From Neoarius graeffei (taxonomy: Eukaryota > Chordata > Actinopteri > Siluriformes > Ariidae): a DNA stretch of 64,000 bases. The stretch lies in assembly GCF_027579695.1 (NCBI RefSeq), contig NC_083596.1, positions 17,449,755-17,513,754 on the forward strand, written 5' to 3'. The position numbers were made by a program, and so were the translations under genes. This document shows, in pieces, positions 1 through 64,000 of the stretch; the stretch's first letter is position 1; each line of letters opens with the position of its first letter. The notes under the pieces were generated by a model. It worked only from the letters and a program-made list of their open reading frames with translations, ran no database searches and was not told where the DNA came from.

Positions 1-598
1 CGGGTTGCACCAGCGGTTGTTAACATAAATGATGAGTCCCCCACCTTTGCTTTTCCCGCATGTGTTAGTGTCTCTGTTGGCTCTCACAGCAGTGAATCCC
101 TGCAGGTCCACGTTAGCATCTGGTACAAGGTGTGTTAGTCATGTCTCCATAAAGACAAATAAGCTGCTCTCCCGGTAAATCCGCTGGTTGTTCAGAGCGG
201 AAAGCTTGTCGACTTTATTCGGCAGCGAGTTCACATTCCCCATGATAATGGAGGGAATGGATGGTTTGTAGTGCTGCCGGTTGTCCGCTAGCCTAGCCTT
301 TAGCTTAGCTCCAGCTTTGCAGCCCCTGGGTTTCCTCCTCAGCTTCGCCGGGATGGGGTGTTGTATCCCTGCTCGTCCCATTGTTTTCAGTGCCAGCAGC
401 TCCTCTCTCGAATAAGTGAGAAAACTGGCTCCTGGTTGCGTATTAAAGTTAAATATATCCATGTTATATAATAAAACACACTATGTCTTCGTAAGAAGAG
501 CAGAAAAGTAAAAAAAAAGGTGGAAAAAAGAGGTTTAAAGAGCTAAAAACTACAGAGCTACTGGAGAGGCAGCTGTCTCACACAGCGCCCATCTTTGT
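1..598 (-). mobile_element. 5' fragment of a non-LTR retrotransposon (LINE), broken
   Basis: Read on the minus strand, a frame starts at 462 and runs out of the window. It reads as the beginning of an APE-type endonuclease ORF: a segment like NVNSLPNKVDKL, then SLFVFMET, then a Leu-Thr-rich segment typical of LINE endonuclease N-termini. A stop codon at 139-141 sits where such proteins normally have Trp (ET-W-LT), and the frame continues after it to position 1, so this copy is dead. The stretch 463-598 would be its 5' UTR; it abuts a Tc1-like relic near 599. The clade (CR1/L2/Rex-like) is a guess. Confidence 0.6.
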
Positions 599-1705
599 TT
601 GTGTGCTCAGCTTCAAACTTTAGTTAAGCTTGAAGGTGTCAATTTTGGAGCAGGGAGTTACTTCTTGGATAGTAGCCTCTTAATCCATGGTGATCTGAAC
701 TGTAGACAGTGCTCCATCAGCTTTCAGTTCATGGCAGGGCTGTGCCATGGTGGTTCCCAGGTTGTTCCTGACCATCCAAACCAGTTTCCTTTCAGCTGAT
801 GGTGACAGTTTGGGTTTTCTTGAAGCAAAGTGGCTTGGCAAAGTGACTACACCTCACAATAACTTGCATACAGTTGTTTGAACTGGTCTTAGAATTTCCA
901 GTTGTTTAGAAATGGCTCCAAGAGACATTCTGGAGTTGTGTATATCTGCAATCCTCTTTCTCAGATCTGCACTGAGCTCCTTGGACTTTCCCATTTGACT
1001 GTGTGTTGGTCAATCCAATGAGTGCTGTAAACAAACCCTTTTGATGAAGGCACAGAGAAGCTACCAGCTGTACTCAGTCATGATCACTAACAGGACGTTA
1101 AGAGACCTCGGCCTTGGCAAGATAAGAGACATTTTGGAAGTTTCAACATCTGAATTAATAATTTAAGTGAGCGAATGTAAATTTTTGACCCTGTATGTAT
1201 AATTTTGACCCTGTGTTGATTTCAGAAAACCCAAAGAAAATTAAAACTTGTGCACCAAATTCTAGTTTTTTTTTTTTTTTAATTAAAGATGTATGCTGTA
1301 CATCCGCGTGGGTTTCCTCCGGGTGCTCCGGTTTCCCCCACAGTCCAAAGACATGCAGGTTAGGTTAACTGGTGACTCTAAATTGACCGTAGGTGTGAAT
1401 GTGAGTGTGAATGGTTGTCTGTGTCTATGTGTCAGCCCTGTGATGACCTGGCGACTTGTCCAGGGTGTACCCCGCCTTTCGCCCGTAGTCAGCTGGGATA
1501 GGCTCCAGCTTGCCTGCGACCCTGTAGAAGGATAAAGCGGCTAAAGATAATGAATGAATGAATGAATGAATGTATGCTGTACAATCATTCTGCCACAGAC
1601 AAGGAACAGTTCGAAGAAATTACTGAAAGCCCAAATATTGCTATGACATTCATATCCAAGATGACATTCATGTCACTGTGTGTAAACTTCTGACCACAAC
1701 TGTAA
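599..1705 (-). mobile_element. Degenerate Tc1-like DNA transposon
   Basis: The minus strand carries a Tc1-type transposase N-terminus starting at 994 (MGKSKELSADLRKRI..., then a helix-turn-helix with LGAISKQLEI). It is followed downstream by pieces resembling the second DNA-binding region, with stops and shifts. The right end, about 1674-1704, reads GTAAACTTCTGACCACAACT, like the terminal inverted repeat of Sleeping Beauty-type fish Tc1 elements. The left end is lost at the LINE fragment near 599. A 5'-truncated SINE is inserted at 1303-1569. Confidence 0.7.
1303..1569 (+). mobile_element. SINE, type A tail, 5'-truncated, with 14-bp TSD
   Basis: Begins inside the central block (CGCGTGGGTTTCCTCC) and ends with the type A tail and (AATG)n. 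The flanks ATGTATGCTGTACA at 1289-1302 and 1570-1583 are identical, so it inserted already truncated, as in target-primed reverse transcription. The 80-residue frame over it is not a gene. Confidence 0.9.
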
Positions 1706-3570
1706 ACCCTCAACAAAAGCAACAACTTTTATTCATTTTTCTATCAGACATGGTTCCTTGCTGTAAATGTATTGTTTTATTGTGTTCCTTGAAATACTAG
1801 TGCCATTTATTTTCATTTAGTTTTTTTTCCTTCTCTCATGGAATGCACCATGTCACTTATCAGTAGCAATTAACATGTATAATGGTACGAATACTTAGCA
1901 AGTGAGTATTTTCTGAGGTTCTGCGATGCCTAATGATGTAGGTATTTTCTTTCAAATGGCAAAAATGATGAAAGAACACTTTTTTTTATTATTTAGAAAC
2001 CCACTGTAATATATACAGTAGTTATCTGTACTGGTGGCTGGAATTTGTCACTTAGTAAATGTTGTAAAGAATTGCACTGTTCAAGTCAAATCCCATGGGG
2101 CAAATAAAATAATAATAATAATAATAATAAAAGTCTGTGGGATCTGCCTACTCAGTTTTTTTTAACTGGAAAACAAAATACAAATAAATCTTCACTATAA
2201 CATCTTACACAAAGCTTGAATTTCAGTATGTAGCAATGAAGTGTCTTTAATTTCTCATACCACAGCAATTTGTATCACTCTAACGATTATTTATTTTAAA
2301 AAAAATGATGCACTTTTAATCTGCTACCGGTAAGTTAGTTTCATGCTGTAGAACATCCATGAAACAAGTTCCTGTTATCTCGGGTTATGTTACAGCAGCT
2401 CTAAACACTTGTTCCATCACGAACCTCTTTCTTTTTTCTCTCACTTGAAGTTAATAAGACAACAGTTACAGTTTGGCTGGTGACTGATAAACCACACACA
2501 CAAAAAAAGCTCCATTCTGAAGGCTTTCGCATGTCAGAACACGAACAGCTTTACCTCAGACTGTCACAAAGCACTAACACTGGAGACATCTTTCCAAATG
2601 CCTAAGAAATGTCTCCTAGAAAACGTCACCAAATCAATGATAAGATTTTTATACAATGACACTAAACTTTTTTTTTTTTACTGAAAAAATGCAGCAGGAT
2701 GTTCACTGTAAGCCTGGTACATCTTGCACTGCGGGTTATTTTCATTTACAATCTGCTGGACTTGGTGGAACATGAGAAATGCAACAACCTAGAGATCAGT
2801 GTGGACGATCAAACACAGTGCAGCAAAAGGAAAGGTACACCAATACTCCTGTATTACACACACTGGTATAGTTATTTCCAGTAACTCCTCGTGAGCAAAA
2901 ATTTAAAACCAGTAAATGAGGTGTAAAGAAAGCTTTTGCTTTAAAAAAAAAAAAGGAAGAAAAAAACACTCCTTTCCAAAAATCTGCATGTGCTGTTATA
3001 TTCTGGAATTTCAATATTCATTTAAGTTTTAAAGCTATACGGCCTTTTGATTTTTGCTTAATGTTACTGTAGTCGGTCCTTCACGTTTCATTCGCACACT
3101 CATGTCCTCCATTTTTCTCTCCTGTTTAAAATTTGTATCCCACAATGCCTTGCACAAACAGGGAAAACCCACCACGTGATGCATGACGTAGTATCTTGAA
3201 TTGGGTCATGGTGAAGCAGGAAAAAATAGCAGAGAATTGGCCCTAAATTTATTAATTGTTCTATTTTTTTAAAAAATGAATAAAATTGGAAGTCTGTGAT
3301 TCAAATTCAGTAGCTTTCGGTCCACTAAACAAAAATAATTGGGTGTTGGAAAAATTATTTTTATGACCTGCACTTGAAAAATTTGAAAGGCAGTCTATCT
3401 TTAAGTACAGACCTTCTCAGGTAACACGAATGCAAACATTAAGTAAAATGTGCAGTAAACCTCCATAACAAAGTTCCTCTCAAGTCTTACTTGGTGCCAG
3501 GACTATAAAATAATGCATGTACTGTATGTAAGGAGCAAAACATGATGAAGCATGTTTTTCTTTTCATGTG
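1706..3570. other. AT-rich stretch without a recognisable gene
   Basis: No exon-like or transposase-like frame. There is a (TAA)n run at about 2107-2131. The part at about 2340-2460 (GAACATC, ATGAAACAAGTT, CTCACTTGAAGTTAATAAGAC) resembles the dispersed repeat at 5946-6262. The two 60-70 residue frames at 2699-3014 overlap on opposite strands and show nothing conserved. Confidence 0.6.
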
Positions 3571-3571
3571 T

Positions 3572-3990
3572 TAGAATGGCCCAGTCAAAGTCCAAACCTA
3601 AATCCCATTGAGCATCTGTGGCAAGACTTGAAAATTGCTGTTCACAGACGCTCTCCATCCAATCTGGCTGAGCTTGAGCTATTTTGCAAAGAAGAATGGG
3701 CAAAAATTTCAGTGTCTGGTAGAGACATACCACAAAAGACTTGCAGCAAAAGGTGGCTCTACGAAGTATTGACGCGGGGGGTTGAATACTAATGCACACC
3801 ACATTTTTCAGATTTTTATTTGTTTAAAATTTTGAAGACCATTTATCATTTTCATTTCACTTCACAATTCTGTGCTACTCTGTGTTGGTCTATCACATAA
3901 AATCTCAATAAAAACTTTTAAGTTCGTGGTTGTAAGGTGGAAAAATGTGAAAAAGTTCAAGGGGTATGAATACTTTTTCAAGGCACTGTA
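3572..3990 (+). mobile_element. 3' fragment of a Tc1-like transposon
   Basis: The + strand encodes the last part of a Tc1 transposase (WPSQSPNLNPIEHLWQDLK, containing the final Glu of the DDE triad), ending at 3792. It is followed by a 3' region that ends in a Tc1-type inverted repeat (GTATGAATACTTTTTCAAGG then CACTGTA) near 3990. The 5' two thirds are missing. A remnant of a similar 3' end lies at 14615-14778. Confidence 0.8.
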
Positions 3991-4435
3991 CCTCCACCAA
4001 GCCACATATTAGAATATCCACATGTTTACTAAGTTTGCATACATATCCAGATTTGCATCAAAATCTAGTTTATTGTTTCTTGGCCCATGGCTCATCTTTC
4101 CTCCAAATTTTATCCAAATCCGTTCACTACTTTGAGTTATATTGAGAAACAAACAGAGGTGAAAACAACCTCCTCCAACAAAGTTGGTGGCGGTAAAAAC
4201 AGGGTGGTGTGATGCTGCTTGACACAAAGAGAAGTCACAATTACCAAGCCAAAGTTGATTATTTTCCTGTAATGTCATGTCTCGTGTCACATTTTGTCAA
4301 TTTTTAGTTATATTTAATGTTGTGGAACATCTACAGTACAAGTTAGTCTCTGTTAGTGCTTATTTTTTTTATGTTATGTCAAGTCAAGTCTGTACATGTA
4401 ACTCTGTCCCTCTGAGTTACATGTCGGTCCTGGGA
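3991..4435. repeat. Remnant of a dispersed repeat
   Basis: Segment 4183-4345 (GGTGGCGGTAAAAACA ... TTGATTATTTTCCTGTAATG ... TGTTGTGGAACATCTAC) shares blocks with 5946-6262 and with 13905-13935. I see no gene. The 93-residue minus-strand frame here has no recognisable features. Confidence 0.4.
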
Positions 4436-4963
4436 TCGAGATGCTGACCTCTTCTGCTCCTCGGACCTGCCTGATCCATCCTGGTGCCCTGTGTCTGGTT
4501 GGAGTCTCATCGCATCGTTCCTGTAGAGGACGGCCCCATATGGACAGCTGAAAGTCACACTTGGAAGACGCTCTGGACTCTTACAGTAATGCTTTTATGG
4601 CTGAGGACTACAGTTGACTTGCTAACTTTAGGACTGCAGTTGTCATGAACAGTTTTGCACTCAAGTTTCCATCAATGAAGAGTTACAACATCAACGAAAC
4701 TGTCTTCATGTTAAAACTGTTAATGTTATAGTCATGCTGTCTGTTGTTGCCCAAATGAGGATGGGTTCCCTTTTGAGTCTGGTTCCTCTCGAGGTTTCTT
4801 CCTCATGTCGTCTGTGGGAGTTTTTCCTTGCCACTGTCACCACAGACTTGCTCATTGGGGATAGATTAGGGATAAAATTAGCTCGTGTTTTAAGTCATTC
4901 AAATTCTGTAAAGCTGCTTTGCGACAATGTTTATTGTTAAAAGCGCTATACAAATAAACTTGA
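4436..4963 (+). repeat. Dispersed repeat with LINE-like 3' end, copy 1
   Basis: Nearly the same sequence occurs at 18850-19392: both begin GATCGAGATGCTGACCTC and end with GCTATA(C/A)AAATAAACTTGAC. The terminal block (GGTTCCTCTCGAGGTTTCTT ... AAGCTGCTTTGCGACAATG) is common in fish genomes and looks like the 3' end of a LINE or of a SINE that borrowed a LINE tail. No coding frame survives. Confidence 0.7.
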
Positions 4964-5011
4964 CAAGTGCTTTGCATCTGGAACTATTGTCAGGTTTTTA
5001 AGAAGAAGTAG

Positions 5012-5262
5012 TCTTTTATTTGGTCACATGTACACTCAAGCACAGCGAAATTCCTCCTCTGCATTTAACCCATCTGAAGCGGTGAACATATGCATGCACA
5101 CACACACCCAGAGCAGTGGGCAGCTATGCTATAGTGCCCGGGGAGCAGTTGGGGGTTTGGTTCTTTGCTCAAGGGCACTTCAGCCATGATACAGAGGGAG
5201 GGGAAAGTGATGTTCATTCACTCAGCTCCTCTCATTTTTAATCAACACCTTCTGGTCCAGTA
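5012..5262 (-). repeat. Type C repeat (short retroelement tail) without tRNA head
   Basis: Starts with a TTTATTTGGTCACATGTACA block and continues through CTCTGCATTTAACCCATCTG, GAGCAGTGGGCAGC and CTCAAGGGCACTTCAGCC. The same body is seen at 47756-47990, 50924-51250, 52816-53174 and 56400-56768. Like the 47.8-kb copy it ends near TTCATTCACTC and lacks the tRNA-like head seen in the other three. Confidence 0.65.
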
Positions 5263-5945
5263 AAATCAAGAATTGAACAGGAGGAAATATCCTGCTTTAA
5301 ACTGGTAAAGCAAACAGCATGATGCATCAAGAAATAATTTGACTGGGTTGTATAGTTATCATCCTGGAAATTTTTTACTCCTTAGACGCTTATGTTTCAA
5401 CCCTTTCACCCTGTCTGGAGCTCCACGTCACATTGTTGTTATAAGCAATGTCCCTCTTCCTCCTTCCTGTGCCAGGACCTGGTCTTCCCAGGCAATCTTA
5501 TGTCCTAGTACTAACCAGTGGGTGCTGAGCTCCATTTCTGTAGCCCTCAACCTCTCGCCTATTACATAGTTAGGGTTACAGTGGGTGGGCGGCTGGTCCT
5601 CGGGTAACCACGAGAGTATAAACAATGTGCTTCGAGTTTACTTGTAATGTTATGAACAGGTACATTGCATCCAAAGGTTTGTATAGCCTCAGGACAAAAT
5701 GGAGAGGAAGACAGTGAACTCGTAGCAACAAGTTATTCAGTTTGGTACAATTCAAATATATTGCTTTATTCTCACAAGTAATTAAATATTGCATGTCGAG
5801 GTTATGTAAAAACTTCAGTTAAAACGTTTACATTGCCCTCTTAAAGTGATATAAGAAACATGATAAGCTGAGGGTTTTGTCTTAACTTCAGAAAAAAACA
5901 GACTAGTGAGGAAATGACTAGTGATTAATGATGAACCATCCTGTT
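5263..5945. other. No recognisable feature
   Basis: Unique-looking AT-rich sequence with short overlapping frames on both strands (5339-5794). None has conserved motifs or splice context. Confidence 0.5.
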
Positions 5946-6262
5946 ATTTATTATTTTCCAATCGCAGCATGTCCTAAGTCTTTTACATCTCTTATGCAAC
6001 AGTAATTTGCCAATGATTACAATTGTGTATTTGTTAAAGAGCAACACACAACTTTTCATCTATTTGTAGTTGTGTTTAACGTTGTGGAACATCTGTGAAA
6101 CAAGTACGTTTTTGTTTTCCAATGGAGCAGCTATTAACAATTTTTCCATCACACAGCCTCCTTTTTATCCTCTCTCTTGAAGTTAATTCAACTACTTATC
6201 AGGCTAACAAGAAACCACAAAGTACTTCGTCACCTTCCAAAAACGAGATAAACATCATCTCA
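5946..6262. repeat. Dispersed repeat, perhaps catfish-type
   Basis: Contains TTATTATTTTCCAATCGCAG, GTTGTGGAACATCTGTGAAA and TATCCTCTCTCTTGAAGTTA. Related blocks occur near 2340-2460, 4250-4345 and 13905-13935. I recall this type of sequence from siluriform genomes, but that is memory and not a search. It is non-coding. Confidence 0.45.
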
Positions 6263-6309
6263 CAGGAGCCATTCAAGTCCCTCTGTAAGATGTTACTATG
6301 AAAATGATA

Positions 6310-6670
6310 ATCAAGTCAAGTCAACTTTATTGTCAAATATGCTATATATGCTCGACATACAGCACAGATGAAATATCAGTCCTCTCTGACCCACGGTGCA
6401 AACAGGCAATACAATAAATAAAAATAGAATAATTTAAAAAAACAATATAAATAGTATAAACACTCTAGATAGGAACTAGATAACACTCAAACAATATAAA
6501 CAGTATAAATACACAGTATAAACACTAGATAAGAACAAGACAGACTAAACACTCAGACAATATAAACAGTGTAAACACTAGGTAAGAACTACACACAGAC
6601 TAAACACTCAAACAGACAATATAAACAGTATAAACACTCTAGATATGAACTAGACGTAAACTAAACACTC

Positions 6671-6705
<35 letters not shown>

Positions 6706-6960
6706 AATTGGTTCAAATAACCAAACAGTCAAGGACACTTGAGGTGTAGTAGGTAAACATGAAATAAACAGTATAAACAAACTAGCATCTGTTAAGATGA
6801 GGTAGTGCGGAATAGTGCAAATGAGCGAGGAAAAGTGAGATGTGCGGTAAAGTGAGATGTGCAGTCCCTGAGTTCAGTGTGTTAATGAACGATGAGATGT
6901 ATGTATGTATGTGTGTGTATTGGAATGTATTAGAAAGAGTGTATTAATAAAAAACCAGTG
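6310..6960. repeat. Retroelement tail fused to a degenerate minisatellite
   Basis: 6313-6400 looks like a LINE/SINE 3' tail in reverse (TCAAGTCAACTTTATTGTCA). From about 6430 to 6670 a 50-60-base unit built from AACAATATAAACAGTATAAA, CACTCTAGAT and AGGAACTAGA recurs four to five times imperfectly. It is followed by (AT)n(AC)n at 6669-6705. This is not a CRISPR array: units are contiguous and there are no spacers. Confidence 0.6.
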
Positions 6961-7238
6961 TCCTTTAAGTTAACCTAATAATATCATCTGTTTTTCTGGA
7001 TTTTCTGCTGAATCTAGAAAAGAAATGTAATTCTGTTTCTATATCCCCCACCAACTTCGTCTGGGCGAGGGATAATAAACAGAAGTATGAGTAGTTAATG
7101 AATCACTAACATCAGCTATGATAGACTCAACCTGAGAATTATTGGCAACCCTCAAAGAATGGGCAAAAGGGACTGGAAAAAATGACACAAAATGACTCCA
7201 ATTTCGCTTCAAACAAAAGAACAAATTACTCACATCTA

Positions 7239-8818
7239 CAAACCCCATTCCCAGAAAAGTTGGGATATTTTCCAAAATGCAATAAAAACAAAAATCTGTG
7301 GTTTGTTAATTCACGTGAACCTTTATTTAACTGACAAAAGTACAAAGAAAAGATTTTCAATAGTTTTACTGACCAACTTTATTGTATAAATATAAACAAA
7401 GTTAGAATTTGATGCCTGCAACACACTCAAAAAAAGTTGGGACAGAGGCAAAATAAAACTGAAAATTTTATAGGATACTCAAGTAACACCATTTTGGAAG
7501 AGTCCACAAAAAGCAGGTTAACTGATAACAGGTTAGGGTATCATGATTGGGCATAAAAGGAGCATGCACCAAAGGCTCAGTCTTTGCGAGGAAGGACGGG
7601 TCATGGCTCATTCCTTTGTGCCAAAATTCATGAGAGAATTGTTTGTCAATTCAAAAATAACATTTCTCAAGGCAGGTCTGCAGAGAATTTAGGTCTTTCA
7701 AAAGCTACAGTACACAATATTGTGAAAAGATTCAAAGAATCTGGAGACATCTCAGTGTAGAAAGGGTAAGGTCGGAAACCACTTTTGAATACGCGTGACC
7801 TTCGAGGCCTCAGGCGGCACTGCCTGAGAAACCGTCCTGCTAATGTGACAAATATAACCACATGGGCTTGGGAGTACTTAGGAAAACCGTTGTCACTTAA
7901 CACGGTCTGCTGCTGCATCCAGAAATGAAACAAGAAACTGTATTATGCAAGGAGGAAACCATTAATCAACTCTATGCCGAAATGCTGCCAATTTCTCTGG
8001 GCCTGAACTCATCTCAGTTGGACCTAAAGACAGTGGAAACGTGTGCTGTGGTCAGATGAGTCTACATTTCAGCTTGTTTTCAGGAAAACCGGACGTCTAG
8101 TTCTCAGTGCCAAAGGTGAACATGACCATCCAGTTTGTTATCAGAGAAAGGTGCCAAAGCAAGCATCTGTGATGGCTTGGGGAGCATCAGTGTCCACACC
8201 ATGGGTGAGTTGCATGTGTGTGACGGTACCATTGACACAGAGGCATATATTGGGATTTTTGAGAGACATATGTTGCCATCAAGATGATGTCTCTTCCTGG
8301 GAAGTCTGTGCTTATTTTAGCAGGACAATGCCTCATTCTGCACGGGCTACAACGGTGTGGCTTCATAGACACAGAGTGCAAGTGCTTGACTGGCCTGCTG
8401 CCAGTCCAGATCTGTCTCCTATTGAGAATGTATAGCGCATCATGAAGAGGAGAATCAGACAACAGCGACCACGGACTGTTGAGCAGCTGAAGTCTTGTAT
8501 CAAGCAAGAATGAACAAAAATTCCAACTGCAAAACTGCAACAATTAGTATGTTCAGATCTCATATGATTAATAAGTGTTATTAAAAGGAAAGGTGATGTA
8601 ACACAGTGGTAATAATGCCTCTGTTCCAACATTTTTTGAGTGTGTTGCATGCATCAAATTCTAACTTTGTTTTAATCAAGTTGGTCAGTAAAACTATTGA
8701 AAAGCTTTTCTTTGTACTTTTGTCAGTTAAATAAAGGTTCACATGAATTAACAAATCACAGATTTTTGTTTTTATTGCATTTTTGAAAATATCCCAACTT
8801 TTCTGGAAATGGGATTTG
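7239..8818 (+). mobile_element. Tc1-like transposon, second family, transposase decayed
   Basis: Perfectly bounded: TA at 7237-7238 and 8819-8820. Inverted termini start CAAACCCCATTCCCAGAAAA on the left and end TTTTCTGGAAATGGGATTTG on the right. The + strand holds transposase pieces in several frames: a helix-turn-helix like LSKATVHNIVKRFKESGDIS at about 7695-7755, MLWSDESTFQ at 8043 (first Asp), CAGGACAATGCC near 8320 (second Asp, another frame) and [10 protein letters not shown] near 8405-8434 (Glu). Multiple stops and shifts make it inactive. Confidence 0.9.
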
Positions 8819-8820
8819 TA

Positions 8821-9215
8821 ACAAAATATTTTTAATAATAGTATTTTCTGCCAAAAATACAACTCCAGATTATTGAATACTATACAAAATGTTGGGAAAT
8901 AAACGCAAACAATGTCAGCCTTGAAAAAAAAAAATTGATTAACATTTCACTGTGTGAAAGGATTTGCAGGAAAAGAGGACCTTCCTGACAAAACCCCACA
9001 AAATGTATAATTTTATTGGGTTTTGCCAAGCATCATTGCAATTACAGTTAGGTTCGTGTCATGGTCAGACACGATCAAAATCAGACCGACTGGCCCTGCA
9101 CACCATCAGCATTTATGTATTTTATAGAAGAGATTACACTACTTATGAAAACTTTTATGACTTAAAATTGTGTTCAAATTTTTTTTTCCAAAACTATTAA
9201 TTGTGTTATTGATTT
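8821..9215. other. No recognisable feature
   Basis: AT-rich sequence between two transposon relics. The 78-residue frame at 8964-9200 lacks any motif. Confidence 0.5.
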
Positions 9216-9400
9216 TACACTCACTGAACACTTTATTAGGAACACTATACTAATACTGGGTAGCGCCTCACTTTGCTCTCAAAACAGTCTCAATTCTTCA
9301 TGGCATCCTTTGAGATTCTGGTCCATGTTGACATGATTGCATCACACAATTCCTGCAGATTGTTCAGGTGCGCTTTCACGCTGCAAATCTCATGCTGCTT
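9216..9400. repeat. DNA-transposon end fragment
   Basis: Begins ACACTCACTGAACACTTTAT followed by TAGGAACAC, a terminal sequence type I know as abundant in fish genomes. It continues with a degenerate internal stretch ending around 9400. A block resembling the opposite terminus of this kind of element (GTCAGTGGTCATAATGTTAT) occurs at about 59594-59615. The superfamily is uncertain. Confidence 0.5.
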
Positions 9401-10402
9401 TTAACAAGGTGTGTGAAGAGTCTGGCAACAGAACTGTTTGTATTTCTCAGAAAAATGGAGGCCAATGTCTCCAAACAGAGTGATTTTTTTTCTCTTGAAA
9501 ACAATCTTAAAGACTCATTCTCCTTTGTAAAGAGCCAATACCACCCTGAACATCCGACACAAAAAGCACTAATTATCTTTAGGACAAAATTAGATTCAGA
9601 TTTTTACAGTGTATTCAGATCGTACTGCCTGATTAAACTAGAAAGTACAGTTTATGTAACATGCTCATTTTTGTGCTGTTCAAAAGTTCAAAGCAAGATT
9701 GATGTATAAACAGCCAATATGACATGTGGGCTATATCGCCCATCAGAGATGAAATGGTTCACAGCACACAAGGTCATATGTTCCAAATGAGCACCTTTTA
9801 TGTACAAAAATGATATTGCAGTATATCTTTCAAGTGCCATTATAAACTGTTTCATTGCTGCTATAGCCACGAAGTAAATTTAGTAAACAAAAAATGACTA
9901 ATATCGTTTATCAGAGCTCAACAAGTAAGCATGGAACGACAGACCATTTGCTTGAACATCTGTATGTTTAAACAGAGCAGAGAAAGAGTTAAAGAAGGAG
10001 TAGCGATGTTAGAAATTCAGCACAAAATGCATTTGTGCCAAAACAAATAAGTTTTGACCAAATTTCTCTGACTTGCCGAGTGCCATGTTCTACTATTGGG
10101 TCGTTTTTTTGTGTGTGTGTTTGTTTGTTTTTTGTATTAACCTGAAAGCGCCTTTGCTCATATAAATATACCATTGTACGGCCTCTGCACTTTATATACA
10201 TACACTGACATGTAAGTATACAAATTTTTCATTTCCAAAACGATGGTACATGCACGTCCATGGTTGAATAAAGAAAATAAAACATGACCAGTAACGGGTC
10301 AGGAGATGAGCAGCCCTGTAAATGTTCTCAGGATGATAAAGTACACACCAACAGCAATTCAAATATGGGATTTTCAATTAATGTGTAACAGGTTGGGGGG
10401 AA
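9401..10402. other. Upstream region of the short CA4-like gene, no exon seen
   Basis: I searched it for an upstream signal-peptide exon matching exon 1 of the intact ca4 and found none. The 113-residue frame 9368-9709 starts inside the transposon fragment and has no conserved features. A (GT)n/(TTTG)n stretch lies near 10105-10130. Confidence 0.5.
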
Positions 10403-10493
10403 ATGTGTTGGCAAATCATAATCTGCCTGTCACTGCTGGCATTTTTCCCCCCATGCTACCAGTCCCAGATGTCCTGTACTCAGTCATGCAAAG
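10403..10493 (+). CDS. Short CA4-like gene, first coding exon (candidate)
   Basis: The 3' part, CYQSQMSCTQSCK, matches [12 protein letters not shown] of ca4 exon 2, and the donor AAAG|GTAATA is in the same phase. Instead of an acceptor before the Trp-Cys codons, the frame is open upstream to an ATG at 10403 through a hydrophobic run. The TTTTTCCCCCC just before the Cys codon also looks like the pyrimidine tract of an acceptor whose AG was lost, so the ATG start is a hypothesis. Confidence 0.6.
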
Positions 10494-10604
10494 GTAATAA
10501 TAGACAAGTGATCATGGCAGATGATTGTTTTGTCCAGTAGCTCCATATAACTTTTAGCAGCTAAAATCTTATCTAATCTGGTTAAATCTCTCTGTTGTGT
10601 GCAG

Positions 10605-10769
10605 GGCTAGCAGCGTGGAATGAGATGACTGGTACGTGCGGTGGTAACAGACAATCTCCCATCAACATAGTGACCAAGAAAACTAAGCAGGATTCCAGTC
10701 TCACCGCATTCAAATTCACTGACTACGACAAGACTTTTAACACCATGCTGAAGAATACTGGGGAAACTG
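10605..10769 (+). CDS. Short CA4-like gene, exon equivalent to ca4 exon 3
   Basis: Acceptor TGTGTGCAG and donor GTAATC. It contains [13 protein letters not shown], the CA family signature near the N-terminus, and ends NTGETG where ca4 has NNGHTG. By my count 32 of 56 residues match ca4 exon 3. The exon is 165 bases, as in ca4. Confidence 0.9.
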
Positions 10770-11199
10770 GTAATCCTGGACATTTCTATACACTTCATGT
10801 ACTTTAGAGTGATAAGAGTGGAAGTGGAATATATATGGAAACAAGTGGGCACTCCTGTGATTGACAGGTGTGTCAGAAGGCCTGAAAGGGAAACCTGGTG
10901 GGCTGTGTCACATTTTCTTCCCATATCCACATGGGTTTTCTCTGGATTCTTCAGCTTCTCCAGTTTAGGAAGTCACTGCAATGCCTTCAGTAAAGATATT
11001 AGATATAGTATGCAAAGTTTCCAGAAAAACAGGACTCTTATTTTGGAAAATCAGCAGTTCTTCATCAGCTGTATGAGCAAAGTGCTGGGATTTTATAGCA
11101 TTGCACTATTTTAAAGTACATACAGTTACCTAGGAGTCTAAAAAAGTGTCTTTATAGCATTCAGTAAGGTGGATGTGTCTTCTGGAGCAAACCCTAATA

Positions 11200-13128
11200 C
11201 AACCCCAATTCCAAAAAAGTTGGGACGCTGTGTCAACTATAAATAAAAACGGAATGGGATAATTTGTAAATCATGGAAACCCTATATTTAATTGAAAATA
11301 GTACAAAGACAACAGATCAAATGTTGAAACTGAGAAATGTTATTGTTTTTTGAAAATATATGTTCATTTTGAATTTGATGTCAGCAACGCATTTCAAAAA
11401 AGTTGGGACAGGGGCATGTGATGCACTGTGTTGCATCATCTCTACTTTTAACAACACTATGTAAACATTTGGGAACTGAGGAGACCAATTGCTGTAGTTT
11501 TGAAAGAGAAATGTTGTCCCATTCTTGCTTGATATACAATTTCAGTTGCTCAACAGCTCGGGGTCTCCTTTGTCGTATTTTGTGCTTCATAATGCACCAA
11601 ATGTTTTAAATGGGAGACAGGCCTGGACTGCAGGCAGGCCAGTTTAGCACCCAGACTCTTTTACTACAGAGCCATGCAGTTTTAATATGTGCAGAAAACA
11701 GTTTGGCATTGTCTTGCTGAAAGAAAGAAAGCCTTTGCTGAAAAATATTTTGTCTATATGGCAGCATATTGCTCTGAAACGTGTATATATCATTCGGTAT
11801 TAATGATGCTTTCCCAGATGTACAAGCTACCCATGTCATGTGCACTAATGAACCCTCATACCATCACAGACACTGGCTTTTGAACTGTGTACTGATAAGC
11901 TGGATGGTCCCTCTCCTCTTTAGCCTGGAGGACATGGTGTCCATGATTTCTAAAAAGAATTTCCACTTTTGATTCGTCAGACCTCGGGACAATTTTCCAC
12001 TTCGCTTCAGTCCATTGTAAAATAGCTCGGGCCCAGAAGGTGGCAGTGTTTCTGGATATTGTTTATATATGGTTTTAACTTCCATTTGCGGATGCAGTAA
12101 TAAACTGTTTTCACAGACAATAGTTTTCTGAAGTGTTCCTGAGCCCATACAGTGATTCCCACTACAGACACATGTCTGCTTTTAATGCAGTGTTGCCTGA
12201 GGGCCTGAAGATCACAGGCATCCAGTGTCAGTTTTCAGCCTTGTCTCTTGCATACAGAGATTTCTCCAGATTCTCTGAATCTTTTAATATTACAACCACA
12301 GATGATCCCCAAATTCTTTACAATTTTACATTGAGGAATGTTATTCTTAAATTGTTGTACTGTTTGCCCACGCAGTCTTTCACAGAGTGGTGAGCCCTTC
12401 CCCATCTTTACTTCTGAGAGACTCTGCCTCTCTGGGATGCTCTTTTTATACCCAGTCATGTTACTGACCTGTTGCCAATTAGTTTTTTTTAGCATTACAC
12501 AACTTTTTCAGTCTGTTGCCCCTGTCCCAACTTTTCTGAAACATGTTGCTGACATAAAATTCAAAATGAGCAAATGTTTTTCAAAGAACAGTAAAATTTC
12601 TCGGGGTGGCACGGTGGTGTAGTGGTTAGTGCTGTCACCTCACAGCAAGAAGGTCTGGGTTCGAGCCCCGTGGCTGGCGAGGGCCTTTCTGTGCGGAGTT
12701 TGCATGTTCTCCCCGTGACCACGTGGGTTTCCTCCGGGTGCTCCGGTTTCCCCCACAGTCCAAAGACATGCAGGTTAGGTTAACTGGTGACTCTAAATTG
12801 ACCGTAGGTGTGAATGTGAGTGTGAATGGTTGTCTGTGTCTATGTGTCAGCCCTGTGATGACCTGGTGACTTGTCCAGGGTGTACCCCGCCTTTCGCCCG
12901 TAGTCAGCTGGGATAGGCTCTAGCTTGCCTGCGACCCTGTAGAACAGGATAAAGTGGCTACAGATAATGAGATGAGATGAATGAATAAAATTTCTCAGTT
13001 TCAACATCTGATATGTTGTATTTGTACTATTTTCAATGAAATATAAGGTTTCCATGATTTGCAAATCTTCACATTCTGTTTTTACTGATGTTTTACACAG
13101 TGTCCCAACTTTTTTGGAATTGGGGTTG
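11200..13128 (-). mobile_element. Tc1-like transposon (family with TTGGGAC termini), decayed, SINE inside
   Basis: Lies in the second intron of the short CA4-like gene. TA at 11198-11199 and 13129-13130; termini CAACCCCAATTCCAAAAAAG and the inverse, so it belongs with the elements at 30132 and 57184. The minus strand shows transposase fragments: an N-terminal helix-turn-helix ([14 protein letters not shown]) near 12240-12310, QQDNAKLFSAH near 11710-11740 and WPACSPGLSPI near 11606-11640, where the usual PDL Asp is Gly. Frames are broken. Confidence 0.9.
12603..12986 (+). mobile_element. SINE, type A, full length, 10-bp TSD
   Basis: Head GGTGGCACGGTGGTGTAGTG with tRNA-like A box and GGTTCGAGCCC B box, central block, and type A tail ending ATAATGAGATGAGATGAATG. 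TSD AAAATTTCTC at 12593-12602 and 12987-12996. It is younger than the Tc1-like element that it interrupts. Confidence 0.95.
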
Positions 13129-13552
13129 TATATGACAACAGCAGAATGCTTTGTAAACCAGCAGGCCTCTGGGCACCAAGGCGTAAGATACAGATAACCA
13201 ATCTATCGATAAAACGAGGTGTGTCTAGTCTTGTTCACATTATTCTCTGTAAAACACTTAACTTATCAATATTCAAACAACTATTACTAAAATAATTTGC
13301 ATCTCTTCCTTGATCGCTTAAACCATTAATGTTATGTGGGCAATTATGCAATAAAAAGCTTTTTTTGTTGTTGTTGCTCTCTTTTTTCGTCTGTCATGTC
13401 TGCACAGTCATGACTCTGAAATTAAGATTTTCAAGGCTTCTGAATATATTTTCAGAATGTTCCTTGTCATATCCCTTTCAGCACATCGAGAGGCAGTGTT
13501 TCCTTCAGGGAAACGCGTGTCTGTTTTAATCACCTTGCTTGTTTCCTTGTAG

Positions 13553-13698
13553 TTTCACTGGATATACCTCTTGGGGCCTCAGTGAGTGGGGGAAATCTCT
13601 CACACACCTACAATGCTTTCCAACTGCATTTCCACTGGGGCAACAATGGTAGTTCTGGGTCTGAACACACACTTGATGGAGAGCAGTATCCCATGGAG
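13553..13698 (+). CDS. Short CA4-like gene, exon equivalent to ca4 exon 4
   Basis: Acceptor TCCTTGTAG, donor GAG|GTACAG; 146 bases as in ca4. It encodes SVSGGNL, then QLHFHWG with the two His zinc ligands, and [14 protein letters not shown]. The exon ends in phase 0, which is what allows in-frame joining to the last exon. Confidence 0.92.
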
Positions 13699-14097
13699 GT
13701 ACAGTCATGATTCCCTTTAACACACTGAGCACCAAGCTCGTGCTTTAACCAAATAGGGCTTTATTGTGCAAGAGGAATACTATATGTCATTGGTTTACTG
13801 TTAAATATTTTTTTAGACATGATGTTACATATACACATATTCTGGGAGGAAAATGAAACACTGTTGTAGGAGAATAATCAATGAACTGATGTGGTCCATT
13901 ACCACCTTGAGGTTGATTATTTTCCAATAAGAGCATGCCTTAGCATGAATCAGGTGAGACTGATATTTGACAATATAACCCATTTTGAGAAGTACAGCTC
14001 ACTGGTTATGTGACAGCAGTGATGGTATGTTACTGTAGTTTAAAGGAATTGAGTGTATTTGGAAAATATGTGTATGTATTTCTGTGTTCTCGTACAG

Positions 14098-14289
14098 CTT
14101 GCAGCCTTCTCTAGCCTGAAGTTTAAAGACGGCAAGCCCATGGTGGACACATTCAGACCAGTGCAGCCTCGTAAAGGGCGGGTAGTGTATCGTTCCCACT
14201 CTGGTGTAGCTGGAACTGCAATAATGGTCAGCTTCACGCTCGTCCTGCTGTGTGTGAGTGCAAGTCTGAGCTGTTACCAGTTCTACTAG
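14098..14289 (+). CDS. Short CA4-like gene, last exon with GPI-type tail
   Basis: Acceptor TCGTACAG. Encodes LAAFSSLKFKDGKPMVDTFR, PVQP and a hydrophobic end (IMVSFTLVLLCVSASLSC), stop TAG at 14287-14289. The counterpart of ca4 exon 8 is 180 bases; this one is 192. The 399-base intron before it (13699-14097) replaces three exons and four introns of ca4. I see no exon relics in it. Confidence 0.9.
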   Translation, partial: LAAFSSLKFKDGKPMVDTFRPVQPRKGRVVYRSHSGVAGTAIMVSFTLVLLCVSASLSCYQFY

Positions 14290-14557
14290 AGCTGGACATT
14301 AACACACTGAGTCCTCCTTTAAATGTCAAAATAGATTGAGATTCGACCAGATTGAGAATAGACCAAAGAGATTGAACATATAGATGGTTCTTCTTTTATG
14401 AGAGTTTTTAATGTCTTATTTGTTCATAACAGTTGGTTTGTGCTTTCTGACTTTTCGTATGTTTCTGTACAAAAAGGTTTTCATAGTTGTTTCATTTTGT
14501 TCATCATTTTGCAGAGGAATTCAAATACATATAATTATTTTCAAATACTACCAGATT

Positions 14558-14563
14558 AATAAA
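14558..14563 (+). terminator. Candidate polyadenylation signal of the short CA4-like gene
   Basis: AATAAA, 269 bases after the stop codon, followed by T/G-rich sequence, before the next repeat begins at about 14615. A second AATAAA at 14628 belongs to a transposon remnant. Confidence 0.45.
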
Positions 14564-14614
14564 CATCTGAACATACTCGTATAAGTTCTTCAATACTTTT
14601 CTTCATCTTCATTA

Positions 14615-14776
14615 TTGTTTGCGTCACAATAAAAAAAAAACAATGTGCACCTTTCAAGTGGTAGGCATGTTGTGTAAATCAAATGGTGCGAACCCTCCAA
14701 AAATCCATTTTAATTCCAGCTTGTAATGCAACAAAACAGGACAAACACCAAGGGGGATGAATACTTTTGCAAGGCA

Positions 14777-14778
<2 letters not shown>
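14615..14778 (+). mobile_element. Tc1-like 3' end remnant
   Basis: GCGTCACAATAAAAAA ... GTGGTAGGCATGTTGTGTAA ... GGGGGATGAATACTTTTGCA AGGCAGTGT is the 3' flank and terminal repeat of a Tc1-like element related to the fragment at 3572-3990. The transposase part is missing. Confidence 0.6.
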
Positions 14779-14779
<1 letters not shown>

Positions 14780-14810
<31 letters not shown>

Positions 14811-14935
14811 CATCTCATCTCATTATCTCTAGCCGCTTTATCCTGTTCTACAGGGTCGCAGGCAAGCTGGAGCCTATCCCAGCTGACTACGAGCGAAAGG
14901 CGGGGTACACCCTGGACAAGTCGCCAGGTCATCAC

Positions 14936-15004
<69 letters not shown>
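14780..15004. repeat. Microsatellites around a 5'-truncated SINE tail
   Basis: (GT)n at 14778-14803, then a minus-strand type A SINE tail at 14811-14939, then (TA)n at 14939-15004 that directly touches the Tc1 element at 15005. The frames of 70-110 residues here are repeats, not genes. Confidence 0.85.
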
Positions 15005-15007
<3 letters not shown>

Positions 15008-16608
15008 TGGTGCTTGAAAGTTTGTCAACCCTTTAGAATTTTCTATATTTCTGCATAAATATGACCTAAACCGTCATCAGATTTTCACACAAGTCCTAAA
15101 AGTAGATAAAGAGAACCCAGTTAAACAAATGAGACAAAAATATTATACTTGGTCAATTATTTATTGAGGAAAATGATCCAATGTTACATATCTGTGAGTG
15201 GCAAAAGTATGTGAACCTCTAGGATTAGCAGTTAATTTGAAGGTCAAATTAGAGTCAAGTGTTTTCAATCAATCGAATGACAATCAGGTGTGAGTGGGCA
15301 CCCTGTTTTATTTACAGAACAGGGATCTATCAAAGTCTGATCTTCACAACACATGTTTGTGGAAGTGTATCATGGCACGAACAAAGGAGATTTCTGAGGA
15401 CCTCAGAAAAAGCGTTGTTGATGCTCATCAGCCTGGAAAAGGTCACAAAACCATCTCTAAAGAGTTTGGATTCCACCAATCCACAGTCAGACAGATTGTG
15501 TACAAATGGAGGAAATTCAAGACCATTGTTACCCTCCCCAGGAGTGGTCGACCAACAAAGATCACTCCAAGAGCAAGGTGTGTAATAGTCGGCGAGGTCA
15601 CAAAGGACCCCAGGGTAACTTCTAAGCAACTGAAGGCCTCTCTCACATTGGCTAATGTTCATGAGTCCACCATCAGGAGAACACTGAACAACAATGGTGT
15701 GCATGGCAGGGTTGCAAGGAGAAAGCCACTGCTCTCCAAAAAGAGCATTGCTGCTCGTCTGCAGTTCGCTAAAGATCACATGGACAAGCCAGAAGGCTAT
15801 TGGAAAAATGTTTTGTGGACGGATGAGACCAAAATAGAACTTTTTGGTTTAAACGAGAATCATTATGTTTGGAGAAAGGAAAACACTGAATTCCAGCATA
15901 CAAACCTTATCCCATCTGTGAAACATGGTGGTGGTAGTATCATGGTTTGGGCCTGTTTTGCTGCATCTGGGCCAGGACGGCTTGCCATCATTGATGGAAC
16001 AATGAATTCTGAATTATACCAGTGAATTCTAAAGGAAAATGTCAGGACATCTGTCCATGAACTGAATCTCAAGAGAAGGTGGGTCATGCAGCAAGACAAC
16101 GACCCTAAGCACACAAGTCGTTCTCCCAAAGAATGGTTAAAGAAGAATAAAGTTCATGTTTTGGAATGGCCAAGTCAAAGTCCTGACCTTAATCCAATTG
16201 AAATGTTGTGGAAGGACCTGAAGTGAGCATTTCATGTGAGGAAACCCACCAACATCCCAGAGTTGAAGCTGTTCTGTATGGAGGAATGGGCTAAAACTCC
16301 TCCAAGCTGGTGTGCAGGACTGATCAACAGTTACCGGAAGCGTTTAGTTGCAGTTATTGCTGCACAAGGGGGTCACACCAGATACTGAAAGCAAAGGTTC
16401 ACATACTTTTGCTACTCACAGATATGTAATATTGGATCATTTTCCTCAATAAATAAATGACCAAGTATAATATTTTTGTCTCATTTGTTTAACTGGGTTC
16501 TCTTTATCTACTTTTAGGACTTGTGTGAAAATCTGATGATGTTTTAGGTCATATTTATGTAGAAATACAGAAAATTCTAAAGGGTTGACAAACTTTCAAG
16601 CACCACTG
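15005..16608 (+). mobile_element. Tc1-like transposon, third family, copy A
   Basis: Inverted termini CAGTGGTGCTTGAAAGTTTG on the left and CAAACTTTCAAGCACCACTG on the right (ends at 16608). TA precedes the left end; the right flank is (TG)n/(TA)n instead of a clean TA. It carries one transposase frame on the + strand and matches the copy at 43416-45024 over its length. It inserted at the edge of a TA microsatellite. Confidence 0.95.
15372..16388 (+). pseudogene. Tc1-family transposase with two nonsense codons
   Basis: 339 codons from ATG ([15 protein letters not shown]) to TGA, without frameshift. N-terminal paired helix-turn-helix domains ([20 protein letters not shown]), then the catalytic core with Asp151 (WTDET), Asp242 (QQDNDPKH) and Glu277 (NPIEML). 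The 34 residues between the last two fit the DD34E spacing of Tc1. In-frame TGA codons at 16023-16025 and 16224-16226 interrupt it; the first sits where copy B has Arg (YQRILKEN). All three catalytic residues survive. Confidence 0.93.
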
Positions 16609-16628
16609 TGTGTGTGTGTATATATAAT

Positions 16629-17532
16629 GTGAGAAGAATCGTCCTTTCCCTGGGTGTTCATGTACTTGTTCCTGTCCCTTAGGTTGTGTTTACACACTTA
16701 ACTAACAAACTAACTAACAGTCTAACTCATCATGCTTTATTATTCTCACTACCACGTTTTCACCAAGTTAGATTTATGAGCAATAAAACATGTGATGTTG
16801 GAGTTTACACTTGCCCGCTTGGCTTGCTAAAGAATTCATTTCTCTAGCCCTGTATAACTGATACACAGGTGAGTCTCTGGTGTTTGAGAGTGAGTGTTTA
16901 AACCAGGGCTGGCTCAGTTTTCCAGACATTTGTGCTTTCCTTCTTCTTACACATCGAACCCAGCCAGTGTAATCCTTCCTCATCAGCTAATGAATGAGGT
17001 CTAATTCTAAACCCTGCAGGACAGGAGTCTGATATCTTGATGTACTTCTGACAGTTTGCCAGTAGATGTCAGCAAGCCTATGTTAAAGATTGTCCAGAAA
17101 TGTGATCTGCAGGCTGCTGGGTGAGGAGTCCCACAGGATCACAAATACATTTAACCTTTCAAACCACCTTTACTGGACATTTACAAATGCTACAGGCTGC
17201 AGCATTGAACCCTAGACACAGAAACACAGTGTAGTGAGACTCCATTGCTAGTGACCCTTTTAATGTCACACTACAGCAGCAGTGCTAATATTAAAGTATT
17301 TAGCGAGGGCTCCAAATAAGGGCATAAATGAAAGTGTAGCTGCTAGAAATGGACTAAAGAGGTTCACTTTACCCATATTAATTTATCATGCCTTCCACCT
17401 GATTTCCCCAAAGCTTTAAAGCATACTTTTAAAAAAAGGACAACAAATAGATTATTTTTGTGACTTTAATACAGCTTTCTACCCTTTCAAAGCAATATGC
17501 GAGGAAAAAACAGACAATAAATTTAGCAGAAA
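16629..17532. other. No recognisable feature
   Basis: Unique-looking sequence after a (TG)n(TA)n run at 16607-16627. Short frames only. Confidence 0.5.
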
Positions 17533-17546
17533 ATGTACTTAACTAC

Positions 17547-17913
17547 AAGGGCAGCACGGTGGTGTAGTGGTTAGTGCTGTCGCCTCACAGCAAGAAGGTC
17601 CGGGTTCGAGCCCCGTGGCTGGCGAGGGCCTTTCTGTGCGGAGTTTGCATGTTCTCCCCGTGTCCATGTGGGTTTCCTCCGAGTGCTCCGGTTTCCCCCA
17701 CAGTCCAAAGACATGCAGGTTAGGTTAACTGGTGGCTCTAAATTGACCGTAGGTGTGAATGTGAGTGTGAATGATTGTCTGTGTCAGCCCTGTGATGACC
17801 TGGCGACTTGTCCAGGGTGTACCCCGCCTTTCGCCCGTAGTCAGCTGGGATAGGCTCCAGCTTGCCTGCGACCCTGTAGAACAGGATAAAGCGACTAGAG
17901 ATAATGAGATGAG
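17547..17913 (+). mobile_element. SINE, type A, full length
   Basis: tRNA-like head GGCAGCACGGTGGTGTAGTG, central block and type A tail. Flanks ATGTACTTAACTAC (17533-17546) and ATGTACTTAAGTAC (17914-17927) form a 14-bp TSD with one change. Confidence 0.93.
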
Positions 17914-18312
17914 ATGTACTTAAGTACCTGTTAGGGTACTAACACTGGGGTTGTGCCTTCAAAAGGGGAGATCTTTTACGGTATATTTTTAATATGTATG
18001 TTTCACCTGGGAAAGTAAATGCATCTTATTTAAGGTAAATCACTGGACAGTCTTTTGTATGAAACAGTGAAATTATATTAAATATGTTTTTTCCTTCTCA
18101 TAAAAGTAATTAATACAAAATCTGATAATGAGATGACCAATTTGGGATAATCAGCATTATATACTTTACTGGACATATTCTCTAATTCATTTCTTGTTTA
18201 TTTAAAGCAGAGCATCTGATAGTCAGCAGTAAAAACAATCCTCACTGTAAACACCATACTAATGATAAATTGAGACAAATTAGAGAGTTTATTAAAGATA
18301 TCAGATTTAGTA

Positions 18313-19463
18313 ATGCCCAGGTCAGATGGCAGGAAAGACTCATGCTGTGACCTGTGATCGGTCAGGTGGCGACTGACCACAGGTGGACGCAGGTGTTTTG
18401 CGTCAAATCCTTCGTTGTGGTCAGACGTATTGCAAGACGCAGAGTTTTTAAGCTGAATCAGCCAGTCAGACCCAGGTTGACGCAACGTACAGAAAACCTT
18501 TAAAAAATATAAGGCCATAAGACTGCTCGCAGGTTGTTGTAAACTATTTTCAGGTGCAGTCTGTATCTACCTGTGATGCATTGCAGCTATCTCTAAAGAT
18601 TTGTCTTCTCCTGCGTCTAGCTTCCACTACCTGCTTCAACCTGCGATTGGTCACTCAAGCATTGCACGACCGCCTGCCTCTACATGCGTCAACCTGCGAT
18701 TTGTACCAATTGGAAGTGAATCACAGCTGAAATGCGAACAGATCATGATCCACTTGCATCAACCTGCCTCTACTAAAGACGCTCTGCAACACTCTGCCAT
18801 TATCTGCGTCATCGTGCATCTATGCAAGACCAGTCTTGAGTCTACCGAGATCGAGATGCTGACCTCTTCTGCTCCTCAGACCTGCCTGATCCATCCTGAT
18901 GCCCTACTTCTGGTCAGTCTCATCACATCGCTCCTGTAGAAGACGGCCCCATATGGACAGTTGAAAGTCACACTTGGAAGACGCTCTGGACACTTACAGT
19001 AATGCTTTTATGGCTGAGGACTACAGTTGACTTGCTAACTTTAGGACTGCAGTTGTCATGAACAGTTTTGCACTCAAGTTTCCATCAATGAAGAGTTTAT
19101 AACATCAACGAAACTGACTTCATGTTAAAACTGTTAAAAATGTTATAATCACATTGTCTGTTATCACCCAAATGAGGATGGGTTCCCTTTTGAGTCTGGT
19201 TCCTCTCGAGGTTTCTTCCTCATGTCGTCTGAGGGAGTTTTCCCTTGCCACCATCGCCACAAGGCTTGCTCATTGGGGATAGATTAGGGATAAAATTAGC
19301 TCATGTTTAAGGTCATTCAAATTCTGTAAAGCTGCTTTGCGACAATGTCTATTGTTAAAAGTGCTATAAAAATAAACTTGACTTGAAATAAACTTGATTT
19401 TGTTATCGCAGGTAGACACAAGTAATTGAAAACTAGTAGCAGCTTGCCGTCTGACCTGGGCAT
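18313..19463. mobile_element. TIR element with internal CCTGCG-rich region, hosting a LINE-tail repeat
   Basis: Ends are inverted copies: ATGCCCAGGTCAGATGGCA at 18313 and, reversed, ATGCCCAGGTCAGACGGCA at 19463 (18 of 19 match). The left arm and interior hold many copies of ACCTGCG/ACGCAGG words, the pattern of subterminal transposase sites. No transposase frame is visible. I cannot define a target duplication, so the superfamily is open. Confidence 0.6.
18850..19392 (+). repeat. Dispersed repeat with LINE-like 3' end, copy 2
   Basis: Second copy of the repeat at 4436-4963, in the same orientation, inside the TIR element. It ends in AAATAAACTTGACTTG followed by a repeated AAATAAACTTGA. Confidence 0.7.
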
Positions 19464-20001
19464 AAGCAACATGTGACTCAGTAAGCAACATTACAGGATG
19501 GCTATAATGGTACTGAACATACTCAATACTTAGAGTATTATTGACTCAATAAATCACAGCATTTTATTTGTTCTTGCAAAGCCCAAAACATTTCCCATTG
19601 CACTATTATAATCAAGAAATTATTATGCCAACATTTTGCAGCCTAACCAACGATTCATGAAGCAGGTAAAGCTGAATACACACTACAGTGCATAATATTT
19701 ACACATAGTATTTACAGCAGCTTTTTCAGTCTGAGATGAGGCATCGTCACTTCTTCACAGGTACCACGATTGCCATAAATTGTGATTGGCACATTGAAAG
19801 CCTTACCTAGGAAGAGCAGCATTGGATTTCTTTATGTCAAAGATTATTTTTATTTTACTAACATTTTGAGATAACCAGGTTTCTGTACACTTTATAATTA
19901 TTGGTAATGATGAGTGCTGTCATTTTGGTATTGGGGCCTCTGGACCCATAGCAGTCAGTAATGAGACTACACTGGTTTAATATTATACCAAAAATCTGAA
20001 A
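19464..20001. other. No recognisable feature
   Basis: AT-rich sequence with only short frames, ending at the (AAAG)n tract. Confidence 0.5.
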
Positions 20002-20005
20002 TGGT

Positions 20006-20053
<48 letters not shown>

Positions 20054-20056
20054 AAA
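20002..20056. repeat. (AAAG)n microsatellite
   Basis: About 13 tandem GAAA units. A separate (AG)n tract lies at 20224-20254. Frames over them are low-complexity. Confidence 0.95.
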
Positions 20057-20218
20057 ATTAGAATATATCATGTATGCAATATATTCTAATGGAATTATGG
20101 GAATTAGTAGCCTGAAATGTGGTTGGTGCCCAAGGGAAGAGAGTCAGACAGGAATGAAGCTACATTGCCTATTAATTTCCTTATGAGTCATTCAGGTTTA
20201 ATTATTAAAAATATTCAC

Positions 20219-20258
<40 letters not shown>

Positions 20259-20434
20259 GAGTTAAAATGAATGACACTTTATTCGAGGTTATAATATATA
20301 ACTGTGTCTGAAAGTGTGCCTTACTCTCTGTTCCCTGTACAACCAGTACGGTATGCACACTAATCTAACCTATTGTGGAATTTCATGACCACACTGGATA
20401 TCCACTACTGTGCTTAATTATTCATCATCGGGTC

Positions 20435-20804
20435 CATCCATCAATTATCTGTAGCCGCTTATCCTGTACAGGGTCGCAGGCAAGCTGGAGCCTATCCCAG
20501 CTGACTATGGGCGAGAGGTGGGGTACACCCTGGACAAGTCGCCAGGTCATTGCAGGGCTGACACATACTGTAGAGACAAACAACCATTCACATTCACACC
20601 TACAGTCAATTTAGAGCCACCAATTAGCCTAACCTGCATGTCTTTGGACTGTGAAGGAAACCGGAGCACCCGGAGGAAACCCATGCAGAAACAGGGAGAA
20701 CATGTCAACTCCACACAGAAAGGCCCTCGTTGGCCCCTCGGCTTGAACTCAGAACCTTCTTGCAGTGAGGTGACAGTGCGAACCACTACACCACCGTGCC
20801 GCCC
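20435..20804 (-). mobile_element. SINE, type A, full length, minus strand
   Basis: Tail (CCATCAATTATCTGTAGCCG) to head (CACCGTGCCGCC). Flanks TCATCATCGGGTC (422-434 of this kb block, i.e. 20422-20434) and TCATCATCAGGTC (20805-20817) are a 13-bp TSD with one change. Confidence 0.92.
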
Positions 20805-20825
20805 TCATCATCAGGTCATCTTATT

Positions 20826-21196
20826 CTCATCTCATTATCTGTAGCCGCTTTATCCTTCTACAGGGTCGCAGGCAAGCTGGAGCCTATCCCAGCTGACTAC
20901 GGGCGAAAGGCGGGGTACACCCTGGACAAGTCGCCAGGTCATCACAGGGCTGACACATAGACACAGACAACCATTCACACTCACATTCACACCTACGGTC
21001 AATTTAGAGTCACCAGTTAACCTAACCTGCATGTCTTTGGACTGTGGGGGAAACCGGAGCACCCGGAGGAAACCCACACAGACACGGGGAGAACATGCAA
21101 ACTCTGCACAGAAAGGCCCTCGCCGGCCACGGGGCTCGAACCCGGACCTTCTTGCTGTGAGGCGACAGCGCTAACCACTACACCACCGTGCCGCCC
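20826..21196 (-). mobile_element. SINE, type A, full length, minus strand
   Basis: TSD GGTCATCTTATT at 20814-20825 and 21197-21208. It inserted in the right flank of the preceding SINE, overlapping that element's TSD, so it is the younger of the two. Confidence 0.94.
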
Positions 21197-21208
21197 GGTC
21201 ATCTTATT

Positions 21209-21736
21209 ATTAAATAAAATAAACAGAATTCAGTTCTAACACAATATTATTATTATTATTATTATTTGCATTGCCACAGGTGGAAAAAAATCAAACATTT
21301 CTTAGGCTCCATCTGTGAATCAGGATGAAAAAAGAAGGAAACTAAAACAGGGAAGAACCATGTCTTCCTGGAAGTTTTAATGCTTTTCACCTTGTTTTCT
21401 GGATTAACAGCTGAGCATTATAGTGCACACGTTGGGCACAAATAGTTTCTGTTCGCAAGGTATACTGCATGTTTCTTCCTCAGTGGACAGGATCAAGTGT
21501 TAGTTTGGAGAGCTGCTGTTCATGTGCGCACTGAGTGTGTGAGTTTAGCTCAACTTTCATTAAGTTTTATTCAATCTGAATTGCATTTTCTCTATTTGAG
21601 GCGTGCATTAGAATAAAAAAAAAATACGTGCCACATTAATACACACCCAATACTGGGGGTAATGGTAACACATAATGGGAAATGAATAGATTAAAAAAAA
21701 AAACTTTAAGGCAAAAATGCAGTGTAATCAGAGCAT
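21209..21736. other. No gene; distal upstream region of ca4
   Basis: (TAT)n at about 21243-21267. The rest is unique-looking. Confidence 0.5.
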
Positions 21737-21877
21737 GAGAGAGAGAGTGAGAGAGAGAGAGGGAGAGTGTGTGAGAGTGAGTGAGAGAGATAGAGAGAGA
21801 GTGAGTGAGAGAGATAGAGTGAGAGAGTGAGTGAGAGAGAGAGAGGGAGTGAGTGAGAGAGAGTGAGTGTGAGAGAA

Positions 21878-21909
<32 letters not shown>

Positions 21910-21925
21910 TGAGTGTGTGTGAGAG

Positions 21926-21957
<32 letters not shown>

Positions 21958-21958
21958 T
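21737..21958. repeat. GA-rich polypurine tract upstream of ca4
   Basis: About 220 bases almost entirely of GA, GAGT and GTGT repeats, ending some 390 bases before the ca4 start codon. The purines are on the + strand. The 195- and 104-residue minus-strand frames are Ser/Leu/His low-complexity products of it. Confidence 0.9.
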
Positions 21959-22189
21959 CCCTTGACGCGCTCCACTGGAGCGTCACGCAGTGCAGGTGCA
22001 CATTCCCACACAGGTCGCACGTGCGTCTCCAGTGACCCTCACCTACTTCTTGGGGCCCGTTAACCGAAACTACCTTCATTTCATTCTTCGCCTTCATTCC
22101 TCTCTCTCCATCACAGAGCACACACACACAGAGTGCGGGGACGTGTGTGATGCATGCGCATCGATCTGCACCCATGCTCTCCGCCTGCG

Positions 22190-22197
22190 TATTTATT
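22190..22197 (+). promoter_or_regulatory. Possible TATA-like element of ca4
   Basis: TATTTATT about 155 bases before the ca4 ATG, in a locally GC-richer region (21960-22240) that contrasts with the AT-rich flanks. Purely positional inference; no transcript data. Confidence 0.25.
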
Positions 22198-22351
22198 GGA
22201 GGGAGGTGCCACCGGAAACGCACTAACGGTAAATAAATAAGTGCGACCCAACTGAAAGCCGATCAAGATCAAAAAGCAAAGACAGGGAAACACAAAAGAA
22301 GAAAGAAAAAGGATCCACTGTGTGTGTGTGTAAGGCTGCTGAAGCTCCACA

Positions 22352-22412
22352 ATGCAGGCGCACATTTTGGGTCTCCTCCTTGCATCGGTTTGGAGCGAGT
22401 GCACCGGTCTCG
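22352..22412 (+). CDS. ca4: ca4 exon 1: signal peptide
   Basis: ATG then [18 protein letters not shown], a short hydrophobic core ending in small residues; donor CTCG|GTGAGT, phase 1. This ATG is the only one in frame near the donor. Confidence 0.85.
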
Positions 22413-22581
22413 GTGAGTCAATTCATTCTTCTGGATCAATTCAGGGTTGCAGAATATATATCAGTTTGATTTTAGTTCAAGTTTTACTTAACTATTCAAA
22501 ACTCATGTCAGACATTTGAACTGATGACAGGTTGCCTATATCTGCAAATCTTCTTCTTCTTCATCATCATCATCATCATCA

Positions 22582-22626
<45 letters not shown>

Positions 22627-25600
22627 ATATCTTTAGGCTTAGGTAGTCTAACTGATGCCTCTTATTGATATCTGTATTATGTATATACATTAGAAAGACT
22701 CACTGGTTATCCACAGGCTACAAAAGCGCATGTGTGAACTGAAAACACTCATATTTCCACGCTTTTAGAATATATAAGACTATTAACTGTGAGCAATGTT
22801 ATTATGCCACACCTGACACTGTCCGTCAGGAAACATCCCGCCCCTTCTTCTGTCAGATCGCACGGACACAACCGGTTTATGCTCTGAGAGAAAAATCGTC
22901 TGAGTTAAAAAGTGTCGCAGAAAAAGCAGGACGCGTCACCGCATTGCGCCGCTCCTGTGACCGCAGGAGGAACCCCACTCACTGAGCGGCTCTGCTGCAC
23001 CCGCACTCCTCTTCTGCTTCTTCTTCTTCTTCCACCTGAAACTCTGTGGAAAGACAAAAGCTCCACAAACGCTTCCAAATTATTCCAGGGCTGGGATAGG
23101 CTCCAGCTTGCCCGCGACCCTGTACAGGATAAGCGGCTACAGATAATGGATGGATGGATTTCAAAAGTGCATTGTAGGTGCATGAGGTCAAATCCCTAAC
23201 ACCACCTCCTGAGTCTGACAAACACAAATATCCAAAGGACTCTAGGAAACTGTGGTGTAAATAACATCATAACTTCATGTCTATTAAGGTTATCAGTCAT
23301 GCAGTCCAGTTATTTATCTACCTTTGATAAACTTTCAAAATATGAAAATAGCTTGAGCTATTTTACTTCTATAGTTCCTGAGTCAGACCACAGATTTTAA
23401 TGACACCTTATATATTTATTCACGTCACCTTTTTTCAATCAAAACTGCAGTTAAAATGAAGTGGACTTTTTAAGGCATTGAGGTTTGTACTGATTCTATT
23501 CAATTCCGTGATCAGTCAATTAAGGTCATAACTATGACAGTGAGAGGGTCAGTGATGGTGTAGCTCACTCCGGCCCCGTCTAGTCCAGAAGGAATGATTT
23601 GAAGTGCGCAACAAATGTTGCAAGCTATATAGAAGCTATATACACCCTAGGAATACCATTTGCGAGAAAGAATCCAAAATGGTGAGGAATTGACCGAGAA
23701 GAAGCAATTTTTGTTGAACTGTTCATTAAGGCTTAATTAGTCCATAACTTGGGGTGGCATGGTGGTGTAGTGGTTAGCACTGTCACCTCACAGGAACATA
23801 CATGTCAATCAAACCTGTATAACCAACCTCCAAAATCCGTATTTCCCTTATAAAATCCGTATAAGATGCAAATTAAAATAATTGACCTAAAATTTGAATG
23901 ATAATTAACAATGATATATCCCAGTTACGGGCGGCACGGTGGTGTAGTGGTTAGCGCTGTCGCCTCATAGCAAGAAGGTCCTGGGTTCAAGCCCCGGGGC
24001 CGGCGAGGGCCTTTCTGTGTGGAGTTTGCATGTTCTCCCCGTGTCCGCGTGGGTTTCCTCCGGGTGCTCCGGTTTCCCCCACAGTCCAAAGACATGCAGG
24101 TTAGGTTAACTGGTGACTCTAAATTGACCGTAGGTGTGAATGTGAGTGTGAATAGTTGTCTGTGTCTATGTGTCAGCCCTGTGATGACCTGGCGACTTGT
24201 CCAGGGTGTACCCCGCCTTTCGCCCGTAGTCAGCTGGGATAGGCTCCAGCTTGCCTGCGACCCTGTAGAAGGATAAAGCGGCTAGAGATAATGAATGAAT
24301 GAATATCCCAGTTACTTTTTATTCAATATTAATAACAAACCTTCAGAATGAATACAAAGCTCCAATGTTTGACAAATACACAAAGTGTTATCAGCGTAGT
24401 TACAAAGGAAATACTTCGTTGTTTGGAGACAGGTTTCACCGAGCGGCTATTATGCACGAGACTTCATATTAGCCACAAAGTCAGGAAAATCTGTTCGTAA
24501 AATTACGTTATAATGACCAAATACAATGAAAAGTATTTTTCCAGTCTCACCTGTGAAAGGTAATCCCATGTGATCTCGTTTGGACGGTAAACCTGTTGGT
24601 ACAGTTAAACGCAGCACATGAATGAGGCATCTTTATTCTCGGCTACTGTCTAGACGCTATACCAGAGACGGTTGAAGAATCTCCACTTTGCCACATCCAA
24701 TATGGCGGCAAGGATGACATATGATTCTATGCAGAAGGCGGCATCTATGTTTATATGTCTATGACTTCACGGTTGGCGGGATTCTCGCAATGCAGTGTGC
24801 GCATGATCAAAAGTGGAACGAAGTCTCGCTACCACAAGATAACGCGCGATTTCATAGGACTCTTTACTGGCTGTCTGTGGTGTACAGTACGTTTGTAAAT
24901 GTTATGCGCTCTTTTATCATCGTGGGAATTGATTATAGCTCTAAGTAAATATTGAAGTTTTTTTAAAGAATCCGTACAACTTTATTTATACGCCTGTATA
25001 CTACGTTTATTGAATCAAATCCGTATAAAATACGGACATTCCGTATAGGTTGACATGTATGCAGGAAGAAGGTCCTGGGTTTAAGCCCAGCAGCCGGCAA
25101 GGGCCTTTCTGTGCGGAGTTTGCATGTTCTCCCCGTGTCCGCGTGGGTTTCCTCCGGGTGCTCCGGTTTCCCCCACAGTCCAAAGACATGCAGGTTAGGC
25201 TAACTGGTGGCTCTAAATTGACCGTAGGTGTGAATGCGAGTGTGAATGGTTGTTTGTGTCTATATGTCAGCCCTGTGATGATCTGGCGACTTGTCCAGGG
25301 TGTACCCCGCCTTTCGCCCGTAGTCAGCTGGGATAGGCTCCAGCTTGCCTGCGACCCTGTCGAACAGGATAAGCAGCTACAGATAATGAATGGATGGATA
25401 GTCCATAACTTGGGGCGGCATGGTGGTGTAGTGGTTCACACTGTCGCCTCACAGCAGGAAGGTCCTGGGTTCAAGCCCAGCAGCCGGCGAGGGCCTTTCT
25501 GTGTGGAGTTTGCTTGTTCTCTCCGTGTCTGCATGGGTTTCCTCCGGGTGCTCCGGTTTCCCCCACAGTCCAAAGACATGCAGGTTAGGTTAATTGGTGG

Positions 25601-28600
25601 CTCTAAATTGACCGTAGGTGTGAGTGTGAATGGTTGTTTGTCTCTGTGTCAGCCCTGCAATAACCTGGCAACTTGTCCAGGGTGTAACCTGCCTCTCGCC
25701 CATAGTCAGCTGGGCAAGAGGCAGCTGACTATGCCTGCGACCCTGTAGAACAGTATAAGCGGCTACAGATAATGGATGGATGGATAGTCCATAACTTCAT
25801 TAAGCAATCACATCCCTATGTGCTTTTTGAATAATCCATTCCAAATTTGGTCCTCCTTTATTGTTATAATACCCTCCACACTTCTGGGAACACTTTCCAC
25901 TAGATCTTGGAGCATGGCTGTGGGGATTTGCCTTTTCAGCCACAAGAGCATTAGTGAGATCAGGGACTGATATTGGGCAAGGTCAGGGTTCTGTGCAGGC
26001 CACTTTAGTTCTTCCACTGAACCTTGGCAAACCATGTCTTCATGGAGCTTGCTTTGTGCACAGGGGCATTGTCATGCTGGAACAGGTTCAGGCCTGTTAG
26101 TTTCAGTGACGGGAAATTGTCATTCGACAGCATCCAAAGACATCATACACAAATAAGTGTGTGGCATTAGTTACTGTATGGGTTTGATGGTCAGGTGTCC
26201 ACAAACTTTTGCCCTTGTAGAGTGTATACTGATTGTACCACCATAATGACAAAGAAAATGCATTTGAGCAGTTTGATTATCTTTATTTGGAGAAGGACAG
26301 TTATAATAGCTGAATGAAGATTATTGGTCATATAAATTCATCTTGGGAATGTGGAGAGCATGGTGGCGCAGTGGTTAGCACTGTCACCTTACAGCAAGAA
26401 GGTTCTGGGTTTGAACCTCATGTCCAACAGGGGCCTTTCTGTGTGGGGTTTGCATGTTCTCTTCATGGATTTCCTCCAGGTGCTCCGGTGTCCCCCACTG
26501 GCCAAAGACAAGCAAATTAGGCATACTTAGTGCTGGTTCCATGCTCAGATAGTCTGGGTAGGGTTACATCAGGAAAGGCATCTGCTGTAAAACCTATGCC
26601 AAATCAAATATGCGGAACAGATCCGCTATGTTGACCCCTAACGGGAACAGCCAAAAGAAAAAGAAGAAATTCATCTTGTCTTTAGATGCTCTAATTGCAT
26701 GTTTAAGTACTGTATATATACATATATATTTGTCATATAATGCCTTTATGATTACTTTTTTGTCATGTCAGATGTCTCTGATGCACAATTTGAACCCCTG
26801 TTTGAGACATGCAAATCAACTATTTGGTGTCTTGCGCATTTTATGGAGCATTTGGCTTTCTATAAAGTGAACACTGAGCTTCACACAGAGGAAACAGCTG
26901 GGCTTCCTTGGCCCTGACCTGTGCGATCTGCACATCAGCGAACTGCTCATCCAATTTTCATAGCGTAGTGAGCACAGGTTTCTGAAATGTAACGAGAAAC
27001 GGTACGCATGCGACCCTGTGGCTTTGTGTGAGATGAATCAGGGAAGCTCTGCATCCTTAGAAAGCCAGCGAAGTACTGAGCTCATTTCTGAGTCACTCCG
27101 TGTGTGGCATGTTACAAAAGCAGGTGACACACTCATTGTGTGATGTTTGCAGGGTCTGATCAGGTGATGTGGTGCAAGAACCGACCAACATACCTACTAT
27201 ATTCCTTTCTTTCTTCATAGATCATTAATTTACAACAAACCACAAGTGTAAAATGATCAAACCTGAGCCCTTGAAGGTTCTTCTAATGTCCTTTTAGGAT
27301 TTATTTCAGATTAAGCACAGTCATCATGCACATACAGAGATCCATACTCATGTTCCATATAGGCTACAGTAGGATGAAAACTAGCAGCTGTATTGTGCCA
27401 TTGTGCATGTACCTCTCTGTCATGAAGAATAAATGGATTTTCAGTAATGTACTGAGAAAGCAACTTGTGCAAGAACCCATGGAGGAACATAATGTTCCAG
27501 CGATTCATAACACATTTTTGCAGTTCAGTGGAATAGTTCAAGTTTATCTTAATTATAATCATATGAAAGTTTTTAATGGAAAAACACGAAGAGGGCAATA
27601 AGAGCATTTGAGCAATACAGTACAGCAGTTATGCAAGCTTTGAATGACAAGGATAATTATAACCCAATAATTGACATCGGTGATTGATGATATAAAACTG
27701 TAACTGTAGTAACATATTAAAAAAAGAGAGATGGATAATAATGTGCAGCAAAAAGTGACTAATGTGAAAGCCAGGTTCTGCAAGCAAGGAGGTTTTATAG
27801 TCAATGAAGAACGATATTTCACTATTCGGTTGTTTTTGTACTTTAAGGGCCAATGATGTACGGTACCTTTAATGCTTTACTCTCAAAAATGATTAAAGGT
27901 ACATCATATAGGCAACAGCTTCCTGGGTTAAAAAAATAATACAGATGATGTACACTTCTGATTTTCCACAGTTTCTTCATCTTGGAAATGTGTATATAGT
28001 GTACCTTTAAAATTATTTAATGTACATAAGTGGACCTTAATCAGTTTTAAGAATAAAGCTAGAAAAAAAGAAAAGGAAAGGTACAGTTTCATACACTTTT
28101 TCCAAGCATGTACTGCACTACTTGATATCAGTGTTGTAGTCAAGTCACTAAACCTCGAGTCCGAGTCTCACGTCCCCAGTGTTCAAGTCCAAGTCATTTC
28201 AGAAAATTTCGATTCGAGTCCGAGAACAAGACTCCAATCGCACCATTTGATGGTGGCTGTTGCTGCCTTTATGTGAAAGCGTCTCTGCTACTGTGTCGGA
28301 CTAACATTACTGCTCGACTGCCCCATTTTAGTTAATAGGCTACAGATAAAAAGCTTTTTCATCGCTCAGCAAGCCCTGCCCACTATCAAAAGGGCAAATA
28401 ACATGAGAGAGGGTTAACACTAACGAGTTCATCAGTCATCAAGCAAGCCCCGCTATCAACAAGGCAATGAACATCGTGTGTCACTTCCTTCTCTGGGTGG
28501 AGTCTTGCCAAATGATGATTAAGTCCGAGGTTGTTTCCGTCGTCTCCTTGATAGTTCTTCTACATATGGAACACACAGCAGTGCATTTTTTCTGATAAGC

Positions 28601-31600
28601 AAAGCGGACAATCCTAGGGGCGTTCTCTCCAGGCATTTTAGCACCATTAACGTTAGTTTGTTCCTGAACATGACGTAAGATCAGGTGAATGTGCGTTCTC
28701 TTGCACAAAATTAGTATAAAAATTAATGTAGATATAAATATCTTATGCCAGGCGGCACGGTGGTGTAGTGGTTAGCGCTGTCGCCTCACAGCAAGAAGGT
28801 CCGGGTTCAAGCCCCGTGGCCGGCGAGGGCCTTTTTGTGTGGAGTTTGCATGTTCTCCTCGTGTCCGCGTGGGTTTCCTCCGGGTGCTCCGGTTTCCCCC
28901 ACAGTCCAAAGACATGCAGGTTAGGTTAACTGGTGACTCTAAATTGACCGTAGGTGTGAATGTGAGTGTGAATGGTTGTCTGTGTCTATGTGTCAGCCCT
29001 GTGATGACCTGGCGACTTGTCCAGGGTGTACCCCGCCTTTCGCCCGTAGTCAGCTGGGATAGGCTCCAGCTTGCCTGCGACCCTGTAGAACAGGATAAAG
29101 CGGCTAGAGATGATGAAATGAGATGAGATATCTTATGCCTAACTATTATGACATGTTACAAAAAATAAAGACAAAGTCCACGTCTCCAATTTTACAAGTC
29201 TGAATGCAGTTAATGTACGAGTCTGAGTCATCAGTGCTCAAGTCAAGTCACGAGTCCTTAAAAATAGGGCACGAGTCGGACTCGTGTACTACGAGCCTGT
29301 TTGATATACAGCTCATATATGCTTATCTAGCCAAATCTATTGCTTCTGTAGTACTGACATTTTTAAAGTCATACACAAACCAGGATTTAAAGCCATGGTT
29401 CAGATGCATTAATGAATTAGGATTAGGATGCTAATACATTTGATCGGCATGGTGGTGCAGTGGTTAGCACTGTTGCCTCACAGCAAGAAGGTTCCGGGTT
29501 TGAACCTCATGGCTGACAGGGGCCTTTTTGTGTGGAGTTTGCATGTTCTCCGGGTGCTCCGGTTTCCCCCACAGTTCAAAGACATGCAGATTAGGTAAAA
29601 TACCCAGCCACTGGGGTTGCACAAGCCAGTGCATACTTTGTGTTGGTTCTAAGCCCAGATAGATTGGGGAGGGTTGTGTCAGGAAGGGCATCCAGTGTAA
29701 AAGCTATGCCAAAATCAAATATGCGGAACTGATCTGCTGTGGTGACCCCTAACGGGAGCAGCTGAAAGATGAAGATGTTAATATATTCAGTGTTCATCAG
29801 GGGAAAGCTGAAGCTGTTTGTTTTGTGACCCAAAAGAGTGTTAGAAATTCCTAAAGACTGCCGCACAAACAGCATGACCGGTCGACATGCAGAACAATGC
29901 CTGTTTTCAGTTCTTTGAAATGTCGTTTATTTTCTCTGACAGCAGGGACTGGCTGACAGACCTGCTGCATTGTTGGCCTTTCTTTTGTTCTGCGATGCTC
30001 AAAAGATCAAAATGAGCACTGGTGGAATGTGTGGCTTTACCGAGTCTCAATCCAGAGTGTCTGCTCATTAAATGTTCATTATAGACACAAGGGGGATATC
30101 CAGGCACTGGAACTGAATTTGGAAAGAAGTACAACCCCGATTCCAAAAAAGTTGGGACAAAGTACAAATTGGAAATAAAAACGGAATGCAATGATGTGGA
30201 AGTTTCAAAAGTCCATATTTTATTCAGAATAGAACATAGATGACATATCAAATGCTTAAACTGAGAAAATGTATCATTTAAAGAGAAAAATTAGGTGATT
30301 TTAAATTTCATGACAACAACACATCTCAAAAAAGTTGGGACAAGGCCATGTTTACCACTGTGAGACATCCCCTTTTCTCTTTACAACAGTCTGTAAACGT
30401 CTGGGGACTGAGGAGACAAGTTGCTCAAGTTTAGGGATAGGAATGTTAACCCATTCTTGTCTAATGTAGGATTCTAGTTGCTCAACTGTCTTAGGTCTTT
30501 TTTGTCGTATCTTCTGTTTTATGATGCGCCAAATGTTTTCTATGGGTGAAAGATCTGGACTGCAGGCTGGCCAGTTCAGTACCCGGACCCTTCTTCTACG
30601 CGGCCATGATGCTGTAATTGATGCAGTATGTGGTTTGGCATTGTCATGTTGGAAAATGCAAGGTCTTCCCTGAAAGAGACGTCGTCTGGATGGGAGCATA
30701 TGTTGCTCTAGAACCTGGATATACCTTTCAGCATTGATGGTGTCTTTCCAGATGTGTAAGCTGCCCATGCCACATGCACTAATGCAACCCCATACCATCA
30801 GAGATGCAGGCTTCTGAACTGAGCGCTGATAACAACTCGGGTCGTCCTTCTCCTCTTTAGTCTGAATGACACGGCGTCCCTGATTTCCATAAAGAACTTC
30901 AAATTTTGATTCGTCTGACCACAGAACAGTTTTCCACTTTGCCACAGTCCATTTTTTTTTTAACATACTTTTTATTGTTTTTTCACAAAATATACAGACA
31001 ACATACAGAACAACCCCTACCCACCCACCCCGCCCATAAGACAGCTATCAGGGTGCAAACAGAAAATACAAGTAACATAACTGAATAACCAATACTAATA
31101 CAAAATGACATGTCATTCAATACATAATTTAAAATAAATTCAAATAATAATAAGACAATAACAGAATTACAAAAAAAAAACAACCCACAATATGTTCACA
31201 GCAAGAAAATAACAGCTCTAAGTTATCACTAAAATAAAAATAAACATTTCGCGTCATTTGGGATTATGAGGGAGATCTAGGCCTGGTCTGTGACCAAAAC
31301 TCACTCAGCTCCCCTCTCAGGAGAAGAGAACTCAAATCTTCTGGAAGATAATTTATGAAGGGGGACCAAATTTTGTGAAACATATCTTCTTTCCCCTTGG
31401 CCAGAGCCATCAATCTTTCATGTGGCAGTGTACAGAAAATCTCCTTATACCACTGTGTAATGGTTGACGGGCGCTCTTTAATCCAGTTCAGTAATATGCA
31501 TTTTCACGCAGAGAGGAGCAGCTTCTCAAGTAAAATGTATCTTAGTGCTGGGAGTTGTAGCACCTTAGACAGTAACCCAACCAGAAAGACACTTGGGTCT

Positions 31601-34600
31601 TTTTTCACTTCAACCTCAATGACTTCACTAATTATTTTGGCCACCAGAGTCCAGAATCTTGCTATGAATTTACAATCCCAAAAATAATGGAAATAGGTCC
31701 CTCTTTCAGAATTGCACTTAGTGCAAAGAGGAGAAATTGAGCGATCCATTTTATGTAATATGACCGGAGTGATGTGTAATCTATGCAATATTTTATACTG
31801 AGTTTCCCTTAGCCTATTACAAATAGATGTTGACCTGATGACACTAATGGCCTCCAACCAATCATCCTCAATAAATTCAGATCCTAGGTCTCCCTCCCAT
31901 TTTCTGGAAATATTGTGTAGTTCATATGTGCCACATGAAAAGAGTAGCGAATAAAAGCCTGAAATAAACTGTTTGATTTTTTTTCGGTTAAGAAAGAAAG
32001 TTTCTGGAGTATGAGAGAGAGGGGTCGGAGGTGGAGAGTATGACAAAGAAAAAATAAAATGTCTTATTTGTAAGTAGCCAAAGAAATTGGACCTGGGAAT
32101 ATCAAATGTCTCCTGCAATTCCTGAAAGGACATAAGTGTATTGTCCTTGAACAACTGGCCAAGGAGAATGATTCGCTTATCACGCCAAGTAGTGAAGACA
32201 GATGAGATGTTACCTGGAGGGAAATCAGGGTTCTGAGTGATAGGTGCCAATAAGGAATTCCCATGTATCCCACAATATTTCGCAATATCACGCCAAACTC
32301 TGATACTATTATAAATTAAAGGATTGTTCTTGACATAAAGATTAATATTACTTGCCTTGCACATGACAAGACTCCAAGGAGTAAATGGTTCGCAGGCCCA
32401 GGAATCAATACAAGACTCACCATCTATAAAGGCATGTAACCATGACCAGAGGTGTCGGGCATGGCAAGCCCAGTTATAAAAGATCAAGTTAGGCAAGGCA
32501 CGCCCACCCATGTCTGTAGGTTGTTGAAGTACTGTAAGCCGTAACCTGGGTTTTTTCCCTTGCCAGATAAACTTAGACACCGCCTTCTCTAAATCTCTAT
32601 TGCTTCTCTTTGTTAAGTATAGAGGGAGCATCTGCAAAGGATAGAGTAGGCGGGGAAGTACATTCATTTTTATGAGACTAATTCGACCAAACAATGATAT
32701 GGGAAGATTATGCCAATGTTCAAGGTCTTTCTTAACTGCCGCAAGTATCGGTGAAAAATTAAGCTTCCAGAGATCTAACAGAGTCGGTGAGACTCTAACT
32801 CCTAGATATGTAAACCCAGAGCTTGACCATGTAAAGGGAAAATTGTTTGGGACATCAAATTTACCTAAGCAGCCAAGTGGCATTGCTATGGACTTATTGA
32901 AGTTAATTTTATAACCTGAAACCAAACTAAACTCATTAAAAGTATCCATAATTGCAGGAACAGATATTTTTGGGGATGAAACAAACAAAAGAATGTCATC
33001 TGCATATAGGGCAATTTTGTATTCCTTGTCTCCCAAATACACTCCTTTTATTTCAGTATGCAAACGTATCACCTCTGCTAGCGGTTCCAGGGCTAAGGCA
33101 AAAAGAAGAGGACTAAGAGGACATCCTTGTCGCACACCCCTAGCCACTGGAAAAGGATCAGAGCGGCGACCACTAGTTATGACGACAGATCTAGGTGCTT
33201 GATATATAACTTGGATCCATTTTAAAAAATTCCCACCCAGACCAAATCTCTCCATAATGTCAAACAAATAAGGCCATTCTACTCTGTCATACGCCTTGTC
33301 GGCATCTAGTGATATAGCTAATGTTTTCTGTTTATTCTGAAATGAGAAATGAATAATATTTAAAAGTTTTCTAACATTACTAGAAGAGTAACGTCCATGT
33401 ATAAAGCCTGTTTGGTCTGGATTTATAAGAAGTGGAAGCAGGTTCTCAAGGCGTTTTGCCAAGAGTTTAGAAAGTAGTTTGCTGTCTACTGATATAAGGC
33501 TAATGGGTCTGTACGAACCACATGCATCAGGGGGTTTGTCCTTTTTAAGAAGGACAGATATATGTGCAAGATTTAGAGTAGGAGGAAAACAACCCCTCTC
33601 AAAACTGTCAACATACATGTCTGTAAGAGGGCCTACTAATACTTTCCTAAATGTCTTATAGAAATCTGGACCAAAGCCATCCGGGCCAGGTGACTTTCCA
33701 CTTTGGAGTGTTTTGATAGTGTCTGATACCTCCTCCTCCGTAATAGGCCTACATAACTGATTTCTTTGATCCTCTGATAGAGATGGGAAAGTAATCTTAT
33801 CCCAAAATTTCCTCCTGTTTTCCAATGAGGTAGTGCCATCTGAGCTATAAAGCTCCTCATAAAATGTTTTCATTAGTTTGTTCACTTCAGTTGACTTAAA
33901 ATGCCTATTTCCATGTTTGTCAAGAAGAGAGGAAATAATGTTAGATTCCACCCTTCCACGAGCCAAACGGGCAAGTAAGCGACCTGGCTTGTTCCCGGAT
34001 TCAAACAGTCTATGTCTGGCAAAAAACACTTGGGTTTCAGCCTTTTGAGTTAACAGTTGATTAAGTGAAGAGCGAGCTGCTTCTAATTTTTTAGATAGGT
34101 AGTTAGTCGGTGAGCGCTTGAACTGAGTTTCAATATCTCTGACAGCCTCTTCTAGTTCTAATTGCCGCTTTAAAGCCCCTTTTTTCTGTGCAGCGCTATA
34201 AGACATAATGGCTCCGCGTATGGTAGCTTTTGCAGCTTCCCATAAAGTTGAGGGGCTGACATCAGGGGATTTATTTTCAGCAAAAAAGAACTGGCATTGT
34301 GCAGTAATGAAATCAACAAAGCGCTTACTGTTAAGTAGTACCGGGGATAGTCGCCAATGGAAACACGCAGGGTCTCTATAAGGTGGCGAAATAACTATAA
34401 CTACAGGTGAGTGGTCTGATAAAGACTGGCTAATAATCTTGCAATCCGTTGTTCTGCCCAGAAGTTCTCTAGAGGAAAAGAAATAATCAATTCTGGAATG
34501 AACCTGATGAGGAAATGAGAAAAATGTGTAATCCCTATCAAGTGGATGAAGAACCCTCCAAACATCATATAAATCTAAATCTTTTAGAAACTCTCGCAGG

Positions 34601-37600
34601 CCATTAGTTTTTGAAATAGAGGTAAGGCGAGATGAAGATGTGTCCATCTCTGAGTTGAGCACACAATTTAAGTCACCACCAATGAGCATACATGGGGAGG
34701 AGAATGACGCCAGATCCGCAAGAAGTTGTGGGAGAAAGGTGGCTTCGTAGCTATTAGGAGCATAAACACATCCTATAACAACAAGTTCACCATAAAGGTA
34801 GCCAGACACAAGCACATACCGTCCTTCTTTGTCAGATATGCTTTTAACTAAAGTGAAGGGTAAAGAGCGGTGAATTAGAACTGCAACCCCCCTACTTTTG
34901 GAATTGTATGAGGAATAAAATACCTGACCTACCCAGCTCCTTCGTAATTTTAAATGCTCTAAATCTGAAAGATGGGTTTCCTGGATAAAGGCTAATTGGC
35001 ATTTTTCTTTTTTAAAAAAGGAAAGTAACTTCTGACGCTTAACAACATTATTTATACCTTTGACATTGAGTGTAATTATTTTAACATCACTCATAACTAA
35101 ATATCACATGAAAACGCTGAAATATCACATGAAAGATGATCAATGGCTCTGTATAATGGTAGATAATTGCTGTGAAACAATGTTATCACACTAAGACAAA
35201 TAACGTAAAACAGAGGAGAAAAGGTAATGCACCTAAAAGAAAAAACACAGTAGTTCAAGCTGTCATAATGGCACCAGCCCCAAACGCTGAGCCATGCCCT
35301 GAAGAACAAACCCCACCCATAACAAAAAAGCACTTCAGAGAAAATGGGACAAGTGAGGCAAAACGGTGAGCCCCCAATCCAAAGTAAGACGTGACCAACA
35401 TCAGGGAGCATATCCCAACTGTACCGTCCACCCATGAGCAGAAAGAAAAAAAAAAAAAGAAAAAAAACCCATTCACATCCCTCCCGTTCAAACAGTCATT
35501 TAAATTCACAAAAACAAACCATTTCTCAGCAAACTGTGTGTGTGTGTGCGCGCGCATGCGCGCGCGCAGTCAGTGAAGTAGACAGTGAAGCTTAAACGAT
35601 TGTAGACATTCAAATATCACCTTTGACAGTAGTATGTCCTTGAAAGAAGACAGTAACACGTATACCTCATCAACACAGACATCAGGCAGTTTCTTCAGAT
35701 GGATCCACCGTGAAGTCACACCTGCTTATAAACTTTTCAGCCTTCGTGGGTGTGTCAAATTTGTGTTCTTTCCCACGTACTGTGATGGTGAGCGTGGCAG
35801 GGTAGAGCATCCGAAATCATATCTTCTTCTCCAGCAGCCCCTCACAGATGTTGTTGAACTCGCGTCTTGCTTCCCTTACCGACTGGGAAAAATCTTGCCG
35901 AATTAGGATCTTCTTGCCCTCGTAGATGACCTCGCCCTTTTCTCTCGCGGCTGTGAGGATTCTGCGCTTGTCGCTGGCGTTGTGGAGTTTGATGATTACT
36001 GGCCTGTTGTAATTTGGCTTGCGTTCCGTAAGAGCTCTATGCGCCCTATCGATTTTAATAATGCCGCGTTTGGTCTGAATTCCCAGTATATCAGGGAGCC
36101 AGCTTTCAAAAAATGCAACAGCTTGTTTTCCTTCTGAGCCCTCCTTCATCCCAATTAATCGAATATTTTCCCTGCGATTTCTATTTTCACTGTCATCAGC
36201 ACGGGCAGTCAGTTCCTCCACCTTTTTCTCTAGCAGGGAAATCTTGGTCTCTAGCGAGTTCGTCCTATCTTCATTGTCTGAGACACGGTTCTCAGCCTCA
36301 CTCAGTCTCTTACTGTTGTCATCTATTCGGCTTGTCAGGGTATTCAGAGTAGCATTGAGTTCAGTGAATTTAATGTCCATAAGGGCGCTAATCTTCGCAG
36401 TCACATTTTGGGCAATAGCGTTAGCCATGGCGTCCTCGTGGTCGTCTTCGCCCATACCTGAGTTAGCCGTCGTAGTTTTATGTTCAACACGACGGCTCCT
36501 TGTTGTTTTGTGTTGAGAAGTCGAAGTGTCTGGTCCGGACATGCTTTGGTTTAGAAATGTCTTCAAAAGAAATGGTTTGATACGTCAAAAAATCTTAATA
36601 GTCGACTGATAAACGGGAGGTCGATTGAGGGCGACCGCTCACTCCAACAGCATCACGTGACCCCGCCACAGTCCATTTTAAATGAGCCTTGGCCCAGAGA
36701 AGACATCTGCGCTTCTGGATCATGTTTAGATATGGCTTCTTCTTTGAACTATAGAGTTTTAGCTGGCAACGGCGGATGGCACGGTGAATTGTGTTCACAG
36801 ATAATGTTCTCTGGAAATATTCCTGAGCCCATTTTGTGATTTCCAATACAGAAGCATGTCTGTATGTGATGCAGTGCCGTCTAAGGGCCCGAAGATCACG
36901 GGCACCCAGTATGGTTTTCCGGCCTTGACCCTTACACACAGAGATTCTTCCAGATTCTCTGAATCTTTTGATGATGATATGCACTGTAGATGATGATATG
37001 TTCAAACTCTTCGCAATTTTACACTGTCGAACTCCTTTCTGATATTGCGCCACTATTTGTCAGCACTGAATTAGGGGGATTGGTGATCCTCTTCCCATCT
37101 TTACTTCTGAGAGCCACTGCCACTCCAAGATGCTCTTTTTATACCCAGTCATGTTAATGACCTATTGCCAATTGACCTAATGAGTTGCAATTTGGTCCTC
37201 CAGCTGTTCCTTTTTTGTACCTTTAACTTTTCCAGCCTCTTATTGCCCCGTCCCAACTTTTTTGAGATGTGTTGCTGTCATGAAATTTCAAATGAGCCAA
37301 TATTTGGCATGAAATTTCAAAATGTCTCACTTTTGACATTTGATATGTTGTCTATGTTCTATTGTGAATACAATATCAGTTTTTGAGATTTGTAAATTAT
37401 TGCATTCCGTTTTTATTTACAATTTGTACTTTGTCCCAACTTTTTTGGAATCGGCGTTGTATAACAGGCTAAGAAATGCGGCCAGGTGTACCCCACCTTT
37501 CGCCCGTGGTCAGCTGGGATAGGCTCCAGCTTGCCTGCGACCCTGTAGAAGGATGAAGCGGCTAGAGATAATGAGATGAGATAACATTTCATTTCGAATG

Positions 37601-40600
37601 TGATTTTGTAGACAAAATTAAACTAAATTAAACTAAATTCCACAGAATACTCAGGACAGATTTAGTTAATTAATATTATATTAACTACTTATTAACTTTG
37701 CTTGCTCGGTGTTTACAGGAAAATATCAGACCGAGTTATTGACAACACGGTCCATACAGAAAGACTTCAGTCTGATATTTTCCTGTAAAGACCGAGCAAG
37801 CGAGGTTAATAAGATAAAATAAAATATGCCTTTTTTATTTCTAAGATTAAAACATACGGCCATTATAACAAGGCATTCAGTCACGTCATATTTGTAAGGT
37901 AGTCCAGTCACGCATGCAGAATAAATGGCTAGCGGTTTCAAAACTGAATTTCTGTTAGCGGTTAGCGGTTTCTGAATGCTCTTCGTTGCTTATTTCTTGA
38001 ATAACTTGGTGACTCGGGTGGCACGGTGGTGTAGTGGTTAGCGCTGTCGCCTCACAGCAAGAAGGTCCGGGTTCGAGCCCCGTGGCCGGCGAGGGCCTTT
38101 CTGTGCAGAGTTTGCATGTTCTCCCCGTGTCCGTGTGGGTTTCCTCCGGGTGCTCCGGTTTCCCCCACAGTCCAAAGACATGCAGGTTAGGTTAACTGGT
38201 GACTCTAAATTGACCGTAGGTGTGAATGTGAGTGTGAATGGTTGTCTGTGTCAGCCCTGTGATGACCTGGCGACTTGTCCAGGGTGTACCCCGCCTTTCG
38301 CCCGTGGTCAGCTGGGATAGGCTCCAGCTTGCCTGCGACCCTGTAGAAGGATGAAGCGGCTAGAGATAATGAGATGAGATGAGAACTTGGTGACTCTGTC
38401 TTTTGTGCTTCAGCTGTTTTTGATTCCGTTTTGATTTCCAATTAATCTTATTTTTTTTAATCATTTTGTTTCTGTTTGTTTTTTGCAACATTGAAAGCCA
38501 GCGCCTTGGAAAGAAAGTCCGTAATCGCCCACGGGCATTACAGAAAAATACTACCCACCAAGGAACCAATCAGAGCGCACGATTTTAATGGAAGTATCTC
38601 GTGCCATATAATTTCCATCCATCCATTATCTGTAGCCATTATCCTGTCCTACAGGGTCGCAGGCAAGCTGGAGCCTATCCCAGCTGACTACGGGCGAAAG
38701 GCGGGGTACACCCTGGACAAGTCGCCAGGTCATCACAGGGCTGACACATAGACACAGACAACCATTCATACTCACATTCACACCTACGGTCAATTTAGAG
38801 TCACCAGTTAACCTAGCCTGCATGTCTTTGGACTGTAGGGGAAACCAGAGCACCCGGAGGAAACCCACGCGGACACGGGGAGAGCATGCAAACTCCGCAC
38901 AGAAAGGCCCTCTTCAGCCACTGGGCTCGAACCCGGACCTTCTTGCTGTGAAGTGACAGTGTTAACCACTGCACCACCGTACTGCATAATAAACATTTGT
39001 AAAATAATTTCATTATCTGTAGCCGCTTTATCCTTCTACAGGGTCGCAGGCAAGCTGGAGCCTATCCCAGCTGACTACGGGCGAAAGGCGGGGTACACCC
39101 TGGACAAGTCGCCAGGTCATCACAGGGCTGACACATAGACACAGACAACCATTCACACTCACATTCACACCTATGGTCAATTTAGAGTCACCAGGAGAAC
39201 ATGCAAACTCCACACAGAAAGGCCCTCGCCGGCCCCGGGGCTCGAACCCAGGACCTTCTTGCTGTGAGGCGACAGCGCTAACCACTACACCACCGTGCCG
39301 TCCATTTGTAAAATAATATTTTATGTATTTATTAGAGCCATAGAACTTTATATTCCTGAACTTTCCAAAGATACAACACATTAAGTCCAATCTGACATTA
39401 TTTTTAGGCTGACGTGTTTTTGAGTTGTCAAGATTTGGATTAAAGACACTCATAATCTATAATAACTCGATAGCAAAGTGATAATGGTGGGTTATGACTT
39501 CCACTAACTAAATTATAAAACCAGAGACACCCCCCCCAACACCACCACTTCTGCTTCACAGACTCCTGTGAGTCTCCAGACCCCACTTTGAGAACGACTG
39601 ATTTTAAAAATGAGTCAAAATAATAGTTTATAATAATAATAATAATAATAATAAATGTCACCTGTGATGAATCCCATCCATGGCGTATTCTTGCCTCACA
39701 CCCAGTGTTCCTGGGATTTAGACTCCAGATCCACTGTGATCATGGCCAGGATAAAGTGCTTACTGAAACTGAATGAATTAATAATTTTGTCTCATTTCAG
39801 AACAGTTTGACTTTCACAGGTTTCTAGTTCCCAGACTGAATAATCCATCCATCCATCCATCCATCCATCCATAACCACTTATCCTGTGCAGGGTCGTAGG
39901 CGAGCTGGAGCCAAAGACTGAATAATGTAACCTACAATATAAAATGGCTGAATATACTATAGTTTATCATTTCGTTACAGTTATTTTTCAGCCCAATTAC
40001 AGGTTAGAATTACAGGTCATTCTCCTCCAATGATGATGACGATGCATTTTCTGACGATGTCAGACAATTTAAATTACAAGCCTGAGCTAGTTTAATCATT
40101 GCAAAACAAACAAGCAAACAAACAAACAAAAAATCCCACACAGTTTTGACTACATACTAATGTTTTCCATTGACAAAAATGCATGTGCAATGAGGAAATC
40201 CATCATTCTGGGCATTTTCAGCATCAGTTAAGAATGACAGAGTTGGAACAATTAAAAGTGTGGTTTATGTGTGCTTTGCTTACAGAATTGGAAAAAAAAT
40301 ATATTTTAGCATAACTCTACATGTAACTTTTAGAGGCACACATTAAGTTTTTCAAGAATGAGACAAAATACAATCCAAGCATCTAGCTGTTAATGAAGCT
40401 GACTGTTGCAACATGTGCTGAGAAATGCACAAGACTTTTCACAAATTAATCAGAAATGAGTGTACACAAGATCCCGACTGAGACAACAGAAAATTGGTCA
40501 CCCTATTATCCACAGATCATTAGTTTGCATCCTGATGATGCCATAGTCATCCGTGGCCAGGAATCCAAGACAGCAAAACTGGCTCCGTTCACTTGGTAGG

Positions 40601-43600
40601 ACAGGTGGCCAAGCATAGGTATCTATGAACTCTTTCATGTGGAAGGGGGCAGATAGCGCTTTCCTTCGAGCATGTTTACGCTGCCCACTGATGATGTAGC
40701 ATTTTGAAAAGTGACTGACTTCATGCGTTTTGAAGGAAGCACGTGTTAGCCTTCATCCTCCCTGATTGTGAGCTGTTATACAATGAGGAGACCTAACTGG
40801 TAGGTGAGAAGTGGCCAAGACTTAAGTCGGTGATCAAGTCCAGATTAAATCTGACAAAAACAGAATAGGGGTGGCACGGTGGTGTAGTGGTTAGCGCTGT
40901 CGCCTCACAGCAAGAAGGTCCGGGTTCGAGCCCCGTGGCCGGCGAGGGCCTTTCTGTGTGGAGTTTGCATGTTCTCCCCGTGTCCGCGTGGGTTTCCTCC
41001 GGGTGCTCCGGTTTCCCCCACAGTCCAAAGACATGCAGGTTAGGTTAACTGGTGGCTCTAAATTGAGCGTAGGTGTGAATGTGAGTGTGAATGGTTGTCT
41101 GTGTCTATGTGTCAGCCCTGTGATGACCTGGCGACTTGTCCAGGGTGTACCCCGCCTTTCGCCCGTAGTCAGCTGGGATAGGCTCCAGCTTGCCTGCGAC
41201 CCTGTAGAAGGATAAAGTGGCTAGAGATAATGAGATGAGAAAAACAGAATAGCTACTTAACAATTTTGGTGAGTGTCTCAAAAATGTTTGAAAGCATTCT
41301 GTCTCAGTTTTCGGTTGCTGTTTCGCTTAGTTGTACTGAGTTCGGTATTGTAATGAAGAGTAGAGGCTATAGGATTAACTCATTAGTCAGACAAGCAAGC
41401 AAAGAAAGCTAGCTAGCTTAACAAACTTGCAAGGATATGATTGTGAGATAAAGTGATCTTAGCTAGCTTAACAGGATTGGGCATAGGACCCAAGGACTGG
41501 CACATACCGTAGCATGGCTGTATGATGGATCAGTACAGGATCAGTAACACTGCTGGTGTGCAATAAATAGAAAATGCTCACGTCTGCTTGAACTGGTCTC
41601 ATGTCCTCCATTTGAATTCAGTTCGAAAGCTGATTGTCGTACTGTATATCCAGAGCAGGGCAGATGAAGCAGCGTGAGTAGATTAGCTGACCATTTCTTT
41701 ATTTCAGAAGTCTGAACTAAAGAAATTAAGCTTGCTAGAGGCTTTGTATAGCAACCAGGTTTGTCTAATGCGTCTTCGAAATTATATGCTTACTATAGGT
41801 CTTGACACACAAGAAAACGTTACAAGATCTTTAATGACATTTTTTTCATTGGATATCTATAAGGCAGAACATTTAACAGTTATTCCACAAAATCGAGTCG
41901 TACATGAGCTGTCGGCTATAAACCATGTACGATGAGACTGAGTGGAATAACTGTATTACTCTATCCACATTCACTGGATTTTGACAAACGGATCATTTTT
42001 ATTTGTATTTTTTGCAAATTCAGTAAATCAAAACTTTATACAAAACGTCCAACAAAATAATTTCCACTTAGAAGGTGAACAAACCGATGAAATGACAGGA
42101 GCAGTTTGTGAAAAATGCAATCATAATAATTCTTGAAAAATACAAAAGATACATTCTTACCATGAAATACTTTCATTCCATAGTTTGTTGCTTTTTTTGT
42201 ATTTTTGGGGGGTTTTCTTCTCCTCCTTCTTCTTCTTTAGGGTTTTTTTGGCAGTTGGCAAACCAACTTAAAGGTGCACTACTGCCACCGACTGGGCTGG
42301 AGTGTGGAACAGGCGATATTTGGGAGGAAAAAAAACTATATTCTTTTAGTTGTTTCTGTTTCTTTTAAATACTTGATAACAATTTTGAGGTTTTGTTTTT
42401 GAGTAGAGTTTTTATTTCGTCTTTGGTTAGTTCAGCAACACACTCTGCCATTTTGTTTTTCTCTACTCATGGTATATAAGCTGATATCCTAGTAGTAGAG
42501 TAGCCAATCAGAGCATGCAATCGCTCATATCCAGTGAATGTGGATAAAATAATAACCATTATTCTGAAGCAATAAAAGTGCAATAAGAAACACTGGCAAT
42601 TTGATGTGATACTTGAGATTAGAGTGGCATGGTGGTGTAGTGCACTGTCGCCTCACAGCAAGAAGGTTCTGGGTTCGAGCCCAGCAGCCGACAGGGGCCT
42701 TTCTGTGCGGAGTTTGCATGTTCTCCCCGTGTCTGCATGGGTTTCCTCCGGGTGCTCCGGTTTCCCCCAAAGACATGCAGGTTAGGCTAATTGGTGGCTC
42801 TAAATTGACTGTAGGTGTGAATGTGAGTGTGAATGGGAATGGTTGTTTGTCTCTATGTGTCAGCCCTGTGATGACCTGGTGACTTGTCCAGGGGGTACCC
42901 TGCTTCTCTTCCATAGTCAGCTGAGATAGGCTTCAGCTTGCCCATGACCCTGCACAGGATAAGTGGTTATGGATGGATGGATGGATGGATGGATGGATGG
43001 ATACTTGAAACGATGTGTATTAGAACCTGCGTATTTGTGACATTTTTAGACCTGAGAAGAGAAATGATGAATATGTGAGAACTTTGTGTCATTCATGTCC
43101 GACTACATTACAGTCTAGCAATCCATGAGATCAAATCTTTGAACTTTATAGATATAACTGATGGCCACATATAAACAGAAACTTCACAAGAGATCAAATT
43201 TGCTGAATTTCTATTGTTGAAGAAAGCAACTAGTTGGTTTGCGTGACTAAATCTTTGACATTGTTGGAGGAATTGTTAGTGCTCTAGTGTTATGGTTTTA
43301 TTTAGTTTAATTATAAAAGACCGATGCAAAATAAATTCTTTTATTACCCGTTATAATCGTGTAGACTGTGTGCATGAGCTACAGTATAAATACTTAGTAT
43401 CATGAGAATGATTTACAGTGGTGCTTGAAAGTTTGTGAACCGTTTAGAATTTTCTATGTTTCTGCATAAATATGACCTAAAACATCATCAGATTTTCACA
43501 CAAGTCCTAAAAGTAGATAAAGAGAACCCAGTTAAACAAATGAGACAAAAATATTATACTTGGTCATTTATTTATTGAGGAAAATCATCCAATATTACAC

Positions 43601-46600
43601 ATTTGTGAGTGGCAAAAGTATGTGAACCTTTGCTTTCAGTATCTGGTGTGACCCCCTTGTGCAGCAATAACTGCAGCTAAACGTTTGCGGTAACTGTTGA
43701 TCAGTCCTGCACACCGGCTTGGAGGAATTTTAGCCCATTCCTCCATACAGAACAGCTTCAATTCTGGGATGTTGGTGGGTTTCCTCACATGAACTGCTCG
43801 CTTCAGGTCCTTCCACAACATTTCGATTGGATTAAGGTCAGGACTTTGACTCGGCCATTCCAAAACATTCACTTTGTTCTTATTTAGCCATTCTTTGGTA
43901 GAACAACTTGTGTGCTTAGGGTTGTTGACTTGCTGCATGACCCACCTTCTCTTGAGATTTAGTTCATGGACAGATGTCCTGACATTTTCCTTTAGAATTC
44001 GCTGGTATAATTCAGAATTCATTGTTCCATCAATGATGGCAAGCCGTCCTGGCCCAGATGCAGCAAAACAGGCCCAAACCATGATACTACCACCACCATG
44101 TTTCACAGATGGGATAAGGTTCTTATGCTGGAATGCAGTGTTTTCCTTTCTCCAAACATAACACTTCTCATTTAAACCAAAAATTTCTATTTTGGTCTCA
44201 CCCGTCCATAAAACATTTTCCCAGTAGCCTTCTGGCTTGTCCACATGATCTTTAGCAAACTGCAGATGAGCAGCAATGTTCTTTTTGAGAGCAGTGGCTT
44301 TCTCCTTGCAACCCTGCCATGCACACCACTGTTGTTCAGTGTTCTCCTGATGGTAGACTCATGAACATTAACATTAGCCAAGGTGAGAGAGGCCTTCAGC
44401 TGCTTAGAAGTTCTCCTGGGGTCCTTTGTGATCTCACCGACTATTACACGCCTTGCTCTTGGCATGATCTTTGTTGGTTGACCACTCCTGGGGAGGGTAA
44501 CAATGGTCTTGAATTTCCTCCATTTGTACACAATCTGTCTGACTGTGGATTGGTGGAGTCCAAACTCTTTAGAGATGGTTTTGTAACCTTTTCCAGCCTG
44601 ATGAGCATCAACAACACTTTTTCTGAGATCCTCAGAAATCTCCATTGCTCGTGCCATGATACACTTCCACAAACATGTGTTGTGAAGATCAGACTTTGAT
44701 AGATCCCTGTTCTTTAAATAAAACAGGGTGCCCACTCACACCTGATTGTCATCCCATTGATTGAAAACACCTGACTCTCATTTCACCTTCAAATTAACTG
44801 CTAATCCTAGAGGTTCACATACTTTTGCCACTCACAGATATGTAATATTGGATCATTTTCCTCAATAAATAAATGACCAAGTATAATATTTTTGTCTCAT
44901 TTGTTTAACTGGGTTCTCTTTATCTACTTTTAGGACTTGTTTGAAAATCTGATGATGTTTTAGGTCATATTTATGCAGAAATATAGAAAATTCTAAAGGG
45001 TTCACAAACTTTCAAGCACCACTGTAAGGTCAGAGAAATAACTCGTATCAGATAGATAACATTAATATACACATGATAGGGAGTTTCAAATTGCTTTCAT
45101 CACATAATGAGTCAACTCAATAATACATGCAATCTCAAGTCATGTGTATCTCTTCTCAGGAAATTGGTGCTATCAGTCCCAGGTGACCTGTGAGTCACGC
45201 TGCGTAGGTAAGATCATCATCATTTCTGTGCTGTGTGACTGAGCAATTTTGTTTGCAGAGTTTAGAGAGAAATAACCAGAGGTGGACAAAGTACCCAACT
45301 TCATTACTTAAGTCAAAGTACAGATCCCACTGGTCAAATGTTACTCCGATACAAGTGAAAGTTGTCCAGTCAAATTTTTACTTAAGTTAAAGTACTGAAG
45401 TACTTGCTTTTAAAAATACTTAAGTATTAAAAGTACATTTTCTGTCAACACATTGTTTTATTATTGCCACAACACTTACAAAACCTAATGCCGTTACCAA
45501 AGACAGAAATGTGAATTCACAAAATGAACACATGCTGTGCATCATGGTAGTTTAACGTTAAGCTAGCTAGTCAGTGAAGCTCCACCTGACATGCTGGCAA
45601 ACTCTTTTCAAACTTGAAATCGTATTGGGTAGCTAACGCTACTAGAAAAGAAAGATTTCTACATTGTTTATTTGGCAAGATTATACTAAAACATATTTCT
45701 GAAAGGAATTCAGATAAGTTAACGTTATTCATGTTAGCATAACTCCATTTTTACATGCTAACTGTGTTCAAGTTGAACTAGCTATGTGTTAACATTAGCT
45801 GTGGACAAGGCGATAGCAACTGGATGAGCAAATCCATAGAAAGTCATTTGACAAACCAGACTGCATAGCTATTGCAACATTATCGCTAGCTCTAAAAGCA
45901 CAGACAGCTTCATTGCAAGCTTTCTTTTGGAATAAAACCTTTATATAACTCAATATGCTTCCACAGGTCAGACGGCGAGTTTTTGTAGGCTGTGATGTGG
46001 TTCGTTTTCACAAACAAGGCAAACATTTAAAACGAAAACTTATCTTTAATCCTTTCAGAAAACTGAAACATGGGTTCTAGGTATGGCCATGGGTGTGTGC
46101 GTTCCTCAGAAGAACCGCCCCCTTACGTTCTGCCATCAACTGAATGTGTTCAAATAACGCTGCTGAGAAATAATTGAACATGATTTTACCCAGTCTATGG
46201 ACGTGACATGACCCTAGTGATTACTGATAGTCTGTCTCAGTGTCACCTGCGAAAAAAACAATCACATTTTAGAAAAGAAAAGAAAAAACATCCACTTTCA
46301 AAGTCGCTTCAGAGTAACGAGTAATGAGGACCTTGATAGAAATGTAGTGGAGTAAAAAGTACGATATTTGTCTTTCAAATGTAGTAAAGTCAAAGTCATA
46401 AGTTTTTCAAAAAAAAAAACTCAAGTAAAGTACAGATACTCAAAAAGCGTACTTAAGTACAGTACTTAAGTAAATGTACTTTGTTACTGTCCACCTCTGG
46501 AAATAACAGATGAGTTTTTATAGCGACAAGAGTGCACACATAAAGGTCATTATGTTTCCATCATGTTCTCTGCAGGACCAGATGCTTGGTCTGAAGTGGG

Positions 46601-49600
46601 TAAAGACTGCATGAAAAACAGACAGTCACCCATTAACATCGTGACCAGGAAAACCGTGGTGGACGACAGTCTCACACCGCTCAAATTCACTGGCTACCAA
46701 GAAGCCTTCAATGGCATCCTGGTAAACAATGGACACACTGGTAAGGGGTTAAACAAGCACATAAACCTGACTGAAATCTTTTGATTTTCAATGAATGGAA
46801 TCACTTATCTATCTTTTAATACGTGTGGAATAATTTATCCCACATCATTTTTATTGCACCACAGATGAGACTTTGTGATATAATACATGGCTCAACCCTG
46901 ATAGTTTTATTGGGAGCTATTGATATAATAGATGCTGATCTACCATCAAACATCATGACAATATTACTGAACTTCATTAATATTAGAACACTAATGTTGC
47001 AATAAAAGGAAATAAACCTACACACAAGTGTAACAGAGTTGATATTCTGTAACCATATTATATATTCCCAAATGTTTGGAAAGCACAAAAAATGCAGTTT
47101 ATTAACTAAGTTGTAGAAGTTTTCCTAATATTAGCGGGCCTTCTTGGCCATCGTTGATCACTGTACCTCATACTGTTCACATCAACAAACTTGTAGGGTT
47201 ATGTTTGATTTGATCAGATTGTCACAAATCACATGGTAAGACCATGTTGGTACATGAGACTCCCAGTTTGCCCTCCTGCACTCATTTAGCATATAATTAG
47301 CACATAATAATAGAAATGATTTTTGCAAATTTAAAACGGCCTCATCAGGTTTATTAAAAAGATTTCTGATGAGTAAACGGAGTGCAGGTAAAAATAAAAA
47401 AAGGAAATGGAAGTCAAATAATTGTTAGATAAGTGGAATAAATGTCACAGTTGATTTATCCTCATGGTGTAAGCTGTTAAAAGGCTCTGTGGCAGTGAAT
47501 CAGAAAGTGTCCTTGTCCATCTGTTCAAAAGATGATGCACTGGCAGCTCTTCAGAAAAAAGGTCAAACAGTGTGCAGAGTGATACCAAGTTGAGACTTGC
47601 TGCTGTGTGATATATTATGATCTTCCTGACTACTCTCCTACCCCCCTCTGCTTCTCCATACATAAAAACACCTCTGTGCTTATATCTGGTGACCTTCAGA
47701 ACAGCAAGCGTAGCATGGTCCATATTTTTTCTCCTGTTTATCACATTATCTCGAAGAAGAAGAAGAAGAAGAAGAAGAAGACTTTATTTGTCACATGTAC
47801 ACTAGAGCATAGCAAAATTCCTCCTCTGCATTTAACCCATCTGAAGCAGTGAACACACACACATACCCAAAGCAGTAGGCAGCTATGCTACAGCACCTGG
47901 GGAGCAGTTGGGGGTTAGGTGCCTTGCGTGGTGGTGGGGGGTTCTGTTCATTCACTCCCCCCCACATTTTTCCAGACCAGTTGTATTTCATTTGACGTCT
48001 GACAAGATGACTCAAGATCGTGTTTTCTGGCCTTGCTTGTGATAAATGTTAGATAAATGGCGGCACGGTGGTGTCGTGGTTAGCACTCTTGCCTCACAGC
48101 AAGAAGGTTCTGGGTTTGAGCCCAGCGGCTGACAGGGGCCTTTCTGTGTGTAGTTTGCATGTTCTCCCCATGTCTGCGTGGGTTTCCTCCGGGTACTCCG
48201 GTTTCCCCCACAGTCCAAAGACATGCAGTTAGGTCAACATAGGATGGCCTTGGGCTGAAGTGCCCAAGAGTGGCGGCGCACATGTACGCAGTGACTTTGC
48301 TCTCCTATGATGAGCTAAATTTTGTTGTACATTTGTGCAGTGACAATAAAGGCATTCTATTCTAAACATGCATTATCGCTCAGACACAGAGATGCCTTTG
48401 TGAGGTTATTAGAAATGCTCCTGATAGACAAAAGTCCTAAGAGAAATCTCAGTAAATAAAGCATACAGTGGTCAATATTCATTAAATCATTCAACTAAAG
48501 CTTTCCATCTTAAAATATGTTATTTAGTAACTACTGTGGATTATTCAATAACTGCAGTAAAACTAATAGGTCCAAAGTTACAAAATTGATTAATGTAAGT
48601 CTTGACCTGCAGACTGAGCCTTTGAATTTAAAGGATTACCCCAGTCACAATGGGTGCAGATTAATAACTGCAAAAATAATCAAGATAGTCATTCATCAAA
48701 TAACATTCAAAGGAATAATCAGGATCCCTGTTTCAGATGTGTTTGATTAAGGTTGTGTCTACAGTCCACAGGAGGGTAGAGTTCTAGGAGCGAGTAGGAC
48801 ACCCCAGTCTTAAAAAATTAATATTTTGTCCACTGTTTGAAAACAATAAACACTAGCCAACACTTAAAACAACAGGTTTAAGTAGCTAGTTCATGCATTT
48901 AGTCAATACAGCTCTGAATAGTTCTGAATTAATAAATTAATCAAATGTATTATAACTGCAATTAGGGGTCCAAGCACTGTAAAATGTAAAGATTTCTTCA
49001 TGAATGTGCATATAAAATCAAGTTTCACAGTATTATGTATTAGAATAATACATAATGTATTAGAATAAGTGCATTAATATAAACCTATGATTTGCCTTAT
49101 GATCAGCCAGTAGAGAAAAGTTAATTTCTGCTGCTCTATCTGTGATCTTTTTTCAGTCACTACCCACAGCTTGTGGCCATAGGTGCAGATAGGAACGTAG
49201 ATCAACCAGTAAATCAGTCAAAATTTTGGCTCTGCTCTCTTTTCACCATAACACAGGGGTCACCAAACTTTTTTCTCTGGGGGCCACATTGTTGTTCCTG
49301 ACTGTGATGGGGTCAGGTCAGCTATATAACATAGAATTGTATGACCCAGACAAATATGACCACCAGCAGGCCTCATTGTGTAGTAGAGATTACTAGCCTG
49401 GCACAGCCATCCCCACTACTATATCCCCCACTACTATATCAACACTTGATTCCTGGCACATATTTGTTTATCTTTACTAGTGGTTTGCAAAAGTAGTAAT
49501 CGAGTCTTCACACTTTGTTTTAATTTGAAATACCACAGATATTCCATTTATTTATTTTCTAATAAAAATAACATCAAAGCTGTCAAGGTAAGAAACATCT

Positions 49601-50856
49601 GCCTAGTTGAGGTGATTGACACTGGCAAAGGTGAGTGGAAAATTATAAATTGTAGGTAGGCCTGTTGATATTATTAATAATATTAATAATTGTGTGCAGC
49701 ACTTAATAAAGGTCAAATAAATAGGCCTAGAAAATAAATACATTAAAAAAAAAACAGTGAAATTATAATAATATGAGCAATAAATCAACTAGCCAGCTCT
49801 TATGCCTATCCATTTGAGCATGTTCAGTAAACATTTTTTAGGTCAAGGTGAAAATGAAATGAGCAGTAGGCCATTTACAGGTCAAAACTGAAGCATAATA
49901 CAGAATAATGGGAATCAAAATCAGTAGTATATGTAGGTGAGCTGGATTTGTACTTGTTGATTTGTACTCCTTGTCGGGACACACCTCCTCGACCACAGCA
50001 AGCATGCATACTTTAACAAAGTCCCCATCAGTAAACGGCTTTCCATGGGTAGCTAGTAGGTGAGCTACCTTATAGCTAGCTCGGACAGCAGCCTGGTGGA
50101 TCTGGGTTTGGCGAAGGAATACATTCTGTTGTGCAGCCAGTCTGCATTTCATCATCTGAATCCTGTCTTCTCTTGTTTGCCCTCACAAACTAGCATACTC
50201 TTTGTGGCGGGTTTCATAGTGATGACGCAGATTATATTCTTTGAAAACCGACACACTTTCTTTACATACAAGACAAACTGCACGGTCCTTACACTGAACG
50301 AAAAAATAATCGGTGGTCCACTGTTCTTTAAAAACTCTGCACTCTCTGTCAACTTTTCGCTGACCGCTAGCCATTTTGCTGTCCTGAACACTGACAGTTC
50401 TCTGCGCGTGCGCTGCCTGTCACTGCTTGATCGCGAGCATATGACGAAAATTCGGAAAATATGAATAGTTCATTTTATAACTAAATATCAATTTTAATTG
50501 ATAAAATCAACAAAATACAAGATGCAGACATGTTATTATTTGCCAAAAAGCAATTTAAAAAAAATAGGCCATAACCACTTTTGGGGATTGCCTCATAGGG
50601 CCGGTTCAAGTGGTGGGGGGCAGAGGGGCTGGGGGGCCGGTCAAAGGGGGGTGGCGGGCCGGAGTCAGCCCGCGGGCCGTAGTTTGGTGACCCCTGCCAT
50701 GACAGATTGGTACAGCTTCTGCATCATTGCAGAAGCTGCACCGATCTGTCTGATGATCTCCCACTCCATTAAGACTCCACTTGAGGCAAGGATTCATCCC
50801 CAACTCAGAGCAGGCAATTCCACCATTTTCTGGTTAAGAACCATGGCCTCAGACTT

Positions 50857-50920
<64 letters not shown>

Positions 50921-53900
50921 CACAACTTTATTCAGCACACACTTGTGAAATTTCCTCTCTGCATTTAACCCATCTGAAGCAGTGAACACACATGCACACA
51001 CACGTGAGCAATGAGCACACACACCTACCCAGAGCAGTGGGCAGCCATGCTAACAGCGCCCGGGGAGCAGTTGGGAGTTAGGCGTCTCACTCAAGGGCAC
51101 CTCAGCCCAAGGCCGTCCCATATTAACCTAACTGCATGTCTTTGGACCGTGGGGGAAACCGGAGCACCCGGAGGAAACCCACGCAGACATGGGGAGAGCA
51201 TGCAAACTCCACACAGAAAGGCCCTCGCCGGCCACTGGGTTCGAACCAAAAAAAGGAGGTGTTGATTCCTATCCCAGCCACTTCACACTCTGCTGCAAAC
51301 CACCCCAGTGCAAGCTAGAAGTCATGGCTCGATGAAGCCAACAGGACCAAATCATCTGCAAAAAGCAATGATGCCATCCTTTTGACTATGCCTAGAAATT
51401 CTGTTCATAAAAATTATCAATAGAATGGGTGACAAAAGGCAGCCCTAGCAGAGACCAACACCCACTGGGAATGAGTCTGACATATTGCCAGCAATGCGAA
51501 CCAAGCTCTTGCTTTGATTATACAGGGCCCAAATGGCAGGTAGCAGCAGGCCCAGTACCCAATACTCCCGAAGTACCCCCCACAGGACAATTTGAGAGAC
51601 ATGGTTCTATGCCTTTTCCAAGTCCATAAAGCACATGTAGACTGGTTGGGCAAACTCCCATGCACCCTCCAGTACCTTTGTGAAGATAAAGAGCTGGTCC
51701 AGTGTTCCATGACCAGGACAAAAACTACATTGTTCCTCCTGAATCCAGGGTTTGACTAACAGATGGACTCTCCTCTCCAGAACCCTGGTATAGACCTTCC
51801 AAGGGAGGCTGAGGAGTGTGATAACCCTAAAGTTGGAACACACCCTCTGGTCCCCCTTCTTAAAAAGTGTTGAAGAGGTCTGTCCAATCAAGACAGCCAC
51901 AGAACATCCAGATCCTTAAGGAACTCAGGGCAGATCTCATCCCCCTCTGGGACCCTGCCACTGAAAAGTTTTTTTAACCATCTCAGTGACCTCAGCCCTC
52001 GCGATCAAAGACTCTCCCTCTGAGTCCTCATACTCTGCTTCCTCTGTGGAAGGCATGTCAGTGGGATTCAGGAGATCCTCAAAGTATTCCTTCCACCACC
52101 TGACTATGTATTCAGTTGAAGTCAGCAACACTCCAATCCCACTGTATACAGTAGGGGCAAAGCACTGCTTCCCCTTCCTGAGTCATCTGTTTTCCAGAAT
52201 CTCTTTGAGGTTGATTGAAAGTTATGGCCTCACCAAACCCAAGTTTTTGCTTCTGCAAGCATTGCATTCTGCTTGGCCAGTCAGTATCTGTCAGCTGCCT
52301 CCAGAGTCCTACAAGCTAACCATAGGACTCCTTCTTCAGCTCAACAGCTCCCTTTACCACTAGTGTTTACCATTGGGTTTGGGGGTTGCCGCTGCGACAG
52401 GCACCAACAACCATACTTCCACAACTCCATATAGCCACCTCAGCAATAGTGGTGTCAAACATGGTCATTTGGACTCATTGTTCCTGACCTCCCTTGGAAT
52501 GCAGTAGAAGTTCTACCGGAAGTGTGAGTTGAAGATCTTCTGGAGAAAAGCCTCTACCCAACATTCCCAGCTCACCCACACTTTACATTTGGGTGTACCA
52601 GGCCTGTCTGGCATCCTCCCCCACCATCTGGTCCAATTCATCATCAGGTGGTGATCAGTTGACAGTTTAGCTCCTCTCTTCACCTGATTGTCCAAAACTT
52701 ACAGTCACTGATCTGATAACACAACTACAAAATTGACCATCTACCTATGGCCTAGGATGTCCTGGTGCCAAGTACACTTATGAACACCCCATGCTTGAAC
52801 ATGGTGTTCATTAGAAGAAACCTTTATTTGTCACATGCACACTTCAAGCACAGTGAAATTCATCCTCTGCATTTAACACATCTGAAGCAGTGAACACACG
52901 CACACACACCCAGAGCAGTGGGCAGCCACACTACAGTGCCCGGGGAGCAGTCAGGGGTTAGGTACCTTGCTCAAGGGCACTTCAGTCCAAAGCCACCCCA
53001 CGTTAACCTAACTGCATGTCTTTGGACTGTGAGGGAAACTGGAGCACCTGGAGGAAACCCATGCAGACATGGGGAGAACATGCAAACTCCACACAGAAAG
53101 GCCCTCGCCGGCCACTGGGTTCGAACCCGGAACCTTCTTGCTGTGAGGCGACCGTGCTAACCACTACACCACCGTAGACAAACTATGATAAGCAAGGAAG
53201 TCCAATAACAAAACACCACTCGGGTTCAGATGAGGCAGGCCATTCCTCCCAATCACTCCCCTCCAGGTTTCTCTTTCATTGCCCACATGAGGGGCAGTTC
53301 CCCAGTAGAACAATAGAATCCCCAGAGGGAGCACCTTCCAGCACCCTGTCTAAAGAGTCCAAGATGGCCAAGATACTTTTATGTTCTGCACATAATCACA
53401 AACAACAGTCAGAGCCCATTCCCTTATTCAAAGGTGTAGGAAAGCAGCCCTCTCATTCACCAGGGAAAACTCCAAAATATAAGCACCAGAGGACTATAAG
53501 TATATCCAGACTTACCCACTGCTTCTCACCCAGGACAACTGTAGAGTGGGACAAAGTCCAGATCCTCTCCAGGAGATTGGTTCCAGAACCTGCGCTGTGT
53601 GTTGAAGAGAGCCCAACTAGCTGGTATCTCTCAACCTCATGCACAAGCTCAGGCTCCTTACCAACCAGAGTGGTAATAATCCATGTCCCTAAAACCAGTT
53701 TCAGCAGCTAGGGATTGGCCCACCAAGATCCTTTGCCAGCTGCCCGATCCACAATGCACTGGACCCCTATGGCTCATCCTGTAGCTGGTGGGCCTACATC
53801 TTTCTTTTGGGCTAAGCCTGGCCAGGCCCCATGGGTCCAGATTACCAGGTGCTTGCAAATAAGTCCCCTCACCAAGCCTGGCTCCAGGGTGGGGCCCTGG

Positions 53901-56335
53901 TATCCCTGTTCTGGGTGAGGTTTCATGCTTCCTTGATTCCCTCCATCTCATAGACATCTTTAGAATTGCACTTAGTCTGGCCCCTTACCTAGGACCAATT
54001 TGCCAATTGTCCCAGACAACATAGCTCCTAGGATCACTCAGGCACTCAAACCCCTCCACCATGAAAAGTTGCCAATTCACAGAAGGTATTTTAAAAAAAT
54101 TAAAACAAAACACTGAAATTAAAAACAAGCACTTCTCTTTTCTTGTGTGTTACACTTTCAATCTTCAATGAGGCTGCATCAGACCTTAAAACTTGATCTG
54201 AATCTGCAAACATTGAAAGACCTTTTAAGGTGTGCTTCAAAATTATTATTAGCTCAGATACGTGAATAAAATACCCTAGCATTCAGTCTGCAGGCCACAG
54301 CACACAGTAGGCTCTATAGCCATCTAGCTTTAGAATGCTAGAGGACGATTTGTCCTCTAACTTAGCTGACTACTGCTGCTGATGCATAATTTGATTCCAA
54401 AAAGCTTCAGCGAAATTAATAAATATCCTCCATGGGACCTGCATTCAGTCTCTGACTTAAGAAAACATAAGAGGCACTTCTCAGAGATGATGTTTCGGTT
54501 CTACTATTTTCTTCTGCAGTGACAATGTCTGTGACCCATCTGGCAAGTGTGAGTGGGGGGAACCTTGGAGCCACTTACAAAGCCTTACAGTTTCACTTTC
54601 ACTGGGGAGAAGATGGAGGCCCTGGATCTGAACACACCATTGATGGAGAACAGTACCCCATGGAGGTATGATCCCATTATACACACACTTATAAGGAAAC
54701 ATATTGAAATCACAGATCATCCAGATTCTGTCAAAGAATCTCAGTTTACATGTGAATGTAATTTGAATAGGATTTATGTGCATATAAGGGGTGTTACCAT
54801 AAGAACCAGAAGTTTATGACTCCTATCAGTGTAACAAGTAACCAATGGTAGCTCAGGATAGCAACAATGTCAATCTTAGCTAAACGTTCCTATTAAAAGA
54901 AAAAAAAATGTTGTCATGAGATGGGGGAATTAGTAAATGACCAAATTAGGAGAAAGTGGGGTTTAAAAAAATACAAATGATAAGGAACGTCTGCATTATC
55001 CAGGAAGAGATATTAGTTTGAATTTTACAGTTTTCACACATTAGTGATCATGAATTGAATTTAAGATATATCAACTCTGCATAATGTTACTGCAACTTAA
55101 AAAAGTAGCTTTGTCAATAATAACAGCCATCATTCTGTCTGTCTGTCTGTCTCTCTCTCTCGCTCTCTCTCTGTCTGTCCCATTAGATGCATATTGTTCA
55201 TATTAGGAACGATTTTAAATCTTTGGAAGAAGCATTGAAGGACCCAAAGGGAGTGGCAGTGCTGGGATTCTTTTATGAGGTACCATTGTTAATTTTTTTT
55301 CATAATGTTACATGAGCAGTCTTAAGAGCTTTTTAGCTGTACAACAAAATGTTGTTATGGAATCCACTTGATTTTTGACCACTGAAAAAAATGGGGTGAG
55401 TTTTATTTATTCAAATGCTTAAAGTTGACAGTTTGCAGACTGTTGAAATGCTGGAACCTGACATTAGAAAACAATGCACAAACCACAAGGACATTTTAGA
55501 GTACTATCGTTAACCTATTTGTTCATCTCATCTCATCTCATTATCTCTAGCTGCTTTATCCTTCTACAGGGTCGCAGGCGAGCTGGAGCCTATCCCAGCT
55601 GACTCCGGGCGAAAGGCGGGGTACACCCTGGACAAGTCGCCAGGTCATCACAGGGCTGACACATAGACACAGACAACCATTCACACTCACATTCACACCT
55701 ACGGTCAATTTAGAGTCACCAGTTAACCTAACCTGCATGTCTTTGGACTGTGGGGGAAACCGGAGCACCCGAAGGAAACCCACGCGGACACGGGGAGAAC
55801 ATGCAAACTCCGCACAGAAAGGCCCTCACCGGCCACGGGGCTCGAACCCGGACCTTCTTGCTGTGAGGCGACAGCGCTAACCACTACACCACCGTGCCGC
55901 CCCCCTATTTGTTCAATCAGAAAAAAAAAATCAGAAATTGAAATTTGTTTGACTTTTTTAGAAAAAGAAAAAAGGACTTTCACAGAACAACATTTTTGGA
56001 CAATATTTTGGTGTGCAAGTTGCTCTAAGGGGTCACATGATTATTTGGAATCTGTCATCGTACAATTATTTCTTGAATTGTGTAGCCTGTGTGCAAAGAT
56101 TAAAAATCAGTATACTGTATTTTTTTCATGACAGAAATCAAAGAGTGCAAACAAAAAGTATGATGGACTCATACAAGCTGTGAGGAAAGTGGAAAGTACT
56201 GGTGAGTAATATATATTTATATATTCTGGAAAATATGTCAAAGTGAGTCTTTTTTTTGCTTGTAAAATGTTGAACAATTTACACAATTGATTATACATCA
56301 TGTCATATCTCAGAAGTCAAGCAGAATTGCGTACA

Positions 56336-56386
<51 letters not shown>

Positions 56387-59300
56387 CACGAAATCGAGTT
56401 GTACATAAAGCAAAGCACATCTTTATTCAGCACACATTTGTGAAATTCCTCTCTGCATTTAACCCATCTGAAGCAGTGAACACACACATGCACACATACG
56501 TGAGCAATGAGCACACACACACGTGAGCTTGTGTGCAACTGCTCCCCGGGAGTTACAGTAGGTGCCTTGCTCAAGGGCACCTCAGCCCAAGGCCGTCCCA
56601 TATTAACCAAACCTGCATGTCTTTGGACTGTGGGGGAAACCGGAGCACCCGGAGGAAACCCACGCAGACACGGGGAGAACATGCAAACTCTACACAGAAA
56701 GTCCCCCGCCGGCCACTGGGCTCGAACCCAGAACCTTCTTACTCTGAGGCAACCGTGCTAACCACTACACATGAGCTTATAACTGATGAGGCATGTAGCA
56801 CTGAGTTGGCTATAAGCAATGTACGACGAGATTGAGTGGGATAATTGTTTTATTATATCTACATTCACTGGATTTTGAGAAACGAAGCATTTTTATTTTT
56901 ATTTTTTGCAAATTCGATAAGTAAAAACATTATACAAAACGTCTGACAAAATCATTCCCGCTTAGAATGTAAACAAACTGGTGAAATGACAGCAGCAATT
57001 TGTGAACAATGAGATAATAATTCTTGAAAGATAAAAAAGATACGTTCTTACCATCAAATACTTTCATTCCATATTTTGTTGGGGTTTTTTTGTACTTTGG
57101 GGGGTTTTGTTTTTGAGTAGAGTTTTTATTTCATTCTCAGTTGGTTCAGCAAAATGCCATTTTGTTTTTCTCTACACACTGTACAACCCCGATTCCAAAA
57201 AAGTTGGGACAAAAGGCAAATTGTAAATAAAAACGGAATGCAATGATATGGAAGTTTCAAAATTCCATATTTTATTCAGAATAGAACATAGATGACATAT
57301 CAAATGTTTAAACTGAGAAAATGTATCATTTAAAGAGAAAAATTAGGTGATTTTTAAATTTCATGACAACAACACATCCCAAAAAAGTTGGGACAAGGCC
57401 ATGTTTACCACTGTGAGACATCCCCTTTTCTCTTTACAACAGTCTGTAAACGTCTGGGGACTGAGGAGACAAGTTGCTCAAGTTTAGGGATAGGAATGTT
57501 AACCCATTCTTGTCTAATGTAGGATTCTAGTTGCTCAACTGTCTTAGGCTTTTTTTGTCGTATCTTCCGTTTTATGATGCGCCAAATGTTTTCTATGGGT
57601 GAAAGATCTGGACTGCAGGCTGGCCAGTTCAGTACCCGGACCCTTCTTCTACGCAGCCATGATGCTGTAATTGATGCAGTATGTGGTTTGGCATTGTCAT
57701 GTTGGAAAATGCAAGATCTTCCCTGAAAGAGACGTCATCTGGATGGGAGCATATGTTGCTCTAGAACCTGGATATACCTTTCAGCATTGATGGTGTCTTT
57801 CCAGATGTGTAAGCTGCCCATGCCACATGCACTAATGCAACCCCATACCATCAGAGATGCAGGCTTCTGAACTGAGCGCTGATAACAACTTGGGTCATCC
57901 TTTTCCTCTTTAGTCCGAATGACACCGCGTCCCTGATTTCCATAAAGAACTTCAAATTTTGATTCGTCTGACCACAGAACAGTTTTCCACTTTGCCACAG
58001 TCCATTTTAAATGAGCCTTGGCCCAGAGAAGACGTCTGCGCTTCTGGATCGTGTTTAGATACGGCTTCTCCTTTGAACTATAGAGTTTTAGCTGGCAACG
58101 GCGGATGGCACGGTGAATTGTGTTCACAGATAATGTTCTCTGGAAATATTCCTGAGCCCATTTTGTGATTTCCAATACAGAAGCATGCCTGTATGTGATG
58201 CAGTGCCGTCTAAGGGCCCGAAGATCACGGGCACCCAGTATGGTTTTCCAGCCTTGACCCTTACGCACAGAGATTCTTCCAGATTCTCTGAATCTTTTGA
58301 TGATATTATGCACTGTAGATGATGATATGTTCAAACTCTTTGCAATTTTACACTGTGGAACTCCTTTCTGATATTGCTCCACTATTTGTCAGCACAGAAT
58401 TAGGGGGATTGGTGATCCTCTTCCCATCTTTACTTCTGAGAGCCACTGCCACTCCAAGATGCTTTTTTATACCCAGTCATGTTAATGACCTATTGCCAAT
58501 TGACCTAATGAGTTGCAATTTGGTCCTCCAGCTGTTCCTTTTTTGTACCTTTAACTTTTCCAGCCTCTTATTGCCCCTGTCCCAACTTTTTTGAGATGTG
58601 TTGCTGTCATGAAATTTCAAATGAGCCAATATTTGGCATGAAATTTCAAAATGTCTCACTTTCGACATTTGATATGTTGTCTATGTTCTATTGTGAATAC
58701 AATATCAGTTTTTGAGATTTGTAAATTATTGCATTCTGTTTTTATTTACATTTTGTACTTTGTCCCAACTTTTTTGGAATCAGGGTTGTATATGAGCTAA
58801 TATCCTAGTGGTAGAGTAGCCAATCAGAGTGCGTGATTGCTTATATCCAGTGAATGTGGATATATAAAGTCTTAGGTACCCTGTTTTTTTCATACAAACT
58901 TTGTTATAGATTTCTTCTACATTATCAAGTCAGTATGAAAACATTTTAGAGTTCCAAATGTTCATTTTCAAGCACAAAGTTAAATGTTACAGAAAAAAAA
59001 AGTTTGCATCTGAGCAGCATATTCCATAAGAGCCCATTTTTCAGATGAAAAAAGAAAACATAATGAAGGCTACTGGGTTTTGGTGCAAAATGAAGAAGCG
59101 AGTATGACAGTCAAAGTGTCCAGAAGAACCGTGGCTGGTTCTGCAAGATGCTCAGTAAAACCTACAGCTCATTTCCTTATAAAACTGCACTCACTGTACC
59201 TCAGACTACTTTTTTTTTTAAACAAAACGTCGTCTTACACCAAATATTGACTTTGTGTCATTTTTTCCATTTCTTATGGCTTACTGCTGTTTACAGTATT

Positions 59301-59614
59301 TTTTTTTTAATGTTGAAACATTTCATTTCATTATTTTATGCTATTTTTTGTCTACAGCATTTATTTACATGTGCCCAGGACTTGGTCATGGGTGTCAAAG
59401 TCTCAGTGATTCACATGAGGCACGAATCCCAATCCCACAGAAGAGCTTCTGTAGCACAAACTGCTGAAAAAGTTAATGCTGACTACAACAAAAATGTGTC
59501 AGCATGAACTTTTTCAACAGTTTTCAGCAGTTTTTTCAGCCTTGCGTTTTTCAGCCATTGTAAAAGGATCATCAGTGTTATTCACGTCACCTGTCAGTGG
59601 TCATAATGTTATGG

Positions 59615-59676
<62 letters not shown>

Positions 59677-60934
59677 GCGCGTGTGTTTGTTATAAGGTCC
59701 ACAAACTGAAAAAAGAAAAAAATCTGAGTCATTTATGAATAGCCATTCGCAATGATCAAAGTTAAGCATTAAAATCTTGTAACTCATTCTGGTAACTGAT
59801 ATCATGAATTGATGAATTGCAGTATTGTTATTGAGCATTATGAACAGTCTTTGGGCTAACCTACAGTACACTGTGTACAAAGTGCAATATACATGATTTT
59901 TATTACTTTCCTGCATACTGACTGTATGATCAATTTCATAGATTAAACCAGCTAATGTCTCTATTTCTGATTAATCTAAAGTAAATACAATTACCAAATT
60001 GTTCAAAGTCGTGAAGTGATATTTTATTTGCATGATACTATCTGCTGAACTCGGGGCCGAGGGGACATTCCTGACTTTCTGGTTAGGAATTACAAATTAA
60101 GGGGGGTTTCCTTCATTTTTTCCAAGTTGAAGTCCCAGATGTTAGCTTTAGTCAAATGAAGCATTAGTGCATGTATTAATGCATCATTATGAAAACATTA
60201 TTAAGTATAAATATATTGCTTGTTTGTGGAACTTGTAGTAAAGTCATATCTATAAAATGCACTTCATCACTTCCATAGAATATCTCATCTCATCTCATTA
60301 TCTCTAGCCGCTTTATCCTTCTACAGGGTCGCAGGCAAGCTGGAGCCTATCCCAGCTGACTACGGGCAAAAGGCAGGGTACACCCTGGACAAGTCGCCAG
60401 GTCATCGCAGGGTCCATAGAATATCATTCCTGTATTTTATATGACAATAAGAGCTGACTTTTTTTTTTTTACCCTAGATACTAACACAACGGTCAGTGGT
60501 ATCTCCCTGAGTAATCTCATATCCAGTGAGGAAAACATGACCAAGTATTTTCGTTATGAAGGCTCTCTGACCACCCCGAACTGTACTGAGTCAGTGGTAT
60601 GGACAGTGTTTGAAAACCCCATCCCACTGAGCAAAGACCAGGTGAGATGCTTATATTAAAGGTCCTAATACACACTTGTATATTTTTAACGATAATGAGA
60701 TATCAGACTGTATAGTGACTTTAATCTGCTGTGAATGCGTTTCTCACTGCACAGCTTTCAGTATTCTCCTCCTTGAAGTTCCATGATGACAAGAAGATGA
60801 TCAAAACCTTCAGACCCGTGCAGCCACTCAATGACCGTAAAGTGTACCGTTCCAGCAGCACTGTCATCATGCTCAGCTTCACTCTGCTCCTGATGTGTGT
60901 ATGTTCAGCTCTGGGCCTTTTCCAGCACTACTAG
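22352..60934 (+). CDS. ca4: Carbonic anhydrase IV-like, GPI-anchored, complete
   Basis: Eight exons (22352-22412, 45160-45207, 46576-46740, 54520-54665, 55187-55279, 56135-56201, 60478-60641, 60755-60934) join to 924 bases, 307 residues, close to the roughly 312 of mammalian CA4. The family hydrates CO2 to bicarbonate on the outer membrane face. Visible: signal peptide 1-19; Cys24, Cys31, Cys35 in the N-terminal loop; Cys48 and Cys229 for the long disulfide; zinc ligands His117, His119, His142; proton shuttle His90; Glu129 and Thr225 of the gate-keeping pair; Asn-X-Thr sites at 196, 213 and 228; a Ser cluster 281-283 and hydrophobic tail to 307 for GPI attachment. All introns have GT-AG ends. 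The paralogue assignment (ca4a, b or c of fish) cannot be settled here. Introns are loaded with transposons, intron 1 being 22.7 kb. No clear AATAAA within 600 bases of the stop. Confidence 0.95.
22551..22625. repeat. (TCA)n(TTA)n microsatellite in ca4 intron 1
   Basis: TCTTCTTCATCATCATCATC followed by about 15 ATT units. Confidence 0.95.
23090..23158 (+). mobile_element. SINE tail fragment, 5'-truncated
   Basis: GCTGGGATAGGCTCCAGCTT through the (GGAT)n end; only the last 65-70 bases of type A are present. Confidence 0.85.
23159..23737. other. ca4 intron 1, no feature seen
   Basis: Unique-looking sequence between a SINE fragment and the SINE cluster. Confidence 0.5.
23797..25061. mobile_element. 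Non-autonomous DNA transposon with 12-bp TIR and 6-bp TSD
   Basis: Left end CATACATGTCAA, right end its reverse TTGACATGTATG. TSD CAGGAA at 23791-23796 and 25062-25067. Both ends carry repeated subterminal words AAATCCGTAT / ATACGGA (23833-23868 on the left; 24969-25048 on the right). No transposase frame. Length 1265 bases including a SINE of 374. I do not recognise the family; 6-bp duplications are unusual among vertebrate transposons. Confidence 0.8.
23929..24302 (+). mobile_element. SINE, type A, full length, inside the TIR transposon
   Basis: TSD ATATCCCAGTTAC at 23916-23928 and 24303-24315. Head with GGTGGTGTAGTGGTTAGCGC, tail ending (AATG)n. Confidence 0.95.
25412..25786 (+). mobile_element. 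SINE, type A variant, sharing its target duplication with its neighbour
   Basis: Head GGGCGGCATGGTGGTGTAGT, tail ending (GGAT)n. Followed at 25787-25797 by the third copy of GTCCATAACTT. Near 25700-25730 the tail contains a small local duplication of the CAGCTGACTATG/CATAGTCAGCTGGG area. Confidence 0.93.
25800..26224 (-). mobile_element. Tc1/mariner-type transposon 3' fragment
   Basis: The minus strand contains [17 protein letters not shown], a decayed version of the third catalytic block of a transposase, and other short matches. The + strand right edge, GTCCACAAACTTTTGCCCTT then GTAGAGTGTA, is the terminal repeat type of a common fish element. The left part is missing. Confidence 0.6.
26346..26666 (+). 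mobile_element. SINE with DANA-type tail
   Basis: Same tRNA-like head and central block as the others, but after AAGACA the tail differs: GGAAAGGCATCTGCTGTAAA, then ATGCGGAACAGATCCGCTAT and GACCCCTAACGGGAACAGC, as in zebrafish DANA. TSD AAATTCATCTTG at 26334-26345 and 26667-26678. Confidence 0.9.
26679..28120. other. ca4 intron 1, no gene seen
   Basis: Several overlapping short frames on both strands without motifs. At about 27860-27915 and 27995-28030 words like AAAGGTACAT recur, suggesting an old MITE that I cannot bound. Confidence 0.5.
28475..28708 (-). pseudogene. BED zinc-finger piece of a hAT transposase, frameshifted
   Basis: The frame shows [20 protein letters not shown], with the Cys pair of a BED finger. 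The matching His part ([11 protein letters not shown]) is found only in the next frame, just downstream, so a one- or two-base indel separates them. The rest of the transposase is absent. Confidence 0.65.
28750..29127 (+). mobile_element. SINE, type A, full length
   Basis: TSD ATATCTTATGCC at 28738-28749 and 29128-29139. It interrupts the hAT remnant. Confidence 0.95.
29441..29773 (+). mobile_element. SINE with DANA-type tail, older copy
   Basis: Head, central block, then DANA-type tail (GGAAGGGCATCCAGTGTAAA; GACCCCTAACGGGAGCAGC). Flanks GATGCTAATACATT (29427-29440) and GATGTTAATATATT (29774-29787) match at 12 of 14, both differences C/T. Confidence 0.88.
29788..30131. other. ca4 intron 1, no feature seen
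   Basis: Unique-looking sequence up to the TA at 30130-30131 that flanks the next transposon. Confidence 0.5.
31264..35094 (-). pseudogene. L1 ORF2: endonuclease and reverse transcriptase, one nonsense codon
   Basis: Starts [20 protein letters not shown] at 35094. An APE endonuclease domain fills about residues 1-235 (QETHLS, GGDLNC, SDHSPV). The reverse transcriptase core lies at about 460-780 with [23 protein letters not shown] and the catalytic [11 protein letters not shown] Cys-containing C-terminal region follows ([18 protein letters not shown]). The open frame is 1196 codons to a TGA at 31504-31506; the same frame then stays open for about 79 more codons to TAA at 31264-31266. The TGA is therefore probably a mutation, and fits decay of an Arg CGA. 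The domain order and length are those of L1/Tx1-group LINEs. Confidence 0.93.
35682..36566 (-). pseudogene. L1 ORF1: coiled-coil RNA-binding protein, one nonsense codon
   Basis: From 36566: a basic N-terminus ([12 protein letters not shown]), a coiled coil at about residues 65-130 ([20 protein letters not shown]), an RRM-like part ([13 protein letters not shown]), and a C-terminal domain (KIDRAHRAL ... RPVIIKLHN). The open frame ends with TGA at 35817-35819. The same frame continues for another 44 codons with typical ORF1 C-terminal content to a TGA at 35682-35684, so the first stop is a mutation, again compatible with CGA to TGA. ORF1p normally trimerises and binds L1 RNA. Confidence 0.88.
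37482..37581 (+). mobile_element. SINE tail fragment, type A, 5'-truncated
   Basis: CCAGGTGTACCCCACCTTTC to GATAATGAGATGAGAT, the last 100 bases of the SINE. It lies 22 bases after the right TA of the Tc1-like element. No clear TSD. Confidence 0.85.
37688..37813. repeat. Long inverted repeat (foldback)
   Basis: Arms of 44 bases at 37688-37731 and 37770-37813 with three mismatches and a 38-base loop. Arm words: CTTGCTCGGT, TTTACAGGAAAATATCAGAC. Could be a small foldback element or a MITE end pair. Confidence 0.85.
38016..38383 (+). mobile_element. SINE, type A, full length
   Basis: TSD AACTTGGTGACTC at 38003-38015 and 38384-38396. Confidence 0.95.
38614..38985 (-). mobile_element. SINE, type A, minus strand
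   Basis: Tail (CCATCCATCCATTATCTGTA) to head (CACTGCACCACCGTACTGC). More diverged than most copies here. TSD not clear; at best ATAAT on both sides. Confidence 0.85.
39009..39302 (-). mobile_element. SINE, type A, with internal 75-base deletion
   Basis: TSD CATTTGTAAAATAAT at 38994-39008 and 39303-39317. Most of the central block is missing: GAGTCACCAG is joined directly to GAGAACATGC at about 39194. Confidence 0.93.
39318..39832. other. ca4 intron 1, no gene seen
   Basis: Contains (TAA)n at about 39630-39653. The 73-residue minus-strand frame is low-complexity at its N-terminus. Confidence 0.5.
39845..39914 (-). mobile_element. SINE tail, 70-base truncated insertion
   Basis: (CCAT)n followed by AACCACTTATCCTGTGCAGG and the Cys-free tail to GAGCTGGAGCC. 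TSD AGACTGAATAAT at 39833-39844 and 39915-39926 proves it as an independent insertion. Confidence 0.9.
39927..40855. other. ca4 intron 1, no feature seen
   Basis: Unique-looking sequence. A short (AAAC)n run lies near 40108-40130. Confidence 0.5.
40869..41239 (+). mobile_element. SINE, type A, full length
   Basis: TSD AAAAACAGAATAG at 40856-40868 and 41240-41252. Confidence 0.95.
41253..41890. other. ca4 intron 1, no feature seen
   Basis: No recognisable frame. AGCTAGCTTAACA words recur near 41410 and 41460. Confidence 0.5.
41962..42546. repeat. TIR-bearing repeat, copy 1
   Basis: An 18-base perfect inverted repeat, TATCCACATTCACTGGAT, bounds it at 41962-41979 and 42529-42546. The sister copy at 56856-58862 has the same ends. 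Similarity to the sister also extends to the left of the TIR (about 41893-41961), so the real element may be larger. Copy 1 holds about 185 extra bases at about 42211-42391 (TTTGGCAGTTGGCAAACCAA, CTACTGCCACCGACTGGG), a separate inserted fish repeat. Confidence 0.7.
42621..42999 (+). mobile_element. SINE, type A variant with (GGAT)n tail
   Basis: Head lacks a few bases (GTAGTGCACTG), tail expanded to (GGAT)8. Flanks GATACTTGAGA (42608-42618) and GATACTTGAAA (43000-43010). Confidence 0.9.
43011..43415. other. ca4 intron 1, no feature seen
   Basis: AT-rich sequence, no frame of interest. Confidence 0.5.
43416..45024 (-). mobile_element. Tc1-like transposon, third family, copy B
   Basis: TA at 43414-43415 and 45025-45026; termini CAGTGGTGCTTGAAAGTTTG and inverse, as in 15005-16608 but in the opposite orientation. 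Ends 135 bases before ca4 exon 2. Confidence 0.96.
43636..44657 (-). pseudogene. Tc1-family transposase, frameshifted, two catalytic Asp lost
   Basis: From [15 protein letters not shown] at 44657 to the stop at 43636. A one-base loss near 44285-44300 (KKNIAA region) shifts the frame; without it the length would be 1023 bases. A 6-base duplication adds Asn-Val (ANVNVHES). Compared with copy A, the first catalytic Asp is Gly (WTGET) and the second is Val (QQVNNPKH). The Glu in NPIEML remains. It is therefore inactive on three counts. Confidence 0.93.
45160..45207 (+). CDS. ca4: ca4 exon 2: N-terminal Cys loop
   Basis: 48 bases between TTCTCAG and GTAAGA, phase 1 at both ends. Encodes [15 protein letters not shown]. 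The WCY motif is typical of mature CA4 N-termini. Confidence 0.9.
45277..46499. mobile_element. hAT-type MITE in ca4 intron 2
   Basis: Termini CAGAGGTGGACAAAGTAC and, reversed, CAGAGGTGGACAGTAACAAA; subterminal repeats of TACTTAAGT / GTACTTTA. Perfect 8-bp TSD GAAATAAC at 45269-45276 and 46500-46507. No transposase frame. It occupies most of the 1368-base intron and ends 76 bases before exon 3. Confidence 0.93.
46576..46740 (+). CDS. ca4: ca4 exon 3
   Basis: Acceptor CTCTGCAG, donor GTAAGG. Encodes [20 protein letters not shown], with Cys48 and the CA signature, and ends NNGHTG with proton-shuttle His90. Confidence 0.97.
46741..47755. other. ca4 intron 3, first part, no feature seen
   Basis: AT-rich, short frames without motifs. 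Confidence 0.5.
47756..47990 (-). repeat. Type C repeat with (AAG)n tail, no tRNA head
   Basis: (AAG)n then ACTTTATTTGTCACATGTAC and the type C body; ends with TTCATTCACTCCCCCC as in the copy at 5012-5262. On the minus strand the tail is a (CTT)n run. Confidence 0.75.
48060..48365 (+). mobile_element. SINE with an L2-like tail (type D)
   Basis: tRNA-like head and central block to ACATGCAG, then a different tail ending TGTGCAGTGACAATAAAGGC ATTCTATTCTA, the style of L2-clade LINE 3' ends. No clear TSD. Confidence 0.75.
48366..49245. other. ca4 intron 3, no feature seen
   Basis: AT-rich; AATACATAATGTATTAGAAT is locally duplicated near 49035-49065. Confidence 0.5.
49254..50696 (-). mobile_element. 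hAT element (Charlie/ZBED-like), internally deleted
   Basis: Termini CAGGGGTCACCAAACTTTTT and, reversed, CAGGGGTCACCAAACTACGG. 8-bp flanks CCATAACA (49246-49253) and CCATGACA (50697-50704) with one change. The minus strand holds the N-terminal third of a transposase (49900-50374); the catalytic part is deleted. Confidence 0.9.
49900..50374 (-). pseudogene. hAT transposase N-terminus with BED-type zinc finger
   Basis: From 50374: [14 protein letters not shown], then [20 protein letters not shown] and ETRH, a C-x2-C ... H-x-H finger of the ZBED/GTF2IRD2-like hAT group. A TGA at 50183-50185 interrupts, after which the frame continues ([40 protein letters not shown]) to about 49970, where similarity stops. 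This is a transposon relic, not a host ZBED gene, as the hAT ends and TSD surround it. Confidence 0.85.
50860..50919. repeat. (AAAG)n microsatellite
   Basis: About 15 units, adjoining the 3' end of the following minus-strand SINE. Confidence 0.95.
50924..51250 (-). mobile_element. SINE with type C tail, head truncated
   Basis: ACTTTATTCAGCACACACTT, type C body, then the central block in reverse up to CACTGGGTTCGAACC (B box). The rest of the tRNA-like head is missing. Confidence 0.82.
51262..54075 (-). mobile_element. Degenerate non-LTR retrotransposon (APE-RT type)
   Basis: On the minus strand, pieces appear in order: about 53450-53650 an endonuclease part ([20 protein letters not shown]), 52513-52695 a linker ([20 protein letters not shown]), 51937-52131 ([18 protein letters not shown]), 51607-51900 the reverse transcriptase ([37 protein letters not shown]), and about 51345-51360 the catalytic ADDLVL. 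Frames are broken throughout. A SINE interrupts it at 52816-53174. The clade is not assigned. It fills most of the distal part of ca4 intron 3. Confidence 0.85.
52816..53174 (-). mobile_element. SINE with type C tail, full length
   Basis: CCTTTATTTGTCACATGCAC, type C body, central block, B box GGTTCGAACCC and A-box head ending CACCACCGT. Shows that the type C tail belongs to the same tRNA-headed family. It sits inside the degenerate LINE. TSD not clear. Confidence 0.88.
54080..54519. other. ca4 intron 3, last part, no feature seen
   Basis: No motif-bearing frame before the exon 4 acceptor. Confidence 0.5.
54520..54665 (+). CDS. ca4: ca4 exon 4: first two zinc ligands
   Basis: Acceptor TTCTGCAG, donor GAG|GTATGA. 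Contains [20 protein letters not shown] with His117 and His119, then [14 protein letters not shown] with Glu129. Confidence 0.97.
54666..55186. other. ca4 intron 4
   Basis: 521 bases, AT-rich, ending in a (TCTG)n(CT)n run at 55136-55178 that includes the acceptor pyrimidine tract. Confidence 0.7.
55187..55279 (+). CDS. ca4: ca4 exon 5: third zinc ligand
   Basis: [19 protein letters not shown]..., with His142 as third ligand; ends VAVLGFFYE. Phase 0 at both ends, 93 bases. Missing from the short paralogue. Confidence 0.97.
55526..55903 (-). mobile_element. SINE, type A, full length, in ca4 intron 5
   Basis: TSD CCTATTTGTTCA at 55514-55525 and 55904-55915. Confidence 0.95.
56135..56201 (+). 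CDS. ca4: ca4 exon 6
   Basis: 67 bases between TGACAG and GTGAGT. Encodes [22 protein letters not shown], matching the CA segment between the zinc site and the Thr199 loop. Confidence 0.93.
56339..56383. repeat. (TA)n microsatellite in ca4 intron 6
   Basis: About 22 TA units. Confidence 0.95.
56400..56768 (-). mobile_element. SINE with type C tail
   Basis: CACATCTTTATTCAGCACAC, type C body, central block, B box and A-box end CTAACCACTAC. It interrupts the TIR repeat, copy 2, just after GTTGTACAT; ACAT recurs at its other side. Confidence 0.85.
57184..58788 (-). mobile_element. Tc1-like transposon (TTGGGAC family), uninterrupted copy
   Basis: TA at 57182-57183 and 58789-58790; termini CAACCCCGATTCCAAAAAAG and inverse. 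Sister of the L1-split copy at 30132-37459, and it holds that L1's empty target, GCCACAGTCCATTTT, at 57994-58008. Confidence 0.96.
57405..58427 (-). pseudogene. Tc1-family transposase with two nonsense codons
   Basis: 341 codons from [10 protein letters not shown] at 58427 to TAA at 57405, without frameshift. N-terminal helix-turn-helix ([20 protein letters not shown]), second DNA-binding part, then [20 protein letters not shown] and [14 protein letters not shown] at codon 13 (58389-58391) and TGA at 57735-57737 in LPS-R-*-RLFQ, the latter where the sister has Arg. The codon 13 TGA is shared with the sister copy. Confidence 0.93.
58871..60271. other. ca4 intron 6, distal part: repeats, no gene
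   Basis: (GT)n at 59614-59680; GTCAGTGGTCATAATGTTAT just before it resembles a DNA-transposon end (compare 9216). The 119- and 109-residue frames here are low-complexity or lack motifs. Confidence 0.55.
60285..60412 (-). mobile_element. SINE tail, 5'-truncated, 13-bp TSD
   Basis: TSD TCCATAGAATATC at 60272-60284 and 60413-60425. The insert is the last 128 bases of type A, and lies 65 bases before ca4 exon 7. Confidence 0.94.
60478..60641 (+). CDS. ca4: ca4 exon 7: catalytic Thr loop
   Basis: Acceptor TTACCCTAG, donor CAG|GTGAGA. Contains [20 protein letters not shown]: Thr225 (the Thr199 of CA2 numbering), and Cys229 pairing with Cys48. Missing from the short paralogue. Confidence 0.97.
60755..60934 (+). 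CDS. ca4: ca4 exon 8: C-terminus and GPI signal
   Basis: Acceptor [39 protein letters not shown], then SSS and a hydrophobic tail ([20 protein letters not shown]) to TAG at 60932-60934. The Ser cluster is the likely GPI attachment area. Confidence 0.97.
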   Translation, partial: LSVFSSLKFHDDKKMIKTFRPVQPLNDRKVYRSSSTVIMLSFTLLLMCVCSALGLFQHY

Positions 60935-61926
60935 AGGATGAGCCGAGCCCCAGTCTGGCAGCACCACACACAGAACTGAAAAGTTAAACGGATTGACAGC
61001 CACTTCTGTATGTGCATATCACAGTGAACGCACTTTTGTTTTGGCCTCCATCTTGGAGGTGAGACTTCATTTCCACATAGGCGCATGATATGCTGGTGCT
61101 TATCTGGAAAAGAACTGTGTTCATTGCTATCAATAGAAACCCAGCTAAGTCCTTAGGAGAGAGGCAGAAAGGTTACAAATGCCTGGCCTTTATCTGTCTG
61201 AGGTAGAGCCAAACTGGAGCCTCATGCACACACACACACACACACACACACGAGCAGTCAGCATGTGACCATTCGTCTGTCAGCATAGCATAATTATAAT
61301 ATGTATAGGCTAGATTTGTACACACACACGCGCGCACGGCTAAAGAATGATGAACACTTCACCAGGATGTTCTGAGGTTAATGACATTTCTGAACCAAGC
61401 CGCTTCATGAATTACAGGCCACAAGTCAAATCTGATGTTATTCTCCACATACCCTCACTCTGGAAACTGAACATTGGCAGTGACACAGGCCATAAAGGTA
61501 AAACGATTACAGTCACGTACACACAATATAAATAGATAAGTCTGATCATTTAAAGTGCATTGTTGCTGATTTAAAGGCAAAGTTCAGCCAGCATTCTGCC
61601 AAAAAAAACCCAACCCCAAACTATTTCCTTTTCGACTCATGTTCAAAATTCAAAGTATTTCCTAACAAGCTGAAATTATCACAAACATTCAGAGTGGAGT
61701 CATTTTGGAGTGAAAAAAAGCAAGTTGTTTCCTTGGTGTCACGACAGAAGATGGTGTCATTAGCATGTCGTATTTTAACATTTTTATCATGCTGAGCAAC
61801 AGCAATTTCCTTAGGATGAAAGTTCTCAGAAACTGTCGATGCCGACACCCGAGACATTTACTTCCTCATAGACAGTGCACCAGTAAGTACACAGTTCTTA
61901 TAATACTTCTATTCTGTTGGAGCTCG
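60935..61926 (+). other. Probable ca4 3' UTR and downstream flank
   Basis: No AATAAA within 600 bases; AATATAAA near 61527 is the nearest variant. (CA)n at about 61227-61252. No further gene. Confidence 0.4.
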
Positions 61927-61934
61927 ATCAGCTC

Positions 61935-62381
61935 CAGGGGCGCCATGGGGGGGAGTTAGGACAATTCTAAGGGCCCAGTATTGACAGAGGGCCCTCAGAG
62001 GACACTATTAATATTATTACCATGTGTAAGTTAATTTAATAAAAATATTTTAATAATTTTGTCTCTTAAAATGAGCAAAGACAACAATCTTCTGGTTTGG
62101 GTTTCCATTTTCTGCAAAATTATTAGGATAGATCATCTTTATATTTCACCTCTGTCCCTATTCATTACATGGTACAGTCTTGTGTTGGCAGAGCCGGAGC
62201 GTGACAGCACATTAGGTTTGTTGCTTTCCAATCCAGCACTAACGTCAGCTGCACATGGTAGGAGCAGAAATGATGGTGAACACCATCATGAAGAAGTCGG
62301 GTTACCAGAAATGTGTGTGTGTGTGTGTGTGTGCAATATTATATTCTTTCATAGAGCCCAGAATTTCTAGCAGTGCCCCTG
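61935..62381. mobile_element. Small hAT-type MITE
   Basis: Ends CAGGGGCGCCATGG and, reversed, CAGGGGCACTGC. Perfect 8-bp TSD ATCAGCTC at 61927-61934 and 62382-62389. A (TG)n run lies at 62313-62333. No transposase. Confidence 0.85.
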
Positions 62382-62389
62382 ATCAGCTC

Positions 62390-63068
62390 AGTAACATCAG
62401 AACTGAATTAACTGCTAAACCTGAATTAACAGCAAGCCAGTTAGACAACTCAGCAGCTAGCTAATCTAGCTAATGTTAATTTGTCCAACTAGCAAGTTGG
62501 CTGCCTGACTAGCAGGCTAATAATTATGCATATAATAGAACATAGAAAGAATTAATTAATGAAATATTACTAGTATATATCAACTGTCATTTAACAACAC
62601 CAGCCTACACACTAATTCAAACTAGCGAATGTTACCAGCAAACATTTAGAGGTTGATTCAATCCTGACAATTCGTCACTTAAATTTTTACTGAAGCAGCA
62701 TAATCCAAACCTCTCACAGGTTTTCTGTCTCCGGTGTGGCGTACAGTCATTTTGGAGGCTTTTTAAACTCCAAGCTGAAGAGATTCTACTTTTTAGGGGA
62801 TGGATGTATATCATAAGGCACCTTCGCAATTTTGTGTGTGTGTGTTTTTGTTGTCGTTGTTTTTACCAGCGTGAAAATAACTTTAATTGGTATCAAAAAT
62901 GCGCCAGTGTGCTGTTGTTATAGCTACTTCAATGAAAGCAGTTCAACGAAAAATAACCAAAAGTGGTGGAATTTTTACACAAAATATCACAAACTGAGTC
63001 AGCTGGCATGCTGAAATTTTATCATCTTGTAACATATGGAGTGAGCATGGAAAATATAATCGTAATTA
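62390..63068. other. No recognisable feature
   Basis: AT-rich. CTAGCTAA / AGCAAGTTGG words near 62455-62520. Confidence 0.5.
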
Positions 63069-63070
63069 TA

Positions 63071-63575
63071 CAGGGTGTTTCAAAAAAATTTGATATTATT
63101 TGAGATGTAAATATCCCAGAAACTATATAGTCTAGGCAAATGAAACCAAACAGGCTTAATGTTGAGCAATATAAGATTTAGTCCTCAAAATTTGAATGAG
63201 AAATTCAAATGTGGATTCTATGAACGATTTCACAAATGTTCAATATTCGCGCTGCCTGAGACACACAGACAGCCTTCCTCTTTGAACTTTTTGTGCCGTG
63301 TCCAAATCTGCATTGCAGTTGGTGCATTTTTAGAGAATTCTCTCATAAATGCACGCTGCACAGTCTTGTTCGACTGTGTTCGAGCGTACTCTAACACACA
63401 AAACGCCTTTTCTTTTCCAGTCAATGGCATTTCTATAGCTAAAAAGATAAAAACAAAAAACATTAAACATAAAATTTTGATGAGTTTCCACACATGCTGT
63501 TAAAAATTGAGGTCAATTGAATGAGAATTGGCAAAGTTTTTAGATTGTGAAATATAAATTTTTTTGAAACACCCA
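63071..63575 (-). mobile_element. Mariner-like element, mostly deleted
   Basis: GGGTGTTTCAAAAAAATTT at 63073-63091 and its perfect inverse at 63556-63574; TA at 63069-63070 and 63576-63577. The minus strand retains only an N-terminal helix-turn-helix segment (see 63230-63493). Confidence 0.82.
63230..63433 (-). pseudogene. N-terminal HTH domain of a mariner-like transposase
   Basis: KEKAFCVLEYARTQSNKTVQ, RAFMREFSKNAPTAMQIW and KKFKEEGCLC match the pattern of the DUF4817-type helix-turn-helix region that I know mainly from arthropod mariner-like sequences. It is followed by loss of similarity, with no catalytic domain. Confidence 0.7.
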
Positions 63576-63615
63576 TATTCAAAAATGTAGTAAAATATAA
63601 TATAATGATAAACTA

Positions 63616-63689
63616 CAGCACAGGTCAAAAGTTTAGACACACTCAACTACTATGAATGAGTGGGTGTGTCTAAACCTTGGCTGGTACTG
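63616..63689. mobile_element. 74-bp MITE of Tc1 type
   Basis: TA on both sides (63614-63615, 63690-63691). CAGCACAGGTCAAAAGTTTA GACACAC and, reversed, CAGTACCAGCCAAGGTTTAG ACACAC form an imperfect hairpin with almost no interior. Confidence 0.8.
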
Positions 63690-63691
63690 TA

Positions 63692-64000
63692 AATAGCCAC
63701 AATAACTAGGTTTATTATCTTATTGTCTCTCATAGATGGCCTTCATACTTTAGTAACATCAGCATGAGCATTCTTAAAGATTACTTGTAGGAATTGTCTG
63801 ATTCTAGCTCCAATTTTCTGCATATGAATCTGTGAAAATGTCCCCACACGTTTTACATTTTAATCTTGAAGCTGCTTTGCTCCTGATCTCTGAAGCGTCG
63901 TCAGACCTATTAGTACAATACACTTTGCACATCTCATGGTCTCTCTACCAGAGTGAAGTGGCTGATTTATTTGCTTTTTTCACACGACCAGTGTTCATGT
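63692..64000. other. No recognisable feature
   Basis: End of window; no frame or repeat recognised. Confidence 0.5.

Follow-up and report, generated by a model that had tools for sequence, protein, structure and literature searches.

A truncated CA4-like tandem copy in Neoarius graeffei is most likely an unprocessed pseudogene with an open frame

The locus and its three CA4-like copies

The window analyzed here is a stretch of 64,000 nucleotides (C29:17449755-17513754) within the 2.34-Gb genome of Neoarius graeffei, and it was compared with 129 kb of the chromosome around it, 193 kb in all. Three CA4-like copies in one orientation emerged from searches using the carbonic anhydrase family and the exons of the studied copy: copy A upstream of the window, copy B, which is the subject of this study, and copy C, located in the window 3′ of B. 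Positions without a prefix are those of the window, and all features of B and C are on its forward strand.

Copy A is the intact parent of B. It is encoded on the same strand at C29:17390940-17437030 (L020, L032-L035), ends 23 kb upstream of B and is 98.5% identical to B over the shared coding bases. The gene consists of eight exons with the AG/GT consensus at all junctions and encodes 309 amino acids in 930 nt. Exons 1-4 lie at C29:17390940-17391000, 17405334-378, 17405490-654 and 17407206-351, and exons 5-8 at C29:17414313-405, 17420121-187, 17430213-373 and 17436839-17437030. Exon 1 is predicted by a signal-peptide screen as a signal-peptide-like ORF with a phase-1 donor, which is backed by its three conserved copies. 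The best solved match of copy A is 2znc_A, annotated as ‘carbonic anhydrase IV’ (E 1.5e-55). The domain is common to both, and the mature chain of CA IV begins with Trp-Cys-Tyr, corresponding to the start of exon 2 in A. A hydrophobic tail is also known for CA IV.

Copy C (22352-60934) is an intact, older CA4-like paralogue of 307 amino acids and served as the outgroup. A candidate for its exon 1 was found at 22352-22412 by a signal-peptide screen; exons 2-5 are located at 45160-45207, 46576-46740, 54520-54665 and 55187-55279, and exons 6-8 at 56135-56201, 60478-60641 and 60755-60934. The comparison of A with C gave a dN of 0.37 and a dS of 1.04, and therefore the CA4-like family is constrained. 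The 254 positions of the PF00194 profile are covered from 2 to 253 in both A and C but only from 3 to 109 in B, which leaves B with a match to just 107 of 254 domain positions.

Copy B retains a remnant of exon 2 (10454..10493; 40 of 45 nt with the donor intact), exon 3 (10605..10769; 98.8% identical to A), exon 4 (13553..13698; 98.6%) and exon 8 (14098..14289; 97.9%). The shared parts of these four exons are 97.9-100% identical between B and A, their flanks match, and the splice sites of exons 3, 4 and 8 are identical. In contrast, B has neither the exon 1 of A nor its acceptor for exon 2, and of exons 5-7 it keeps just the 3′-terminal 15 nt of exon 7. The stretch of B containing exons 2 and 3 has two matches in the genome, B itself and A. 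Exon 4 carries the first two zinc histidines (His94 and His96 in CA II numbering), and exon 8 encodes the hydrophobic C-terminal tail and the stop codon. The hydrophobic end is conserved and open in B and is a putative GPI-type tail, as noted in the original prediction. The third zinc ligand, His119, is encoded by exon 5, which is present in A and C and missing in B, so that B has two of the three zinc histidines, as the original prediction had pointed out. Copy B is thus short of what a functional CA4 possesses: a complete CA domain, three zinc histidines and its own exon 1 with a signal peptide.

The original prediction described B as a gene of 198 codons made of exons 2, 3, 4 and 8 with intact splice sites. 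The frame itself is real, spanning 594 nt from 10403 and 198 codons including the stop, and exons 3, 4 and 8 are found at the predicted places with the same splice sites as in A. However, no exon starts at 10403 and the acceptor AG of exon 2 is deleted; as a gene, the 198 codons fall on the missing exon 1, this lost acceptor and a start codon located in a former intron.

Three lesions in copy B

The high-identity homology between B and A begins at 10347, which is equivalent to C29:17405218 inside intron 1 of A and lies 14.2 kb downstream of the nearest exon 1 of A. Farther to the left, the flank of B (3063..9391) shows broken collinear homology to C29:17360618-17376917, with BLAST identities of 80-94% across its longer blocks, and this region is located upstream of the exon-1 copies of A, on their far side. 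The 955 bp in between (9392..10346) have no match in C29:17360001-17405300 except for chance-level 24-bp hits and occupy the place of C29:17376918-17405217, which holds the three exon-1 copies. Because the left flank of B matches the far side of these copies, the duplication once included the exon 1 side, and B has lost it. Judging from the aligned sequences, 9392..10346 is the site of the exon 1 deletion, and the promoter was presumably lost along with it.

The block at 8870-9211 matches only B and A, and its neighbor at 9212-9391 is repetitive; along most of its length, the block at 5238-5804 also matches B and A only, but it contains an embedded repeat of ~157 bp that occurs many times (40 of its 2947 candidates were scored). 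On the right side, B and A are the two matches of 17914-18313, with no third. No clean tandem junction was found at 10347, and the left flank of B matched sequence from farther upstream of A. No homologue of exon 1 was found near B, as compared with three full copies upstream of the body of A, and no substitute exon 1 in ~20 kb upstream of B passed the cut-offs of a crude screen for an ATG, a hydrophobic stretch and a phase-1 donor. The three copies of A exon 1 are at C29:17382470, 17384355 and 17390940 (100%, 96.7% and self; L043, L031) and have the common donor gtgagtgaag. The extra copies are possibly alternative first exons or remnants of additional gene copies.

The second lesion affects the acceptor of exon 2. 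In A, a polypyrimidine tract and ATGCAG precede exon 2, and C has the same layout with TCTCAG; in both, exon 2 starts after the AG, right before the Trp-Cys-Tyr-Gln codons. A 10-bp deletion in B (at 10453..10456, with a placement ambiguous by ~3 nt) removes the acceptor AG together with the initial 5 nt of exon 2. Both A and C retain this acceptor, and therefore its loss is derived in B. The next downstream AGs in B would open exon 2 in phase 0, and exon 1 of A ends in phase 1. The remaining end of intron 1 (10347..10453) includes the polypyrimidine tract and the ATG at 10403. Comparison with A and C identified 10403-10453 as former intron 1, and the proposal of an exon 2 beginning at 10403 was rejected. 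Thus, the hydrophobic ‘signal peptide’ is the polypyrimidine tract of a splice site that is read through. The same ATG is found in A, where it is out of frame and runs to a stop. Copy B is 13 bp shorter than A in this region, and only in B are the ATG and the hydrophobic stretch in frame with exon 2.

The third lesion is one deletion relative to A, found in B only, which corresponds to C29:17412581-17430358. In B, intron 4 breaks off at the equivalent of A position 17412580 and continues with the sequence from 17430359 onward, and the deletion measured in A amounts to 17.8 kb. The junction at 13937..13938 contains two extra bases. It is followed by the 3′-terminal 15 nt of exon 7 (13939..13953; 11/15 identical to A) and the donor GTGAGA. 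Exons 5 and 6 are missing as had been stated, but exon 7 is not gone entirely. Being one deletion relative to A, the junction between exons 4 and 8 supports a deletion in a duplicate, which was one of the two readings originally offered. The phase claim was also correct, since phase 0 applies both to the 3′ boundary of exon 4 and to the 5′ boundary of exon 8. Exons 5-7 comprise 321 nt and start and finish in phase 0, and therefore their loss cannot break the frame; as C retains them, B shows the derived state. The possibility that close copies of exon 5 or 7 lie elsewhere was checked and rejected: the exon 5 stretch of A has one match in the genome (A), and the exon 7 stretch has two (A and C), in searches that detect close copies only and that, for exon 5, miss even that of C. 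No exon 6 of B was found in the 193 kb around the locus. Introns 3, 4 and 7 also differ in length between the copies, perhaps through transposon insertions in either of them.

Divergence of the duplicates and test for constraint

The right flank of B (14290..19855) is homologous in blocks to C29:17437031-17440577, with 1.5-2.3% substitutions near the gene and 3.6% and 9.2% farther away, and is broken by a Tc1-type transposon and other insertions. The left flank is 8.3% diverged in its far part (184/2210) and 3.5% in the near block. Over the whole comparison (3063-19855 against C29:17360618-17440577), the outer flanks are 8-9% diverged, as against 1.5-2% for the gene body (~2% with its introns), which suggests later gene conversion. 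The simplest reading would be an older duplication whose middle was later homogenized by gene conversion, and a second, nested duplication is an alternative explanation for the drop. The locus lies in a tandem array whose copies seem to exchange sequence.

Several mobile elements were noted in the window. The Tc1-type transposon 3′ of B (~15000-16610) has an open stretch at 15294-16025 with a Sleeping Beauty-like DNA-binding domain. A SINE-like repeat of ~375 bp has many regional copies, including those at 1303-1569, 12604-12981 and 17549-17916. An L1-type retroelement on the minus strand (31504-36584) contains a 1199-aa open frame with endonuclease and reverse transcriptase domains, beside which an ORF1-like match fell below the cut-off.

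Copies A and B differ at 8/543 coding positions (1.5%), seven of the changes being non-synonymous and one synonymous, and at 52/2585 non-coding positions (2.0%) with 9 indels in 11 aligned blocks, a comparison that leaves aside the large insertions between blocks. The coding and non-coding rates do not differ (Fisher p=0.49). The dN and dS of B against A are 0.017 and 0.008, respectively, based on 8 changes only, some of which perhaps occurred on the branch of A, as selection on B was measured against A only. The probability of at least seven non-synonymous changes out of eight is 0.0095 at an omega of 0.2, 0.038 at 0.3, 0.14 at 0.5 and 0.43 at 1. Strong constraint on a B protein is thus unlikely from these sequences, and weak selection with an omega of ~0.5 would be compatible with so few changes. 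In simulations, the fraction of stop-free copies was 0.75 after 8 random substitutions and 0.87 after 4; as 75% of the copies stay free of stops even after 8 substitutions, the open frame is no evidence of function. One observation runs counter to neutrality: the shared coding alignment contains no indels, whereas ~1.9 would be expected in 543 bp over both branches because the non-coding rate is 9 in 2585 bp.

Interpretation of copy B and the active site of copy A

Taken together, the sequence comparisons indicate that B is very probably an unprocessed, tandem-duplicate pseudogene of the CA4-like gene. An intact parent is located nearby, introns are kept, disabling lesions are present, and coding differences have accumulated at the non-coding rate. 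A segment with the whole CA4-like gene was duplicated in tandem, as shown by the flanks on both sides, which exist in two collinear copies. In B, the exon 1 side was deleted and the 10-bp deletion took the exon 2 acceptor, as seen by alignment to A with C as the outgroup for the acceptor. Another deletion took exons 5 and 6 and most of exon 7, as seen in the same comparison, again with C as the outgroup. The remaining exons are probably open because the copy is young or was recently homogenized with A, as its 2% divergence would suggest, and because exons 4 and 8 meet in phase 0 on both sides. Copy B would most likely be a known kind of object: unprocessed pseudogenes of tandem arrays also keep introns, have a partial exon set without the first exon and show a neutral pattern. 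Unlike typical examples, the frame of B is still open, as expected at 2% divergence. We infer that B probably yields no protein and that any transcription of B would be read-through or come from a chance promoter. Among the titles listed by literature searches, none names this locus, although titles only are weak evidence of absence. Copy B illustrates how a gene remnant can pass for an intact short gene, with its phases and youth keeping the frame and a polypyrimidine tract mimicking a signal peptide.

Other explanations are compatible with parts of the data. B might supply exons to transcripts running through from A: B exon 8 could follow A exon 7 and serve as an alternative C-terminal exon, or B exon 3 could follow A exon 2. 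The distance of 23 kb on the same strand, the fitting phases (phase 0 between A exon 7 and B exon 8, phase 1 between A exon 2 and B exon 3) and the fact that exons 3, 4 and 8 of B have splice sites identical to those of A would allow this use, but a product passing from B exon 4 to exon 8 would still be devoid of exons 5-7, and the coding differences carry no sign of constraint; we consider it quite unlikely. The missing exons could also have been lost in the assembly, given that repeat-rich tandem copies of 98% identity are usual sites of collapse. However, B differs from A in nearly every block (0-5% by block) and has junctions of its own, its outer flanks are 3.5-12.7% diverged from those of A, three separate losses (exon 1, acceptor and exons 5-7) would have to be explained, and the assembly contains no additional close copy of exon 5 or 7. 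Among the readings weighed here, an assembly artefact is the least probable.

The other reading originally offered, a retained non-catalytic surface protein, would make B a GPI-anchored CA4 fragment whose start codon and signal peptide newly arose from the polypyrimidine tract of intron 1. In line with this idea, the remaining exons are open, and only in B do the hydrophobic stretch and the ATG that precedes it at 10403 share the frame of exon 2. Yet chance alone would place such a join in frame in ~1/3 of cases, the product would cover no more than positions 3-109 of the 254 in the domain, an exon 1 homologous to that of A is missing, the acceptor is lost, the start codon lies in former intron sequence, and 7/8 coding differences are non-synonymous at the non-coding rate. 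This reading does not stand up well, and we regard it as very unlikely. Even more doubtful is the variant in which B acquired a promoter and small deletions fused the intronic tract as a new signal peptide to a CA4 fragment, so that a pseudogene would have given rise to a half-domain protein that is secreted or GPI-anchored. The inactive CA-related proteins CA8, CA10 and CA11 (CARPs) keep the whole CA fold and have lost zinc histidines by substitution. A product of B would likewise be non-catalytic, but B has lost the central part of the domain, and more than half of the domain profile is unmatched.

Copy A would be a better fit than B for an inactive CA-like surface protein. Alignment to the solved CA IV revealed the substitutions H64E, L198R and T200I in copy A, and the zinc histidines are kept. 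These substitutions alter the active-site pocket and the proton shuttle. As an intact CA4 paralogue with these changes, copy A is the more interesting gene. Exon-7-type sequences were found at 21 places among the fetched family matches, and the motif was read in 20 of them (L003 was left out). Leu198 is present in 18/20 places, the exceptions being copy A with Arg and L021 with Gln. Thr200 is present in 17/20 places, and copy A is the only one to deviate at both positions.
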